DNA of 64,000 nucleotides from Vallitalea pronyensis (GTDB lineage: Bacteria > Bacillota > Clostridia > Lachnospirales > Vallitaleaceae). Shown one piece after another: positions 1-64,000 of this stretch. The notes under the pieces are model-generated. The model worked only from the letters and a program-made list of their open reading frames with translations, was not told the DNA's origin and did not search any database. Numbering within the stretch: the first letter of the stretch is position 1; each line of letters begins with the position of its first letter. A program made the position numbers and the translations under genes. Where the stretch lies: contig NZ_CP058649.1 in assembly GCF_018141445.1 (NCBI RefSeq), positions 3,987,001 to 4,051,000 of the forward strand, read 5' to 3'.

Positions 1-170
1 CTACTAAAATGTGTAGCATACGCCTTTTTGGAACTATGATGTGCCAACTTACGATGCTTGGCATAGTCATTTTAATGAAGAATTTACAAGCTTTAAAACA
101 ACTGTTTTAGTTTAAATTTGCTGTCACCATTAACCTAATAGTATATTTCAAAAAAATGTAGTCCATTATA

Positions 171-908
171 TTAATGTATGTGGCTCATAAAGTCTTTTAA
201 AAAATGATTAATACTTTTATATCTAGGTACAAATTTTGAATAATCACTTTGTTTAGTGTCAGAAATCCAAGCTACACTGATACCTAATGAAGAAGCTCCT
301 AAAACGTCCAACTCCCAACTATCTCCTACATAAAGGCAATTATTTATATCTACTTTTAATTCATCTATACATCTTTTATATATCTCAGGCGCAGGCTTTC
401 TTATTCCAATGTCAATTCCACATGTTAATACTTTAAAATAGTCTTGTATACCGGCTTTTTCAATTTTATTTTTTTGAAGGTTATAATCACCATTTGTACA
501 TATTGCCATCGGTATACCTGCTATATATAACTTTTTTAAGCATTCCCTAGTATATGTTTGAATGATTACATGATTATTCCGAAGCTCCGAATAAGTATTT
601 ATTAATTCATTAATTTGTTTGCTATTTAAATATATTTTTTTTCTTTTTAAGGTTTCTCTCCAGACAAAACTACGTATTTTATGGCTATCTCCTAATGGTT
701 TCAATATCTCATCATATCTATCCCATAAATTATTAGATACAAACTCATAACACTGTACCATCTCTGAAACATTGCAATTTCCTTCTGGCTTATATTTCTT
801 AACAATATACTTACATACATCTACTACAGAAAGATACCATCCTTTAGTATCTTCAATTAACGTATCATCAAGATCGAAGATAAGAGCTTTTATATTACTA
901 TATTTCAT
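171..908 (-). CDS. HAD-superfamily hydrolase (phosphatase-like)
   Basis: The protein has the HAD motifs in order: motif I FDLDDTL near the N-terminus, motif II around AICTNGD, the motif III lysine in RKPAPEIYKR, and motif IV YVGDSWELD. The region between motifs I and II forms a helical cap, as in the YjjG/phosphoglycolate-phosphatase type. Family knowledge gives a Mg-dependent phosphomonoesterase in the cytoplasm; the substrate is not visible. I chose the ATG at 908 because AGGTG lies at the right distance upstream; two earlier possible starts (917, 914) sit on that ribosome site. It overlaps the end of the propeller-kinase gene and is the last gene of the cluster, so it plausibly removes a phosphate late in that pathway, like the HAD-type histidinol-phosphatase in histidine synthesis. 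That role is inference. Confidence 0.85.
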   Translation of the reverse strand: MKYSNIKALIFDLDDTLIEDTKGWYLSVVDVCKYIVKKYKPEGNCNVSEMVQCYEFVSNNLWDRYDEILKPLGDSHKIRSFVWRETLKRKKIYLNSKQINELINTYSELRNNHVIIQTYTRECLKKLYIAGIPMAICTNGDYNLQKNKIEKAGIQDYFKVLTCGIDIGIRKPAPEIYKRCIDELKVDINNCLYVGDSWELDVLGASSLGISVAWISDTKQSDYSKFVPRYKSINHFLKDFMSHIH

Positions 909-2892
909 TATCATCACCTATTAATAGTTTAAAAAGTCTACTTGCGCAAGACAGCATAACTATACCTAAATCTCGTTGATAACTTTGACCATCTTTCCAA
1001 ATAGGTTCAAGCCTAAATATAAGTTTACTCATCACATAGGCTTGTACCCTTTCATAATTAACAGGAATATCCTTAAAATGTTCCTTAAGCCAAGTTGTAG
1101 TCAACAAATTCCTTAGTTCAATAGATATAAAATTGTAATTTACCTGTATTTCTTTTCGCTCATCACATATCTTTACAGATATGTTCTCAAAAGCTCCTAG
1201 ATGCTTAATTGCTGATCCAATAAATTTGGCAACTGAATAATCAATATCTAAGTAACCCGAGAATTCAAAATCCAACATTAAATAGTTTAAATCATCTGTT
1301 ACTATAAAGTTCTTAAAATGATTATCTCCACTAAAATAAGCTACCCATTTGGGATAATATGATAATATATTTCTAGCTGATTCAAATTCATAACACATAG
1401 GTCCCAAATCCTTTGTAGTATTATCTATAAGCCGATATGAGAATATTTTATCTTTTGAGTGCCTTATCACTTCCTGTAGCCATCCCATCAAAACATCTGG
1501 GGTCTGAAGAGAATAACTTATCCTTTCCTCCGAATACTTGATTATAGTTTTCTTCGTTAGTTTTACGAATTTATTTAAAATATTGTCCAATATAATGATA
1601 AATTTTTTTGAATTACTACTTGCATAAGATGCTAAGTTACTCCCCTTGATGTATGGCATTATTAAAAGTGGTTTTTGGTTAATGTATCTTAATGCCATTG
1701 GTACATGTGTAATGTATTTTTTTAGTTTAAGATACCCTCTATATTCATTTTCAACCCAAAAGCGAGACCGCCCAAGCTTTACTACTTTACTATCATTTTC
1801 TTTATCTGAAATCCTAAAAACAGGAGTCGAACTAGGTCTAATCTGCTTAATTTTTTTAGATATGTAAACATTATCGAAACTATTACTATCATTTTCTTTA
1901 CTTAAATACTTATGAGGTATATTTCTTATCTCCTTGTCAATATCTCTTAAAAAATTAATATCTGGTTTATAGCTTTTAGCTATTTTATTAGTATAATCAT
2001 TATTTATTTTTCCAAAATATAGTATGGACCATTCCCCTAGTCTATTTTCGCCTGAATAGTATAATTCGATGCTATTATCTATAGAAGAAACATAAAGACA
2101 TGGATAAAAAGCATATGCGTAGTCCAAAGCTTCTTTATCACCTCTAAAAGTAACCGGCCCTAGCTTTTCCCATCTATAACCGTTATCACTTGTTGCTAAC
2201 ATCACACACCTTGCCGTCCCTCCCCCATAAGCCATAATAAACTTATTACCATATTTAATAACGGATGGACAATCACATGCGTATTCATCTAACTCTCCTA
2301 AAGCCCCACAATCTAAAACAACACCTTTTTTAATCCATTCTATGCCATCTCTACTCACTGCATAATGGATTCTTCTATTATTACCATCTCTACCTGCATA
2401 CCATAAGTGAAAATAGCCATTATCATACAAAACTGATGGCAAATAAGTATGCTGGCAATCAGTAGTCATATCAGGGAAAATTGCTACTTGTGGTTCAGAC
2501 CATCTATCACCTTGTATTCTTCTAGTACTAACAAAAATAGACCAAGTACCATTATGCTCCTTACCACTAAACCAAATCCACTGGTTTAAGTCATTTTCTA
2601 TGAAGCATGCTCCCATAACATCTAAAAATTTTTTATGAAAATCAAAAGTATCATTTTGGTTAATCTCCCATTTATTATTAGAATCAAGTTGACAAATCCT
2701 TATCCTATTTTTTCCCCCTACATACCAACGTTCTACTAAGCTATTATCTCTATTAGATCTCCATAGTTTATCTTCAAAACACATATCTTTTCTAAGACCA
2801 TATGTTATAAGCATTTTAAGCTTCATATTAGATTCAAAAACGTACGGAGCAAATAGTATTGCTCCTTTTTCATGTAACAATTCACGTTTCAC
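898..2892 (-). CDS. Beta-propeller (glycosidase-like) fused to APH/choline-kinase-like phosphotransferase
   Basis: The 664-residue protein has two parts. Residues about 1-310 show repeated blades of the five-bladed propeller kind found in GH43/GH32/GH130-like proteins (for example HLWYAGRDGNNRRIHYAVS and the blade around FYPCLYVSS). Residues about 365-640 look like an aminoglycoside/choline kinase-type fold: SGDNHFKN at 521-528 stands for the HxDxxxxN catalytic loop, with a leading Ser instead of His, followed by the metal-binding LDFEF. It starts with GTG and overlaps the preceding gene by 11 bases, so translation is probably coupled. A small-molecule kinase joined to a sugar-binding propeller would fit phosphorylation of a glycosylated or sugar-like intermediate. 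The fusion is not one I recognise; no function is claimed beyond the folds. Confidence 0.7.
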   Translation of the reverse strand: MKRELLHEKGAILFAPYVFESNMKLKMLITYGLRKDMCFEDKLWRSNRDNSLVERWYVGGKNRIRICQLDSNNKWEINQNDTFDFHKKFLDVMGACFIENDLNQWIWFSGKEHNGTWSIFVSTRRIQGDRWSEPQVAIFPDMTTDCQHTYLPSVLYDNGYFHLWYAGRDGNNRRIHYAVSRDGIEWIKKGVVLDCGALGELDEYACDCPSVIKYGNKFIMAYGGGTARCVMLATSDNGYRWEKLGPVTFRGDKEALDYAYAFYPCLYVSSIDNSIELYYSGENRLGEWSILYFGKINNDYTNKIAKSYKPDINFLRDIDKEIRNIPHKYLSKENDSNSFDNVYISKKIKQIRPSSTPVFRISDKENDSKVVKLGRSRFWVENEYRGYLKLKKYITHVPMALRYINQKPLLIMPYIKGSNLASYASSNSKKFIIILDNILNKFVKLTKKTIIKYSEERISYSLQTPDVLMGWLQEVIRHSKDKIFSYRLIDNTTKDLGPMCYEFESARNILSYYPKWVAYFSGDNHFKNFIVTDDLNYLMLDFEFSGYLDIDYSVAKFIGSAIKHLGAFENISVKICDERKEIQVNYNFISIELRNLLTTTWLKEHFKDIPVNYERVQAYVMSKLIFRLEPIWKDGQSYQRDLGIVMLSCASRLFKLLIGDDNEI

Positions 2893-4324
2893 TGTTTTCT
2901 AACACCTCATTATCTAATATCTCATCTTCAAATCTTTCATATAGCATTCTCAGCAGTAAATCTGATCCATTTACTACAGAAAGATATTGTGTATTTGTTA
3001 TAGTTTTTTTATATTGCAGTCTTTTATTATATGCCCAATAACTTCTAGCAACCCCTAATCCCCCCCCAAGTTTCCTTGCCATTCTTTCAACCATATCAAG
3101 TCTTTGCTTTAACGTCATTCCATCTATCAGCATTTCATTTGGATGATTGTATACAGTACCTATATCAAATGTTAGCGGGGCAATACAAATTGAAGCGTTT
3201 GTCTCTCCTATACTATCAACTAACATTTTATGAGTCTTACCTGTAAAAATAGAATCATCAATATGAATTATTAAATCAAAGGGTAATATATGAATAGTTT
3301 CTAGAGAATCTAAGATATTATCAAATCTGTTCATCTCATCTTCATGAAAAGAAAACCAAACACGTTGAGTTTTTATTAAAGCTTTCTGCGATTCATTAAC
3401 CATACTTTTCCATATTGATCCTGTATGTATAGCACCAAATGCATTACTTAAAAGCATAATATTAGTATTTTTTTTGTTATTTAATGTTTGCAAAAATCTT
3501 TTCTCAAATGATGAAAGAACAATCCATAACTGATCTCCTTCTCTTACTGATCTCACCCATCCTTTTTCATGTTTCTTTCTTAAAAAACTCTCAACTTCAT
3601 TACAAAAATGAATAATTCTAGGGTCATTAAGAAATTTTTTAATAGTATTTATAGCTTTTGTTGGTTTTGGTAATCGCTTCTCCCTCCATATAAAATAAGA
3701 GTAGTTCGTCAGAACTTGAGCAATATTATCCATGTGAATATCCAGTACCTTGTCAAACCCATCTAGTCCTTCTACTGATAATTTGCATCTTTTTCTTTTT
3801 AATACCATATATGTCCAAGCTATCGAACAAAGATCATTAAAAATCCATTCTATAAAACTAATAGATGCAAGCCAATCATGGAAGGAAATCATTTTACAAG
3901 ATAAATCAAAATCCAATATATCCAAATACTCGTTATAGGTATATATTTTTTTTATAATACTTATCCAAAACTCATGAGGCTTAGGACAATTATCTGATAA
4001 GTACATGCAAGGATCCGCAGAATAATACTTATATCCCCTAAAATTAATGAATCCATTATACCATTTAGCTCTATCCTTAAAAAAAGCTTGCTGTGGCTTA
4101 CTTAATAAATTCCACTCTTCTTCTTTAATTCTGAAACCACCTACCTCATCAAAATACTTTCTAAGTGGCATACACACATGACTATAATCGATATAACTAT
4201 TTTTATGAAACGCTTCAACCCATTCTTGCTCTATTTCTCTTGTCGTTATTGCAATCTCCCGTCTCATGGCTTTCAATCTATCTAAAATCTCTTTACTCAA
4301 TTCCATTTCCGAGTTTTTATTCAT
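2882..4324 (-). CDS. Divergent phosphoribosyltransferase-like protein 1
   Basis: The 480-residue protein is not recognisable as a named family. Its C-terminal third carries a type I PRTase signature: a beta strand then IHIDDSIFTGKT at about 353-364, which matches the PRPP-binding loop (hydrophobic strand, two acids, TGxT). About 60 residues earlier is IMLLSNAFGAIHTGS, where PRTases have their first loop. The N-terminal 280 residues are helical and rich in Trp and Tyr, with no motif I know. Start and stop overlap both neighbours (ATGA at 4321-4324), so it belongs to a tightly coupled operon. The PRPP loop supports ribosyl transfer or a derived regulatory or binding role; the acceptor is unknown. 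Confidence 0.6.
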   Translation of the reverse strand: MNKNSEMELSKEILDRLKAMRREIAITTREIEQEWVEAFHKNSYIDYSHVCMPLRKYFDEVGGFRIKEEEWNLLSKPQQAFFKDRAKWYNGFINFRGYKYYSADPCMYLSDNCPKPHEFWISIIKKIYTYNEYLDILDFDLSCKMISFHDWLASISFIEWIFNDLCSIAWTYMVLKRKRCKLSVEGLDGFDKVLDIHMDNIAQVLTNYSYFIWREKRLPKPTKAINTIKKFLNDPRIIHFCNEVESFLRKKHEKGWVRSVREGDQLWIVLSSFEKRFLQTLNNKKNTNIMLLSNAFGAIHTGSIWKSMVNESQKALIKTQRVWFSFHEDEMNRFDNILDSLETIHILPFDLIIHIDDSIFTGKTHKMLVDSIGETNASICIAPLTFDIGTVYNHPNEMLIDGMTLKQRLDMVERMARKLGGGLGVARSYWAYNKRLQYKKTITNTQYLSVVNGSDLLLRMLYERFEDEILDNEVLENSET

Positions 4325-5409
4325 GATTCATCGCCATCAATCATTAGATTAGAACCCTCAATCATATATGCATCTATACTCAGTAAGTCCTTAAGCATAT
4401 TGTTTTCTATGTAATCCTGGTTTAACTTCCTTAGTCCAAGCCAATCATTGTAAAAATTTATATTAGTAATTATTGAGTCATCAAGAAGTTCTTCCAGCTC
4501 ATTTTCTGTTATCTGTCTAATTCTTTGTGTATTCCTTTCTTGGATCTTTAACTGAGGCAGGAATATTTTATCTAAAAATCCATAATTTTTTATTGAGCAA
4601 TCCGTTAACGTAGAAATTTCACTAGGCGTAAGCCAAACTTTCTCAACTTTTTTACTAGCTTCCTTTTCACCTAACTCGATTAACCCATTTAGGTATTCTT
4701 CTGTTAGTAATTTATGTTCTGTTAGTAATAGAGCTACGCCTCCAGCTCTGCTATGTATATCTCGTAATGACTCCAGTCCAACCGTCGAAATAATTGTTCC
4801 TACTCCAACAAAAGCTACACCAGGCCATCCGTATATTAATATTTTATTATTTACTGTGAGCGCCAATATTCTCTCGTTTGCAAGAAATTTTTTTATTCCC
4901 TTACCTTTTAAAACGTTTTGGAATACGGATGTAGTTTTTCCTGCTCCTTTACCTCCAAAAAAAATGTATGCTTTATCTTTAATCATAATACCCGATGAAT
5001 GAATTATGATTGCACCTCGGTTCAAAAGTCCTGAAATAAGTATTTGCCTTATTGCTCTGTATGTATCCATGAATAATCCTTGAATATTATCATTAACTAC
5101 CACTAGCTTCTTCTCTGAAGCTTGAATAATAAAGCTATCTGTATTACTATTCCAAAGAACATTTTTTTTCCCCAATTTAAATGAATAGAGTTGTTCATTA
5201 TACTCCCCTTTAATTGCAATCCCTAAATTTTTATCTTTGCATACCATTTTGTTTTTTTTGAGATGGGCGATTACCTCCCAAGTACAATTGGTTTCAGCAT
5301 CTCCAGCCTCTGGTACAAGATAGTCTCCGACATATCTTAGTAACTCATCTGAATTTGATTTAAGCAATACATAATCTAAATAATTTGAAAAAATCATTTT
5401 TTTTTCCAT
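4321..5409 (-). CDS. HPr kinase-like P-loop ATPase
   Basis: The 362-residue protein has a Walker A motif GGKGAGKT at 152-159, preceded by the sequence IIIHSSGIMIKDKAYIF. That arrangement (His, Ser-Gly, short turn, P-loop) is typical of HPr kinase/phosphorylase-like kinases. The N-terminal 140 residues resemble the lead-in domain of HprK-related proteins of biosynthetic gene clusters, not the DRTGG domain of true HprK. It starts at ATG 5409 with AGGAG upstream and overlaps the next gene by four bases. True HprK phosphorylates a Ser in HPr; related proteins in clusters are thought to phosphorylate peptides or small molecules. Substrate unknown here. Confidence 0.65.
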   Translation of the reverse strand: MEKKMIFSNYLDYVLLKSNSDELLRYVGDYLVPEAGDAETNCTWEVIAHLKKNKMVCKDKNLGIAIKGEYNEQLYSFKLGKKNVLWNSNTDSFIIQASEKKLVVVNDNIQGLFMDTYRAIRQILISGLLNRGAIIIHSSGIMIKDKAYIFFGGKGAGKTTSVFQNVLKGKGIKKFLANERILALTVNNKILIYGWPGVAFVGVGTIISTVGLESLRDIHSRAGGVALLLTEHKLLTEEYLNGLIELGEKEASKKVEKVWLTPSEISTLTDCSIKNYGFLDKIFLPQLKIQERNTQRIRQITENELEELLDDSIITNINFYNDWLGLRKLNQDYIENNMLKDLLSIDAYMIEGSNLMIDGDES

Positions 5410-5421
5410 TTTATAGCACTC

Positions 5422-6693
5422 CTAGGTTTTATTACGCATAAAATAATCAGATACTTTATTAAATGCTTTAATATACTCTTTAACAAGTGGTAAACTGTTC
5501 ATATTTGTAAAAGTAGGTAAGCTCAATCTATTTTCAAAATATTCTTTACTTCCTTCTAGTGGTTTATGTATTCTAGGTTTCCAAGTATCTTTTGCAAACT
5601 GTAAAGGAGCTTTCTTGTCTTGAAATATTGGAAATTCACTTAGTGGTCTAACTGACGGTCTATGAATCTCTAAACCCTCAGCTGACAAAATTTTTATATA
5701 TTCATCACAATTCATTAATCTATTATCTATAAACAGCTCATTGGGTACAAATTCTGGTTTATAACCATAGAAACTTCCCATAGTTACATATGACCTAATT
5801 GCAGGAGGGCGTATACCTTTAGCACGTCTTAACCCTTCACTAAGTATACCTAATAAATGATTGCGTTTTTCTATTATTTCATCTATTCTTAATAATTCAT
5901 GTTTAGCAATAACAGCAGCAATAGGATGTAATCTATACTTCAAGCCAAAACCTGTATGTGTAAAGTTTTTTAGATATGGATCCGTAACCTCTTTTTCACT
6001 TCGCCCTCTATAATGTCCAGTCAAACATGCTCTTTCATAATATAATTGATTGTTAGTGACTAATATTCCCCCTTCACCAGCTGAAATAGCCTTTGATGCT
6101 TGCATACTTATAATAGCAATGTCACCAAAAGTACCAACTTTTTCTCCTCTATACGTTGAACCAAAAGCATGTGAACAATCCTCAATTAACCTAATATCCT
6201 TCTCTATGCAAATCTGTAATATTTCGTCCATTTCTGCCGGATGTCCCCAAGTATGATTGATTACTATCGCCTTTGTCTTTTTTGTAATAGCTTCCCTTAG
6301 GGACTTAGGGTCAACATTTCCAGTATCAGGTTGTACATCAACAAGCACTGGTGAAAGTCCGCAATGAATTGCAGGTGTTATACTTGCATGAAATGTCACA
6401 TTCTGACAAATAATTTCAGAACCTAAAGGCAAATCTAAAGCTATATATGCCGAATGTAGCGCATTGGTTCCCGAGTTTGTCGTAAGAACATATTTTACAT
6501 TTAAATATTCACGTATTAAGTCTTCTAACTCTTCAATAATTCCCGTTCCATCTGCAATCGAAATTGGCTTGCCTTCCATTAGATATTGATAAACTGCTTC
6601 AATCCCTTCTTTACAAAGCTCAGGCCATCTAAAATGCGGTGAAGTATAGCTTACTGAAGGTTTCCCTCCATAAATTGCTAATTCATTTTTCAT
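5422..6693 (-). CDS. DegT/DnrJ/EryC1-type PLP aminotransferase
   Basis: This is a full-length sugar-aminotransferase-like enzyme. The N-terminus has TTNSGTNALHSAYIALDL, the cofactor phosphate site; RLIEDCSHAFGS holds the PLP-contacting Asp; SMQASKAISAGEGGI holds the Schiff-base Lys. The family transfers an amino group from Glu or Gln to keto-sugars or to other keto compounds. I chose the ATG at 6693 because GGAGG lies just before it, inside an earlier in-frame ATG at 6705. It is the first gene of the second half of the cluster: upstream is a 600-base gap with an IS110 remnant. In the cluster it could supply the amination step, as HisC does in histidine synthesis, or make an amino sugar. Confidence 0.9.
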   Translation of the reverse strand: MKNELAIYGGKPSVSYTSPHFRWPELCKEGIEAVYQYLMEGKPISIADGTGIIEELEDLIREYLNVKYVLTTNSGTNALHSAYIALDLPLGSEIICQNVTFHASITPAIHCGLSPVLVDVQPDTGNVDPKSLREAITKKTKAIVINHTWGHPAEMDEILQICIEKDIRLIEDCSHAFGSTYRGEKVGTFGDIAIISMQASKAISAGEGGILVTNNQLYYERACLTGHYRGRSEKEVTDPYLKNFTHTGFGLKYRLHPIAAVIAKHELLRIDEIIEKRNHLLGILSEGLRRAKGIRPPAIRSYVTMGSFYGYKPEFVPNELFIDNRLMNCDEYIKILSAEGLEIHRPSVRPLSEFPIFQDKKAPLQFAKDTWKPRIHKPLEGSKEYFENRLSLPTFTNMNSLPLVKEYIKAFNKVSDYFMRNKT

Positions 6694-6987
6694 ATTTACC
6701 TCCATTATGGCGTATTAACGCTGTCACAAATAACTTGTTTAAATGTTACCAACACCACCTATTTTTAGTTGAATTAAGTTGGAGATAGTAATATACTATA
6801 GAACACGAAGTGGTGAATGGTATTTTAACGCGCATATTTATATATGCTTCAAATCTATACAAACATAACTAATTGGGAATTTGAGCCCGCACACTTATCA
6901 TTGATATCATCTGATAGAGTGATTTAGCTTGATTGGCAGTCAATGTTATTATTTCATTTTGTTTTCCTCGAAGTAGGTCTCACATAT

Positions 6988-7092
6988 GTTAAACTTATTT
7001 ATCCTATCTGTTGTGGTGTTGATGTTCACAAAAAAACTATTGTTGCAAATATTGTCTTTACTGATCACAAAAAACCTATTAATGCCATTTGA
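6988..7092 (+). pseudogene. IS110-family transposase N-terminal remnant
   Basis: On the plus strand one frame reads YPICCGVDVHKKTIVANIV, the start of the DEDD catalytic domain of IS110-family transposases (the Asp of GVDVHK is the first catalytic acid). It ends at a stop at 7090-7092, and the preceding ATG is out of frame. Nothing more of the element is recognisable. It lies in the gap 6694-7314, otherwise without genes, between the aminotransferase gene and the HisA-like gene. The rest of the gap shows only AT-rich sequence. Confidence 0.7.
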
Positions 7093-7314
7093 AAACCATA
7101 TTCTTATTACATTATCATATGATTTAGAATGGTGAACGATTTAATGTTTAATTAGTTAGTTTGAAAATTCCTTAGATGAACGGTCCTCATACTTAAAGTA
7201 ATTTTACGCTTTCCTCCTTCTTATAATATGTTTATACATACACTATTTTATTAACAAATGAATGTGTGATCGTAACCTAAAAAGATAGTTTTGATTTCTA
7301 GTATAATCTCATTG

Positions 7315-8028
7315 TCATTCCAATCCAAGTTTTCCTTGCAAATATGCTCTGCCTACCGTAGGACATACGGATAAGTTCATAATTTTTATCATATCTTGCC
7401 AACTCATAAGGTTACCAGCATACCACCATTCTAGTTTTGGGTATTTTTCCCTTATTGATTCAATGGCACACCAATTAGGCTGAAGTCTCTTGGTGGAAGA
7501 TGCTATATCCACCGTTTGTATCTGACAGTTTCCCTTACATAAATCATATATCTGCTCTAGAACTATTTCTTTACTTATATTTGTTTTATTTGTAAAACCC
7601 TTAGTACATATCTTTTCATTATAAAAATCAATTGATATAATAAATAGTTCACTTTCAAAACTTCGAGAAAGTTCTTTAATATAGCTTGTGTTTACTCCAT
7701 CTTTATTAAATATTGCCGAACCTACTATAATACCTTTTGCACCTTTATTAAGCAAATTCTCCATTTCACTAAAAGATTTAACTCCACCCCCAACCCAAAA
7801 TTTATTAGGTCTTTGCTGCAAAAAATCAATAATTAACTTTTTTTGTGACTGTCGTCCTTGTGATCTGTCTATATCTATCAAACAACTAGGTACTGAATTA
7901 TCGGCCAACATATTAATGTCCTTAATAATATCCGACTCTTCCCTACCTATTATTTTTCCATCAGAAATATCAATATTAACTCTCCATTTTTTATTATCTA
8001 ACGCAAAACCTTTTGGTAATAATCTCAT
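7315..8028 (-). CDS. HisA-like (beta-alpha)8 barrel isomerase
   Basis: The 237-residue protein follows the HisA pattern. After about 15 extra residues, NIDISDGK matches the HisA start (AIDLxDGK) and keeps the first catalytic Asp (residue 20). LIDIDRSQG, the phosphate-binding WVGGGVKS and GIIVGSAIF follow, and ISIDFYNEK keeps the second catalytic Asp (134). HisA converts ProFAR to PRFAR by an Amadori rearrangement in histidine synthesis. The C-terminal barrel half (ASSTKRLQPNW, WWYAGNLMS) is diverged: a normal HisA has a Thr/Asp-Gly phosphate site and SGG there. The stop overlaps nothing; its start overlaps the end of the PRTase-like gene by four bases. Likely an Amadori-type isomerase acting on a related sugar-phosphate substrate. 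Confidence 0.75.
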   Translation of the reverse strand: MRLLPKGFALDNKKWRVNIDISDGKIIGREESDIIKDINMLADNSVPSCLIDIDRSQGRQSQKKLIIDFLQQRPNKFWVGGGVKSFSEMENLLNKGAKGIIVGSAIFNKDGVNTSYIKELSRSFESELFIISIDFYNEKICTKGFTNKTNISKEIVLEQIYDLCKGNCQIQTVDIASSTKRLQPNWCAIESIREKYPKLEWWYAGNLMSWQDMIKIMNLSVCPTVGRAYLQGKLGLE

Positions 8029-9365
8029 TTCGAATTCACCTTCTTTTTACAATTACATTCATCATAACAATCAAAATCATTGTAATTTTGTCTTGCATAG
8101 TATAACTCATTCTTCATTCTTTTGAGTTGTTGCTGGCTCCAATTTCCATAATCAGATGCAATCTTAAGATTTGACAGCATCTGGGATAAAGAATTTTCAT
8201 ATTTGCTAATTGTAGAACTATAATTAATATAATCCATATTACTCAAACATTTAATCAAGTATTCTTGTACTGAATGATGAAAATTCGATCTAAGACTTGG
8301 AAAATCTACTATACCAGATATATCATGGGTAGAACCACATTTTTTATATAAATGCCAAGCAGTCTCAGCGCTCCTTGAATAACCAATACCGTTTTTATTT
8401 TTAATCATATATTTACAGAAATTTAATGTTTTCCCATACCCAATATTATCGTCGATAATTAAAACGTTTTTATCTTGTATGGCACTGAATAAATCTCTTA
8501 TCATAGGCTGAGGAACAATTTTATTCCAACATATATTACCGTCATGTGAATAGAAATCAATATCAGATAAATCATGAAATCCTACTCTAACTAGTAACAT
8601 ATTTTGTTTATTAACGATATATTCGCTCCTCATCATTTCTTTAAAAGTTCTATAATAAATTGCCAATGTCAATGATCCATAAAGCGGGAATAGAATTGTA
8701 TCTATGCTATGTTCATGGATAATATAACTTTCATTATATATTATCTCATTTATTATTTTAGGCTTATTATCATATTCTCTGAACTGCCTAAAATAGTGAT
8801 TTCCTTCAACAAATTCATATATACTTGCAATAAAATCCCAGTCTACTTTTGCTGTATTTAAGCTACCAAAAAAAGGGTACATAACATGAAGATGACAGCT
8901 TGTAATATTTTCTATTTGTCTTATTAGCTTAGAACAGGTTAATAGTATTTTATTTTTATTGCATTTATAATTGTCAATGCAACTACACCACATGTTATAC
9001 CATACTGCAATTAATACATTAATGACATTCTCCAATAATGCATTTAACATATTTTGAAGACTAGGTTCATTCTTATAGCGGTCCATAACTTCTACAGTCA
9101 CTCTAACAAGTATATCAAAGTTTTTAAGAGCCAGGTTAATCTCATAATAAGGTCTTCCTCTACTCAATGAAAAATCTAAATTTAATTTTGGTAAAAAACA
9201 CTCAATAGCTTGTCTTTCTTTTTCATTATTTAGAAATAATTTCATTCTGCTTCCGTCAAATCTAAAAGCTCCTAAAGCATCATATTTGAGTCCTCCATTA
9301 CTATAATTGGTTATCATTTTCGCTATTTTGTATAATTCATCTTTTTTTATATCCATCCCCCCCAT
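8025..9365 (-). CDS. Divergent phosphoribosyltransferase-like protein 2
   Basis: The 446-residue protein has a PRTase-type PRPP loop, VLIIDDNIGYGKT (about 301-313), in which the usual TG is replaced by YG. TILFPLYGSLTLAIYYR earlier could be the first phosphate loop. The long N-terminal part (1-230) is helical, with no motif I recognise; a C-terminal Cys cluster (CYDECNC) could bind a metal. It shares the general layout of the other PRTase-like protein in this cluster (long helical N-part, C-terminal PRPP loop), so the two may be distant paralogues or partners. It lies between HisF-like and HisA-like genes and overlaps the latter. Reaction unknown. Confidence 0.55.
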   Translation of the reverse strand: MGGMDIKKDELYKIAKMITNYSNGGLKYDALGAFRFDGSRMKLFLNNEKERQAIECFLPKLNLDFSLSRGRPYYEINLALKNFDILVRVTVEVMDRYKNEPSLQNMLNALLENVINVLIAVWYNMWCSCIDNYKCNKNKILLTCSKLIRQIENITSCHLHVMYPFFGSLNTAKVDWDFIASIYEFVEGNHYFRQFREYDNKPKIINEIIYNESYIIHEHSIDTILFPLYGSLTLAIYYRTFKEMMRSEYIVNKQNMLLVRVGFHDLSDIDFYSHDGNICWNKIVPQPMIRDLFSAIQDKNVLIIDDNIGYGKTLNFCKYMIKNKNGIGYSRSAETAWHLYKKCGSTHDISGIVDFPSLRSNFHHSVQEYLIKCLSNMDYINYSSTISKYENSLSQMLSNLKIASDYGNWSQQQLKRMKNELYYARQNYNDFDCYDECNCKKKVNSK

Positions 9366-9482
9366 CTAATAGGAATATATTCATATGCAAAAATTGAATA
9401 AAATATATTCCGTTTGATCAATTTTAATCAGCCATAATATTATTTTATACATTAGAAGAATCTATTAATTGCAGTAATTTAA

Positions 9483-10292
9483 TTATCCAATATTGTAATC
9501 CATTATCCAAGGTCTAACAGAAATATTATGTTGAATAAGTTTTTCTTTTATCTCTTTCATAGAGTAATTTCTTTCAATTTTTGGAGAATAGAGCATAGAA
9601 CTAATGATAGCAGCCGAAGCTTCTGTATTCGAAAAAACATCCACTAGATGTTGTGGTGTTCCAGCCCCCCCAGATGCAATTACTGGAACATTGACGTTTC
9701 TACTAATCAAGGATGTGATTTCTATATCGTAACCAGCATGAGTCCCATCTTGGTCAATACTATTAACGCAAATTTCTCCAGCTCCAAGACCTTGTGCTTT
9801 CTTAGCCCACTCTACTGCATCCATACCAGTAAATACTCTAGCTCCATCAATTGCTATTTCATACCCACTTGGTATGCTAATAGTTTTTTTTACACGCTTA
9901 ACCTGCATACTAAGTACTATACACTGACTCCCAAATGCTAAAGCACCTTCCTTAATAATGTTAGGATTTCGTACTGCCATTGAATCAATACTTATTTTTT
10001 CAGCACCAGCTTTTAATACTTCATACATGTCATCAAGACTTTTTATCCCCCCCCCTACAGTAAAGGGAACAAATACTTGTTTTGCCACCTTTTTTACAGT
10101 GTCAATATCGATTTTTCTTTTCTCTGAACTTGCTGTTATGTCATAAAATATAATCTCATCAATTTGATCTTCATACATCTTGACAGCCATATTTTCTGCG
10201 CTACCAATATCAATATTGTTTTTAAACTTATGTGCTTTTGTAACCAAACCATTTCTTATATCAAAACATGCAATTAGTCTATTTGTTAGCAT
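9483..10292 (-). CDS. HisF-like imidazole-glycerol-phosphate synthase subunit
   Basis: The 269-residue protein is close to HisF along its length: RLIACFDIRNG keeps Asp11, followed by YDITASSEKRK, FTVGGGI, NSIDQDGTHAGYD and VIASGGAG, the last being the C-terminal phosphate site. HisF closes the imidazole ring using ammonia tunnelled from HisH. The residue at 130 is Gln (in SMQVKRV) where canonical HisF has the second catalytic Asp (IDAKRV). About 10 extra residues follow that site. The start overlaps the HisH stop by seven bases, the usual coupling of the two subunits. It may therefore act as an ammonia-using synthase on a different substrate; the WbuZ-like HisF paralogues of sugar amidation are a precedent for such use. 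Confidence 0.85.
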   Translation of the reverse strand: MLTNRLIACFDIRNGLVTKAHKFKNNIDIGSAENMAVKMYEDQIDEIIFYDITASSEKRKIDIDTVKKVAKQVFVPFTVGGGIKSLDDMYEVLKAGAEKISIDSMAVRNPNIIKEGALAFGSQCIVLSMQVKRVKKTISIPSGYEIAIDGARVFTGMDAVEWAKKAQGLGAGEICVNSIDQDGTHAGYDIEITSLISRNVNVPVIASGGAGTPQHLVDVFSNTEASAAIISSMLYSPKIERNYSMKEIKEKLIQHNISVRPWIMDYNIG

Positions 10293-10906
10293 AAGTCACC
10301 TCCGACTACTGCTGCAAAATTTTTCAAAAGTTGCAGCCCTATTAATCCACTCTTCTCAACATGAAATTGTGTTGCAAATATATTTTTGTGAGCAACCATC
10401 GTACAGAATTCTAAGCCATATTTTGTTCTACCCAAAATAATATCATTATTATTAGGAACAACATAATATGAATTGACAAAATAAAAAAACTCATTGCTAT
10501 TAATTTTTGATATAATTGGATGTTCATAATTGAATTTAACTCCATTCCAACCAATATGTGGTACACGTACCCTCGATTCTGGAAATCGTTTAACACATCC
10601 TCGCAACCAACCTAAACAGTTAGTATCTCCTTCCTCACTAAATTCAAAAAGTACTTGAAGACCAATACAAATACCCAAAAATGGCTTCCCTTCACCAACT
10701 ACCATTTCTTCCAGCTTTTCTAATATTTTCATACTCCTAAGGGATTCCATAGTAGCTTTTGCTGACCCCACTCCAGGTAATATAATACCAGATACTGATT
10801 TCATATCTTGTTCAGAAGTTATCAACTTAGAATCTATGTTAAGTTTATTCAGTGCATTTAGAACACTTGGTGCATTTCCAGCTTTATAATCTATGACTCC
10901 TATCAT
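10286..10906 (-). CDS. HisH-like glutamine amidotransferase subunit
   Basis: A class I glutamine amidotransferase of the HisH type, 206 residues, normal length. GICIGLQ holds the nucleophile Cys; the catalytic His and Glu are in FHVEKSG near the C-terminus; MIGVIDYKAGN and ILPGVGSA are typical of HisH. It releases ammonia from Gln and passes it to HisF. GGAAGGAG precedes the ATG. It is the first gene of the cluster; downstream overlap with the HisF-like gene supports a heterodimer. Because the canonical triad is intact, ammonia supply should work even though the HisF partner is altered. Confidence 0.9.
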   Translation of the reverse strand: MIGVIDYKAGNAPSVLNALNKLNIDSKLITSEQDMKSVSGIILPGVGSAKATMESLRSMKILEKLEEMVVGEGKPFLGICIGLQVLFEFSEEGDTNCLGWLRGCVKRFPESRVRVPHIGWNGVKFNYEHPIISKINSNEFFYFVNSYYVVPNNNDIILGRTKYGLEFCTMVAHKNIFATQFHVEKSGLIGLQLLKNFAAVVGGDLC

Positions 10907-11117
10907 GCTTTATTCTCCTTCCTCACTGATATTCTACTACAGTTAAGTATATATCTTTATTTAACATTGAGTTTTTACAACCTTTATGTGAATCATTGTA
11001 TAATTCTAACATAGATTTACATCTGTTAAACAAGTTTTAGTATCATCCTGTCAACTTTCGTACCCTTCCTCTATAACTAGCTTTATTTGCTTTTACTTTA
11101 AAAGACATAGCTTCACA

Positions 11118-11147
11118 AACTACACCTGAATAGTGTAGTTCTTTTTT
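11118..11147 (+). terminator. Orphan hairpin with T tract
   Basis: AACTACAC and GTGTAGTT form an 8-bp stem with a 7-base loop, followed by CTTTTTT on the plus strand. No plus-strand gene precedes it. It lies in a gene-free stretch (10,907-11,460) upstream of the HisH-like gene, where I see no intact ORF. Confidence 0.4.
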
Positions 11148-11460
11148 CAAATATACCCTCCATAAGACATTAATGACCTAGTGACGTTAAATTCTATCAG
11201 AATTTATTTCTCTACTACTATCTTGCTATTTTTGTATTTATTTAGTAGTTTATGTCTCAGAAGTGCCTATAAACAAATGTTGCATCCAATAGAATTCTGC
11301 AACGGGACATCTTTACCACTTTAATCAACTACTTTAATGCTTTGTTGCCATATTATATCCTTTTTCTCTAAAAATGTCAAATCAATATCATTTTGTGCCA
11401 ATATCATTTTCACCGCACTTCTTACTACAGATAACTTTAATTCTTAATCAACTTACAATA

Positions 11461-11690
11461 CTATACTGCTTTTATTAGCTTACAATGATTTATGTTATCA
11501 AATACTCCCACAATATTAGGCTCTATAAACTTTGCCCTTTGAAAGCTTATTGCTGTTTTATGTGGTCTATATCCATAGAAATATCTTCCAAAAAGATATT
11601 CTCTAATCTTTGTTCCATTCTATTTCTAACTATCACTTGAGCTATTCAATCCTCAATAGTTGAAAACTACTCACCCCAGAATAACTGAAG
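11461..11690 (-). pseudogene. Group II intron reverse transcriptase remnant
   Basis: Minus-strand frames read, with stops and shifts, TIED*IAQVIVRNRMEQRLE, then FYGYRPHKTAISFQRAK, then GVFDNINHCKLIKAV. These match, in the same order, the RT block of group II intron proteins (IEDRIAQ, YGFRPGRSAHDAL, FFDNIDH). A stop at 11461-11463 ends the match and no catalytic YADD or maturase region is seen. It is a short decayed piece, not a functional intron. Confidence 0.75.
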
Positions 11691-11785
11691 GATTAATATT
11701 TTCATTTACTATCTAGCTCGCAATTCAATTTACATACCCTACTGTCAAGGAAGGGCTAAAAATAAAATATGATAATGATTCATAT

Positions 11786-12080
11786 TTATTCTATCCATTC
11801 TAATCTAACATTACTTATATTAAAACAAGGAATACCTCTATGTTCTGCGTAGCATTCTAACAAATCATGATAATCTTTTACAAATTTATAGTCTTTACCA
11901 TCATCCTTAATTGCTCTTTCAAGTTAATCAAGACTATCAAACTCTTTTAATACATATCATCACTATATCCACAATAGTCAAATAGAATAAAATCAACATA
12001 GATAAGCTCTTCACCTGAAAGAGATTTCTCCCTTTCTCTAAAAGACACAGTGTAATATGCCGTCTATATGCGGTAGCTCA
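11786..12080 (-). pseudogene. Degraded ORF of unknown family
   Basis: Minus-strand pieces read MVSYRI*TAYYTVSFRE, then GEELIYVDFILFDYCGYSDD, then, after a frame change, KFVKDYHDLLECYAEHRGIP and a stop at 11786-11788. The pieces are in order and have coding-like composition, so this is probably a decayed gene directly downstream of the HEPN-type pseudogene. I do not recognise the family. Confidence 0.5.
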
Positions 12081-12095
12081 CCATTAACTTATCCC

Positions 12096-12868
12096 TTAGA
12101 AATCGAAATATTCGAAATCTCTTCTATTATATTTTGACTCAAATATATTCTTAGCCAACCGATGACTTATCTCTTCTAACTTAGGCACCATACCTGAAAA
12201 ATTGTTGATGGCCTCAACTGTATTATCTTGTCCACCATGAACAACTTCATTCCGCTTTTGGTACATAATATCAATCCAAACATTTGGAATATTCCATTCA
12301 TTCTCTGAACCAAAATAATCTAGGAAAGATTGGTATATCATATTCTTAACACCTTTCTGAGTTCTGGCAGTTTGCGTATGATACGCCTTCCCTAGTATCT
12401 CTATAACATTCCAGTAAGAAAAAAACTTATCAAACGTGTTCTCTGTATTCTTTCCTTTTGAATACCAGCCAATTGCACGCAATAACTTCGGTTCTTCTAC
12501 CTCTAGCCGTCTTGCAATCTCAAATGATTCTATAAAATCAGCCTTCTCCAATCGTCTCCTAGTAAGATATTTTGCGTTCCTATTACCTTGTCCATTGCGT
12601 GTAAACAAACTAATTGCTATATCATTCTCAAAAGCTATAACATCTATCATATGTCCAAAGTAAACATACGCAACCGTCTCTGCTATCTCGCTAGTTTCCG
12701 CATATGCTGTAATTGTTGCTTGCAATCCCAGTTGAGAATCCTTCAACCGAATGTCAGAGTAAAACTGGTGATGGTCGAAACCTTTCTCACGCTTAAAACT
12801 TATACTGCTCTGAATTGTAATAGGACCTATTACGTTAAATCAACTTCCCAAACTCTTCTACCACTCAT
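12096..12868 (-). pseudogene. HEPN-like (Apea-type) gene with N-terminal frameshift
   Basis: A 216-residue ORF (12096-12746) runs from an internal Met. Near its end RNEVVHGG gives Rx4xH, the signature of HEPN domains, in the setting of Apea-like HEPN proteins. The proper start seems to be the ATG at 12866-12868, with GGAGG before it, which reads MSGRRVWEVDLT and stops; the +1 frame continues from NVIGPITIQSSISFKREK straight into the ORF. A single-base indel near 12,836-12,866 thus disrupts it. HEPN proteins are often RNases in toxin-antitoxin or defence systems; no partner gene is seen here. Confidence 0.65.
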
Positions 12869-12937
12869 CTTAGTACCTCCTTAAATATTATATAAATTAT
12901 ACACCTACCAATTTATCCCTGTCCACATTATTGTCTA

Positions 12938-13072
12938 TTAAAATTTCCAAAATAAAAAGCCCCTATAAAAAGTGCACTTGTATAATAAAAGTAAACATGA
13001 ATAAAAGCTATCACAGTAGTTCTTTTCATTTCCGAAATTTTGACACGCATCACATAAGATAATCTTATTCAT
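12938..13072 (-). CDS. Small Cys-containing hypothetical protein
   Basis: A 44-codon ORF starts MNKIILCDACQNFGNEKNY, with GGAGGAGGAA just before the ATG. It has CxxC in the N-terminal part and a hydrophobic C-terminal end. The strong ribosome site is the main support; length and surroundings (decayed genes) mean it could be the start of a broken gene. No family recognised. Confidence 0.35.
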   Translation of the reverse strand: MNKIILCDACQNFGNEKNYCDSFYSCLLLLYKCTFYRGFLFWKF

Positions 13073-13205
13073 TTGCTTCCTCCTCCGTATTTTGAAATTT
13101 GTTATTGTCATTTCAAAACCTAAGGAATGGAGCATGTATGCTTACTGACATGATCTCAACTCCTCTCCTTGCCAAAAAGCAATAGAAGTGTGAAATCCAC
13201 CTATA

Positions 13206-13233
13206 AAATAACCACATATAAATGTGGTTATTT
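13206..13233. terminator. Bidirectional rho-independent terminator
   Basis: AAATAACCACAT and ATGTGGTTATTT form a 12-bp perfect stem around a 4-base loop, with A and T tracts at the ends, just downstream of the decayed hsdM. Confidence 0.7.
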
Positions 13234-13293
13234 AAATTGGGTACAAAAAAAGACTCCATAACTAGTTAAAGTTACAGAGCCTTTGATGGCTTT

Positions 13294-14411
13294 CTATATG
13301 CAGTTTTTGGCAGTTGCTTCCATGTTAACATTGTAACAGGGTTGATAATTCAAGTCAAGATTTCTTGCATCAATAAATAAAACTTCATGCTTTCTGCTTC
13401 TGTAGCTAGGGTTATTTTCTTTGTTTCTATTAAGAATCCAAAGAGAAACTGGTATCCCTGTTGAATAGAATAACTTGTCAGGTAACGCAACGATTGCATC
13501 TATCAAATCTACTTCAAGTAAATTTTTTCTAATTTCACCCTCGTTAGAAGTATTTGAACTAAGAGAACCATTGGCAAGTACAATTCCTGCTGATCCATTT
13601 GGTCCTAAATGATATACCATATGCTGCAACCATGCATAGTTTGCATTTCCAGCTGGTGGTGTTCCATATCTCCAGCGAACATCATCCGTTAAATGATTTC
13701 CACCCCAATCACTAATATTAAAAGGTGGATTAGCAATTATATAATCAGCTTTTAATGTTTTATGCATATCGTTATGGAACGTATCTGCATGGTGATCTCC
13801 AAGGTTTGCATCAAGTCCTCTAATAGCAAGATTCATTTTACAAAGTTTCCATGTTGTTGAATTGATTTCTTGACCATAAATTGATAGGTTCTCTACCTTA
13901 CCTTGGTGCTCTTCTACGAACTTTTCACTTTGAACAAACATGCCACCTGATCCACAAGCTGGATCATAAGTTCTGCCTCGATATGGCTCTAACATTTCAA
14001 CTAAAGTCTTTAACAATACTTGTAGGAGTATAAAATTCTCCACCGCCTTTGCCTTCAGCTGAAGCAAACTGGCCTAGGAAATACTCATAAACTCGTCCCA
14101 GTAAATCTTTTTCACCGTTTTGGTGAAGCTTAATAGTGGAAATAAGATCCATTGTCCATGATAAAGCTCCATCTAGCTTCTTTAGGAACCCAGAAAATAT
14201 TTTCCGCTTCATATTCATCACGGTCTTCTTCAAAACCTTCACCTTCATCCATCAATGCTTCGTATTTAGTTTCAAATTTATCTGAGATATATTTTAAGAA
14301 TATAAGACCATGTACAACGTGCTTATATTCACTAGAATCCATGCTTCCTCTTAGTTTATCTGCTGCTTTCCATAGTGTTTCTTCAAATCCTATGTTTCCT
14401 GTTGTCGCCAT
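13294..14411 (-). pseudogene. hsdM: Decayed type I restriction-modification methylase (HsdM)
   Basis: Three frames give one HsdM in order. 14411 onwards: [20 protein letters not shown] to [13 protein letters not shown]. Next frame: [19 protein letters not shown] to [14 protein letters not shown]. Third frame: [32 protein letters not shown] (motif IV NPPF) to [11 protein letters not shown]. Between EARWS and DLIST about 50 residues normal for HsdM are missing, so there is a deletion as well as frame changes. It ends about 100 residues short, without hsdS or hsdR. HsdM adds N6-methyladenine in a type I complex; this one cannot be whole. Confidence 0.85.
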
Positions 14412-14429
14412 TTAAATAGCCTCCCTTAT

Positions 14430-15039
14430 TTAATAATTATAATCATCAAAGATTTCAAAAATTTCTGTTTCAAATTCTTCTTGTACTTCGTCACTGTTTA
14501 TACTTTCAGGTAATACTTCAAGATAATGGGACAAAGCTTCAATTGACTTATGAAGAATGGATTCATGCTGAGCTTTCTTCATCAGTTCAACCATCAGCTT
14601 GAAGGTATCCATATATGGATTATTATCTACTATATCTATCGCTTCTTTTAAACCTTGTAACCAACTTTGCTTTTTCAATATCCCTTTCAATGATATTGAT
14701 TTCCTCTTTATCATATATAGGAATATCTACAAGGTCACTTACTGCTCCTGATTTGTATCGTTTATCATGTCTTGTGATTACAGGTTCTAAGTCATTCTTA
14801 AGTTTCTCCTTTTGTATTTCAAGCTTTTCAATCTCATCTAACTCTCTAGAGAAAACTTCTCGATCTATTACAAATAGTTCTTCCAATACTGGGAGATACT
14901 TTTTAGGAATATTTTGTCTTCTCTTAACCCACATGTTAATATTCTGTTTCTTAATTCCTAAGTGTTCAGCCAACTCAACGTGCTGCATATTATATAACCA
15001 AAGAATAAATTCTAATCCTATCAAGTATTCCCCTCCCAT
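14430..15039 (-). pseudogene. Frameshifted HTH-domain protein
   Basis: Two overlapping ORFs appear to be one gene. The first (14623-15039) starts MGGEYLIGLEFILWL and holds an N-terminal helix-turn-helix, VELAEHLGIKKQNINMWV, then a charged helical part. The second (14430-14714) continues the helical style with QGLKEAIDIVDNNPYMDTF. The switch of frame lies about 14,640-14,700. It precedes hsdM in the same direction, and HTH genes of this kind are often found at the head of type I R-M loci. Overlapping reading of two real proteins is less likely. Confidence 0.5.
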
Positions 15040-15163
15040 TTCATTTTTATTGACTTAGTCAATATTTTTTATAATCCTATTTATTTACTTAGTCAATAAC
15101 TATATCCAAATTTTTGTAACTAATTCTCAGATACTATACTTTTTTATCAGTTAACACAATATG

Positions 15164-15559
15164 CTAGAGTGCAAGATTCATGCCTATTGTCTTTAAAATT
15201 TCTTTCTCAATATCCTTACCCTTAGAGTTGTATAATTCAAGGTATGACACCATTGCATAGACTCTATGACAGTATGCACTGAGAGATTGTTTTACTCGCT
15301 GAAACACAGATATTTTAAACCTTTTTTCTTCTTTTTCCTTCTGCTCATTCTCAATGATTCTTTGTTCTTTACTTTCTATTTCGAACAGATTCACTTCCTT
15401 AATCTCCAGTTCACCTTTCAATATTGTAAAGTAATTTGATCGCTGCCCACCCTTTTCATGATACCAACTTTCTCTTTTAAGAAAATATAAGATTACAAGT
15501 GTTGCTCGTTTACTTAGATTTGCTTTATACACCGCGTTTATTATTTCACCTTTACTCAT
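15164..15559 (-). CDS. Hypothetical protein (accessory)
   Basis: 131 residues, basic, with an N-terminal helical part (EIINAVYKANLSKRATLVI) resembling a winged-helix of replication or transfer proteins, then a charged stretch rich in Glu and Lys. It overlaps the upstream ORF by eight bases, so the two were likely co-translated. No family recognised; in the decayed region, so perhaps a remnant of a mobile element. Confidence 0.4.
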   Translation of the reverse strand: MSKGEIINAVYKANLSKRATLVILYFLKRESWYHEKGGQRSNYFTILKGELEIKEVNLFEIESKEQRIIENEQKEKEEKRFKISVFQRVKQSLSAYCHRVYAMVSYLELYNSKGKDIEKEILKTIGMNLAL

Positions 15560-15839
15560 TTTGATATCTCCTCAAAAAATTATCTGTGATATCTCTAAAT
15601 ACCTCTATATTGCTATTCTCACCCAACACTTCTTTACAGGGTATTGCATCATATACATTGCCTTCATTTTTGCAAGTAATTCCATTAAATATCGTATTGT
15701 AATCCATATCGCCTAATAGTTGCTTCGCCTCTATCCAAAAAGGTAATTCATGTGGTTGTCTTCCTGAGCAAAGAATACGCAATCTACTGTTTATTAGTCC
15801 TTTTATAGTCATAGTGCTTAAAATTCCTAGACCATACAC
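15552..15839 (-). CDS. Hypothetical protein (accessory, small)
   Basis: 95 residues, no motif recognised; has LRILCSGRQPHELPFWIEAK in the middle. The downstream ORF starts inside its last codons. The internal ATG of MTIKGLINSRL could be the start. It could be the C-terminal part of a larger broken gene. Confidence 0.35.
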   Translation of the reverse strand: MYGLGILSTMTIKGLINSRLRILCSGRQPHELPFWIEAKQLLGDMDYNTIFNGITCKNEGNVYDAIPCKEVLGENSNIEVFRDITDNFLRRYQNE

Positions 15840-15909
15840 AATAAAATCAAATATTGTATTATTAGTTGAGTTTATATTATCAAAAGAAATACTTTATACT
15901 GGTATCCTA

Positions 15910-16345
15910 AGCCCTCATCTGTTTACCTTTAAAGTCAAATGGTACTTCCTTTTCTTCTTCAACTAACAATCCTGCATTACTTTTGATGTACCTCTCAGTC
16001 ATAGCATTAAAAAGACACATCTTTATTTCTTCTCTAAGCTCATTTACCTCTGACTCTGTAATAATATTAAAGATACCTAACAAGGCCTTTGTCTAGGTTA
16101 TCTATATAGAACACCATCTTCAATTTACTAAGAGATATGAAAATTTGATAGTTTCATTAATCTCTTCATTAGTATCTATTAGGCACGTTATATCAATAAC
16201 ATTGATTCTACATGACCTAGCCTTTGAATAGATTTTCCTAGGAAATCTTTAGTCTATACTCTCCTACATACTTTTTTATAGATAGGTTCCATTGTGCTGT
16301 GGTGCCATGGCCTATGGTTTTATCTATAGTGGATGAGTCAAGGCC
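15910..16345 (-). pseudogene. Degraded ORF beside sigK
   Basis: Minus-strand pieces, in order but in different frames: HLGLDSSTIDKTIGHGTTAQ, DFLGKSIQRLGHVESMLLI, SKLKMVFYIDNLDKGLVRYL, ESEVNELREEIKMCLFNAM, and DFKGKQMRA then a stop near 15914. The order suggests one decayed protein of about 140 residues. The family is not known to me; a mobile-element protein is a guess. The rest of 15,840-16,427 holds nothing else I can support. Confidence 0.4.
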
Positions 16346-16378
16346 CAAGTGATATAGCCACTACAATACAGTCCAAAT

Positions 16379-16420
16379 AGGGCTAAACTAGTAAACAACT
16401 CCTGCTTACTGTTTAGCCCT
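16379..16420 (-). terminator. Hairpin downstream of sigK
   Basis: AGGGCTAAAC (16379-16388) and GTTTAGCCCT (16411-16420) pair perfectly over 10 bp. It lies 8 bases after the sigK stop on the minus strand. The T tract that follows is weak, so termination is likely but not certain. Confidence 0.55.
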
Positions 16421-16427
16421 ACTCTAT

Positions 16428-17135
16428 CTATCTATTATGAAACTCCTTATTCAACTTACTCAGAGCCTTCTTCTCTATCCTCGACACATAAGACCTGGAT
16501 ATCCCCAGCATGCAAGCAATCTCCCTCTGCGTCCTCTCAACCCCATTATTTAAGCCATATCGAAGCTCTATGACTGTTTTCTCTCTCTGCTTCAACACAT
16601 CTTTCATCTTATGATAGAGCAGTTTAATCTTCATTTTAAGGTCTACTTGATCTACTACGGAATCGGATTTCGTTTCAATCACATCGATTAGACTAATTTC
16701 ATTCCCCTCTTTATCAATGCCTATGGGCTCTTGTAACGAAATTTCCTTAGAGTGCTTTTTTTCATTTCTGAGCATCATTAATAACTCATTTTCTATACAA
16801 CGGGCGGCATAAGTAGCTAGTCTTGTACCTTTTTCAATGTTAAAAGTCGTTATTGCTTTAATTAGACCGATTGTCCCGATGGATATCAGATCATCCATAT
16901 CCCGCTCTGATGTGTTGTATTTTTTTACAATGTGTGCAACTAAGCGAAGGTTTCTCTCGATTAATACATTTCTCGCTTGCATATCGCCTTCCTTACACTT
17001 TATTAAATACTCCTTCTCCTCTTCACTTGATAAAGGTTTCGGGAAAGACTGAGATGTTGTAAAATAGAACCCTGGTATAATGAATGTCAATAAGTTAAAT
17101 AGCAAAATAAAAAGCACCTCTAAATATGTATTCAT
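16428..17135 (-). CDS. sigK: RNA polymerase sporulation sigma factor SigK
   Basis: Full-length mother-cell sigma factor, 235 residues. The N-terminus has a hydrophobic pro-sequence (about 1-27, LFILLFNLLTFIIPGFYF) that anchors pro-SigK until SpoIVFB-type cleavage. Region 2 contains RNLRLVAHIVKKY and DLISIGTIGLIKAI; region 4 ends with the HTH TQREIACMLGISRSYVSRIE. SigK drives late mother-cell genes for spore coat formation. The gene is uninterrupted: no skin-like element splits it, although decayed accessory DNA lies directly downstream. Confidence 0.93.
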   Translation of the reverse strand: MNTYLEVLFILLFNLLTFIIPGFYFTTSQSFPKPLSSEEEKEYLIKCKEGDMQARNVLIERNLRLVAHIVKKYNTSERDMDDLISIGTIGLIKAITTFNIEKGTRLATYAARCIENELLMMLRNEKKHSKEISLQEPIGIDKEGNEISLIDVIETKSDSVVDQVDLKMKIKLLYHKMKDVLKQREKTVIELRYGLNNGVERTQREIACMLGISRSYVSRIEKKALSKLNKEFHNR

Positions 17136-17196
17136 AATAGTTTATGAAAAAAATAGTTAGAAAGTGCCTTTCCAATAAAAAAAATACGATTAATTT

Positions 17197-18441
17197 TTAG
17201 TTGTCTAGGGGTGACGCATTCTTGGCTCTTACGATGGTATTCTTAAGAAAAGGACGGTCAAGTTTAAATTGAATATGTTGTTTTGGATGAGGAGCACTGT
17301 CTAGTGGGTGACCATCTTCGTCCCACATTGCTTCAACGATCACCGAGTAGTTATCGCCTTGAACATCCATAAACTCTATTTCATCACCTACAGAAAATTT
17401 ATAGCGTTGCTGTAAGGTAACCATCTGCCTATCTGCATCATAAGATACCACTTTACCAATAAATTTGTAGCTTCTAATATACGTGTTTGAATCGTAGATT
17501 TGACCTTCTTCATCAGGTTTTTGAAAATAGAAACCTGTGGTAAATTTTCGATGTGTACATTTTTTTATTTCCTCCAGATATTGAGGTATGTTAGCTTTAT
17601 ATTTATCTGGATTCTCTAAGTAATCATCCAGTGCTTGACGGTATGTTCGGGTAACAGATGCCACGTAGAGTTGGGTCTTCATTCTACCTTCAATCTTAAA
17701 ACTATAGACACCTGCCTCTACTAAATCAGGTATATACTCCAGCATACACAAGTCTTTAGAATTATACACATACGTACCCCTGTCATTTTCAAATACAGGC
17801 ATGTATTCATTTGGCCGTGTTTCCTCTACCAGATGATATTGCCAACGGCAAGGATGGGTACAGGCTCCTTTATTGGCATCTCTTCCAGCCATATAATTAC
17901 TTAAAAGACAGCGGCCCGAATAAGAAATGCACATTGCACCATGTACAAATGCTTCTATATCTAAGGTCACTGGTGTACGATCTGATATGGTCTTAATCTC
18001 TCTAAAGGAAAGCTCTCTCGCGACAACCACACGCTTAACACCAAGATTATGCCAGAAACTTACACTTTTATAGTTGGTGTTATTGGCCTGCGTACTTAGA
18101 TGTAGTTCCATGTTAGGAAGAACCTCCTGAGCTATGGCTAAAATACCAGGATCAGCAATAATCAGGGCATCTGCATTCATGTCTTTTAGTGCTTCAAAGT
18201 ATGCATAGACCCCATCTATATCATCGTTATGAGCAATAATGTTAGCCGTCACATAGACTTTCACACCATGTGCATGGGCAAAAGCTATGCCTTCTTTCAT
18301 TTGTTCTAATGAAAAATTCTTAGCTTTAGCCCGTAGGCCAAACTCCTGCCCACCAATATAAACGGCATCTGCTCCATATAAAACAGCTACTTCTAAATTT
18401 TCTAGATTTCCTGCTGGTATGAGTAACTCAGGTTTTTTCAT
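17197..18441 (-). CDS. U32-family peptidase-like tRNA hydroxylation protein (TrhP-type)
   Basis: Has the U32 pattern: MKKPELLIPAGNLENLEVA, the signature EAFVHGAMCISYSGRCLLS with the metal-cluster Cys, and GACTHPCRW. The C-terminal part is the usual U32 beta-barrel. In Bacillus and E. coli such proteins (TrhP) make 5-hydroxyuridine at tRNA position 34, although the family was named for collagenase. I start at 18441 because the ATG overlaps with the end of the methyltransferase gene; AAAGG lies in the end of that gene. Adjacent to a TrmR-like methyltransferase, as in B. subtilis yrrM-yrrN-yrrO, which supports the tRNA role. Confidence 0.85.
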   Translation of the reverse strand: MKKPELLIPAGNLENLEVAVLYGADAVYIGGQEFGLRAKAKNFSLEQMKEGIAFAHAHGVKVYVTANIIAHNDDIDGVYAYFEALKDMNADALIIADPGILAIAQEVLPNMELHLSTQANNTNYKSVSFWHNLGVKRVVVARELSFREIKTISDRTPVTLDIEAFVHGAMCISYSGRCLLSNYMAGRDANKGACTHPCRWQYHLVEETRPNEYMPVFENDRGTYVYNSKDLCMLEYIPDLVEAGVYSFKIEGRMKTQLYVASVTRTYRQALDDYLENPDKYKANIPQYLEEIKKCTHRKFTTGFYFQKPDEEGQIYDSNTYIRSYKFIGKVVSYDADRQMVTLQQRYKFSVGDEIEFMDVQGDNYSVIVEAMWDEDGHPLDSAPHPKQHIQFKLDRPFLKNTIVRAKNASPLDN

Positions 18442-18442
18442 C

Positions 18443-19105
18443 TTAACAACGCCTTTCATCTAATTTAAAACTTAATGTAACCCCATCAGCCACAGGTAAT
18501 ATGGACGTCTGCAACTGAGGATGATGATTGATTTCCCATAAGTATTCTCGCATACGCTGGTGTATAGTTCTTTGCCTTCTTGGTACATTAAAACGTGATT
18601 TTGCAACGGTTCCATCTTGAAGGACATTATCCGATATCAATAAACCATTTACTTTTAACAGGCGCATACAATCAGGTAAAAATGTCAAATACTGTCCCTT
18701 GGCTGCATCCATAAAAATCATATCATAGGGTCCAGTAAGTGTCTTTAGGATATCACCAGCATCACCTTCTAACAACGTAATCTGCTCTTTTTTACCTGTC
18801 CGTTCAATGTTGTGCAACGCTTGGCTTATCATCTTCTGGCTACGTTCTATGGTTGTAATATGCCCATGATCTCCCATACAGTCACACATAATAATGGATG
18901 AATAGGCTATTGCAGTTCCAATCTCCAGAATACGGACTGGTTTATGCATGGCTATGAGAAAGCGCAATAATTGCTTAACCTCTGATTTAATGATCGGAAC
19001 ATGCCCAGCTATTGCTTCTTCTCTTATGGCATGTATCCGTTCATCCTCCTCTGGCTGAATGGCTTTAAGGTAATCCCGAATATAGGGATACGTGATTTCA
19101 CTCAT
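18443..19105 (-). CDS. trmR: SAM-dependent O-methyltransferase (TrmR-like tRNA U34 methyltransferase)
   Basis: 220 residues of the class I O-methyltransferase_3 family: RILEIGTAIAYSSIIM is the SAM-binding motif I, MIFMDAAKGQY holds the metal-binding Asp, LLISDNVLQDG follows. In B. subtilis the homologue TrmR (YrrM) methylates 5-hydroxyuridine-34 to 5-methoxyuridine. It directly precedes a U32 gene that would make its substrate, with overlapping stop and start. The assignment to TrmR rests on this context. Confidence 0.82.
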   Translation of the reverse strand: MSEITYPYIRDYLKAIQPEEDERIHAIREEAIAGHVPIIKSEVKQLLRFLIAMHKPVRILEIGTAIAYSSIIMCDCMGDHGHITTIERSQKMISQALHNIERTGKKEQITLLEGDAGDILKTLTGPYDMIFMDAAKGQYLTFLPDCMRLLKVNGLLISDNVLQDGTVAKSRFNVPRRQRTIHQRMREYLWEINHHPQLQTSILPVADGVTLSFKLDERRC

Positions 19106-19272
19106 AACTCGTCTCCTTTTGCATTTGAGCTAACATGGAAGGAAGATATACTTATAAGTTAAGGTTTCATAAAACCCCTCTCATCACAAGATGAGACTAC
19201 TTATACGGTATATCTTCCAAATCCCATAACCACCTAGCAAATCATTGAATTGCGTAGAGCAGTTTATGGTTA

Positions 19273-20349
19273 TTAAAATTCATTTTGATACTTACCTTTG
19301 ACCTTGTTGTGTGCATCGAGTGTTGTATTAAACTCATGTTCACCCGTTTCTGGATTCCTAAGTGAAAAATATAAATAATCCGATTCTGTTGGGTATAATG
19401 AAGCTTCTATAGAACGCTCACCTGGATTGGCTATTGGTCCTATGGGCAACTCAGGATATAGATACGTATTATAAGGTGACTCTATTTCTAGATCATCATA
19501 TAACAAACGGTCTCTTCTCTTATCCAACGCGTACATAACCGTTGAACACATTTGTAGCTTCATACCATCTTCTAATCGATTGTAGATGATACCTGCTACA
19601 ATTTCTCTTTCCTCATCCACCCGTACTTCTTTTTCAATGATGGATGCCATTGTCACAATCTGGTCAACTGTCATACCTAATTCTTCGGCTCGTGTATAGT
19701 ATTCATCTTTAAAAACTTTATCAAACTGTTTTAACATAATACTGACGATATCTTGTGCAGATGCGTCTTTATAGACTTCATAAGTTGATGGAAATAGATA
19801 ACCTTGTAATTTAATATTACGATCTGGAAGATCTTCTAAAAAGCGATAATCATAATTGACGTCATTAATAGCAGCCATAAATTCTGATGATTTACAGATT
19901 TTTTCTTTCTGTAGCTTATCAGCAATCTGTTGTATGGTATAACCTTCAGGAATGGTGAATTTAATGGTTTCTTTCTTGGCACCATTGGTTGTCAAAATCT
20001 CAGCGATTTCTTCCTCTGTCATACCCGTATTGAGGGTATAATCACCATATTGAAACTTACTGCCTTTACCTGATAACTTGGCGTAGGCTAAAAAGTAATA
20101 CGTGTTATTAATTAATTCATTATCATGCAATATATTGGCAATATCCTTAGATGTGGCTCCTTTTGGAACAGTTACTTCAACTGTTTTTACCACAATATCT
20201 TCAGCAGGCTTTTTTGACATTAGCTTATAGGAATAATCATATACTCCTCTAGCCACAAAAAAGATAATCCACACGGCTACACATAAAATAATAACCTTTG
20301 ATAATAAATATAACATTTTCAACATCGTTTTCTTACTCATTTTTGTCAC
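19273..20349 (-). CDS. mltG: Endolytic murein transglycosylase MltG
   Basis: YceG-like, 358 residues. One N-terminal membrane helix (about 10-30), a LysM-like part (VEVTVPKGATSKDIANIL), and the catalytic region with ASIIEKEVRVDEEREIVAG, where the first Glu is the catalytic residue, and then YNRLEDGMKLQMCSTVMYAL. MltG cuts nascent glycan strands at the outer face of the membrane. A signal anchor, no lipobox. It sits downstream of the ylbF-family gene in the order common in Clostridia. Confidence 0.93.
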   Translation of the reverse strand: MTKMSKKTMLKMLYLLSKVIILCVAVWIIFFVARGVYDYSYKLMSKKPAEDIVVKTVEVTVPKGATSKDIANILHDNELINNTYYFLAYAKLSGKGSKFQYGDYTLNTGMTEEEIAEILTTNGAKKETIKFTIPEGYTIQQIADKLQKEKICKSSEFMAAINDVNYDYRFLEDLPDRNIKLQGYLFPSTYEVYKDASAQDIVSIMLKQFDKVFKDEYYTRAEELGMTVDQIVTMASIIEKEVRVDEEREIVAGIIYNRLEDGMKLQMCSTVMYALDKRRDRLLYDDLEIESPYNTYLYPELPIGPIANPGERSIEASLYPTESDYLYFSLRNPETGEHEFNTTLDAHNKVKGKYQNEF

Positions 20350-20428
20350 CCTTCTGGTTCACTTACGCTCATATACGTCCATTGACAACAACAAAAGTTA
20401 AAACTATTGTCCTTAAAAACAGGTTTGC

Positions 20429-20779
20429 TTATTCTTCTTCTAGAAAATCCAGGTCAAAATCCATTTCCTCGGCTATACAATCATATACTTCTGTTATCAT
20501 TTCAGAGAACTTCGTTTCAGCCTCTAAAAATGCCTTTACTTCTGTTCCTTCAATTAACCCCTTGAATTCTTGGTTCAAGTTTAATAGATTTTCATAACTG
20601 TCGTAAGAACCTTCACCATGCTCCATTTGTATTTGAAAAGATTTCTTCCGATAATCGTTAACTTGTTTTAGTAACTGTGGATTAGACATGATGACTTTTT
20701 TATACTGATGGTAATCCTTATAGGCTTGCGTTTCTTTAAGTCTGTTAACGAACTGCTTTGCTTCTTTTATATAATCCAC
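20429..20779 (-). CDS. YlbF/YmcA-family protein
   Basis: A 116-residue helical protein of the Com_YlbF family (VDYIKEAKQFVNRLKETQAY, then NPQLLKQVNDYRKKSF). In B. subtilis YlbF, YmcA and YaaT form a complex that modulates RNase Y and Spo0A phosphorylation. I choose the GTG at 20779: GAGAGGA lies 9 bases upstream, while the longer reading starts inside non-coding-looking sequence. Ends in an acidic tail (DFDLDFLEEE). Confidence 0.75.
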   Translation of the reverse strand: MDYIKEAKQFVNRLKETQAYKDYHQYKKVIMSNPQLLKQVNDYRKKSFQIQMEHGEGSYDSYENLLNLNQEFKGLIEGTEVKAFLEAETKFSEMITEVYDCIAEEMDFDLDFLEEE

Positions 20780-20822
20780 AACAATACTTCCTCTCGCGGT
20801 TATTGACAATTTATGGTTGAGT

Positions 20823-22484
20823 TTATACTTCCATAATGATTGGTAAAATCATTGGGCTTCTTTTCGTCTTAGCCCATAGATAATCTCTAAGCGCATCCCG
20901 AACAACACCTTTAATTTTTGACCAATCTGTAATACGTTTTTTGTGACACTGTTCTAAAGCATTTTTGACAACATTTCTAGCTTCTAACATCAAATCTTCT
21001 GATTCCCTAACATATACGAATCCTCTAGATATTATATCAGGTCCACACAATATTTGTCCAGTCTGTTTCTGTAATGTAACAACAACGATTAATAGACCAT
21101 CTTGTGATAATTTCTGTCTGTCCCGTAGAACAATGTTTCCAACATCACCTACACCTAAACCGTCCACAAGGATCTGTTCAGCAGGTACTCTACCTGTTAT
21201 CTGACCACCAGACTTATCAAGTTCTAATACATCGCCACTTGTTAAAATAAAAACATCATCTTCCTTCATACCCATCTTACACGCTAATTCAGCATGTTTC
21301 TTTAGATGACGGTATTCACCATGTACCGGTATAAAGTATTTAGGTTTTACAAGTGTATGCAATAGTTTTAACTCTTCTTGCATAGCATGACCAGAAACAT
21401 GGGTATCTTCACATATAACTTCTGCCCCTTTTCTATACAAATCATCAATGACACGGGACACTGTTTTTTCATTACCTGGAATTGGTTTTGAACTAAAGAT
21501 GATACGATCTCCTGCTTTTATTTCTATTTTTCTATGATTTGAGGATGCCATTCTGGACAATGCAGCCATTGCCTCCCCTTGACTTCCTGTTGTTATAATC
21601 ACCAGTTGACCATCTTTGTATCGATTAATCTCTTCAACACCAATCATGGTATTTTCTGGCATTTTTAGGTAACCCAGTTCCATAGCTGTCTTTACAACAT
21701 TGACCATACTCCTACCTTCAACAACTACTTTTCTATTGAAGTGCTGAGCTGCCCACACAATTTGCTGAACACGATCCACATTGGAAGCAAATGTAGCAAC
21801 AATAATACGTTTTCCTTCTGAATCTAAGAAGATATCATCTAATGATTCTCCAACTGTACTTTCAGACATGGTATAACCTTTACGTTCTACGTTGGTACTG
21901 TCTGCCATAAAAAGTAAGACACCTTTGCGTCCTAGTTCTGCAAATCTCTGTAAATTAATGGGTTCTCCATGAATGGGTGTATAGTCCACTTTAAAGTCAC
22001 CAGAGTGTATCACCACTCCAGCTGGTGTTGTTATGGCTAAAGCTACCGCATCGGCAATACTATGATTCGTGCGAATAAACTCCACTTTAAAGCTACCCAA
22101 TGTTATTGTTTGTCCTGGCGTAATACATTTTCTTTTGACACTCTTTAGTAGATTATGCTCTCTTAATTTGTTTTCTACAAGTCCTAATGTTAATTTTGTC
22201 CCATATACAGGCACATTAACATCACGAAGAACATAGGGCAATGCTCCTATATGATCTTCATGTCCATGGGTTAGGACAATACCTTTCACTTTGTCTACAT
22301 TATCCTTCAGATAGGTTACATCTGGAATGACTAAGTCTATTCCTAACATTTCATCTTCTGGAAATGCAATACCGCAGTCAACAACAATAATATTATCGTT
22401 ATATTCAAAGGCAGTAATGTTCATACCTATTTGCTCAAGTCCGCCTAAAGGTATAATTTTCAGTTTTGATACTTTCTTTGTCAA
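20823..22484 (-). CDS. rnj: Ribonuclease J
   Basis: 553 residues, full length. Metallo-beta-lactamase motif THGHEDHIGAL, further metal ligands in HSGDF and PVHGEYRHLKKH, the beta-CASP region between, and the C-terminal domain ending around LIVVVTLQKQTG and RDYLWAKTKRSPMILPI. RNase J is both a 5' exonuclease and an endonuclease in mRNA decay and rRNA maturation. A single copy is seen here; whether it is J1 or J2 cannot be decided. Confidence 0.93.
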   Translation of the reverse strand: MTKKVSKLKIIPLGGLEQIGMNITAFEYNDNIIVVDCGIAFPEDEMLGIDLVIPDVTYLKDNVDKVKGIVLTHGHEDHIGALPYVLRDVNVPVYGTKLTLGLVENKLREHNLLKSVKRKCITPGQTITLGSFKVEFIRTNHSIADAVALAITTPAGVVIHSGDFKVDYTPIHGEPINLQRFAELGRKGVLLFMADSTNVERKGYTMSESTVGESLDDIFLDSEGKRIIVATFASNVDRVQQIVWAAQHFNRKVVVEGRSMVNVVKTAMELGYLKMPENTMIGVEEINRYKDGQLVIITTGSQGEAMAALSRMASSNHRKIEIKAGDRIIFSSKPIPGNEKTVSRVIDDLYRKGAEVICEDTHVSGHAMQEELKLLHTLVKPKYFIPVHGEYRHLKKHAELACKMGMKEDDVFILTSGDVLELDKSGGQITGRVPAEQILVDGLGVGDVGNIVLRDRQKLSQDGLLIVVVTLQKQTGQILCGPDIISRGFVYVRESEDLMLEARNVVKNALEQCHKKRITDWSKIKGVVRDALRDYLWAKTKRSPMILPIIMEV

Positions 22485-22547
22485 ATAGACACCTCCTAAT
22501 TTTTCTCCCTATTTTTTTCTTTTTTTCTTTGTCTGCCGGACATTTCA

Positions 22548-22985
22548 TTATTTACAGTCTTTACAGATACCATAGAACTTCACTTTGTGGTCAGTTACTG
22601 CAAAATTATATTTTGAAAGAAATCGCTCTTCTATAGACTCCATCAAATCATCTTCTACTTCAATTACTTTTCCACATACCTCACATATTAAATGGTGGTG
22701 ATGGTGATGATCATCATTAAACTTACCAATTTCATAACGAATATAGCCATCGTCCAAATTTAATTTATCAATTAATTTTAACTCATGCAAGAGCTGAATT
22801 GTTCTATATACTGTAGCTAAACCAATTTCAGGACATCTTACACGAACGATCTCATGAATTTCTTCAGCAGTAAGATGTTGTCCTTCGTTTTCCTGTAATA
22901 CATCCAGCACCATTCTTCTTTGGGTTGTTAATTTTAATCCTTTTTCTTTTAATAACTGTCTAAACTCTTCACTATTTACAGACAC
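22548..22985 (-). CDS. Fur-family transcriptional regulator
   Basis: 145 residues with the winged helix (LKLTTQRRMVLDVLQ, GLATVYRTIQLL) and two Cys pairs (CEVCGK, CKDC) forming the structural Zn site. DDHHHHHHL in the dimer/metal region is an unusually long His run. The family includes Fur (iron), Zur (zinc) and PerR (peroxide); the sequence does not let me choose. Start GTG with GGGGGAA upstream. Near ruvX and DUF1292, an order frequent in Clostridia. Confidence 0.9.
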   Translation of the reverse strand: MSVNSEEFRQLLKEKGLKLTTQRRMVLDVLQENEGQHLTAEEIHEIVRVRCPEIGLATVYRTIQLLHELKLIDKLNLDDGYIRYEIGKFNDDHHHHHHLICEVCGKVIEVEDDLMESIEERFLSKYNFAVTDHKVKFYGICKDCK

Positions 22986-23326
22986 TTATATTCCCCCATA
23001 TTCGTTTAATTGGTTATACATATTGACCTGCATCACGCTGCATCTATTGCTTGAAAAACCTTTTTGATTTTATACGTAACACACATTCAACTTGTTCAGG
23101 TTCGATATTTTATTGTCCTTATATGACAAGTCATAATCAGCTCATTTATGCAATACAATCTGAATCATTTTTTTACTTACATCTTTCGTACAATCGAAAC
23201 ACCCGATACTATTCCTTAACAAAATCTCTTGCCTATACCTCGTCAAATTACAAACAGTTATAACAATTATAAATGGGGAAGATGATTTTGTCAAATATAC
23301 CGTGCATATGTCCTAACCAATAAGAC
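22986..23326. other. Intergenic stretch without a recognised gene
   Basis: About 340 bases between the Fur-family gene and the DUF1292 gene. AT-rich, with short ORFs that lack ribosome sites; no hairpin with T tract that I can support. It probably holds the Fur-gene promoter. Confidence 0.4.
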
Positions 23327-23593
23327 CTACATATCTATCTCGAAATCGTCTAATGCATCCATTAATTTTTCACTGACAGGTAATAATTCTGCATCGTCAT
23401 CAACGATTTCATAGATAATATCCTCATCATCTTGTTCAATTGCCTTAATCACATAAGCTGTCATATCATCGCATTCCAGCTCTGTTTCGTCTACAACTAA
23501 CAGATAGGTTATATCCCCATGAGTTGCCGTACTGAGTATCGCGAAATCCACTTGTTCGCCTGTTTCTTCAATGGTGAAATTGATTGTCTCCAT
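23327..23593 (-). CDS. DUF1292 protein (YrzB-like)
   Basis: A short acidic protein (88 residues from METINFTIEETGEQVDF) with the DUF1292 pattern LLVVDETELECDDMTAYV and a final DDD-rich part. Function unknown in the family; in many Firmicutes it lies between ruvX and fur, as here. Start chosen at 23593 because AGGAGG is just upstream, rather than three codons earlier. Confidence 0.85.
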   Translation of the reverse strand: METINFTIEETGEQVDFAILSTATHGDITYLLVVDETELECDDMTAYVIKAIEQDDEDIIYEIVDDDAELLPVSEKLMDALDDFEIDM

Positions 23594-23651
23594 ATGGTAC
23601 ACCTCCTAATAAGGTAAATTATGTTTATGATATAATCTTAATATAGCCTAC

Positions 23652-24071
23652 TCACATTTTACAATCCAAATATCCTTGTAAAATATAGACCGCAGCCATT
23701 TTGTCAATTATTTTTTTTTGCTTCATTCGACTCAAATCAGCTTCTAACATGGAACGTTTTGCTCCCATGGTACTCAATCGTTCATCCCAAGTTTCAACTG
23801 GCAGGGATAATTCCCGGATTAACCGATCCTTAAAATATAAGGTACGGTCCACGCGCTCACCACAAGTATTGTTCATATTTTTTGGTAGCCCTAATACAAT
23901 CTTTTCTATATTATACTCATTTATAATCTCAGTTAATCTTGTAATTGTAGATTTTAGATTATTTTCTTCTTTTCGATGGATTGTTTCAATGCCTTGAGCT
24001 GTCCAGCCCAATGGATCACTGACGGCTACTCCCACTGTTTTGCTCCCATAATCTAAACCTAAAACACGCAT
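23652..24071 (-). CDS. ruvX: Putative Holliday-junction resolvase / pre-16S rRNA nuclease
   Basis: 139 residues of the YqgF family: MRVLGLDYGSKTVGVAVSD (first catalytic Asp), IVLGLPKNMN, ETWDERLSTMGA. The E. coli homologue processes the 5' end of 16S rRNA and resolves junction-like DNA in vitro. Divergent tail lacks anything odd. It lies downstream of ireB, as is usual. Confidence 0.93.
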   Translation of the reverse strand: MRVLGLDYGSKTVGVAVSDPLGWTAQGIETIHRKEENNLKSTITRLTEIINEYNIEKIVLGLPKNMNNTCGERVDRTLYFKDRLIRELSLPVETWDERLSTMGAKRSMLEADLSRMKQKKIIDKMAAVYILQGYLDCKM

Positions 24072-24226
24072 GCTATCACATCCAATACTGATTATACATT
24101 AAAATGATACCAACAATGACTTACCTTTATACTCATAACCCTATATAACCATCTCTTTTTCACATAAATCGTATAAGTTCTATATTTCTTTTTATAAAAT
24201 TAATAATTATAAAAGCAGACAACAAG

Positions 24227-24245
24227 AGTGTGCTCCATGCACACT
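24227..24245. other. Small hairpin upstream of ruvX
   Basis: AGTGTGC and GCACACT form a 7-bp perfect stem around TCCAT in the leader before ruvX. Without a T tract on the minus strand it is not a terminator; role unknown. Confidence 0.35.
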
Positions 24246-24313
24246 TTTACATCCTCATACCATATAAGTCTTAACTCTATAAGACTAGTTATTTATTCCT
24301 ATCTATAACACAC

Positions 24314-24344
24314 AAAAAACTGTAGACAGAATGCTCTCTACAGT
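24314..24344 (-). terminator. Rho-independent terminator after ireB
   Basis: On the minus strand ACTGTAGA pairs with TCTACAGT and is followed by TTTTTTG. It lies just past the ireB stop, so ireB is not strongly co-transcribed with ruvX. Confidence 0.75.
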
Positions 24345-24369
24345 CATCATGTACTACACTATTATACTT

Positions 24370-24639
24370 CTACTTGCAGTTATTGTCTATATAATTTTTA
24401 ACTAATTCTTCCAACAACTCATCACGTTCTATTTTACTAATCTTACTTCTAGCATTTTTGTGGCTAGTGATATATGTAGGATCACCTGACAAAATGTAGC
24501 CTACTATCTGATGTATTGGATTATATCCTTTTTCTGTAAGAGCATTGTAAACACTTACCAACACTTCGTTAGCATCTTCTGGTTCCTTTTTATATTTCTT
24601 AAAAAATTGAGTACTATTAATATCCTTCACACATATCAC
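24370..24639 (-). CDS. IreB family regulatory protein
   Basis: 89 residues matching the small IreB (DUF965) family: [40 protein letters not shown], then [20 protein letters not shown]. In Enterococcus IreB is phosphorylated by the Ser/Thr kinase IreK and controls cephalosporin resistance. The first codons are GTG ATA TGT GTG, so the true start could be the second GTG at 24630; AGGAT upstream fits that better. A hairpin terminator follows. Confidence 0.88.
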
Positions 24640-24825
24640 ATCCTAACTTCTACAATTGTATCGTAAATTTCTTTAGGTTGAAAGACCTATAACTACCTTT
24701 TACTATATATTAATATATATGCCAATAAAATACAATTAAAAAATGCTCTGTAACATGATTTTAATCTAATGCTAACCATAATACGAAAAATATTGCTCTA
24801 TTTCTTTATATATAGATGATTATTG

Positions 24826-26202
24826 CTATATTTCGCCAATCAACATGTTCTCTTGAATAGCTATAATGCGTGTGGATAACAGCTTATTCTGAATATTGGT
24901 GGGGCTTGCTGTTTTCACTTTTATATAATTATCCGTAAATCCATAATAATAGAATGTATCATCTACCACTATTTTTTCTTCGTAAAGTACATGATAGTCC
25001 TTATTCATAAGCGTTTCTAAAAAACTGCGTGTAATCTTATCTTGACATGCTATAATGGTTTGACTCCTTTTTGCTTTGACAGCAGCATCGATTTGATCTG
25101 TTCTGTCAGCTGCTGGTGTTCCCTCTCGCATGGAGTATTTGAAGACATGAATATGACTAAACTGTATGTGTTTTATAAAATCAAGGGTTTCCTGAAATTC
25201 CCCTTCTGTTTCACCTGGAAAACCAACGATAATATCTGTTGTTATGGATGGATTAGCATACGTCTTTCTAATGAGCCCTACCTTCTCAGCATATTCACTG
25301 GTTGAGTATTTTCTATTCATACGCTTAAGAACCGCATCACATCCGCTTTGTAATGATAAATGAAAATGAGGGCATACCTTATTTAATTGTACCAAACCTG
25401 CCATAAAATCAGCCGTAATCAAATTAGGTTCCAGTGAGCCAAGGCGTATGCGTTGGATGCCTTCAATGGTATGAAGGCTATTTAATAGGCCTAATAGCGT
25501 GACATGGTCATCTTGATCTTTACCATAAGACCCAATATGAATACCTGTTAAAACCACCTCATGGTAACCATTCTGAGCAAGGGTCTTGACTTCCTTAATA
25601 ATGTCACCAATTTCCCGGCTTCTTATTCGACCTCTCGTATAAGGAATAATACAATAAGAGCAGAATTGATTGCAGCCATCTTGTATCTTAATATAAGCTC
25701 TTGTTTTATCACTGACTTTGGTAATCCATATATCTTCATAGTCTGTTGTTTGACCAATATCTTCGATAACTTGTATGGGGTGACCATCTAAAAGATAGGA
25801 TTCTACAAGCTCAACAACTTTATTCTTATGATTACTGCCAATGACAAGGTCAATATGATGATCAGCTTGCAACTTCTCACCTGCTACTTGCGCATAGCAC
25901 CCTACTGCAACAATAACTGCCTCTTGATTTTTTTTCCTAGCTTTTGACAGCATCTGTCTTGATTTTTTGTCGGCAATATTGGTGACGGTGCATGTATTAA
26001 CCACATAGATATCAGCTGCATCTGAAAAATTCCCAATGGCATAACCGGATTCTTCAAAAAGTTCTTCCATGGCTTCCGTTTCATATTGATTGACTTTACA
26101 GCCTAATGTATACGTAGATACGATTTTTTTACGCCCATATTTTTTATAAAACGCATCATGACTAAGTCTTAAATCAACTTTTTCTTCTTTTATATCTTTC
26201 AT
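24826..26202 (-). CDS. mtaB: tRNA (N6-threonylcarbamoyladenosine-37-C2) methylthiotransferase MtaB
   Basis: Methylthiotransferase: N-terminal UPF0004 with YTLGCKVNQYETEAM, then CTVTNIADKKS, the radical SAM cluster QDGCNQFCSYCIIPYTRGR, and a C-terminal TRAM-like part. It adds a methylthio group to t6A37 in tRNAs reading ANN codons. The N-terminus has about 30 extra residues before the MTTase start. I choose the ATG at 26202 with AGGAGGAATTAAC upstream, instead of the longer reading. Confidence 0.92.
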   Translation of the reverse strand: MKDIKEEKVDLRLSHDAFYKKYGRKKIVSTYTLGCKVNQYETEAMEELFEESGYAIGNFSDAADIYVVNTCTVTNIADKKSRQMLSKARKKNQEAVIVAVGCYAQVAGEKLQADHHIDLVIGSNHKNKVVELVESYLLDGHPIQVIEDIGQTTDYEDIWITKVSDKTRAYIKIQDGCNQFCSYCIIPYTRGRIRSREIGDIIKEVKTLAQNGYHEVVLTGIHIGSYGKDQDDHVTLLGLLNSLHTIEGIQRIRLGSLEPNLITADFMAGLVQLNKVCPHFHLSLQSGCDAVLKRMNRKYSTSEYAEKVGLIRKTYANPSITTDIIVGFPGETEGEFQETLDFIKHIQFSHIHVFKYSMREGTPAADRTDQIDAAVKAKRSQTIIACQDKITRSFLETLMNKDYHVLYEEKIVVDDTFYYYGFTDNYIKVKTASPTNIQNKLLSTRIIAIQENMLIGEI

Positions 26203-26229
26203 AAGGTTAATTCCTCCTATGTTCAGCAC

Positions 26230-26608
26230 AACATATAATCTACCACACCCTAGCTAAGTAATCAACTCAATATTTTTTCTTCCTTAATGATATGCATTAT
26301 TATGCTTTCAGTTAAAAGATTACATGATTTTAGTAAAACTGGATGGCTCATACTGGCTTATTTTATGCCTATAACGCCTATATTTTAAATTATTGCACTA
26401 TTATTTGAATTATATTTATTTTTTAGACCTGGTACTAAGTAATAAATATGGTGATGATCTATTAGGTAAATATCATACATTTGATGATGAGCAATATAGC
26501 ATAGATTAACTTCTGTGTATATACAATTTTAGTTTTATTTCATAAAGCTTGTACCATTTCTATCATTTGTGAATATAATATAGCAAAAACATAAAGGCGG
26601 TGAAATGA
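26230..26608. other. Intergenic stretch before small ORF
   Basis: No gene or convincing hairpin seen; AT-rich. It should carry the promoter of the small plus-strand ORF. TATAAT occurs about 35 bases before its ATG, with no clear -35. Confidence 0.4.
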
Positions 26609-26773
26609 ATGGAAACTAAAGTTAGTGCTAAAGCTACATTTGGAGAAGTTATAACAATTCAAATTAATCAAAACCCTGCTGATCCAAGAATAATTGTCGA
26701 TGCAGGTGCACAAATACTCACGACTATACCACCATTATACAAACTAACATTAGACGTTAGCTTAAAAGACTAG
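26609..26773 (+). CDS. Small hypothetical protein (54 aa)
   Basis: ATG GAA... encodes METKVSAKATFGEVITIQIN, ending in LTLDVSLKD, 54 residues, with AAAGGCGG 8 bases before the start and a terminator-like hairpin right after the stop. It is beta-rich with alternating hydrophobic residues (VIVDAGAQILTTIPPLYKLTL). No signal peptide or Cys. Not a family I recognise. Confidence 0.6.
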   Translation: METKVSAKATFGEVITIQINQNPADPRIIVDAGAQILTTIPPLYKLTLDVSLKD

Positions 26774-26779
26774 TTTTAG

Positions 26780-26799
26780 GGTTGTCTTTTTGGACAACC
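26780..26799 (+). terminator. Hairpin after the 54-aa ORF
   Basis: GGTTGTC and GACAACC form a 7-bp stem with a T-rich loop; T tract after it is weak. Confidence 0.5.
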
Positions 26800-27034
26800 T
26801 TAACTAAACCTACAATCTTTACATAGCTTAGTTTGGAGTTATATCAATTATAGATAAATTGCTTTCAAGAGATATTATTATCAAACGAGGTTAATTCGTA
26901 TTTAGGTCAGCCTAGCGTATGAGCTGTTTTTTCATATTAATACCTCACAATAAAATAGATTTTTTTTGTTTATATTATCAGTGCTTTGACTAAAAGCACC
27001 TAATTTGGTTTACTTTTTTTGGTAATATTAGTTA

Positions 27035-27066
27035 TTGACTTATATTACAATACAGGTTAGTATAAT
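27035..27066 (+). promoter_or_regulatory. Probable promoter of the HPr-like gene
   Basis: TTGACT at 27035-27040 is followed by TAGTATAAT at 27058-27066. TAGTAT gives a 17-base spacer; the TATAAT itself would give 20. AAGGGGG lies before the gene start. Confidence 0.5.
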
Positions 27067-27102
27067 GTTGTATTAAAAAACATGAAGCAAGGGGGTCATT
27101 AT

Positions 27103-27336
27103 ATGAAAACAATCAAAGTATCCTTAAACTCAATCGACAAGGTTAAAAATTTCGTAAACTTTGTTAGCAAATTCGATTCAGATTTTGATTTAGTATCTGG
27201 TCGTTATGTGATTGATGCAAAGTCTATTATGGGAATCTTTAGTTTAGATCTTAGCAAACCAATCGAATTGACCGTTCATGACGATGCAGCTTACGCAGAA
27301 GTTGCTGACGCTTTGAAGGAATTTATTGTAGAATAA
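27103..27336 (+). CDS. HPr-like protein lacking the active-site His
   Basis: 77 residues. The C-terminal half matches HPr strongly (VIDAKSIMGIFSLDLSKPIEL, with the Ser46 region KSIMG), but the N-terminal GLHARP with His15 is replaced by SIDKVKNFVNFV. Such His15-less HPr homologues are common in Clostridia; they cannot take phosphate from enzyme I on His15. The Ser of KSIMG could still be a kinase target. Start at 27103 with AAGGGGG upstream, not the ATG 21 bases earlier. Confidence 0.8.
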   Translation: MKTIKVSLNSIDKVKNFVNFVSKFDSDFDLVSGRYVIDAKSIMGIFSLDLSKPIELTVHDDAAYAEVADALKEFIVE

Positions 27337-27512
27337 TCCATTCCTTCAACATCAATAACCAATTAGAATACCTATTCCTTTTGTTAATGGCATATAATGG
27401 TTAAGTTGCCTTATCTATTATATGGAAAACGCATGACTTAGCGTCGTCCATTAGATTGTTAATACATAAGGAACGTTTCTTTAATTTTTAAAGCAAAACT
27501 TTGCTATAACAT

Positions 27513-27540
27513 AAAAATCCACTTTAATAGTGGATTTTTT
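27513..27540. terminator. Bidirectional terminator between HPr-like gene and thiI
   Basis: AAAAATCCACT and AGTGGATTTTT form a stem with A/T tracts on both sides; serves both converging genes. Confidence 0.85.
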
Positions 27541-27570
27541 ATTGTCTATTATCTTGCTATAGATTATATC

Positions 27571-28773
27571 TTATTCTTCTGTATGCTGATCTGGGCGTAC
27601 TTTAATAAGCTCAATACCATTAATGGCTTCTTCCATCATCTCTTCAATTTTCTCAAGCCTCTTCTCGGACCTGATGATGGATTTTAGTGTGGGTTTTGTT
27701 ACAGGATGTTTGGCAACAAAAATTGTACAACAATCCTCGTAGGGTAAAATAGACGTTTCATAGGTACCTATTCGCTCCGATATATCCACAATATCTTGCT
27801 TATCAAAACCAATTAATGGTCTAAATACAGGCATGTGACATACTGCATTGGTCGTTGTTAAGCTCTGAATGGTCTGTGATGCTACCTGTCCTATACTCTC
27901 ACCAGTAACAAGGGCTAATGCACCTGTTTTCTCAGCCACTCGCTCAGCAATAATCATCATAATACGGCGCATGATAATGGTTAACTGCTCATGAGGGCAC
28001 TGCTCATAGATGTACAGCTGAATATCCGTAAAAGGCACCACATTCAAATTGATGTTACCTGAATACCTGGATACAATTTTAGCTAAATCAACGACTTTTT
28101 GCTTCGCTCTTTCACTGGTGTATGGATGACTGTGATAGTAAATAGCATCAAGCTTAACCCCTCTTTTTGCAATAAGATAACCTGCAACAGGTGAATCAAT
28201 ACCACCGGATAACATGAGCATGGCCTTACCATTTGAACCAACTGGCATACCACCTGGACCTTTAATTATTTTTGAGTAGATATAGGCTCTGCCTCTAATT
28301 TCAACCCATACTTTTATGGATGGTTTTCTCACATCCACCGTTAAATCGGGAAGATGATCAAGGAGGTATGCGCCCACTTCACAAGCAATTTCCATGGAAT
28401 TAAGCGGGTATCTCTTATCAGCTCTTCTGGATTCTACTTTAAACGTAAAATTAAAATCATGGTAGACCTCTTTCATATGGGAAAGAGTTGCTTCCTTAAC
28501 ACGTTCAAAATCCATGTCTTCCAAAACAACAACAGGACATATACCTATGATACCAAATATCCTTGATAAGCGATCCAACACCTCTTCTTCATCATAATCT
28601 TCAAATGGCTCTATAAAGATTCTCCCTTGTTCCTTACTAACACGAAAGTCGCCACAAGGTTTAAGTGTACGCCTTATATGATCCGATAAAATATTTTCAA
28701 ATATATAACGATTTTTACCTTTTAACGCAATCTCACCATACTTAACTAAAAAGGCCTTCTTTGTATTACCCAT
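27571..28773 (-). CDS. thiI: tRNA 4-thiouridine synthase ThiI
   Basis: 400 residues: N-terminal THUMP domain (KYGEIALKGKNR), then the PP-loop MLMLSGGIDSPVAGYLIAKRG for adenylation, ending in the ILPYEDCCTIFV region. No C-terminal rhodanese domain, as usual in Firmicutes. Makes s4U8 in tRNA, receiving sulfur from the cysteine desulfurase; the NifS-type gene lies directly upstream in the same direction, supporting sulfur handover. Confidence 0.93.
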   Translation of the reverse strand: MGNTKKAFLVKYGEIALKGKNRYIFENILSDHIRRTLKPCGDFRVSKEQGRIFIEPFEDYDEEEVLDRLSRIFGIIGICPVVVLEDMDFERVKEATLSHMKEVYHDFNFTFKVESRRADKRYPLNSMEIACEVGAYLLDHLPDLTVDVRKPSIKVWVEIRGRAYIYSKIIKGPGGMPVGSNGKAMLMLSGGIDSPVAGYLIAKRGVKLDAIYYHSHPYTSERAKQKVVDLAKIVSRYSGNINLNVVPFTDIQLYIYEQCPHEQLTIIMRRIMMIIAERVAEKTGALALVTGESIGQVASQTIQSLTTTNAVCHMPVFRPLIGFDKQDIVDISERIGTYETSILPYEDCCTIFVAKHPVTKPTLKSIIRSEKRLEKIEEMMEEAINGIELIKVRPDQHTEE

Positions 28774-28814
28774 CGTTCCATTCCTTCCATTTTATACCTT
28801 GATTACTGTGATTA

Positions 28815-29972
28815 TTAATGTCTTACAAACTTTCTTAACATAGGTATCATCACCTTAAGTTCTTTAACGCAAATATCCAATTCATCTTTTGTATTCATGA
28901 CGCTTAATCCAAATCTTACGGTGGATAGTGCTTCCTCATTGGTTAAGCCAATGGCTTGCAAAGGTCCTGTCTTTGAAGGTTTGTTGGATGAACATGCAGA
29001 ACCTGTTGATACATAGATATTTTTTTCTTCCAGGCTATGCAAGAGTACCTCTCCTCGTACACCTTTTATACGTACACTAAGAATATGGGGGGCTCCTTCT
29101 AGAACAGGCATACCATTAATCTGAATGCCTTCTATTTCTTCTAATAGTAGCTTAGCTAAATAACTTTTAAGTTCATATAAATACGTTCTATGGGCTTCTA
29201 GCTGATCATACATCATACTAGCAGCACACCCAATTGCTGCAATACCAGGCACATTCTCTGTGCCATTACGCATCCCTTTTTGTTGATTACCACCATAGGA
29301 AATAGGATTAATCTTAATACGGTCATTAATATAGAGTGCACCAATACCTTTTGGTCCATGAAACTTGTGACCACTTATACTAAGTAGATCAATCTGCCAT
29401 TTTTTGGGATATATAACCATCTTGCCAAAAGCCTGAATGGCATCAACATGAAAGATGGTCTCTTGGTTTTTATTCTTAATAAGAGCACCTATCTTATCCA
29501 CAGGTATAATCGTACCCAATTCGTTATTGACATACATCATGGATACCAATATAGTATCCTCACGTATGGTATCTTGTAACACCTTTAAGTTAACTTGTCC
29601 GTACTGATCTACTGGCAATATGGTTAACGCATATTCATGATCCCCCAAATATAACATGGTATTCTTAACAGAGGAATGTTCCAACGATGTGGTAATGATA
29701 TGTTTACCTGACCGTTTATATGCATCTGCAATGCCTAAAATGGCTAAGTTGTTGGCTTCAGTTCCTCCAGAAGTAAAGTAGACTTCTTTATCATTTACCT
29801 TCAAAATCTTGGCTATTATTTCTTTGGATTTAATAATATGATTCTCAGCATCTATACCCTTTTGATGCAAAGAAGATGGATTACCATAATCCTCTTTTAA
29901 AACGTTACACATGATTTCTACTACTTCATCGAAAGTTTTGGTCGTAGCACCATTATCTAAATATACTTCCAT
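28815..29972 (-). CDS. Cysteine desulfurase (NifS/IscS-like)
   Basis: PLP-dependent desulfurase: YLDNGATTKTFDEVVEIM at the start, the Lys in SISGHKFHGPKGIG, and the nucleophile Cys in STGSACSSNKPS. About 385 residues from the ATG at 29972 (AAAGGAT upstream); an ORF reading 11 codons longer is less likely. Removes sulfur from Cys for tRNA thiolation or Fe-S clusters. It sits next to thiI in the same direction, as for IscS-ThiI sulfur transfer partners. The Cys loop is of the short IscS/NifZ type. Confidence 0.9.
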   Translation of the reverse strand: MEVYLDNGATTKTFDEVVEIMCNVLKEDYGNPSSLHQKGIDAENHIIKSKEIIAKILKVNDKEVYFTSGGTEANNLAILGIADAYKRSGKHIITTSLEHSSVKNTMLYLGDHEYALTILPVDQYGQVNLKVLQDTIREDTILVSMMYVNNELGTIIPVDKIGALIKNKNQETIFHVDAIQAFGKMVIYPKKWQIDLLSISGHKFHGPKGIGALYINDRIKINPISYGGNQQKGMRNGTENVPGIAAIGCAASMMYDQLEAHRTYLYELKSYLAKLLLEEIEGIQINGMPVLEGAPHILSVRIKGVRGEVLLHSLEEKNIYVSTGSACSSNKPSKTGPLQAIGLTNEEALSTVRFGLSVMNTKDELDICVKELKVMIPMLRKFVRH

Positions 29973-30088
29973 ATGCGGGCATCCTTTCTCCCTTTTCTCA
30001 AACAATTGTATCTTTAAAACTATTCTTTTTGGACACTCAACCCATTTAAAAGGCTGTCTCTCATGTTCACAACGAGACAGCCCCCCTT

Positions 30089-30454
30089 TTATTTTTTCAT
30101 TACATTTTCAATGGCTTGTACAACTCTTGATTTCTGAAATGGCTTAACAATAAAATCTTTTGCACCATTTTTAATAGCTTCTATGACCATCGGTTGTTGT
30201 CCCATAGCCGAACACATAATAACTTTTGAACCTGGGCTGGCCTTTAATATCTCTGGAAGAGCCGTAACCCCATCCATCTCAGGCATTGTAATATCCAGTG
30301 TTATGACGTCTGGTTGAAGTTCTTTCGCTTTCACTATGGCTTCTTTTCCATTATTCGCCTCACCACAAATATCAAAATTCTCGTCTGCCAGCATTTTTTT
30401 TAGAACCGTTCGCATAAAAATTGCATCATCAACAATTAAAACTCGAAATGCCAT
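30089..30454 (-). CDS. CheY-like single-domain response regulator
   Basis: 121 residues, a receiver only: VLIVDDAIFMRTVLKKML (acid pocket), TLDITMPEMDG with the phospho-acceptor Asp, MCSAMGQQ (switch Ser), and DFIVKPF (Lys). No output domain, so it acts by protein contact, typically on the flagellar switch or in a two-component path. No chemotaxis genes are near. Start taken at the ATG at 30454 with GGAGGAA upstream, overlapping the end of rsmE. Confidence 0.85.
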   Translation of the reverse strand: MAFRVLIVDDAIFMRTVLKKMLADENFDICGEANNGKEAIVKAKELQPDVITLDITMPEMDGVTALPEILKASPGSKVIMCSAMGQQPMVIEAIKNGAKDFIVKPFQKSRVVQAIENVMKK

Positions 30455-30455
30455 A

Positions 30456-31193
30456 CTATTCCTCCTCAAGTTGAAACATTAGTAAAGACAATATTGCTAG
30501 CCCAGCTGTTTCCGTTCTAAGTATCCTCTTACCTAATGTTATAATATTAGCACCTTGTTGCTTAGCCTTATCTACTTCATCAAGACTAAATCCTCCCTCT
30601 GGACCTATAAATACGCCTATCCTCTTCATGTCTAAGCTATTTAATAAGGTTTTTGTTTTGTTAATATTATCTGCATTTTCATAAGGAACAATAGTTGTGT
30701 CCATTCTCTGTGCATAGACTAATGCTTCATCATAATTCATTACATCATTAACCATTGGAATAATACCTCGTCCAGACTGTTTTGCAGCGGATTCGGATAT
30801 TTTATTCCATCTTGCTAATTTCTTAGCAGCGTTTTGCTTGTTTATCTTCACGACACTTCTTGATGTCATTACAGGTATAATTTCGTGTACACCCAACTCC
30901 ACTGCCTTTTGAATAATCAGTGCCATTTTTTCTTGCTTGGGTAAACCTTGAAAAAGATAAATCTTACTTTTTAGTTCTGCATCTGATAACTCTTTAGACT
31001 TAATATCTACCAGAATACGATCACTTTCAATATCATTAATTATACAATAATAGTTAGACCCATGTCCATCACAAATTATAATTTCATCGTTTTTATGCAT
31101 ACGCAGTACATTTTTTATATGATTAACGTCATTTCCAACAATTCTAATGCAGCTCTCTTCAATTTGGCTGGGATTAACAAAAAAACGATGCAT
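30456..31193 (-). CDS. rsmE: 16S rRNA m3U1498 methyltransferase RsmE
   Basis: 245 residues, SPOUT family. MHRFFVNPSQ N-terminal PUA-like part; IGPEGGFSLDE and ITLGKRILRTETAGLAIL form the knot with the SAM site. Methylates U1498 of 16S rRNA. Downstream of prmA in the usual order. Confidence 0.93.
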   Translation of the reverse strand: MHRFFVNPSQIEESCIRIVGNDVNHIKNVLRMHKNDEIIICDGHGSNYYCIINDIESDRILVDIKSKELSDAELKSKIYLFQGLPKQEKMALIIQKAVELGVHEIIPVMTSRSVVKINKQNAAKKLARWNKISESAAKQSGRGIIPMVNDVMNYDEALVYAQRMDTTIVPYENADNINKTKTLLNSLDMKRIGVFIGPEGGFSLDEVDKAKQQGANIITLGKRILRTETAGLAILSLLMFQLEEE

Positions 31194-31285
31194 GTGCTCT
31201 TTCCTTTCATCTATCCTTCTCTTTATACCAGTTGCTTAATTAAAATAATGGATTATATGCATTGAAAACATGTTACTCATGGTGT

Positions 31286-32233
31286 TTATTGGCCCATATT
31301 ATGATGAGGTTTTGCGACAATGGCTGACCATTCACCCATACGCTCTACTTCCAAGATGGTAAAACCGTTGGTTTCAAGTGCTTCAATCACTTCATCTATT
31401 TTGTCTAGAATAATGCCAGAAGCGATAAATAAACCACCTGGCAATAGATGATTACCCACTGATTGTGATAAAAAGATAATCACGTCAGCCATAATGTTAG
31501 CTACAATGATATGGGCTTTTATATCTGACATCTCCAGTAAGTTACCATGCAAAACCTTCACTGTTGCGTCCACATGATTTTGGATGATATTATCCTTTGC
31601 TGCTTTTACTGCATTTTTATCTAAATCAATACATACAACGTTTTGTGCCCCTAATTTAGCTGCTGTAATACCCAGTATGCCACTACCACATCCCACATCC
31701 AGCAGGACATCATCTGGCTTTATATTGTTATGAATTAAGGCAATACACATGGATGTTGTTTCATGCGTCCCAGATCCAAAAGCCATACCTGGATCAATCT
31801 CCACCACAATGTCTTCATCGGTTATGGTTTCGCACACTTCCCATGTAGGTTTAATGACAACATGATCCGCGATACGAAAAGGTTTGTAGTGTTGTTTCCA
31901 ATTATCGTACCACTCTTCATCATCTACAGTCTCTGTTTCAATATTACCTGAGCCTACTTGCACAAATTGTCTGAGATCGTGTAATTTCTTAGCTAATATT
32001 TGAAGAATCTCTTGAACATCCTCTTCTTCGGATACGTAGAAGCGAACATATGCTTCTTGATCTTCTTGGAGAATCCCCTCTTCCACATAATCCGTAAACA
32101 TCTCTTCCATATCCATCGTTGATAATGTGCCATCCATCACTTCAAAGCCCTGTATACCTTGTTCTGTTAGCATATAGGTAACGGCTTCTATGGCTTCACG
32201 ATGGATATCTATTTTACATGCTGTCCATTTCAA
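31286..32233 (-). CDS. prmA: Ribosomal protein L11 methyltransferase PrmA
   Basis: 315 residues. DVGCGSGILGITAAKLGA is the SAM motif; EIDPGMAFGSGTHETTSM and IVANIMADVI (the catalytic N-I region) are typical PrmA motifs. Trimethylates L11. Follows dnaJ, the standard order. Confidence 0.93.
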   Translation of the reverse strand: MKWTACKIDIHREAIEAVTYMLTEQGIQGFEVMDGTLSTMDMEEMFTDYVEEGILQEDQEAYVRFYVSEEEDVQEILQILAKKLHDLRQFVQVGSGNIETETVDDEEWYDNWKQHYKPFRIADHVVIKPTWEVCETITDEDIVVEIDPGMAFGSGTHETTSMCIALIHNNIKPDDVLLDVGCGSGILGITAAKLGAQNVVCIDLDKNAVKAAKDNIIQNHVDATVKVLHGNLLEMSDIKAHIIVANIMADVIIFLSQSVGNHLLPGGLFIASGIILDKIDEVIEALETNGFTILEVERMGEWSAIVAKPHHNMGQ

Positions 32234-32259
32234 TGGTTACACTTCCTTTTTTATCTAAC

Positions 32260-33408
32260 CTATTCAAAAGCATCCTTCACTTTATCATACCACTTTTTTT
32301 TCTTTCCTTCTTTAAGATGTGCATGGTCACTGAATGTATCTGCAAAATCCTTTAATAATTGTCTTTGTTTATCATTCAGTTTCTTTGGTACATCCACAAC
32401 AACTGTCACATATTGGTCCCCACGTGATTTATTATGGCGAAGACTTGGTACACCCTTACCTTTTAGTCGGAAACGTGTATGTGTTTGGGTACCTTCTTTA
32501 ATTTCATAAGATACCTTGCCATCAAGGGTAGGTACTTCTAATTCTGCCCCAAGTACAGCTTGAGCATACGTAATGGGTAACGTATAGAATATATCCATAC
32601 CGTCTCTCTCAAAAAACTCATGGGCTTTTACATATACTGTTACCAGTAGATCACCACGTGGACCACCGTTGGTACCTGGTTCACCTTTTCCTGTTACACG
32701 AATGCTCTGCCCATTGTCGATCCCAGCAGGGACTTTTATTGAAATGGTTTTACGTTTCTTTACAAAGCCTGTTCCACGACATGCATGACATTTTTCTTTT
32801 ATCACTTTACCCGTTCCATTACATGTATGACATGTCTTTACACTTGTAATGTTACCAAACATGGTCTGTTGATTATATCTGACTTGACCCGATCCATTAC
32901 AGTGAGAACATGTTTCTGGATGGGTTCCTTTTTTAGCGCCTGTGCCCGAACAATCTTCACATGATTCAGATGTCGTTAATTCTATCTCTTTTTCCACACC
33001 AAATACTGCTTCTTCAAATTCTAGTGTAACAGATGTCTTCAGGCTGGCTCCTCTTGTTGGTGCATTAGGGTTCCGCCTTCGACTGCCCCCACCGCCAAAA
33101 AAGTCACCAAATATATCACCAAATATATCGCCAACATCTGAAAAATCAAAGCCACCAAAACCAGCACCTCCACCGCCGTTTTGAAATGCAGCATGACCAA
33201 ATTGATCGTACTGCCCCCGCTTAGCTGAATCACTGAGTACCTCATATGCTTCTGTTGCTTCTTTGAATTTATGCTCAACAGAATCATCACCAGGGTTCAT
33301 GTCTGGGTGATACATCTTTGCTAACTTACGGTATGCTTTCTTAATATCAGCGTCTGTAGCATTACGGTCTAGTCCTAAGACCTCATAATAATCTCTCTTT
33401 TCTGCCAA
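32260..33408 (-). CDS. dnaJ: Chaperone protein DnaJ
   Basis: J domain with [10 protein letters not shown] and the HPD in KMYHPDMNP, Gly/Phe-rich linker ([10 protein letters not shown]), four CxxCxGxG-type zinc repeats between about 140 and 210, then the substrate-binding C-terminal domains. The start is likely TTG at 33408, where [10 protein letters not shown] matches other DnaJ proteins and AGGTGG lies before; the longer reading starts at GTG 33417. Co-chaperone that stimulates DnaK ATPase. Confidence 0.94.
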
Positions 33409-33559
33409 AACTTCCACCTACCTCATTTTAATATAATTAAACACAACAAAACTCGACTTCTCAACATCCTGTATTGACCGCCAATTCTTCATCCAATACA
33501 TATGTATGTGGGGTTATTTTTGAGAACTCGACTCTTCATGTTAACTCTCATCTTAAGAA

Positions 33560-33585
33560 AAGCCAAAGACCAATGTCTTTGGCTT
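33560..33585 (-). terminator. Terminator/attenuator between dnaK and dnaJ
   Basis: AAGCCAAAGAC (33560-33570) and GTCTTTGGCTT (33575-33585) pair over 11 bp, followed on the minus strand by TTTTCTT. dnaJ follows in the same direction, so it may reduce, not stop, transcription into dnaJ. Confidence 0.7.
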
Positions 33586-33601
33586 ATTACAATTTTATAT
33601 T

Positions 33602-35470
33602 TTACACTTCTTTGAAGTCTGCGTCAACCACATCATCATCATTATTTGATTGTTGTTCGGGTTCAGGTGTTGGTCCACCTTCTCCACCTGGTGCAGCACC
33701 AGCAGCACCTGCTTGTTGATATAACTTAGCTGACAACTCTTGGAATACTGTCATAAGGGCTTCTTTTGCCACTTTAATTTCTTCTACATTGTCATCTGTC
33801 ATGTTTTCAATTGTGGATTTTCCAAGAATTTCTTTTAACTTGGCAACTTCTGCTTCTACTTTTTCTTTTTCAGCTGCATCCACTTTATCGCCTAATTCAT
33901 TGATTGTTTTTTCTGTTTGGAATACAAGTGAATCGGCTTCATTACGTACACCTATGGCTTCTTTACGTTTTTTATCTTCTGCTTCAAAACTTTCAGCTTC
34001 ATTAACAGCTTTGTCGATTTCAGCATCTGTTAAATTTGTACTTGCTGTGATGGTAATGTGTTGTGTCTTACCTGTTCCAAGGTCTTTTGCTGATACGTTA
34101 ACAATACCATTGGCATCAATATCAAATGTTACTTCAATTTGAGGAACACCTCTTGGTGCTGGTGGAATACCGTCTAATTGGAACCTTCCAAGGGTTTTGT
34201 TATCTTTTGCAAACTCTCTCTCCCCTTGAACAATGTGTACGTCAACGGCAGGCTGATTATCAGCAGCTGTTGAGAATACTTGGCTCTTCTTAGTTGGGAT
34301 TGTCGTATTTCTTTCAATAAGCTTCGTAGCTACCCCACCTAAAGTTTCAATACCAAGTGATAGTGGTGTAACGTCCAATAATAGGATGTCACCAGCACCT
34401 GCTTCACCTGATAATTTACCGCCTTGAATGGAAGCACCAATAGCAACACATTCATCTGGGTTAATACCTTTGAATGGCTCTTTACCTGTTAATTTTGATA
34501 CGGCTTCTTGTACAGATAGCGTACGCGTAGAACCACCAACTAATAATATTTTATCAAGTTCACTTGCTGATAAACCTGAATCTTTTAATGCTGTATTCAC
34601 TGGACCCATTGTACTTTGTACAAGGTCATTGGTTAATTCATCAAACTTTGCTCTTGTTAACGTAATATCAAGATGCTTAGGTCCTTCTTGTGTAGCTGTG
34701 ATAAATGGAAGATTAATGTTCGTTGTTGTCGCTGTTGATAATTCTTTTTTAGCTTTTTCAGCAGCTTCTTTTAATCGTTGAACAGCCATTTTATCGTTAG
34801 TTAAATCAATTCCTTCAACATTCTTGAATTCTTTAATTAAATGGTTCATGACACGCTCATCGAAATCATCACCACCAAGCTTGTTATTACCGCTTGTTGC
34901 TAATACTTCAATAACGCCATCGCCAATTTCAATAATGGAAACATCAAATGTTCCACCACCAAGGTCATATACCATGATTTTTTGCTCATGTTCATTATCA
35001 AGACCATATGCAAGTGCTGCTGCTGTTGGCTCATTGATAATACGCTTTACTTCAAGACCTGCAATCTTACCTGCATCTTTTGTTGCCTGTCTTTGGCTAT
35101 CTGTAAAGTAAGCAGGTACAGTAATAACTGCTTCTGTTACTTTTTCTCCAAGGTAACTTTCTGCATCTGCTTTTAATTTTTGCAATGTCATAGCAGAAAT
35201 TTCTTGAGGTGAATATTTTTTATTATCAATATTAACCCTAAAATCAGTACCCATATGTCTTTTGATGGAAGCTACTGTATTATCTGGATTCGTAATTGCT
35301 TGACGCTTAGCAGGCTCCCCTACAAGTCTCTCACCATTTTTAGTAAATGCAACAACGGATGGTGTTGTTCGAACACCTTCTGCATTAGCGATTACGACTG
35401 GTTTACCACCTTCCATAACGGCAACACATGAATTTGTTGTACCTAAGTCAATTCCAATAATTTTACCCAT
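33602..35470 (-). CDS. dnaK: Molecular chaperone DnaK
   Basis: 622 residues, full length. Phosphate loop [38 protein letters not shown] and the linker [14 protein letters not shown] are all present; the C-terminal tail is acidic, ending DADFKEV. ATP-dependent Hsp70. Second gene after grpE in the hrcA heat-shock operon. Confidence 0.97.
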
Positions 35471-35648
35471 TATTATTTCCTCCTTTATATTCTCTAATGT
35501 ACCACTGACATTATTTTTTTAATTGTGTCTTGGCAACTTCTTCATTTCATGTATGTCATGTTGTATGAAATTACCATTTATGATAAGATGCACAACTGTA
35601 ATTGCACATACTTCATTTTAGTGATCCTCTTAGTATGCTTCTATTATA

Positions 35649-36218
35649 CTAATTAACAACTTTAACCATACTATGTCTAAGTACGGCATCTTTGTACATA
35701 TACCCTTTTTGGAACTCTTCTGCAACGGTGTTTTCACCGAAGTTCTCATCTTCAGCATGGGTGACAGCATGATGTAAATTCGGATCAAATGCTTGACCTG
35801 TTGCTTCAATAGGCTCTACCCCTAATTCATTAAGGGCTCCTAAAAGTTGCTTAAAAATCATTTCTACACCTTGGGTAAAAGGTAAGTCTTTCTCTTCTTC
35901 CGATACACTACTCAGTGCTCTCTCAAAATTATCAACAATAGGTAATAATTTTTCCACTGTTTCTTTTGCACCATTTTCATACATTTGGGATTTTTCTTTA
36001 ATGGTTCGCTTTCTGAAATTATCAAATTCAGCCATTGTACGCTGCAGTCTATCCATATACTCTTTTACAAGCTTATTTGGACTATCCTTTTGCATGTCTT
36101 CCGAAGATTCTTCACAAGATTCTTCTTCTACTACAACTACTTCCTCTTCCAACACTTGTTCTTCAGCTTGCAACTCTTCCTTTTGTAGCTCTTCACTTAT
36201 TTTATCCTTGTTTGCCAC
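35649..36218 (-). CDS. grpE: Nucleotide exchange factor GrpE
   Basis: 189 residues. Acidic N-terminus, coiled coil with LVKEYMDRLQRTMAEFDNFR, and C-terminal GQAFDPNLHHAVTHAE, then EEFQKGYMYKDAVLRHSMVKV. Exchanges ADP on DnaK. Between hrcA and dnaK as usual. Confidence 0.95.
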   Translation of the reverse strand: MANKDKISEELQKEELQAEEQVLEEEVVVVEEESCEESSEDMQKDSPNKLVKEYMDRLQRTMAEFDNFRKRTIKEKSQMYENGAKETVEKLLPIVDNFERALSSVSEEEKDLPFTQGVEMIFKQLLGALNELGVEPIEATGQAFDPNLHHAVTHAEDENFGENTVAEEFQKGYMYKDAVLRHSMVKVVN

Positions 36219-36245
36219 TATATAGCCACCTTTCCCTAGAATACT

Positions 36246-37280
36246 TTATTTCAGTTTGTTTATTATTTTATCCATCTTTGTCATTAAGCTTGACAGGGTA
36301 GATATGGCATTTTCATAATCCATTCTTTTGGGACCAATGATACCGATAAATCCAATATCTTCGCCTCCAAGTTTATAAGTTGTTGTAACCAGACTACAGT
36401 CTTTCATTTCATCAAGCTTATTTTCACAACCAATGGTTACTTTAATGTTTACCTTTTGGTCCTCTAGCCCTTGACGGATAATTTGCTTTAACACTTGTTT
36501 TTCTTCTAATTGATGCATCAAGTTCGTTGCTTTGTCAATATCATTAAATTCAGGAAACCGCAAAATATTGGTTGCACCAGACGTATATACATCTGTATCA
36601 TCAACCGATTGAATGGTATCAAATATGGCATCTAACACCTTATTAATCACATCTGCATTTTCACCTGCAAAATCTTTTAATTGTTGAATAAGCGGCAAAT
36701 TAATTTGCTCTAATGTTAAGCCATAGAGATGCTCATTAAGTACAAATGTTAAGCGATTCAGTATCGTTTGGTGAATAGGTTCCGTTAGATGGATCATGTA
36801 ATTCTTAATGATATTTCCATCTGTAACAATAACTGCTAATAATTGTCTCTCTTGAATAGCGATGAGCTGTATATTCTTGATCTTTGCTCTCTTAATCTGA
36901 GGCGAAGAGACAATGGTTGCATAACTGGTTTCACTTGCTAACATCTTGGCGATGTTTTTAAGTAAAGATTCGATACGGTCTACCCGTTGTAATAATTGTT
37001 CAATATAGAAACCATGTTCAACCTGGTTCTGATGTAAATGCATTAACTCATCCACATACAAACGATAACCTTTATCTGATGGAATACGACCTGCTGACGT
37101 ATGAGGCTGAAGAATGAAACCCAATTCTTCAAGGTCTGACATCTCATTACGAATCGTTGCTGGACTCACACCCAAGTCATAATTCTTAGAAATTGTTCTG
37201 GAACCAACCGGTTCTGCTGTTTCTAAGTAATCCAATATGATGGCCTGCAAAATCTTAAGCTTTCTATCATTCAATTCCAA
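36246..37280 (-). CDS. hrcA: Heat-inducible transcription repressor HrcA
   Basis: 344 residues from the TTG at 37280: MELNDRKLKILQAIILDYLE, with AAGGTGG upstream. A longer reading (to 37361) runs back into the CIRCE operator, so I reject it. N-terminal winged helix (SRTISKNYDLGVSPATIRNE), C-terminal GAF-like part. Binds CIRCE and shuts off the chaperone genes. Confidence 0.93.
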   Translation of the reverse strand: MELNDRKLKILQAIILDYLETAEPVGSRTISKNYDLGVSPATIRNEMSDLEELGFILQPHTSAGRIPSDKGYRLYVDELMHLHQNQVEHGFYIEQLLQRVDRIESLLKNIAKMLASETSYATIVSSPQIKRAKIKNIQLIAIQERQLLAVIVTDGNIIKNYMIHLTEPIHQTILNRLTFVLNEHLYGLTLEQINLPLIQQLKDFAGENADVINKVLDAIFDTIQSVDDTDVYTSGATNILRFPEFNDIDKATNLMHQLEEKQVLKQIIRQGLEDQKVNIKVTIGCENKLDEMKDCSLVTTTYKLGGEDIGFIGIIGPKRMDYENAISTLSSLMTKMDKIINKLK

Positions 37281-37354
37281 TACGTCCACCACCTTATAAT
37301 CAGCTTTGTTAATATCTCCATCCTTTTTTATTCTTTGCCAGTTATTTCTTTTTG

Positions 37355-37381
37355 TTAGCACTCACCTCGATTGAGTGCTAA
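37355..37381. promoter_or_regulatory. CIRCE operator
   Basis: TTAGCACTC, nine bases, GAGTGCTAA: a perfect match to the HrcA-binding site, directly in front of hrcA. Confidence 0.97.
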
Positions 37382-37393
37382 TGGCTTGAAATA

Positions 37394-37422
37394 AAAATAT
37401 CATTTACAACCACATTTGTCAA
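37394..37422 (-). promoter_or_regulatory. Promoter of the hrcA operon
   Basis: On the minus strand TTGACA (37417-37422), a 17-base spacer, and TATTTT (37394-37399). The CIRCE lies just after, where HrcA would block transcription start or elongation. Confidence 0.75.
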
Positions 37423-37456
37423 GTATTTTTATGCAATTTAATTGTTTTTTTACATT

Positions 37457-38596
37457 TTATTCAAATATAAAATGAGAAAGCACATGATTACTCACATCAA
37501 CACCTTGCCTTGTAAGCCTCCACCTATCCCCATCTTCTTCCATTAAACCTTGACCCGCTAGCGTTGCAATGATAGGACCATAATAAACATCTATCGTCTC
37601 ACCAAAACGCAACACAAAATCACGTTTACTGATACCCTCTAATAAACGCAAACCTAAAAACATAAACTCTTCAACAGTCATTTTCTTATCTATAAACTGC
37701 TTATCTTCCTGTATAGCTTCTATATCCCCATCCATTGCCAAATAGCTCTCCATATGACGTGTATTTTGATAGCGATAGCCCTCAAAATACGAAGAAGCTC
37801 CAAGTCCCATACCAATATAAGGTTTCCCTATCCAATAGACGTTATTATGGTAACAAGCCTTACCTTCTTTCGCATAATTGGAAATCTCATAATGCACATA
37901 CCCATATGCTTCAAGAATGTCATGAATCCGCCAATACATCTGCCGCTCTACCTCCTCATCATGAGTCGATAATGCTCCCTTTTCATATAACTTATAAAAA
38001 ACAGTATCTTCTTCTATAATCAAACCATAACAAGATACATGCTCCGGTTGCAGCTCCACAACCTTCTTAATATCCTGTTCCACTTCTTCCAAACTCTGAT
38101 TAGGCAAACCAAACATCAGATCCACATTCACATTGTCAATCCCTGCCTGTCTAATCAATCCATAACTCTCCAAAAACTCTTCCCACGTATGAATCCTTCC
38201 AAGCTTCTTAAGCAAATGATTCTCACAAGACTGCAACCCAAGGCTAACCCGATTCACTCCAGCCTCCTTCAACACCAAAACCTTCTCCCATGTTAAAGTA
38301 CCCGGATTCGCCTCAATGCTAATCTCCGCATCATCCGCTAAACAAAAATACTTATGGATAGCAGCCAAGATTCGCTTTAAATCTTTGCTCACCAAAATAG
38401 ACGGTGTCCCACCCCCTATAAACACACTCTTAACCTCATAATCCTTCGTACAAGCCCCATAAGCCTCTATCTCACCAACTAAAGCATCCACATACCTGCC
38501 CCTATCCCCTTCATGCCTCTCAAAAGACAAAAAATCACAATAATGACACTTGCTCTTGCAAAAAGGTATATGCACATACAAACTTAATGCCTTCAT
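37457..38596 (-). CDS. hemW: HemW-like radical SAM protein (oxygen-independent coproporphyrinogen oxidase-like)
   Basis: 379 residues. SLYVHIPFCKSKCHYCDF (4Fe-4S cluster Cys), IGGGTPSIL, GLQSCENHLLKKLGR. It lacks the N-terminal extension of true HemN; HemW is a heme chaperone. Adjacent to lepA and hrcA in the standard order. Confidence 0.9.
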   Translation of the reverse strand: MKALSLYVHIPFCKSKCHYCDFLSFERHEGDRGRYVDALVGEIEAYGACTKDYEVKSVFIGGGTPSILVSKDLKRILAAIHKYFCLADDAEISIEANPGTLTWEKVLVLKEAGVNRVSLGLQSCENHLLKKLGRIHTWEEFLESYGLIRQAGIDNVNVDLMFGLPNQSLEEVEQDIKKVVELQPEHVSCYGLIIEEDTVFYKLYEKGALSTHDEEVERQMYWRIHDILEAYGYVHYEISNYAKEGKACYHNNVYWIGKPYIGMGLGASSYFEGYRYQNTRHMESYLAMDGDIEAIQEDKQFIDKKMTVEEFMFLGLRLLEGISKRDFVLRFGETIDVYYGPIIATLAGQGLMEEDGDRWRLTRQGVDVSNHVLSHFIFE

Positions 38597-38720
38597 TCCA
38601 CCAACACCTACTCGTAGTTAATCTATCAAGTTCGTTCTTATTTCTTAACGAAAATCTCACATTTATATTATTTCAATATCTTTACCTTTTAAGTATTTAC
38701 ATTATAGTCATCCACTTCTC

Positions 38721-38865
38721 CCAAAACCTACGTCTACCCCTCAAGGCTTCCATCAATACAACATCAACATCCCAGGAAGCCATAAGGGGTTAAGCGACAA
38801 GCGAACCACGGACGGTGAGCGCAGACCCTATAAACACAGACGTTTATCGGGTCTGAAAAGCTTTA
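38721..38865. repeat. Direct repeat, copy 1 of a structured element
   Basis: Begins CCAAAACCTACGTCTACCCC and ends just before the next copy. It contains ATAAGGGGTTAAGC, CCACGGACGGTG and the internal stem CAGACCCTATAAAC / GTTTATCGGGTCTG. About 145 bases. Confidence 0.85.
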
Positions 38866-39004
38866 CCAAAACCTACGTCTACCCCTAGGCTTCCATCAAT
38901 ACAACGTCAACATCCCAGGAAGGCATAAGGGGTTAAGCGACAAGTGAACTACGGACGGTGAGCGCAGACTAAACACAGACGTTTATCGGGTCTGAAAAGC
39001 TTTA
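38866..39004. repeat. Direct repeat, copy 2
   Basis: Near-identical to copy 1 but with CAGACTAAAC in the 5' arm (five bases lost), so the internal stem is shorter. About 139 bases. Confidence 0.85.
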
Positions 39005-39163
39005 CCAAAACCTACGTCTACCCCCAAGGCTTCCATCAATACAACGTCAACATCCCAGGAAGGTATAAGGGGTTAAGCGACAAGCGAACCACGGACGGTG
39101 AGCGCAGACCCTATAAACACGGACGTTTATCGGGTCTGAAAAGCTTAACCCCTTATACCTTCC
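39005..39163. repeat. Direct repeat, copy 3, with long inverted-repeat ends
   Basis: As copy 1, but the 3' end is extended. The arm at 39058-39078 (starting GGAAGGTATAAGG) and the arm at 39143-39163 are perfectly complementary over 21 bases, enclosing a 64-base loop with smaller stems, including CAGACCC (39105-39111) with GGGTCTG (39132-39138) plus ATAAAC/GTTTAT inside. Confidence 0.85.
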
Positions 39164-39327
39164 AAAAACCACTAGCCCCCAAAGTATTGATACCAAGCCT
39201 CACCAGCCATCAAATTCTATCAACACCCTATCTTTAATCCAACCCCACACAAACCAAAAATTAATACCAACCCATCCATGACCGTCTCCCCAGACACCCC
39301 ACAAACAAATTGATATTAACCTCAAAA

Positions 39328-41139
39328 CTAATCATCTAATTTTAACACACTCATAAACGCCTGTTGCGGCACCTCTACATTACCAACCTGCCGCATACGC
39401 TTCTTCCCTTTTTTCTGTTTCTCCAACAGCTTACGCTTTCTAGAAATATCCCCACCATAACACTTTGCAAGAACATCCTTACGCATCGCCTTAATGGTCT
39501 CTCGGGCGATTACTTTATTACCTACAGCCGCTTGAATCGGGATTTCAAATAAATGTCTAGGAATCTCACCCTTTAACTTCTCCGCAATCTTACGACCACG
39601 TTCATAAGCCTTTTCCTCATGCACAATAAAAGATAAAGCATCCACCACTTCTTTATTAATCAAAATATCTAGCTTCACCAACTGAGACTCCTTATACCCC
39701 ACTAACTCATAATCAAAAGACGCATAACCCCTTGTCCTGGATTTTAACGCATCAAAGAAATCATATACAATCTCGTTAAGGGGTAACTCATAGGATAACA
39801 TGGCTCTGGTTTCTTCCATGTATTCCATACCAAAATATTCACCACGACGTTCCTGACACAGTTCCATAACTGTACCAATATATTCTGTAGGTACCATAAC
39901 CTCCGCTTTTACAATGGGTTCTTCCATATATCTTATTTCTGCCAAATCAGGTAAATCCGTTGGATTGGCTAAATCAATCACATCCCCATTGGTTTTATGC
40001 ACCTTATAAATAACACTTGGAGCCGTTGTCACCAAATCCAAATTATATTCACGTTCAAGCCGTTCTTGAACAATCTCTAAATGCAATAAACCTAAAAATC
40101 CACATCTGAATCCAAATCCTAAAGCTACAGAAGTCTCCGCTTCAAACCTTAATGCAGCATCGTTTAATTTAAGTTTATCCAAAGCATCTCTAAGGTCCTG
40201 ATACTTAGAACCATCTGCTGGATACATCCCACAGAATACCATGGGGTTAACATCTTTGTACCCTGGAAGCGGCTCTGCAATAGGGTTGTCCGCATCTGTA
40301 ATGGTATCCCCCACTTTCGTATCTTGGACATTCTTAATACTGGCTGTTACATACCCAACCGTACCCGCTGGTAAGGATTCGGCTGGTATAAACTGACCGG
40401 CACCAAAATAACCCACTTCAACCACTTCAAACTCAGCACCTGTAGCCATCATCTGTATTTTCATACCCTTTTTAACATTACCCTCTTTAATACGACAAAA
40501 TACAATAACGCCTTTATAAGGATCGTATAAGGAATCAAAGATTAAAGCCTTTAAAGGTGCATCCGTATCCCCAGTTGGTGCAGGAATATCCGTTACAATT
40601 CTTTCAAGAACCTCTTCAATGTTAATACTTTCTTTTGCGGAAATGAGTGGAGCATCCTCCGCATCTAATCCAATGACATCTTCTACCTCTGCTTTTACCC
40701 GGTCAGGCTCCGCACTTGGTAAGTCAATTTTATTAATAACCGTTAAGATTTCTAAGTCATGTTCCAGAGCAAGGTACACATTTGCTAAGGTCTGTGCCTC
40801 AATCCCTTGAGCCGCATCCACAACAAGAATAGCGCCTTCACAAGCAGCCAAGCTTCTAGAAACTTCATAATTAAAGTCTACATGTCCTGGGGTATCTATG
40901 AGATTAAACACATACTCTTCCCCATCATTTGCTCTATATACTAGACGTACAGATTGGGCCTTTATGGTGATACCACGTTCCCTCTCTAAGTCCATATTGT
41001 CTAATATCTGAGATTGCATCTCTCGTTCAGTTAGTAAGCCAGTTAATTGAATAATACGATCTGCTAATGTAGATTTACCATGATCGATATGTGCTATAAT
41101 ACAAAAATTTCTTATTTTATTCTGTTTAAATTCTGCCAC
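39328..41139 (-). CDS. lepA: Elongation factor 4 (LepA)
   Basis: 603 residues, full length. G-domain [13 protein letters not shown] (P-loop), [21 protein letters not shown]-terminal [18 protein letters not shown] typical of LepA. Ribosome-bound GTPase of translation. Adjacent to spoIIP and hemW. Confidence 0.96.
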
Positions 41140-41274
41140 AGACCGATTTCCTCCTTAGTCCATTTTCTGTTGGTTATTATAGCATAATTAACTAGGCTTA
41201 CGCAACTTTATTTCATAAATTTACAACATAATCAAAAGAGCTGTAACTTGTTTACATAAAACGATTTAACGGGC

Positions 41275-42483
41275 TCATTTTATGACTTCATATAATATTT
41301 TAGCTAATGGTTCCATAGCATTCTTAGCTTCCCTGACCGTACTTGTTTGTGCACCTACCTCAATTAATAGGGATTTTGGCTTAAGATGTAAGTTATAACG
41401 GTACCCTTTTAAATAGATTTTTCTCGTAAAACCTGGGTAAAGCTCATTGGCTTTTAACTGCATTTGAAAACTAAATGCTAAATTATCAGAAACGTATGGA
41501 TTAGGCATGACGGAATACTGAGCTAAACCGTTAAAAAACATGATGTTTGCTGTTGGTTTATGATTAATATCTTTAACCAATCTTAGATTTCCTTTGACAC
41601 CATCACGATGAATATCAATTAACACTTCAATGGTAGGATTATCCGCAATGAGCTTCTTAAGGGGTGCTTCTATCAGTTGGTATGCTTTATTACGATCTAA
41701 TTTACCATTAATAATATCATATTCTTTTCGATGGTGTAACACTTCTATGTTATAGGTTTTCTCTAGAATAGATGCTAATTCATCGCCGACACCTACTACT
41801 GTATCTTCTTTAACACCTTTCCTACTGTCGGAGAAACTTTCTTGTGAATGGGTATGATAGATAAGCACTTTAGGTCCAGGTTTCGTTTTATCAATGGTCA
41901 TGTCTGTTTTGAGAAACTTATCAACAGGAAAATCACTTTTGGTAGGGTTGATGCTGGCATCAAATGTATAGAGATTGGCTTTTAAACTTGTAAAATCCCT
42001 TAGTTGGTCCAGCGTTGCATTGGTTAAATGAATTTTAGGGGTTTGCTCTTCCAATGTATAAAGGTTAAAGAAATTTTCATTATGGTCATAATGTTCTAGA
42101 TCATTTTCATAGTTTTCATCCCGTTGTTGTAGATTGGGATAATTCTCTGAAGCGGTATCGTAAACATAATCACCTTGACCCATAATAAAGGTCATCAGCG
42201 GTACATTATACCCATATAAAGCGCTCATACGGTCTTTTACCATATGTGTATCTACCTGTTCGCTATCTTGATAATAGGCAATCGAGGGATTAATAGAGTG
42301 CACAATACGTGTAAAAAAAGACGTATCAAATTCTGATACAATCAAATTTCTAAAGTCAATAATTTCACTAAAAAAATACAGACTCATTAATTTAATAATG
42401 ATATAGGCTGACATGGCAATAAGAACTGCCATATAAACCAACGTCAGCTTGCGCGTTTTCTTCAGCAAATGTGCTTTATTCAT
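41275..42483 (-). CDS. spoIIP: Stage II sporulation protein P
   Basis: 402 residues. N-terminal membrane helix (TLVYMAVLIAMSAYIIIKL), then a long linker and the amidase/endopeptidase core with LIYHTHSQESFSDSRKG (catalytic His region), VLIDIHRDGVKG and LLIEVGAQT. SpoIIP cuts peptidoglycan with SpoIID and SpoIIM to allow forespore engulfment. Next to gpr, the usual order. Confidence 0.92.
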   Translation of the reverse strand: MNKAHLLKKTRKLTLVYMAVLIAMSAYIIIKLMSLYFFSEIIDFRNLIVSEFDTSFFTRIVHSINPSIAYYQDSEQVDTHMVKDRMSALYGYNVPLMTFIMGQGDYVYDTASENYPNLQQRDENYENDLEHYDHNENFFNLYTLEEQTPKIHLTNATLDQLRDFTSLKANLYTFDASINPTKSDFPVDKFLKTDMTIDKTKPGPKVLIYHTHSQESFSDSRKGVKEDTVVGVGDELASILEKTYNIEVLHHRKEYDIINGKLDRNKAYQLIEAPLKKLIADNPTIEVLIDIHRDGVKGNLRLVKDINHKPTANIMFFNGLAQYSVMPNPYVSDNLAFSFQMQLKANELYPGFTRKIYLKGYRYNLHLKPKSLLIEVGAQTSTVREAKNAMEPLAKILYEVIK

Positions 42484-42743
42484 GCAATCACCCTTATCTT
42501 ATCGTCTAGGCATGCTTATCTATTGGTGCATAAGGCATGATGAGTTACCTTCATGGTGCTAACAGCTACACAGGTAGATAAGACATGTCCCAATGACAAT
42601 TGATTAAGTAGGAGACTTTCCTACTAACTAAAATATATTGTAAGACAAGGTGATTTATGCCTTAATTTTATCACAGTTAATGAAAATCTAATATTCATGA
42701 TGGCTATGGCATCCATTCCTAGGATGTGATCTAAATAACCACC

Positions 42744-43769
42744 TTACGATAAAAATTTAGTAATTTCATCAAACTCCAGCTTAGGTTGCAACATGATATT
42801 CAGAGCTGATGCAATAATGTTGCTTAATCGTTTAATAACAGCATCAATTTCTTTTGGTGTCACAAACATATTACCTACATATGGATAAAGCACCTCTTTA
42901 ATGAGTCCATATTTCTCTTGTTCACTAAAGCTGTTGATCATATCACAGATTTCCGCATTTTCTGGTATCTGTTTCTTCATTTCCACTAACAATTCTTCCA
43001 TGGTATCGTTCACAATGGTTGCTGCATCAACAACGGTTGGTACACCAATAGCGATAACCGGTACACCTAAGGATTCCTTGTTCAGTCCTTTTCGTCGGTT
43101 GCCAACACCCGAACCAGGATGAACGCCTGTATCGGCAATCTGTATGGTGGTATTAACACGACTTGTTCGCCTTGATGCAAGGGCATCAATGGCTATGATG
43201 ACGCTTGGCTTAATTTCTTTTACCAGCCCTTCAATGATTTCAAATGTTTCCATACCCGTTTGACCCATAACACCCGGTATAATGGCTGTTACTTTATTAA
43301 AGCTGTCTTCTCCATCTTCGGGTTCACCAAATTCTTTAAATAAATGTCTTGTTACGAGTACATTGGATACAGCTCTTGGACCCAAGGCATCAGGGGTAAC
43401 ATCACGGTTACCTAAACCAACAACGAGAACCGTCATATCTTTATTAAGCTTCACCAGATCGGTTAATTGCTTAGCTAACTCGCGAACAATCTCTTCATGA
43501 GCTTCTGGGTCATTTTGCTTCATTAATTCACATTCCATTGTGATATAATTCCCAATAGGTTTGTTCAATGCTTTTGCTCCATGTTCATCCATTACATTTA
43601 CCTTGGTGATGGAAAGATCAATGTCTTCAAGGTTATCCACAACAACCTCTACACCTTGTATCTCTACATCTTCCTCACCAACCATTTCTCTTGCTTCAAT
43701 GGCTAAGTCTGTTCTAACGTTATAACGTTCTTCTACTTGTTCTAATTGGTCTTTTTGATCCCTATCCAT
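42744..43769 (-). CDS. gpr: GPR spore endopeptidase
   Basis: 341 residues. Active region VVGLGNRDVTPDALGPRAV, DTGVHPGSGVGNRRKGLN and VIAIDALASRRTSRVNTTI are typical of the aspartate-type germination protease. It degrades small acid-soluble spore proteins at germination; made as a zymogen in the forespore. Upstream of spoIIP. Confidence 0.94.
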   Translation of the reverse strand: MDRDQKDQLEQVEERYNVRTDLAIEAREMVGEEDVEIQGVEVVVDNLEDIDLSITKVNVMDEHGAKALNKPIGNYITMECELMKQNDPEAHEEIVRELAKQLTDLVKLNKDMTVLVVGLGNRDVTPDALGPRAVSNVLVTRHLFKEFGEPEDGEDSFNKVTAIIPGVMGQTGMETFEIIEGLVKEIKPSVIIAIDALASRRTSRVNTTIQIADTGVHPGSGVGNRRKGLNKESLGVPVIAIGVPTVVDAATIVNDTMEELLVEMKKQIPENAEICDMINSFSEQEKYGLIKEVLYPYVGNMFVTPKEIDAVIKRLSNIIASALNIMLQPKLEFDEITKFLS

Positions 43770-43842
43770 AGCCTTACATCCCTTCTAATCCATAGTTTAG
43801 TCATTCTAAAATATTTTTTCCAAATAATTTTGTATATATTCA

Positions 43843-43871
43843 TTGACTAATAAGGAATTATGTATTAAAAT
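43843..43871 (+). promoter_or_regulatory. Promoter of rpsT
   Basis: TTGACT, a 17-base spacer, TAAAAT. The gene starts about 140 bases later; the leader between holds no motif I recognise. Confidence 0.65.
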
Positions 43872-44010
43872 ACTAAGGTATGTTTATGTGCGATATTTAT
43901 TTAGATAGTCCAAAGACTTGAAGTCATGAAAATGACAGTAAATAAATGTTTAGTTTCCAACTCCCACTGCGAAACAAAAATATTTATAAAAAATTTTGGA
44001 GGTTTTTTCA

Positions 44011-44271
44011 TTGGCAAATATTAAATCAGCTAAAAAAAGAATTAAAGTGACTGAAACAAAAACTTTAAGAAATAAAGCAATTAAATCAAGAGTGAAAACA
44101 GAAGTGAAGAAAGTTCTTGCAGCAGTAGAAGCTGGCGATAAGACAACTGCTGAAAAGCAATTAGTGGAGGCAATCTCTCACATTGACAAAGCTAAGTCAA
44201 AAGGTGTTTATCATAAAAGTACAGCTTCAAGAAAAATTTCTCGTTTAACAAAAACTGTTAATAACGCATAA
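44011..44271 (+). CDS. rpsT: Ribosomal protein S20
   Basis: 86 residues: ANIKSAKKRIKVTETKTLRN and SAASRKISRLTK-like end. The start is TTG at 44011, where GGAGG (43998-44002) lies 8 bases ahead; the frame upstream runs through the ribosome site and is not used. Binds 16S rRNA. Divergent from gpr, as in other Clostridia. Confidence 0.93.
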   Translation: MANIKSAKKRIKVTETKTLRNKAIKSRVKTEVKKVLAAVEAGDKTTAEKQLVEAISHIDKAKSKGVYHKSTASRKISRLTKTVNNA

Positions 44272-44292
44272 TTAAGACATGTTGTAACTTAT

Positions 44293-44330
44293 GCCCCTCT
44301 AAACGTCTATGTTTAGAGGGGCTATATTTT
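44293..44330 (+). terminator. Terminator of rpsT
   Basis: GCCCCTCTAAAC pairs perfectly with GTTTAGAGGGGC, followed by TATATTTTG. Confidence 0.9.
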
Positions 44331-44367
44331 GTCTATTTTTACATCTATTGTCCTAGTCCCTAAATTT

Positions 44368-46764
44368 TTATTTTAATGGTACAGGGTTTTGATAATAACG
44401 CTGTGTTTTCACAAAAAACCAATGGTCGTCTTCCGGCTTAGTGGCTAATGTAATATCACTGACATTTCCATGGGTAGCTTTGCCAACACCTGCGCCAAAA
44501 AGTGCTGCACATACACCTGCATCTCTAGCTGCTGTAAAATGAGAGCCCCATGTTATGGTATCCGAACCATTATGGGTAATAAGAGGGTCATTACCTTCGT
44601 TGGTTTTAAACCATTGCCACCTATTACCTGCTCCTGGTTTAAAGACATCACCAAAGAAAAAGGATGTGGTACTGTCTTCATAGTAACATGCACCACCACT
44701 CTCCGTATTGGTCAGTTCATCAAATAACCCACCATCATAAGGATCCATGGCTTGACTTCTTTCTATATGCCCAACAGGCATCTGCCATAAGACAACAGGA
44801 AGTGATGTAGTCTGATGTAAGGCTTTAACATATTCAAGATAATTGTTCCAAGTATCCCCATTAAAGAACCATGTTGAATCTTGAGGGTCCGTGGCTGCAA
44901 AAGGTTCTCTGGCAACAGCATCCTGACCATATTTATCAATGGACATAAAATCTGCATTGAAACTCTTTACGCCTGCCGCTATGTAATAATTAGCCGTTTC
45001 AATGGCTCTATCCCTTATGAATGCTCGTCCTTGTGTGATACCCATATCTTCCGTCACATGCATAAGCCCTTTGGCAGGTATGCCTTGATATGGATTGGAC
45101 CATGTGTTGAACTGCCATCCAAAATAAATCGTTGTTCCATAATCTACATTATACTTATTCACCATGTAGTTAATGCATCTGACCAAACCGTTTATATTAT
45201 CCGCAAAAGGTTCATTTGTCTCAGGGTCAACGTCTACAGCACTATCAAGTATGCCTACGGCATGCTCACCCCCATAAGCTGTTTCATAAACAAGCTTCGT
45301 GTTTGCAAATATCTGATTTGGCTGTAACCCTGAGTTTTGCATCATATAGCCTATAAAATCCGGTTCAAAAATCATCCCTACTAAATCATCCCCAGCTTCA
45401 CGCAAGATGGTATCCAGTGTAAATTTTAGATCATTAAAATAATAACCCAGGTATTGATCATCCTGTATATTATTAAGATCGGTCACATAACTTTCATTAG
45501 CACCACAAATGGTATAGTACACAAAAAAAGGAATAATACCCAGTTTTCTATTTTCACGGATATAAGTAATGGCTCGGTCGCCTTTTATATTTTTCCCCCA
45601 TTTCTGCCAGCCATCAACACCTCTATCCCAAGAATCCGGTTCACCATTTAGATAGATATAGCGTATATCCATTCTCTTGTTTTTATCCCCTGGTTGAAAA
45701 TCCTTGACATAATCTAAGTCTCTGGTCACATTGGTTCCTACTGAACCAATTGCAAGATAATCAGGCATACCAGGAAGTTGCCCACCGACTGTTTTTACTC
45801 GAACACCCACATAGCGCACTTCACCTGAAGACGTTTCAGTAATTTTTATAGAAGCCCGTCCTGCTTTTAGACCATTGACTGTAAGTGATGTCTGATTAAC
45901 CGAGCAGTCGATGATGGATGAATTATTAGTCACCGCTGTAAAGCTAGGGTTAGCTACTGAAGCACAACGAAGAGAATACGTGTAAGTACCTTGATTCTGA
46001 GTGAATTGAAGGGCTTGTTTATCCTTATCAATGGTTGTAGGATCAATGGATATGGTGCTTGCACCTCCAACAACTCGGCTTACTTCATCACTCCATGTGT
46101 ATGTATCCTCATTAAATACTTTTACCTTATAATGATAAACACCATAGGTTTTATCTTCAATTTTATGTGAGGCTGTCTGAGGATAAACAGTAAAATCTAC
46201 ATTCTCTGGGCCTGCTATTTTCTGAAACGTGTCACCATGACGCTCATAGAGTTCCCAGCTATCAGCCACCTGCCCACTATGAATATGCCATTTAATATCA
46301 AAATCTAGTCCACCATATGGGTCACCCAGGACAGAGATTAACGGTTTAGCAGGTGGATCATCACTGCTTCCTCCAGAACCAGCATTAACCTCAACAGCTA
46401 ATGCAGCACTTGTTGTTGTTCCAAAAGCATTGATGAGTTCACACATATAGGTATAGGTACCATTCTCCTTCCCTGTAAATGATAATGACCTTGTCTGAGC
46501 ATTGGGAGAATTATCAAGAAGATCATCTGAATGGATTAACACATCATTTTCATAGAGTTTCCATGACGTCCCATTATTCCCCCACCACATATTCATGGTT
46601 ATTGTGTATTGACCATCTTTATCCCAATTATCATGGGTAAGAGCTGGTGTTCCAGGAATACCTGTTGCTGCTGCCCATGAGGGTAAAACTGTCCATGATA
46701 ACATAAGAGCAATACTTAAAAGCAATGGGATAATGCCTCTCCATTTCTTTTTTAATAAAATCAT
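44368..46764 (-). CDS. Secreted multidomain protein, probable carbohydrate-active enzyme
   Basis: 798 residues. Signal peptide about 1-32 ([20 protein letters not shown]). Residues about 36-125 and 140-235 are two beta-sandwich modules like the N-terminal module of chitinase A ([13 protein letters not shown] and [12 protein letters not shown]); about 240-325 is an Ig-like module. The C-terminal 450 residues are a catalytic-looking domain with [15 protein letters not shown] and [13 protein letters not shown], which I cannot assign to a named GH family. Extracellular; likely acts on a polysaccharide, perhaps chitin, on the evidence of the modules only. It stands alone between rpsT and holA. Confidence 0.75.
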
Positions 46765-47078
46765 ATCATACCTCCTTATTTTAGGGTTTTAACTTGTTTT
46801 AGCCTATGCTTTTAATGCTAAGCTATATGTCCTTGGTTAGGTAAATAAAATTGTCAACTTAAGGTGTAAAGAGTAAGAAAAAATACGTAAGATAAGTGTA
46901 TAGAAGTTGTCCCGTGACATGTAGATGTTCCAGTAACTATCGTGTTATTATCTCATTATAAAAGGCTTATTCTCATTTTTCTATGGGCTATCTTGTTATT
47001 AATTGCTTAATTTTGGCACGAAAAAAATTAAGCTTTATCCTATTGAATCCATGCCTAAAGATAAATAAACAATAAAAA

Positions 47079-47124
47079 TAGACCATGTATCCCACCTTTC
47101 ATATAAGCTAAGATACATGGTCTA
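47079..47124. terminator. Bidirectional terminator after holA
   Basis: TAGACCATGTATC (47079-47091) pairs with GATACATGGTCTA (47112-47124), 13 bp, with A/T tracts at both ends. It lies after the holA stop. Confidence 0.85.
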
Positions 47125-47131
47125 TATTTCT

Positions 47132-48118
47132 TTAACTATATTTCATGATAATCATTTCTACACCAATTTTAGGATCAAGCCTACCTGTTTTAATATGACT
47201 ATCCGCTTCTAAACAATCACCCAAAGCACCTTTTAAACGGTCCACACTCATTTGTTTTCCTTGCCTTTGGCATTCTCGAACGACAAAGGGTGCTACCTTT
47301 ATACGGCTTGCTATATCCCGTTCGCTTAGTCCTTTTTGGTTAAGCAGTTTACTTTGAAGAATAAGTCGAAATTGACGAATCAACATAAAGAGTATTCTTC
47401 CAGGAGGTTCTTTTGCCGTCAACATATCATGGTATAATAATAAGGCCCTCTCTCGCTTATTGTGTCCCATGGCGCCTACCAGTTCAAAAATTTTATTTTC
47501 AATGGTTCGGGTGCATATGGCATTGACAGACGCTTGTGTAATCACCTCTTCATCCAGGTTATACATGGTTAGCTTATCTAACTCATGCTCTACCGTAGCC
47601 ATATCTGTGCCTACGGTTTTGACAAAATGCAGTGCTGTACTTCTCTCTATTTTTTTACCAGAGGTATGCAGTTTCTGACCTATCCATTTAATAAGATCGT
47701 TTTCCGATAGTAACTCAAAACTTGCTGCATGACCTTGTTTTTTAATAAGTTTAAATAATTTACTCCGTTTATCCACTTCTTCTTCAATAAAAATAACGGT
47801 GGTTGATTCCGGAATATCTGTTATACGTTCTGCAATCTCATCCACATCTTTATTTTTTGACTTGAACAGTTTTACATCCCGTACAACGACGACGCGTCTA
47901 TCTGCAAAAAAAGGCAACGTCTCACATGCGTAGAAAAATTTATCCACATGCATGGAACTTTTATCAAAAAAATCATAATTCATGGTTGCATCGCCACCCA
48001 CTAATAATTCCTTGGTTAGCTTCTCCAAATACATATCTAATAAGTATTTTTCTTCACCATAAAACAGGTATACATTATGAAACACACCATCTTGTAATTG
48101 CTTCTTCAATTCCTTCAT
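47132..48118 (-). CDS. holA: DNA polymerase III delta subunit
   Basis: 328 residues. VYLFYGEEKYLLDMYLEKL, VVVVRDVKLFKS and VIFIEEEVDKRSKL are typical of HolA, the clamp-loader subunit, and the C-terminal helical part follows. Next to comEC, an order common in Firmicutes. Confidence 0.9.
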   Translation of the reverse strand: MKELKKQLQDGVFHNVYLFYGEEKYLLDMYLEKLTKELLVGGDATMNYDFFDKSSMHVDKFFYACETLPFFADRRVVVVRDVKLFKSKNKDVDEIAERITDIPESTTVIFIEEEVDKRSKLFKLIKKQGHAASFELLSENDLIKWIGQKLHTSGKKIERSTALHFVKTVGTDMATVEHELDKLTMYNLDEEVITQASVNAICTRTIENKIFELVGAMGHNKRERALLLYHDMLTAKEPPGRILFMLIRQFRLILQSKLLNQKGLSERDIASRIKVAPFVVRECQRQGKQMSVDRLKGALGDCLEADSHIKTGRLDPKIGVEMIIMKYS

Positions 48119-48124
48119 GCTCGA

Positions 48125-49057
48125 TTACTCCTGTTTTTTATTGTTCTTTTCCACATACTTTGTAATAAATCTTTCAATCTCTTGTTGGTACATTTCTGGG
48201 TCTTCTGTATAGGCCATGGCATGACCGCCTTTTTCTACCCAATACATATGTTTGCTATCTCTTTTTTTATCATATAGTTCTTGAGACATCTCAGGTGGGA
48301 TATACATGTCTTCTTTTGTATTAATAAACAGGATAGGGGATGTTATCTTATGGACATGATCTATGGGTCTTACATCTTTTAATGAAAACCCTGACCGAAG
48401 CCGTATGGCCATATCACCAATACCAACGATAAACTTCCTAGCAAAGCTTGGCACATGTTTGAAATCATATTGGACACGATACCTTGCTTCCTCATAAAAA
48501 TCACTGTAAGGACAATCCACAATATAAAAATCTGCTCCATCCTCTATAGAACCTGCGTACATCAATGCAATACCAGCTCCCATGGAAACACCATGGATGC
48601 CAATATGACTATCGTTCCCATATGTATCTTTTATATAAGCCATAATCTTTTGTAGGTCATATCGCTCATAATAGCCATAGGATATATCATGTCCACCACT
48701 TTCACCGTGATACCGACTATCCATGGCTATGACATTATATCCCATCTTTAAGAAAAGTGCAATATACCCATGCCCATATTCTTTTGAACATGTGACACCG
48801 TGAACAACAACCATAAACTTTTTCTCCTGTGAATCTTGACAAAAAGCATGTCCAATGAGTTTATAGCCATAATCAGACACCAGTTCAATTTTTTTACCTT
48901 GATGATCGTCTACTAAATTTTTATATTGTAATCGTTGCTCTTCATCATCATCCTGTGTATACGTATTACGTATAACCTTCTGTGAAAAATAATAACCTAA
49001 ACCGGCTATACCAGCCAAGACGGATGTAAAGAGTGCTAATCGCTTTTTCATGGACAT
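48125..49057 (-). CDS. Membrane-anchored alpha/beta hydrolase
   Basis: 310 residues. N-terminal hydrophobic segment (about 8-25), then HGVTCSKEYGHGYIA (oxyanion), HGVSMGAGIALMYAG with the nucleophile Ser, and GGHAMAYTEDPEMY with the catalytic His near the end. Family members are carboxyl esterases or peptidases of the YqkD type. Lies between comEC and holA; no link in function is visible. Confidence 0.8.
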   Translation of the reverse strand: MSMKKRLALFTSVLAGIAGLGYYFSQKVIRNTYTQDDDEEQRLQYKNLVDDHQGKKIELVSDYGYKLIGHAFCQDSQEKKFMVVVHGVTCSKEYGHGYIALFLKMGYNVIAMDSRYHGESGGHDISYGYYERYDLQKIMAYIKDTYGNDSHIGIHGVSMGAGIALMYAGSIEDGADFYIVDCPYSDFYEEARYRVQYDFKHVPSFARKFIVGIGDMAIRLRSGFSLKDVRPIDHVHKITSPILFINTKEDMYIPPEMSQELYDKKRDSKHMYWVEKGGHAMAYTEDPEMYQQEIERFITKYVEKNNKKQE

Positions 49058-49082
49058 ATTTCCTTCCGTAATTGTATCTATT

Positions 49083-51488
49083 TCATTTTTTCTTAATATG
49101 AAGGGCTAATGGATAATAATCCTCCCGTTTTGTCATATGGGTTCGAATACCCATATGATAACCATCTGTTTTTATCATCACTGCGCCATCTTCAGCAGTA
49201 TGATAGAGAGATACACCCAACTCTTTGTACCTGTCTATGATGTCTTGATGAGGATGTCCATAAACATTATCTCTGCCAGCACTTATAATTGCTATGGCAG
49301 GATTAACATGATGAACAAACTTTTCTGAGGAAGAGGTCCTTGAACCATGGTGGGGTACTTTTATTATATCACTCTGTAAGCTATCTGCAAGCTTTTGATG
49401 CAGTAATTCTTCTGCTTCTTCCTCAATATCACCTGTCAATAAACTGCGAAATCCTCTATAATCAATTGCAAGAACTAAAGAATAGGCATTATTGTTTTTA
49501 TAACGTTGGGTATTCTTAGTGGGATATATGGCTTCCATTGAAACCTCTCCTACATCTAACACATCCCCTGTCTGCATATAACTAATAGGTACGTGCTTTT
49601 GAGAAGCTTTAGCCAGGAGTTTATTCAAGAGCATGTCCTCATCTTTTTTATCCTTGTAACCATAGGGCACAATTAGTCGCTTTACGGTAAAATAGTCCAT
49701 TAATTCAATAAGTCCGCCTACATGGTCTTGATCACTATGGGTCATGACGATACTTTCTATGTGACTTATACCATGGTATTTTAAAAAAGGTCTTACGGTA
49801 TAATACCCTGTATCTGGCGCTAAAGGATCTTTCTTTCTATTGCCACCACCATCAACAACAAAAGCATGTTTACTCGGTGTTATGATAACGGTACTGTCCC
49901 CTTGACCGATTGCTAGATGTGTCATCTGTAAAGGTCGAGGCTGTATACTTAATATCAACGTTACAATACCAAAAAAAATTGCATTAGCATACATGTATTT
50001 TTTCCATTGACGCCATGTAATCTTGGGGTTTTTAATCATAGCAATGAGTACAATACAGATAATGATGCATATCAAATGCGGCCACGATGGACGTCCAATG
50101 GTAACGGTATGATAAGGTAGTTCCCCAACCCACTGGGTGATAACATCGTATAGCATGAAGATGTAATAAACAATTCCTATGCATAATTTACCAAAGATCA
50201 TGGATATGGAGCCCAATAGCAAAGCAAGAAATCCCATGAGTACAACAATGGTCATCAGGGGCACAACCAATAGATTAACACCAATGCCATAGAGTTGTAT
50301 CTCATAATAATTGTAGAGTATGACCGGCAATGTACCAAGGGTTGCCCCTATGCTAACATTCACAAGACTTATGATGCTGTTGTTTTTTTTATTATATAAT
50401 CCATTAAGGGCTGGTAAACAGGTCACAATACCTATAACGGACGAAAAAGATAACAAAAAACCAATATCCCATAAATACAATGGATTGATGATTAATAGGA
50501 CCATAGCTGCTATAGCAAGGGATGAATAGACATCATAGTTTCTCCCAAATAAGTATGCCATTAAACCAACAATTAGCATAAAAGATGCCCGAACAGTGGA
50601 AATACTTCCACCTGTCAACATACAATAAAAGACTAAAAATAAGACGGTTAGCCATAGCGCTCGTTTCTTGGCAATAAAGCACGTCATAAGATGGAATAGA
50701 CCATAGCCAATGATACCCACATGTAAGCCTGAAATGGCTAATACATGAGCGATACCTGCCTTCGTAAACTGATCTTTGGTTTCTCTGGTCATACCGGATT
50801 TATCCCCTAATAACATGGCTTTCATCAGTTGTGCTTCTTCATGTGGCAGCAGCCGTTCATAAATAGTCGTGGCTCTATACCTTAGGTTGTATAAGCCTCT
50901 CCTAATGGTATATGGAATACGGCTAATATAGCCTGCTCCATCGTCCTCTAATTGATAGCTCTTCATGTAACATTTATAATGAATGCCCCTTATGTTATAA
51001 TACAGCTTTTCATTAAACCCACCGGGGTTTTCAGAAGGCCATAATTTAATGAGCTTTCCTGTCACACGAACCCTATGACCGATGCTAACATCCTGAAGGC
51101 CACTACCATACACTTTTATGCGAAGGTTCTTTTTATATGTCTTATTTCCCACTGTTATCTCAGACACATCTAGCAGCAAATGACCTTCTCCTGCTTCTAT
51201 TGCCATATCTTGAATAGTGCCCACCAACTGGCTTTCTACGCTATTGAAAGATGCCATGTCTCCAGGGTATTCATATGATTTTACATGACCATTTATATGG
51301 AGATACGCAAAAAAACATATCAATGGAAACAGTATAATAGGCTTCCAATAATATGTCTTATAGAGCAATACACTCACACATGTCATGATAGCAAATATGC
51401 CAATACTAATATACCAGTCTTTGACTGTATAACCTACCCACAGGCCAATAAGATAATAACCTATCATCCACATAGCTGGTCGTTTCAT
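49083..51488 (-). CDS. comEC: DNA uptake channel ComEC
   Basis: 801 residues. N-terminal membrane helices and the OB-fold-like DUF4131 region, then the multi-helix competence domain (about 230-500, with LAISGLHVGIIGYGLFHLM), and a C-terminal beta-lactamase-like domain with IVMTHSDQDHVGGL. It forms the channel moving ssDNA into the cell. comEA lies several genes away here. Confidence 0.93.
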   Translation of the reverse strand: MKRPAMWMIGYYLIGLWVGYTVKDWYISIGIFAIMTCVSVLLYKTYYWKPIILFPLICFFAYLHINGHVKSYEYPGDMASFNSVESQLVGTIQDMAIEAGEGHLLLDVSEITVGNKTYKKNLRIKVYGSGLQDVSIGHRVRVTGKLIKLWPSENPGGFNEKLYYNIRGIHYKCYMKSYQLEDDGAGYISRIPYTIRRGLYNLRYRATTIYERLLPHEEAQLMKAMLLGDKSGMTRETKDQFTKAGIAHVLAISGLHVGIIGYGLFHLMTCFIAKKRALWLTVLFLVFYCMLTGGSISTVRASFMLIVGLMAYLFGRNYDVYSSLAIAAMVLLIINPLYLWDIGFLLSFSSVIGIVTCLPALNGLYNKKNNSIISLVNVSIGATLGTLPVILYNYYEIQLYGIGVNLLVVPLMTIVVLMGFLALLLGSISMIFGKLCIGIVYYIFMLYDVITQWVGELPYHTVTIGRPSWPHLICIIICIVLIAMIKNPKITWRQWKKYMYANAIFFGIVTLILSIQPRPLQMTHLAIGQGDSTVIITPSKHAFVVDGGGNRKKDPLAPDTGYYTVRPFLKYHGISHIESIVMTHSDQDHVGGLIELMDYFTVKRLIVPYGYKDKKDEDMLLNKLLAKASQKHVPISYMQTGDVLDVGEVSMEAIYPTKNTQRYKNNNAYSLVLAIDYRGFRSLLTGDIEEEAEELLHQKLADSLQSDIIKVPHHGSRTSSSEKFVHHVNPAIAIISAGRDNVYGHPHQDIIDRYKELGVSLYHTAEDGAVMIKTDGYHMGIRTHMTKREDYYPLALHIKKK

Positions 51489-51528
51489 GTGCTTATTCCC
51501 CCTGTGTATAGTACAAAGCGATAAAATA

Positions 51529-51557
51529 GGGCTGTCTCACATATCATCAGACAGCCC
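51529..51557 (-). terminator. Terminator after the GerMN gene
   Basis: GGGCTGTCT pairs with AGACAGCCC; the minus strand then has CCCTATTTTATC. It ends the response-regulator/kinase/GerMN transcript. Confidence 0.7.
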
Positions 51558-51565
51558 CAAATGTA

Positions 51566-52507
51566 TTAGTCTGTAATAACAATGTCCAAGTTTCTTTCAA
51601 AAAGCGTATCAAAAGCAATGTGCCCTTTAAATACAGCTTGTTTTTCTCCCTCGATTAAAAATTGGACTTTTTTAATGTCTGGCAACTCAGTAAGTGTATT
51701 AACAATTGAATATATGGTTAGGTTTTCTCCTGTAGATCCACCAGGATGTTTCGTGATAAAGTCATTATTAAAATCAACATAACATACTCCTTCACTGATG
51801 GACGTACTAATAACTTTAGTGCCTTCAGGGATTGTACTTACTTCATCTTCATTATTAGGTCCTTCTAATAGAAGATTAAGTACAGTCTTCTCTAATGGTT
51901 CATTAGGATTAACCTCTATTTCAACTTCATGGGGTACCAATCCAGATGCATCTACCGTTGCAAAATATAACATCACTTTTCTAACGGTTTTTGGTTCTTT
52001 TTCTGGATCACCAAGTACTAATTGTTCCTTCGTCATAGGGCTCATGGGTTTACCATCTGTACCTTTTAACGGTATATCATTCACTTGAAAACTCACAGCA
52101 TCAATGTAACTTAAATTTGTCAGTGAACTGGCTAGAGAAGTACGACAGATTGTTTCATCACTTGCTTCCATCTTATTATAGTCTTCAGAGAAGTTAAGAT
52201 TCACTTGTGCCCCGTCAAAAGCTACATCTTTCAGAACAATATCGGTTGGTATGGTACTTACTACATCTTGGTCTTCAATACCATTTTGTAGGAATGCAAA
52301 TATTTCCCTAACAACTTCTTCTTTTCCTACACTCTGAATAGTAACCTCTTTTTCAATCCATTTATTATCATTACTACTCTTTAATGTAATCATTTCTGTT
52401 TTTAAATCAGGCGTTTTATCTGTGCTTTCTGTTTTTTTATTACCACACCCGGTGATTAACATCAGTATGAACAAACACAAAAAACAAATACGAATAATTT
52501 TCCCCAA
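51566..52507 (-). CDS. GerMN-domain lipoprotein
   Basis: 313 residues. Signal sequence FLCLFILMLITGCGNKK with lipobox Cys. Two GerMN domains, about 60-155 and 180-300, each ending in a strand like VDFNNDF or NLNFSEDY. In B. subtilis GerM is needed for sporulation and germination. It follows a sensor kinase/regulator pair with no gap, so is likely controlled with it. Confidence 0.85.
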   Translation of the reverse strand: MGKIIRICFLCLFILMLITGCGNKKTESTDKTPDLKTEMITLKSSNDNKWIEKEVTIQSVGKEEVVREIFAFLQNGIEDQDVVSTIPTDIVLKDVAFDGAQVNLNFSEDYNKMEASDETICRTSLASSLTNLSYIDAVSFQVNDIPLKGTDGKPMSPMTKEQLVLGDPEKEPKTVRKVMLYFATVDASGLVPHEVEIEVNPNEPLEKTVLNLLLEGPNNEDEVSTIPEGTKVISTSISEGVCYVDFNNDFITKHPGGSTGENLTIYSIVNTLTELPDIKKVQFLIEGEKQAVFKGHIAFDTLFERNLDIVITD

Positions 52508-52529
52508 TTATAACACCTCCAGTGAAATT

Positions 52530-53981
52530 CTAGGATTCATTCTTTTCTGCAAGTGGCCGTCTGAGTGGAATACTCATCTCAAAAGTTGTACCGATACCGA
52601 CCTGACTACTACATCGAACAAATCCTTGATGCATTAATATAGCTTGGTGTGTAATCGATAATCCAAGCCCTGTACCCCCTGTTTCCCTCGAACGTGTTTT
52701 ATCAACTCGGTAAAATCGCTGAAATACTTTGTTCACGCTATCTTCTGGTATACCAATACCTGTATCTTCAACTGTCAAACGTGCATTTTTATAATCAGAA
52801 TTCAACTTTACCATAATGGACCCGTATTCTTTATTGTATTTAATAGCATTTTCAATTAAGTTTGTAATGGCTAGGGCTATCTTTGTCTTATCAACTTCTG
52901 CAATGACTTCACGATAACTTTCAAAAACCATTTCTACACCTTTTATATCGGCTAAAGGCTTTAATCGCTTCATAATTGATTCTACCAATATGTTGAGATT
53001 GGTTTCGCTTACATTCAACTCATTTTCTTTTTTATCTAAAGTAACCAAAGTCAGTAAATCATCAATAATAATGGTTTCTCTTTCAATTTCCTGACTGATA
53101 TCTTCAAAAAACTCTTTGTATAATTCTTTTGGCGCATCTGGCTGCATTAATAAGGATTCAGCCAATACTTTTACTGAGCTAAGTGGTGTTTTTAGCTCAT
53201 GTGAAACGTTAGCAACAAACTGTCGTCTGGTTTCGTCAATACGTTCTAACTTATCTGTCATATGGTTAAAGGCTGTACCAATTTCCTCAATCTCATAATT
53301 GCCTTTTATATCAATCTTCTCATCTAAGTTGCCATCGGTAATTTTATTAATACTAACCAATAACCTTTTGAATGGCTTTGTAATGATACCTGAGAAATAA
53401 TAACTCAATATAAAAATCAGTATAAAAAGCGCAATCATAATCATATAGGATACACTTTTTTGCTCATTAATGGTTTTCGTAATATCAGCATACGTACTTG
53501 TTAACAACGTAACACCTGATACTTCGCCTTTCTTACCATCTGTTGGTATAATGGGAACAAGCACTTTTATAATATCTTCTTCCCTGCTACTGTATGTTGG
53601 TGTATTCCCCTTCAGGGTATCGATGACGTCTTCTGTGGCATACGCTTTATCAACATCTCTTTGGTTAGAATCATAAACCACATAACCTCTTTTATCTAAT
53701 ATCAGCATACGTTCATATTCATAGCTTTCTAGCTTACTAGCGTATTCAGTGATATTTGTACTATCCTTATCCAGTCCTTTTACTGTTAAATTCGTCGAAA
53801 TAATGTTTGCTTGCCTACGCATGGTTTTTATTTTCTCAGCCACATAATAATTCTCAAGGGTGTTAAACAAAATATTGGTAAGCAGTAATAATGGTATCAT
53901 ACTTACTAATGCAAAAGCAACAAATATTTTAAATCGGACGCTCCTAAACAGTTTTTTTGTTCTGATAATAATAACCAACAC
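52530..53981 (-). CDS. Sensor histidine kinase
   Basis: 483 residues. Membrane helices about 15-38 and 180-205 enclose an extracellular single-Cache-like sensor; HAMP follows (YYFSGIITKPFKRLL). HisKA box FVANVSHELKTPLSSVK with the phospho-His, HATPase boxes NLIENAIKYN, DTGIGIPEDS and ETGGTGLGLSI. Organised like WalK/PhoR. It overlaps the response regulator gene and forms a pair with it. Downstream GerMN lipoprotein is probably part of the regulated set. The first codon is GTG. Confidence 0.92.
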   Translation of the reverse strand: MLVIIIRTKKLFRSVRFKIFVAFALVSMIPLLLLTNILFNTLENYYVAEKIKTMRRQANIISTNLTVKGLDKDSTNITEYASKLESYEYERMLILDKRGYVVYDSNQRDVDKAYATEDVIDTLKGNTPTYSSREEDIIKVLVPIIPTDGKKGEVSGVTLLTSTYADITKTINEQKSVSYMIMIALFILIFILSYYFSGIITKPFKRLLVSINKITDGNLDEKIDIKGNYEIEEIGTAFNHMTDKLERIDETRRQFVANVSHELKTPLSSVKVLAESLLMQPDAPKELYKEFFEDISQEIERETIIIDDLLTLVTLDKKENELNVSETNLNILVESIMKRLKPLADIKGVEMVFESYREVIAEVDKTKIALAITNLIENAIKYNKEYGSIMVKLNSDYKNARLTVEDTGIGIPEDSVNKVFQRFYRVDKTRSRETGGTGLGLSITHQAILMHQGFVRCSSQVGIGTTFEMSIPLRRPLAEKNES

Positions 53982-54645
53982 CCCACTTAGTATGAATAAA
54001 CTTGGGCTCGCTTGGATTTGGCTCTACTTTTTCTCTTAGTCTTCTCACATGAACATCTACTGTTCTTACATCACCGGGATAATCATATCCCCATACAATA
54101 TTTAATAGGTTTTCTCTACTGTATACTTTGTTGGGATGCTTACTAAAGAGCTCTAATAGGTCAAACTCCTTAGCCGTTAAATTAATTTCATTGTCATTCA
54201 TGTACACACGTCTACTGTCACAATCAATTTTTAATTCTCCTGAATTAATCACGGATTCGGATGAACCATCATTGTAGTCCGTTTTCATTCTTCGAAGAAC
54301 TGCTTTCATTCTAGCTTTTAATTCCAGAATGTTAAAAGGTTTGGTCATATAATCATCAGCCCCATATTCAAGACCAAGGATTTTATCCATATCTTCACCC
54401 TTAGCCGTTAACATGATAATAGGCACGTTGGAAAACTCACGTATCTGCCTGCAAACACTTAAGCCATCTAAGCCCGGCAGCATAACATCTAATACGATTA
54501 AGTCATACTCATTATCCTTAGCTAATTCATAAGCCTCTTCCCCGTCATACGCTACATCTACTTTCATGTCTTCCTGTTCTAAACTAAATTTGATACCTTT
54601 CACAATTAACTTCTCATCATCTACCACTAATATCCTCTTAGACAT
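53944..54645 (-). CDS. OmpR/PhoB-family response regulator
   Basis: 233 residues from the ATG at 54645 (GAGGTGG upstream; a longer reading adds three residues). Receiver with KRILVVDDEKLIVKG, IVLDVMLPGLDG (phospho-Asp) and MTKPFNILELKARM; DNA-binding winged helix with LTAKEFDLLELFSKHPNKV and VDVHVRRLREKVE. Its kinase gene overlaps it. Targets not visible. Confidence 0.94.
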   Translation of the reverse strand: MSKRILVVDDEKLIVKGIKFSLEQEDMKVDVAYDGEEAYELAKDNEYDLIVLDVMLPGLDGLSVCRQIREFSNVPIIMLTAKGEDMDKILGLEYGADDYMTKPFNILELKARMKAVLRRMKTDYNDGSSESVINSGELKIDCDSRRVYMNDNEINLTAKEFDLLELFSKHPNKVYSRENLLNIVWGYDYPGDVRTVDVHVRRLREKVEPNPSEPKFIHTKWGVGYYYQNKKTV

Positions 54646-54655
54646 ATAAGCCACC

Positions 54656-55267
54656 TCACTTAACTATTATGAAATCTTTAATTTTCTGAAATAACCCTTC
54701 CTTTATACCACTTACTAGCATAATATCCTCTTTGGATTGAAATGGACCATTTTCTTTTCTATATGTAACAATAAGCTCAGCTCTTGACTCCCCAACACCG
54801 CTTAGCTCCATAAGTTCAGATGCTGAAGCTGTGTTGATATTAATGTAGTCAGATGCTTCTCCTTTTGTTTCAAATGCGCCATCTTCTATCTGCTGTTCTG
54901 TTGGAAAGGTAATCTGTTCCCCATCCTGAATCTCTCTTGCCAAATTAACATAGTCTGTAGCTGCATCTTCTACCAAACCTCCTGCTAATGCAAGCGCATC
55001 AAAAACCCTGGCACCTTCTTCAACCTCATATACGCCTTCGTTTTTCACAGCTCCACATATATGCACGATGATTGTGTTCTTTTCATCTTCTTCATGAACC
55101 ATTAATGGATCTTCTTGCTCACGAATAGATGTAACCGCTTCCTGCTGGCTATCCCTATCATCTTCTATCTTGATGTCTACATGCTCTGCCTTATGACTGT
55201 ATACAATCCCCATAATGATGACAAATGTTCCAAAGGCTATATAATATAATAATTTTTGCTTCATCAT
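54656..55267 (-). CDS. comEA: Competence DNA-binding protein ComEA
   Basis: 203 residues. N-terminal membrane anchor; SLBB region with VHICGAVKNEGVYEVEEGAR; C-terminal helix-hairpin-helix pair with ININTASASELMELSGVGES. Receives dsDNA for uptake with ComEC. Just upstream of the response regulator gene. Confidence 0.92.
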   Translation of the reverse strand: MMKQKLLYYIAFGTFVIIMGIVYSHKAEHVDIKIEDDRDSQQEAVTSIREQEDPLMVHEEDEKNTIIVHICGAVKNEGVYEVEEGARVFDALALAGGLVEDAATDYVNLAREIQDGEQITFPTEQQIEDGAFETKGEASDYININTASASELMELSGVGESRAELIVTYRKENGPFQSKEDIMLVSGIKEGLFQKIKDFIIVK

Positions 55268-55352
55268 TATACCTCTCTTACGGATGTTCTACATCATGTG
55301 CGAAAAAATATAACCATGAATCCCCTATCACAATCTATCGCGTATGCTGCCT

Positions 55353-55805
55353 TTAGTATTTTCTTTTAATACGTGTGCCATAATCAATGATATAGCGGTT
55401 ATATTCCTGATCCATTAGTTTTGAACTAAACATAAAATCTGCTGTTGCCACATTCATGGCTACTGGAATATCATATAAAACAGCAATACGCAATAATGCT
55501 TTTACATCTGGGTCATGGGGCTGCGCCTCTAACGGATCCCAAAAAAACACAAGAAAATCAATATCTTTTTCAATGATCCTGGAACCAATTTGTTGGTCAC
55601 CGCCTAATGGACCACTTTTATATCGTCTAACAGGTAGATTCGTTTCTTTGGCTATGATGTTACCTGTTGTACCTGTTCCATATAAAAAATGTTCTGCTAA
55701 CTTCTTTTTATTTTTTACAACCCACTCCACCAAATCTTTCTTTCGGTTATCATGGGCTACTAAAGCAATGTTTTTTTGCTTTTTCATCCTTACCATTTCA
55801 GACAT
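55353..55805 (-). CDS. mgsA: Methylglyoxal synthase
   Basis: 150 residues. Phosphate and substrate sites GTGTTGNI, RRYKSGPLGGDQQIGSR (catalytic Asp) and FWDPLEAQPHDPD (His). Converts dihydroxyacetone phosphate to methylglyoxal, bypassing lower glycolysis when phosphate is short. Start at 55805 with AGGAGGAAG upstream. Confidence 0.93.
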   Translation of the reverse strand: MSEMVRMKKQKNIALVAHDNRKKDLVEWVVKNKKKLAEHFLYGTGTTGNIIAKETNLPVRRYKSGPLGGDQQIGSRIIEKDIDFLVFFWDPLEAQPHDPDVKALLRIAVLYDIPVAMNVATADFMFSSKLMDQEYNRYIIDYGTRIKRKY

Positions 55806-55891
55806 ATATGTCTTCCTCCTAATTTTATCAAGTCATCTTTCTGAAGGTTTTACTAAAAACCTATTATTTATTGTACCTAAAGTTTGGCTTA

Positions 55892-55919
55892 TTGACAATG
55901 CATTTAACAAAAATATAAT
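55892..55919 (+). promoter_or_regulatory. Promoter of nadE
   Basis: TTGACA, 16-base spacer, TATAAT: a strong sigma-A promoter about 160 bases before the nadE start. Confidence 0.85.
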
Positions 55920-56080
55920 ATTTTGTGTGTATACACTGGACAAATTGTGGTAAAATAAACCAGTAAAACATAAAATGAGGTTTACACCTCGTCCCGCAAA
56001 GCGGATTCATGATAACGTTATTCATTATTATAACATCGTCATGTTACACATATATTACGATAAAAACTGGAGTGATAAAC

Positions 56081-58024
56081 ATGATTAATAATGGTTTTAT
56101 ACGTGTCGGCACAGGTTCACCAGCTACAAAAGTTGCCGATGTGACTTATAATACGCAACAGATTAAGCACTTGGTGGATGATGCACAATCAAAGGGTATA
56201 TCGGTTCTTATACTACCAGAACTATGCATCACAGGCTATACATGTGCTGATCTATTTTTTCAAGAAGCACTCATCACAAGCAGTATGGCAAAACTCATCG
56301 AATTAAAAGACTACTCCCATAACAAGGATATACTATTTGTTGTTGGGTTACCCTTACGTTATAAACATGGACTCTATAACTGTGCAGCTGCTGTTTACAA
56401 TGGGCATATATTGGGTATCGTACCCAAAACCTATCTCCCAAACTACAATGAATTTTATGAAGCTCGTTGGTTTGCCTCCAGTGAAACATTACTAGAAGAT
56501 ACCATTAAAGTTGGGGATGACATGGTACCCTTTGGCACATCAATTTTATTTAGACATCATCAGATGCATCATTTATGTATTGGCATTGAAATATGCGAAG
56601 ACCTTTGGTCCCCATTGCCACCCAGTACCCTCCATGCCATCAACGGTGCAACGCTTATTCTTAACCCCTCAGCCAGTAATGATCTGGTTGGTAAAAGTTC
56701 TTACAGAAAATCCTTAGTGGCCTCACAATCTGCAAAAACCATTACGGCATATGCCTATGCATCAGCAGGATTTGGTGAATCCACCACGGATTTAGTCTAT
56801 GGTGGTCAGTGTTTAATCTATGAAAATGGTACAAAATTAAATGAAAATGAGCGTTTTCAACTAAAAACAACTTTGGTTTATTCCGATGTAGACTTAGAAC
56901 GTCTTATGCATGATCGTATGCGAATGACGACTTATTCCAATCATCTCGCTGCACACTTTCAGACCCCCTATACTTATGTACCCTTTGATATGCCTCTAAC
57001 AACCCAAGACCCTATAAAACGGTTTATTGACCCACAACCATTCGTACCAAGCAACCCTCGCAAACGAAGCGCAAGGTGTGAAGAAATATTCTCTATCCAA
57101 ACCTTAGGACTTGCTAAACGTATCGACCACATAGGTTGTGAAAAAGTGATATTGGGGATTTCAGGTGGACTTGATTCCACTTTAGCCCTTCTTGTATGTG
57201 CCATGACTTATGATCTATTAGGTAAAGACAGAAAAAATATATTGGGAGTTACCATGCCTGGTTTTGGTACCACAGACCGTACGTATAATAATGCTATTGA
57301 ACTGATGAAACATCTGGGGGTTACCATTCGAGAGATCTCCATAAAAGATGCGTGTATGCAGCATTTTAAAGACATTAACCATGACCCTGCTGTTCATGAT
57401 ATTACCTTTGAAAATGTTCAAGCAAGAGAAAGGACACAAATCCTGATGGACCTTTCTAACGCAGAAAATGGTATCGTTATCGGTACGGGGGACTTATCGG
57501 AAATGGCTCTAGGCTGGGCTACCTATAACGGGGATCATATGGCCATGTACAGTGTCAATACAACCATACCCAAAACCCTTGTACGTTATCTGGTACAATG
57601 GGTTACAGATTATAAAGTTGGTGAAAACGCAAAAGGGGTTTTAATGGATATACTGGATACCCCTGTAAGCCCAGAACTACTGCCACCTGATCCTAAAACA
57701 GGTCAAATTAAGCAAAAAACGGAAGAAACCGTAGGTCCTTATGAATTACATGATTTTATCTTATATCATGTACTGCGCTTTGGTTTTTCACCAAGTAAAA
57801 TATACCGATTAGCTGTTCAGAGTTTTCAAGGTAAGTATTCGGATAGTACCATTAAACATTGGATGCAAGTTTTCTATAAACGATTCTTTATGCATCAATT
57901 TAAACGTTCCTGTTTCCCAGATGGTCCAAAAGTTGGCTCTATATGCTTATCACCTCGAGGTGACTTACGTATGCCAAGTGATGCTGTGGCTCAGGTTTGG
58001 TTGGATGATTTAAATAACATATAA
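56081..58024 (+). CDS. nadE: Glutamine-dependent NAD+ synthetase
   Basis: About 647 residues from the ATG at 56081 (GGAGTG upstream; an earlier ATG at 56009 adds an unlike N-terminus). Nitrilase-like glutaminase domain with ILPELCITGYT (Glu), VPKTYLPNYNEFYEARW (Lys) and CIGIEICEDLW (Cys); synthetase domain with LGISGGLDSTLALLV PP-loop. Makes NAD+ from nicotinate adenine dinucleotide, ATP and Gln-derived ammonia. Confidence 0.95.
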   Translation: MINNGFIRVGTGSPATKVADVTYNTQQIKHLVDDAQSKGISVLILPELCITGYTCADLFFQEALITSSMAKLIELKDYSHNKDILFVVGLPLRYKHGLYNCAAAVYNGHILGIVPKTYLPNYNEFYEARWFASSETLLEDTIKVGDDMVPFGTSILFRHHQMHHLCIGIEICEDLWSPLPPSTLHAINGATLILNPSASNDLVGKSSYRKSLVASQSAKTITAYAYASAGFGESTTDLVYGGQCLIYENGTKLNENERFQLKTTLVYSDVDLERLMHDRMRMTTYSNHLAAHFQTPYTYVPFDMPLTTQDPIKRFIDPQPFVPSNPRKRSARCEEIFSIQTLGLAKRIDHIGCEKVILGISGGLDSTLALLVCAMTYDLLGKDRKNILGVTMPGFGTTDRTYNNAIELMKHLGVTIREISIKDACMQHFKDINHDPAVHDITFENVQARERTQILMDLSNAENGIVIGTGDLSEMALGWATYNGDHMAMYSVNTTIPKTLVRYLVQWVTDYKVGENAKGVLMDILDTPVSPELLPPDPKTGQIKQKTEETVGPYELHDFILYHVLRFGFSPSKIYRLAVQSFQGKYSDSTIKHWMQVFYKRFFMHQFKRSCFPDGPKVGSICLSPRGDLRMPSDAVAQVWLDDLNNI

Positions 58025-58032
58025 TCATAATA

Positions 58033-58092
58033 GAGGCTGTTTTTTCCAGTATGATCTTATTCATAAATACGTCATACTGGAACAAACAGCCC
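58033..58092. terminator. Terminator between nadE and coiled-coil gene
   Basis: Outer arms AGGCTGTT / AACAGCC and inner arms CCAGTATGA / TCATACTGG nest as one long stem; it sits where the two genes converge. Confidence 0.75.
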
Positions 58093-58109
58093 CTTATTAT
58101 TTTACGTGA

Positions 58110-59069
58110 TTAAGCACTGGCAATCAGTTCTTTTATCTTACCCTCTAATGTCTCTACTTTCTCCGTTAAGTCCTCATGTTTATCCCTTAGATTACCCTGT
58201 ATACCTTCAATGCGGCTCCGAATATCCATGACATGATCTAGTGCATTGTTTATTTTTGATTGAACAGCCCAATCCACGAAGAAACCATCAAAGAAATAAT
58301 CCGCAAACTTTAAAAATGAACCTATATCTAAATCACTTTCTGCCATGTACATATCGATATCTTGTAATTCTCTTGAAAAACGCCTAATATTATTCTGCAT
58401 ACGGTAGATACAGCTCTGAGCTTCTTCCATACGGCCATGTTTGGCCACGGTAGCTATTATCCCGCCTCCTAACATATCCCATGTGCCCCAGTTTTTAGCA
58501 GATTGAAGGGCACTTACTGCACCTTTTACTTCACTTAATGCCATATGACCTGCTTGCACGGCTTCGTCAACTTCTTTTAATTGACTGGATAATGTAGCTA
58601 CCTCATCCATCATGTTTTTTATCTTATCACTCTTATCTGGCATATACTCAGAGATAAATGTTTGTTTTTCATCAAGAACTTCTTGATAAGCTTGTTCTAC
58701 ATCATACAAGGTCTTTCTTTTTTCTTCTAACCGCTCAATGGTATGTCTACATTCTTCTAACTGGATATAGGCGCTATCGCATTTTAACTTTGCTGTCAGT
58801 GCTTCTTGCTTCTCTTTATCTAATTTTTCTACTTTATTGTTCATAATCGTATGTATAAGATTACTTAGTGTCAATTTTTGGAGCTTTTCAACATCCTGTT
58901 CTTCTTTTTGTAATGCTTCCTTTAATGTCAGCCAGCTTCTATTAAGAATATTTAAATCATGTCGAGCACTTTTTAATAACTTATCACACCTTTTTGCCTC
59001 ACTGACTCTGTCAACGCATTGACGCAAACGCTCATTCATCTCCAGTAGTTTTTCCTCTTCATATTTCAT
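58110..59069 (-). CDS. Coiled-coil protein of unknown function
   Basis: 319 residues from the ATG at 59069 (AAGGGG upstream; three codons earlier is another ATG). Almost entirely helical with heptad patterning about 10-180 and 270-319 (KLQKLTLSNLIHTIMNNKV, ELRDKHEDLTEKVETLEGK). The middle holds NWGTWDMLGGGIIATVAKHG, short and Gly-rich. No signal peptide. Resembles hypothetical proteins I cannot name; a scaffold or membrane-associated role is possible. Confidence 0.6.
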   Translation of the reverse strand: MKYEEEKLLEMNERLRQCVDRVSEAKRCDKLLKSARHDLNILNRSWLTLKEALQKEEQDVEKLQKLTLSNLIHTIMNNKVEKLDKEKQEALTAKLKCDSAYIQLEECRHTIERLEEKRKTLYDVEQAYQEVLDEKQTFISEYMPDKSDKIKNMMDEVATLSSQLKEVDEAVQAGHMALSEVKGAVSALQSAKNWGTWDMLGGGIIATVAKHGRMEEAQSCIYRMQNNIRRFSRELQDIDMYMAESDLDIGSFLKFADYFFDGFFVDWAVQSKINNALDHVMDIRSRIEGIQGNLRDKHEDLTEKVETLEGKIKELIASA

Positions 59070-59161
59070 GGTATACACCCCTTATGTGTTTTTTCTCTTA
59101 TATTATACCATAATTTTTCAGTAGAATCACCCATGGTAAGACATGTTATAGGTATATCGTA

Positions 59162-59190
59162 TTGACATATTTTGCATAATATAGTATATT
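59162..59190 (+). promoter_or_regulatory. Promoter of the EAL-protein gene
   Basis: TTGACA, 17-base spacer, TATATT, about 20 bases before the riboswitch. Confidence 0.85.
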
Positions 59191-59210
59191 ATTACTACTT
59201 AAAATCAAAA

Positions 59211-59290
59211 TTAGGGCAAACTTGCTGAAAAGTAAGGACGCAAAGCTATGGGTCTAAAGGGTCTAACCTATGATTGCCAGGTTGCGAAAC
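59211..59290 (+). ncRNA. c-di-GMP-I (GEMM-I) riboswitch
   Basis: Matches the conserved core of GEMM-I: AGGGCAAACTT, GAAAAGT, GGACGCAAAGC, GGGTCTAA and, after the variable P2 region, GATTGCCAGGTTGCG. It senses cyclic di-GMP. Downstream a hairpin CATGATA (59290-59296) / TATCATG (59318-59324) may be part of the switch. It lies 75 bases before the gene for an EAL-domain protein, which would adjust its own signal. Confidence 0.92.
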
Positions 59291-59366
59291 ATGATATATA
59301 TTAATACACCCACTTCTTATCATGCATTTGTACCTTTTACCCAAGTATTCGAAAGGACTTATAAGC

Positions 59367-61535
59367 ATGATAAAGATACGGTATTTAATAGCATTTCTAT
59401 TACTATTTTGTGGTATTGTCATATCTAGTTCTATTACTTACAACATTAATTATTCCATGTATGTGGAAGAGGTAAAAAGTAATCTACAAGATATTTCATA
59501 TACTGCTTCCCACCAATATGATTCTATCTTCCTAGAAATATTTAACACGATTGATCATACGCTTCAGGAGCTAAAGAACCCTTTCATGACTTCCCAAGAT
59601 ATGAACAAGCTATTAAGAGATTCCAGTAATAGGTCATATTACATTCAAGATATGGTTATCCTATCTGAAGATGGCCAATATTTAACGTCACAAGTACCAG
59701 GACACATGATTAATCCCGATGACGTTATGGATTATTTTCAGAAAGATAAGGCCCATACAGGATTTGTAAAAGCTACATCTGAAAATAATAACATTTACTA
59801 TGCGACTAAAAAGTTTGAGTTGTCCAATCAAGAGGTATTATTAATGGTCGGCCTAGACTTTGACCAGATTAATGGGGTTGTTCACCCAGAAAGATATAAC
59901 TTACATAATGGGTACTTATTTCTTGTATCCCATGATGGTTTTATCCTGTACCACATAGATAGAGAATTAATGGGTAAAAACATCTTCATCGATTCTACTT
60001 CTATAAGAAGATTAACCAAGATGAATGTGGAAAGTTATAAAAAACTATCCAATGCTGTCGTGAACACCAATTCTGAAAAAGACCAATATTATATTAAGTA
60101 TTCTGGTTATGGCACAGATAAAATGGCCTATTATAACTATTTAGAGGTGTTTCCAGGTGTTTCTTTCCTCACCATTGATTATACGACACTCTTGCATAAC
60201 CAATTGCAATCCATATTCCGTACCATCATTCCTTTAATTATTTGCCTAGCTGTAGCTACTTATTTATTCCTTCGCTACATTTACTTAATAAAATATACGG
60301 ATTACTTCACGGAAGTAAGAAATGAACATGCCTTTAGACGGCGCATCAAGAAATTTGCTAGAAAAGGCTATGTTCGGGAACATTACCTTATTGTAGAAAT
60401 AATTAATGTGTCAAGTAATAGACATAAAGATTTTTTATATGATAACCAGACTTTCTATCAATTATCTCATTACTTTAAGAAAATTAGCTCCTTGTACACT
60501 GATCTTTATCGTATATCACGGGTACATTATATGTTTGTTTTAAAAGACAATTATAACGAAAGCGATGTACGAAAGCTTTTAAGTTATTTGAATGATGATG
60601 TCAATATCAAAGGCGATCAACCTCTTTATATTCGTGGTAAGAAACTTTTAGTTACCCTTGATCGCCTTAATGAACTTAAGCATTTCGAAGTTGATTGCAA
60701 TATACTAAACCATATGGTTTATGAAAACAGTGACTTAGCCGATTATGATAATTTATCCGTTATTAAATATAGTCACATCATAACAGGTATGATACAACGA
60801 CTTAATGAAAAGATGTATTTAGAGGATGCCATTTTAAACAACCATTTTGTACCCCATTATCAACCTATTATTGATTTGGAAACCAACAAAGTATATAAAC
60901 ATGAAGTTCTTATGCGTATTGCAGACCAAAATGACTCCTATTCAACTGAAAAACTTATTAAAGTTGCAGAAGAAGAAAACATGGTAGAAAAAATAGATCG
61001 AGCCATGATACAGCAATCATTTTACCAATACAATAAAGAGCTGCATAAAACAAGAAAATCCATAAGGTTAAGTATTAATCTATCAGGGAAATCCATCAAT
61101 CAAAAGATGGTTGATTACATTCAAGAGACAGCTAAAAAGTGCAAAGTCATACCATCACATATCACTTTTGAGTTAACTGAAACAGCTGCCCTTAATAATC
61201 TGGATGCCTCTATAAAATCACTGAGCACCCTACGGGAAATGGGCTTTCAGTTAGCTATCGATGATTTTGGGACAGGCTATGCACATGTGGAATTATTGTC
61301 CAAACTACCTGTGGATTATATTAAAATTGATGGTACCTTTATACTGAATGTTGAAAGAGACGAACAGAAATTAAAAACTCTTAATGCACTGGTGTATATT
61401 GCTAAGAATTATAATGCAAAAATAATAGCTGAATTTGTGGAAAATGAAAACGTGGTACACATCCTTAAAAAACTAGGCATTGAATATGGTCAAGGTTTTT
61501 ATTTTGGCAAACCACGTGAAGATGTTCATGATTAA
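59367..61535 (+). CDS. Cache/EAL-domain c-di-GMP phosphodiesterase
   Basis: 722 residues from the ATG at 59367 (AAAGGA upstream; an earlier ATG at 59322 lies in the leader). First membrane helix about 5-25, extracellular dCache-like sensor to about 285, second helix about 295-320, a GGDEF-like domain with no GGDEF motif (about 325-460), then EAL. The EAL residues are present: EVLMR (metal Glu), INLS (Asn), ELTE, DDFGTGY, IKIDG (Lys), AEFVEN and YGQGFYF. So it is likely an active phosphodiesterase. Under a c-di-GMP riboswitch. Confidence 0.9.
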   Translation: MIKIRYLIAFLLLFCGIVISSSITYNINYSMYVEEVKSNLQDISYTASHQYDSIFLEIFNTIDHTLQELKNPFMTSQDMNKLLRDSSNRSYYIQDMVILSEDGQYLTSQVPGHMINPDDVMDYFQKDKAHTGFVKATSENNNIYYATKKFELSNQEVLLMVGLDFDQINGVVHPERYNLHNGYLFLVSHDGFILYHIDRELMGKNIFIDSTSIRRLTKMNVESYKKLSNAVVNTNSEKDQYYIKYSGYGTDKMAYYNYLEVFPGVSFLTIDYTTLLHNQLQSIFRTIIPLIICLAVATYLFLRYIYLIKYTDYFTEVRNEHAFRRRIKKFARKGYVREHYLIVEIINVSSNRHKDFLYDNQTFYQLSHYFKKISSLYTDLYRISRVHYMFVLKDNYNESDVRKLLSYLNDDVNIKGDQPLYIRGKKLLVTLDRLNELKHFEVDCNILNHMVYENSDLADYDNLSVIKYSHIITGMIQRLNEKMYLEDAILNNHFVPHYQPIIDLETNKVYKHEVLMRIADQNDSYSTEKLIKVAEEENMVEKIDRAMIQQSFYQYNKELHKTRKSIRLSINLSGKSINQKMVDYIQETAKKCKVIPSHITFELTETAALNNLDASIKSLSTLREMGFQLAIDDFGTGYAHVELLSKLPVDYIKIDGTFILNVERDEQKLKTLNALVYIAKNYNAKIIAEFVENENVVHILKKLGIEYGQGFYFGKPREDVHD

Positions 61536-61545
61536 ACGATACTTT

Positions 61546-61576
61546 AAAGGGGCAGTCCCATCAGGGACAGCCCTTT
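61546..61576. terminator. Converging terminator hairpin
   Basis: AAAGGG / CCCTTT and GTCCC / GGGAC pair around ATCA with a small internal loop. It includes the stop of the MerR gene and follows the EAL gene. Confidence 0.5.
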
Positions 61577-62760
61577 GTTCCAATAAATAATCCTATGTCT
61601 TTTGTTATATGAAGGCCGCCATCTTGTTCCATGCGTTTTTCTAAAAACCCTCGAAAAGCATCTATTAATTTCCCTTCTAAAATATCACGCATGTTTCCTG
61701 TTGCTGATAACATGTATTGTAGTAAAGGTTCAACTTCTGTAACCATTAATGAATCCCCATACTTATTAAGATGAACATCTTGAAACCATTTGCTTAGATG
61801 CTCTTTTCCGTTTTCCAGATTAAATCTTTTTAATGAAAACCCTGTTAAACGTATATCGTCATTAAAATGTGATAATAACCTTGGTAACTCCTTTAAATGA
61901 GCTTGACCTGTAGCAGACACATATATTTTACCATTAGGTTTAAGTACCCGATGTATTTCTGATAATGCCCGCTTAAAATGGCGTACATAATAAATCATGT
62001 GATCCGCTATGACCTTATCAAATGTATTATCTTCATAAGGTAACTCTTCAGCATCACCTAAGTGAAATTGAAACACCTTCCCATCGTCTTTTAAATTCAT
62101 CCGTGCATGATTCAGCACCTCTTCTGATATGTCCATTAAAGAGACCTTCATATTATCATGTAAGCGCTGACTATTATAAGACCATAGTTTCGCTTCCCCA
62201 CAACCTACATCAAGTATGTGACAGTTTTTCATATACCCTAATTGGTCGTATAGCCACTTACGCCAACCATAATTATTGGTACTGAATCTTTCGTGAATAC
62301 GCATACAATCATTTTGCTTGGGTAGTTTACGAGAATCAGCTATCCAATCTTTTTCCATATGAATGACCTGTATGATATCGTTAAATTTCTCCCATTGAAA
62401 GTCTTGTTCATCATCTTCCAACATCTTGCTTGTTTCATTTATCGCATCAATAACCATGTTAATGTGTTGTTTTTTTTCATATAAGATCTGTTTCTGCATA
62501 CGCAGTGTATCGTTGATACTGGTCTCTGGTGACGCCATGACATCTTTAATCTCTGCTAATGAAAACCCTACAAATTTTAACGTCATGATTTTCTGAAGTT
62601 TTTGAAAGTCTGAATCACTATATAATCGATGCCCCAAGTCATTATGTGTGGTTGGTTGCAACATATTAATGTTGTCATAATAACGTAGGGTACGGATGGT
62701 TACTCCTGCTTTTTTCGCAAATTCTCCTACGGTATAGGTCTTTGGTTGTTTAACCAACAT
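61561..62760 (-). CDS. MerR-type regulator fused to a SAM-dependent methyltransferase
   Basis: 399 residues. Residues about 8-75 are MerR winged helix (YTVGEFAKKAGVTIRTLRYY, LVGFSLAEIK-like), then a coiled dimer helix to about 130. From about 190 a class I methyltransferase: HILDVGCGEAKLW is motif I, SLMDISEEVLNHAR and YEDNTFDKVIADHMIYYV follow. Family knowledge: MerR proteins use an effector domain; a methyltransferase in that place is unusual but seen in some Firmicutes. Whether methylation is needed for sensing is not known. It has its own promoter with a 19-base spacer. Confidence 0.88.
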   Translation of the reverse strand: MLVKQPKTYTVGEFAKKAGVTIRTLRYYDNINMLQPTTHNDLGHRLYSDSDFQKLQKIMTLKFVGFSLAEIKDVMASPETSINDTLRMQKQILYEKKQHINMVIDAINETSKMLEDDEQDFQWEKFNDIIQVIHMEKDWIADSRKLPKQNDCMRIHERFSTNNYGWRKWLYDQLGYMKNCHILDVGCGEAKLWSYNSQRLHDNMKVSLMDISEEVLNHARMNLKDDGKVFQFHLGDAEELPYEDNTFDKVIADHMIYYVRHFKRALSEIHRVLKPNGKIYVSATGQAHLKELPRLLSHFNDDIRLTGFSLKRFNLENGKEHLSKWFQDVHLNKYGDSLMVTEVEPLLQYMLSATGNMRDILEGKLIDAFRGFLEKRMEQDGGLHITKDIGLFIGTKGCP

Positions 62761-62780
62761 CTACCACCTCCATTAACCAC

Positions 62781-62811
62781 ATTATAGCACGTAACGTAAC
62801 GTCATGTTCAA
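62781..62811 (-). promoter_or_regulatory. MerR-type promoter with 19-base spacer (autoregulation)
   Basis: On the minus strand TTGAAC, a 19-base spacer ATGACGTTACGTTACGTGC, then TATAAT. The over-long spacer and the repeated ACGT in it fit a MerR operator. Confidence 0.75.
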
Positions 62812-62830
62812 GGGGTCAATGTAAATAAAT

Positions 62831-63628
62831 CTATTGGCTATTGAACATACTATCTTCTATGAAGGTTATGCAACGTCTTAGCACATGAACAGCTTCATCA
62901 TAATCTTGTATATACTGCCGCTCTTTGTTATCAAAATCCAACTCTAATGTAATGGGACCTTCATAGCCATCTGATACTAAGTATTGTATGAATGCCTTAA
63001 TGGGTTGATTCCCTTTCCCTAGCGCTAAATGCTCTCGCCCATCTTGGCAATCACTTAAATGAATGTTCTTGATATGGGGCTTCATCCCTTTATAACCTTC
63101 AATGATATCGTATCCAAAAGATGACCAATGAGACGTATCAAAAGTCACGGCGTATTGATGTTCGGAAATGAACGCTTTAAATGCCTTTTTATCGGATGTA
63201 AAACTATGGACTGGCAGCTTTGGCATATTTTCTGTACAGAGGGTATAGGCCTCTCCGTGACCATAACGTTTAAAGTTCTGTCTATAGACATCATCAACAT
63301 TCTTTATGTCATCACCTTGACCTGTCAGGACAGAATGGGATATGATGATGTCTGCCCCAAGCCTGTCAGCATATGCAATGCATTTTTCAATCCAATAGGC
63401 TTCACTTTCCCCTCGCACCTCCCGCACAAAAAAGATGGGGGTGTGTATGCTGATTACTTGTAAATGACGGGCCTCAACTGCTTCTACAATGTCATCTATT
63501 GGCACCTGAATAAAAGACTGATTCATAAAGAGCTCAATATGTTTGCACCCTGTTTCGGCTATAATGTCCAGAATTTCTGTGTAACTTTTGGTATAAGAAA
63601 AACCTGTAGATATGGATATGGTCATCAT
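62831..63628 (-). CDS. Sugar phosphate isomerase/epimerase-like (AP-endonuclease 2 fold)
   Basis: 265 residues from the second ATG at 63628. TIM-barrel xylose-isomerase-like family: HIELFMNQSF, SIHTPIFFVREV, VTFDTSHWSS, NIHLSDCQDGREHLALGKG and TLELDF, with Glu, His and Asp metal ligands placed as in the family. The substrate is unknown. GAGGAGAG precedes it. Its promoter has a 19-base spacer and a dyad like that of the MerR gene, so it is probably a target of that regulator. Confidence 0.82.
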   Translation of the reverse strand: MMTISISTGFSYTKSYTEILDIIAETGCKHIELFMNQSFIQVPIDDIVEAVEARHLQVISIHTPIFFVREVRGESEAYWIEKCIAYADRLGADIIISHSVLTGQGDDIKNVDDVYRQNFKRYGHGEAYTLCTENMPKLPVHSFTSDKKAFKAFISEHQYAVTFDTSHWSSFGYDIIEGYKGMKPHIKNIHLSDCQDGREHLALGKGNQPIKAFIQYLVSDGYEGPITLELDFDNKERQYIQDYDEAVHVLRRCITFIEDSMFNSQ

Positions 63629-63672
63629 CATCTCTCCTCACGCTAAAAAATTAGTTATCTTTCTTCATGATG

Positions 63673-63703
63673 AGTATACATGATGACGTTGCGTCATGAG
63701 CAA
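63673..63703 (-). promoter_or_regulatory. Promoter with 19-base spacer and dyad
   Basis: On the minus strand TTGCTC, a 19-base spacer beginning ATGACGCAACGTCAT (perfect 6-3-6 dyad ATGACG / CGTCAT), then TATACT. Same layout as the MerR-gene promoter. Confidence 0.7.
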
Positions 63704-63716
63704 GGCTTTTTTTCAT

Positions 63717-64000
63717 TCACATGATTCTGTTGGTGTATTTGTACCAGGTATACGTTAAGTTATTGAATCGGATTTTCGCTATATCTTTGAGATGACCATA
63801 CATACTTTCAAGAAAATCTATATCATCCTTCTGGATTTCCTCCTCTGTGTACATGATTTTTTCAAGTATACATGCACCTTTTATTAATCCAATACTTTTA
63901 TTCTCTAAATAATCTTCTGCATCCTGCAAATAGAGGCTGATTGAATCAGATGGTTGCCTGGGTTGATAGAGCAGGTCTAATAGTACTGTTATCCTATCAT
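63717..64000 (-). CDS. Partial hypothetical protein running off the right edge
   Basis: The frame is open from the stop at 63717 to the end of the window; it reads DRITVLLDLLYQPRQPSDSI, then LYLQDAEDYLENKS and ends in TWYKYTNRIM. The start is outside the window. Charged and helical; no family recognised. Confidence 0.5.
   Translation of the reverse strand, partial: DRITVLLDLLYQPRQPSDSISLYLQDAEDYLENKSIGLIKGACILEKIMYTEEEIQKDDIDFLESMYGHLKDIAKIRFNNLTYTWYKYTNRIM

Follow-up and report, generated by a model that had tools for sequence, protein, structure and literature searches.

Extent and layout of the cluster

At positions 171-10906 of the window (the whole stretch of 64,000 nucleotides of Vallitalea pronyensis DNA that was analysed), nine open reading frames lie on the minus strand, among them genes resembling hisH, hisF and hisA. 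The question raised by this locus is whether these genes serve histidine synthesis or have been recruited, together with their neighbours, to make something else. A reading made from the sequence alone had described a nine-gene cluster in which many genes overlap by a few bases. Five of the eight gene junctions were indeed found to overlap, by 4-20 bases, the remaining three being gaps of 12, 117 and 609 bases. However, the nine genes are only the right end: the window edge cuts the cluster, and 15 more genes of the same strand extend leftward over 31 kb outside the window, terminating with two NRPS genes and a PPTase gene. The full extent is up to 42 kb (G000:C1:3955829-3997906), with 24 open reading frames taken as genes, all on the minus strand. 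The last gene inside the window encodes a HAD phosphatase (171..917, minus strand); to its left lie PRT_C, a methyltransferase gene and 13 further genes, also on the minus strand (loci L009 and L037).

L009, in the left part, had a GC content of 27.4%; the corresponding values were 31.3% for the nine genes and 35.3% for the whole window. Neither HisF2, the HisF-like protein of the cluster, nor PRT_A was found in the 20 genomes of the same genus or family. The claim of mobile-element remains in the flanks stood in part: an hsdM-type gene split over two frames is present there, but the one short open reading frame tried by Pfam yielded no transposase. This frame (6943-7092), whose motif we take to resemble the start of an IS110-type transposase, had no Pfam match of any kind; it lies in the 609-base gap (6706..7314), to which no gene was assigned.

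NRPS and BtrK-type genes in the left part

The left part encodes a decarboxylase fused to a carrier (PP-binding) domain, and an ATP-grasp gene adjoins it. The best PDB match of the decarboxylase was BtrK, with an E value of 8e-96 versus 2e-59 for the best DAP decarboxylase; the entries 2j66 and 7ru7 thus stand 36 orders of magnitude ahead. BtrK is described as the glutamyl-ACP decarboxylase of the butirosin side chain (PMC7857480). With BtrK as its closest solved relative and a carrier domain as its partner, the protein is a putative BtrK-type glutamyl-ACP decarboxylase. A 367-aa protein considered as BtrH-like was not assigned, as it had no Pfam or NCBIfam match and no credible PDB match.

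Two proteins of 2336 and 2824 aa encoded in L037 contain condensation, adenylation and carrier domains and are thus NRPSs; reductase, B12-binding, radical-SAM and PPTase domains were also found in the left part. The NRPS code read by motif was not used, since it gave three adenylation domains versus four suggested by Pfam and one of the readings appears faulty. The NRPS genes are preceded by gaps of 742 and 1092 bases. Because of these gaps, and because no condensation domain was found on the Streptomyces plasmid described below, the NRPS genes possibly form a separate cluster. Since NRPS and BtrK-type genes adjoin the nine-gene set, specialised metabolism fits, and the nine genes most likely form the right-hand portion of a cluster for a specialised metabolite.

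Histidine-type proteins and the separate his operon

The putative glutaminase subunit HisH2 (10286..10906, minus strand) keeps the Cys and His/Glu motifs (GICIG, QFHVEK) and matches TIGR01855 above the cut-off (E 3e-62), in accordance with its description as an intact HisH. Its gene overlaps by 7 bases with hisF2 (9483..10292, minus strand), which is followed by the 117-base gap. HisF2 is a barrel of the HisF clade and scored 290.3 bits against TIGR00735, slightly below the cut-off of 294.55. The loss of its second Asp was also seen: position 130 is Gln and Asn103 is replaced by Asp, whereas Asp11 and Lys19 are kept. In Thermotoga maritima-type HisF, Asp130 is described as the general base (PMC11350729); HisF2 has in common with that enzyme Asp11, Lys19, the glycine-rich phosphate loops and a HisH partner (PMC11350729).

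The HisA-like protein, HisA' (7315..8028, minus strand), is real but remote: it matches PF00977 at E 1.5e-16, and the early barrel is partly missing in the alignment. Three Asp residues common to HisA' and six HisA proteins, presumably Asp8, Asp127 and Asp169, are kept. HisA' lies too far from HisA to be its plain duplicate.

As had been stated, hisG, hisD, hisC, hisB and hisI/E were not found among the cluster proteins scanned, and the cluster does not have the composition of a histidine operon, in which these genes stand beside hisH, hisA and hisF. They are present in a his operon elsewhere in the genome (C1:3296-3303 kb, L011), where hisG, D, C, B and IE were assigned by family matches and accompany H and A. 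Because this separate operon exists, the his copies of the cluster are extra ones. The expectation of normal hisA, hisF and hisH elsewhere held for hisH and hisA, which are intact, but the hisF of the operon, near C1:3301540, reads as frameshifted in this assembly. Since it is out of frame, half of the case against the sequence-only reading, namely that the cluster copies are the only ones and work for histidine, may still hold.

The HisF2 clade in Clostridia

HisF2 belongs to a clade found in Clostridia. Among its 22 sequences, which include a degenerate-looking second copy in genome G106 (L102; Asn11/Asp19), Asp was found at position 130 in none and at position 103 in all, and none of the 32 ordinary HisF controls had this pattern. 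The first nine HisF2 are set apart from these 32 controls by 22 positions. HisF2 was the only HisF in all 10 genomes of the order that were checked, 0/10 of these proteins passed the TIGR00735 cut-off, and HisF2 lay in or beside a his operon in 5 of the 12 order genomes fetched; the his genes were first named by eye, and all those sent to a family test agreed. HisH2 was likewise the only HisH (E <= 1e-15) in 7/7 class genomes. Judged by this context, the HisF2 of these relatives apparently has IGP synthase activity, and histidine appears to be made there by a HisF that lacks the residue described as its general base. Because the variant marks a clade and is the sole HisF of relatives with his operons, loss of Asp130 is no proof of new chemistry, and the argument that it proves non-histidine chemistry was dropped.

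Some observations sit badly with HisF2 being simply a histidine enzyme. An ordinary HisF was also retained in five of the seven class genomes with HisF2. No his genes were visible near HisF2 in 6/12 order genomes, some of them on contigs of 6-12 kb. At four of the seven class loci, the pair stood beside glutamine synthetase III (L076, L078, L079) or a GltD-type protein (L074); the G757 contig also carries glutamine synthetase III, about 20 kb from the pair.

PRTase-like and other proteins

Of the two PRTase-like proteins claimed in the window, both proved weaker than described. PRT_A (8025..9365, minus strand) has a long N-terminal region and the motif VLIIDDNIGYGKT; it scored 14.8 bits (E 0.017) against PF00156, below the cut-off of 26.3, and its Streptomyces homologue scored 21.0 bits (E 2e-4), also below the cut-off. 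PRT_B (2882..4324, minus strand) is a long protein that had no PRTase match in Pfam and was assigned by its PRPP-loop-like motif HIDDSIFTGKTH alone; a single-sequence fold of it was discarded (mean pLDDT 35). A clear third PRTase, PRT_C (50.8 versus the PF00156 cut-off of 26.3), lies outside the window. No relation past the short motif was detectable among the three.

The DegT/DnrJ/EryC1-type PLP aminotransferase (5422..6705, minus strand) and the HAD phosphatase were both clear family matches, as claimed. The HPr-kinase-like ATPase (4321..5409, minus strand), a P-loop protein, gave a partial match far under the cut-off (27 versus 200 bits). In the supposed APH-kinase/propeller fusion (898..2892, minus strand), the GH32/GH130-like propeller was borne out by a GH32N match at 4e-5, but the APH-like kinase region that follows it was assigned from motifs read by eye.

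A second copy of the core on a Streptomyces plasmid

Ten homologues were found within 10.6 kb (364.7-375.3 kb) of the Streptomyces sp. NBC_01462 plasmid NZ_CP109471.1. The shared types are HisH, HisF, a HisA-like protein, three PRTase-like proteins, a methyltransferase, the propeller-APH protein, HAD and DegT; their identities were 28-64%, with blastp E values from 1e-16 to 1e-108 (HisF2 64%; DegT 45%; PRT_A 32%, to OG445_RS47150; PRT_B 28%, to OG445_RS47170). Five adjacencies were kept in the same orientation: HisH-HisF, PRT_A-HisA', DegT-(HprK)-PRT_B, propeller-APH-HAD and PRT_C-methyltransferase. The plasmid differs in that hisH-hisF is divergent from the rest of the set and the methyltransferase is fused to propeller-APH, whereas these are separate genes in V. 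pronyensis. The Streptomyces proteins compared had no match to the HprK-like, ABC, BtrK-type or ATP-grasp proteins.

In 72,556 plasmid records, searches with PRT_A, PRT_B and propeller-APH found NZ_CP109471.1 only, and no other plasmid record had a HisF reaching 60% identity; phage HisF matches were all below 60%. The genome samples searched for core copies were drawn from outside the Actinomycetota. In these, core query A1 found its own genome only (1/392), PRT_A found its own and two short PRPP-loop matches of 21.4 and 18.5 bits (3/146), and query A2 gave 9/391 and 6/398, all of them, besides its own, weak (17.6-21.4 bits); one of these, at L026, was a membrane protein of NuoN-like appearance. 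Genome contigs searched with PRT_B and a PRT_A alignment, and viral contigs searched with A1, A5 and A2, contained no further core copy, a weak negative, since these searches need short near-exact peptides.

Because the ten types recur on this plasmid with five adjacencies, it may be concluded that they form a real and very rare module. The set thus recurs in another phylum. Which of its genes are essential is uncertain, because only two copies are known.

Proposed chemistry and alternatives

We consider it probable, at about 0.6, that the ten core protein types together supply a building block for a specialised metabolite, using recruited histidine-type chemistry. The PRTase(s) would transfer phosphoribosyl from PRPP onto an amine or amidine; conversion of the aminoaldose to a 1-amino-ketose (Amadori) would fall to the HisA-like barrel, and HisH2-HisF2 would bring in glutamine nitrogen and close an imidazole-type ring, or aminate the ketose. 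DegT would transaminate a ketone, HAD would remove phosphate, and the methyltransferase and the propeller-APH protein would decorate or protect the product. In V. pronyensis, the block would probably be joined to a chain from the BtrK-type decarboxylase-ACP, the ATP-grasp ligase and the NRPS ending in a reductase domain. An imidazole- or ribosyl-derived metabolite, as suggested earlier, is a plausible product. Several observations count against this explanation: the search of the cluster turned up no gene of hisG or hisI type to provide HisA' with its usual substrate, PRT_A and PRT_B are only weakly assigned as PRTases, and in the relatives, to judge by context, HisHF2 serves histidine synthesis and could do so here.

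It is unlikely that HisH2-HisF2 is instead the working histidine IGP synthase of the strain, transferred in and placed by chance beside a natural-product cluster formed by the other genes. The distribution of the pair in the order and class, the frameshift in the genome's own hisF and the 117-base gap after hisF2 would fit this, but the own hisH and hisA are intact, and the Streptomyces plasmid carries the pair by the same core, with a HisF of 64% identity against less than 60% in every other plasmid record. We also doubt that HisHF2 is a precursor supply, making canonical IGP and AICAR, with a product derived from AICAR, ZMP or a purine via the PRTases. Bases are common substrates of PRTases, the HisHF2 variants seem to work as IGP synthases, and nucleoside antibiotic clusters contain HisG and SAICAR synthetase homologues; against this, the cluster yielded no copy of hisG, hisI or hisE that would raise the flux, and HisA' is no simple duplicate. 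An amidine-forming sugar modification like WbuXYZ/AglZ, with HisH-HisF ammonia passed to an N-acetyl sugar amidotransferase, is very improbable: despite the HisH-HisF pair, the sugar-type DegT aminotransferase and 234 bits against TIGR03572 (WbuZ), this score is below both its cut-off of 299.7 and the HisF score, NCBIfam scans of 19 of the 24 cluster proteins (all but one permease, the decarboxylase-ACP, the NRPS pair and the PPTase) gave no WbuX-type match, none is named in the Streptomyces annotation, and the amidated amino sugar proposed as a product is thus less likely.

Relation to known systems and significance

Recruited histidine-type chemistry has a precedent. AdeK (a PriA/HisA homologue) is described in the adechlorin cluster, and AdeC/AdeL and PenA as HisG homologues in the adechlorin and pentostatin clusters; there, as here, specialised metabolism has taken over a histidine-pathway barrel and phosphoribosyl enzymes while a housekeeping copy is kept (PMC13055916). 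In those clusters, SAICAR synthetase accompanies homologues of HisA and HisG, whereas the present one has HisA', HisH, HisF, three PRTase-like proteins and DegT; the terms "HisF" and "HisH" occur 0 times in the text of PMC13055916. Scans of the cluster proteins revealed neither a HisG homologue nor SAICAR synthetase. The likeness to butirosin lies in the carrier-fused decarboxylase closest to BtrK with its adjacent ATP-grasp gene (PMC7857480). However, no butirosin core gene was among the Pfam matches of the cluster, NRPS genes are near by, and the decarboxylase has no counterpart among the Streptomyces proteins compared. Ribosylation may also be part of butirosin synthesis; a search for papers on it found none. 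No cluster matching the predicted metabolite type of the core was found in a search of CC-licensed PMC papers.

It is tentatively suggested that the locus makes a new class of specialised metabolite by means of a portable unit for ring building, made up of PRTases, HisA', HisHF2, DegT, HAD, methyltransferase and APH and ranging from Clostridia to Streptomyces. The catalytic base of its HisF clade, which would also make histidine in relatives, would have shifted away from position 130 to 103, and the block would here be loaded on an NRPS. The core predicts a type of metabolite and defines a set of ten genes. In addition, the HisF2 clade lets a textbook point be tested: whether Asp130 is required in HisF, or whether Asp103 may substitute for it in natural enzymes that apparently make histidine.

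Organization and extent of the cluster

The cluster that occupies one end of the window was considered to be a specialised-metabolite module, with a probability of about 0.85. Positions 171-10906 were occupied by nine ORFs, all on the minus strand. Clear family labels were obtained for HisH, DegT and HAD, while HisF (HisF2, 9483-10292) was clear in Pfam and slightly under the NCBI HisF cut-off. Family searches placed HisA' as a remote HisA relative, and the labels of the HprK-like protein, the propeller-APH protein (a GH32/GH130-like propeller with an APH-like kinase region) and the PRTase-like proteins PRT_A and PRT_B were weak. Farther along the window, an N6 DNA methylase gene split over two overlapping frames (13294-14248) was found beside two genes whose products are MauJ/HEPN-like (12096-12746) and YdaS-like (14623-15039).

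The window begins within the cluster, and further genes were found to its left, in loci L009 and L037. These encode a third PRTase, PRT_C (PF00156, E 2e-13); a methyltransferase (MT); an MfnE-like protein with an amino-acid-kinase fold (98 bits vs a cut-off of 300); a 360-aa protein with no family match, which we read as a putative nucleotidyltransferase; an ABC ATPase and, by our own reading, its two putative permeases; an NTP_transf_5 protein; a BtrK-like decarboxylase that includes a carrier domain; an ATP-grasp protein; two proteins without an assigned family; a PPTase; and, in L037, an NRPS of 2824 aa (10741-19215) with fused C-terminal reductase, B12-binding and radical SAM domains and a second NRPS of 2336 aa. 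In total, the cluster comprised 24 ORFs taken as genes over 42.1 kb. Because gaps of 742 and 1092 bases precede the NRPS part, this part was considered only a putative member.

A core shared with a Streptomyces plasmid

When PRT_A and PRT_B were compared by tblastn with 72,556 plasmid records, each matched a single record, in both cases NZ_CP109471.1 of Streptomyces sp. NBC_01462, which was also the one record matched by propeller-APH. Ten cluster protein types were found there inside approximately 10.6 kb: HisH (50% identity), HisF (64%), HisA' (28%), PRT_A (32%), PRT_B (28%), PRT_C (29%), HAD (30%), DegT (45%) and MT (39%), the last fused to propeller-APH (29%). The transcription order was HisH-HisF and, divergently, DegT, PRT_B, PRT_C, MT-propeller-APH, HAD, PRT_A, HisA'; five neighbour pairs were common to this order and that of V. 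pronyensis. The single 982-aa Streptomyces protein (plasmid locus L015, 24081-27029) combines methyltransferase, propeller and APH-like region, and this fusion supports a link among the three.

Among 19 Streptomyces proteins (E 0.05), no match was found for the HprK-like protein, amino-acid kinase, 360-aa protein, ABC ATPase, two permeases, NTP_transf_5 protein, BtrK-type protein, ATP-grasp protein or two family-less proteins, and no condensation domain was found on NZ_CP109471.1. Since ten types were present in both hosts and these eleven matched nowhere in the 19, the ten were taken as the candidate core and the remainder as local.

The HisF2 clade and histidine synthesis

Position 130 was Gln in 9/9 HisF2 and in 0/32 ordinary HisF, all 32 of which had Asp; position 103 was Asp in 9/9 and 0/32, respectively (ordinary HisF: Asn 31, Thr 1). 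These were two of 22 clade-specific positions. After enlargement to 22 sequences with 13 from 12 genomes of the order, Asp103 was found in 22/22 and Gln130 in 21/22, with Arg in the remaining one. This Clostridia clade (window 9483-10292, L073-L079, L094-L106) was monophyletic, with support of 1.0 in the smaller tree and 0.93 in the larger. In HisF, Asp11 is the general acid and Asp130 the general base, according to PMC11350729. With Asp lost at 130 and present at 103, the base may have been relocated.

Among 390 further genomes of the class, seven carried the clade (64-81% identity; next matches at most 50%). Among 255 further genomes of the order, 20 carried it (54-77%, E <= 1e-85), and it was found in none of the 20 same-genus or same-family genomes in the latter search. 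Gene context was read for 12 of the 20 order genomes with the clade. hisF2 lay within or adjoining the his operon in five (G061, G099, G203, G144, G156) and approximately 4 kb from it in G182, where hisG was family-confirmed; in six, some on short contigs, no his genes were seen nearby. Family searches in G144 (L104) gave a hisZ-like gene (slightly under cut-off), hisG, D, C, B and A, then hisH2 and hisF2; in the other four, one his gene each (hisG or hisD) was family-confirmed and the others were assigned by eye. HisF2 was the sole HisF in 10/10 HisF2-bearing order genomes searched (E <= 1e-30), several with surrounding his operons; for seven of the ten, completeness was 90% or more and contamination 5% or less. 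In the class set, HisH2 was the sole HisH in 7/7 genomes (E <= 1e-15), and an ordinary HisF was additionally present in 5/7. In G757 (99% complete), family searches recognised hisG, D, B, A and IE, and hisH and hisF were absent between those genes; completeness of G423 was only 76%. Read plainly, HisHF2 in the order is a putative histidine IGP synthase variant.

Glutamine-nitrogen genes occurred with hisH2-hisF2 pairs or in their wider surroundings (L074, L076, L078, L079, L081, L096, L100): glutamine synthetase III, GltD-type, a GlmS-like SIS/amidotransferase protein, SAICAR synthetase, PurL-like, carbamoyl-phosphate synthase, and argininosuccinate synthase and lyase. In G220 (L097 1787-5684), a gene for an 834-aa methyl-accepting chemotaxis protein was located between hisH2 and hisF2.

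In V. pronyensis, the his operon (3296-3303 kb of the contig) contains intact hisG, D, C, B, H, A and IE, and its hisF spans two reading frames in the assembly (L011, about 5530-5560; G000:C1:3301540), possibly through an assembly error. If this split is real, the window HisF2 is the sole intact HisF of the genome. The sequence-only reading was that the cluster makes something other than histidine, a claim that would fall if its HisA, HisF and HisH were the only copies and worked for histidine; a real frameshift would partly undercut it for HisF, and hisA and hisH remain duplicated.

Proposed role and relation to published systems

It was argued that the module uses HisHF2, because the same pair adjoins the same core in two phyla; HisHF2 would perform ammonia or ring chemistry within the pathway. 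Three Asp are retained in HisA' in the alignment with HisA; therefore, the natural guess is that it would convert a phosphoribosyl amine by an aldose-ketose rearrangement. PRPP enzymes could act upstream of this step, and DegT and HAD downstream. The kinase and a Streptomyces GNAT may have a self-protection role. This chemistry is hypothetical and rather unlikely to be correct as proposed.

In PMC13055916, HisA (AdeK) and HisG homologues are described as recruited into nucleoside antibiotic clusters, and HisF and HisH do not occur in the text. HisA, HisF and HisH are likewise absent from the review PMC12648386, as are HisA and HisF, the two terms looked for, from PMC8724604. No biosynthetic cluster with HisA/HisF/HisH matching this one was found by title or abstract among the matches listed in searches of the non-subscription literature. 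Since HisA/HisG recruitment is already in print and no matching cluster was found, the pathway was taken to be a variant of a known recruitment theme that is itself new.
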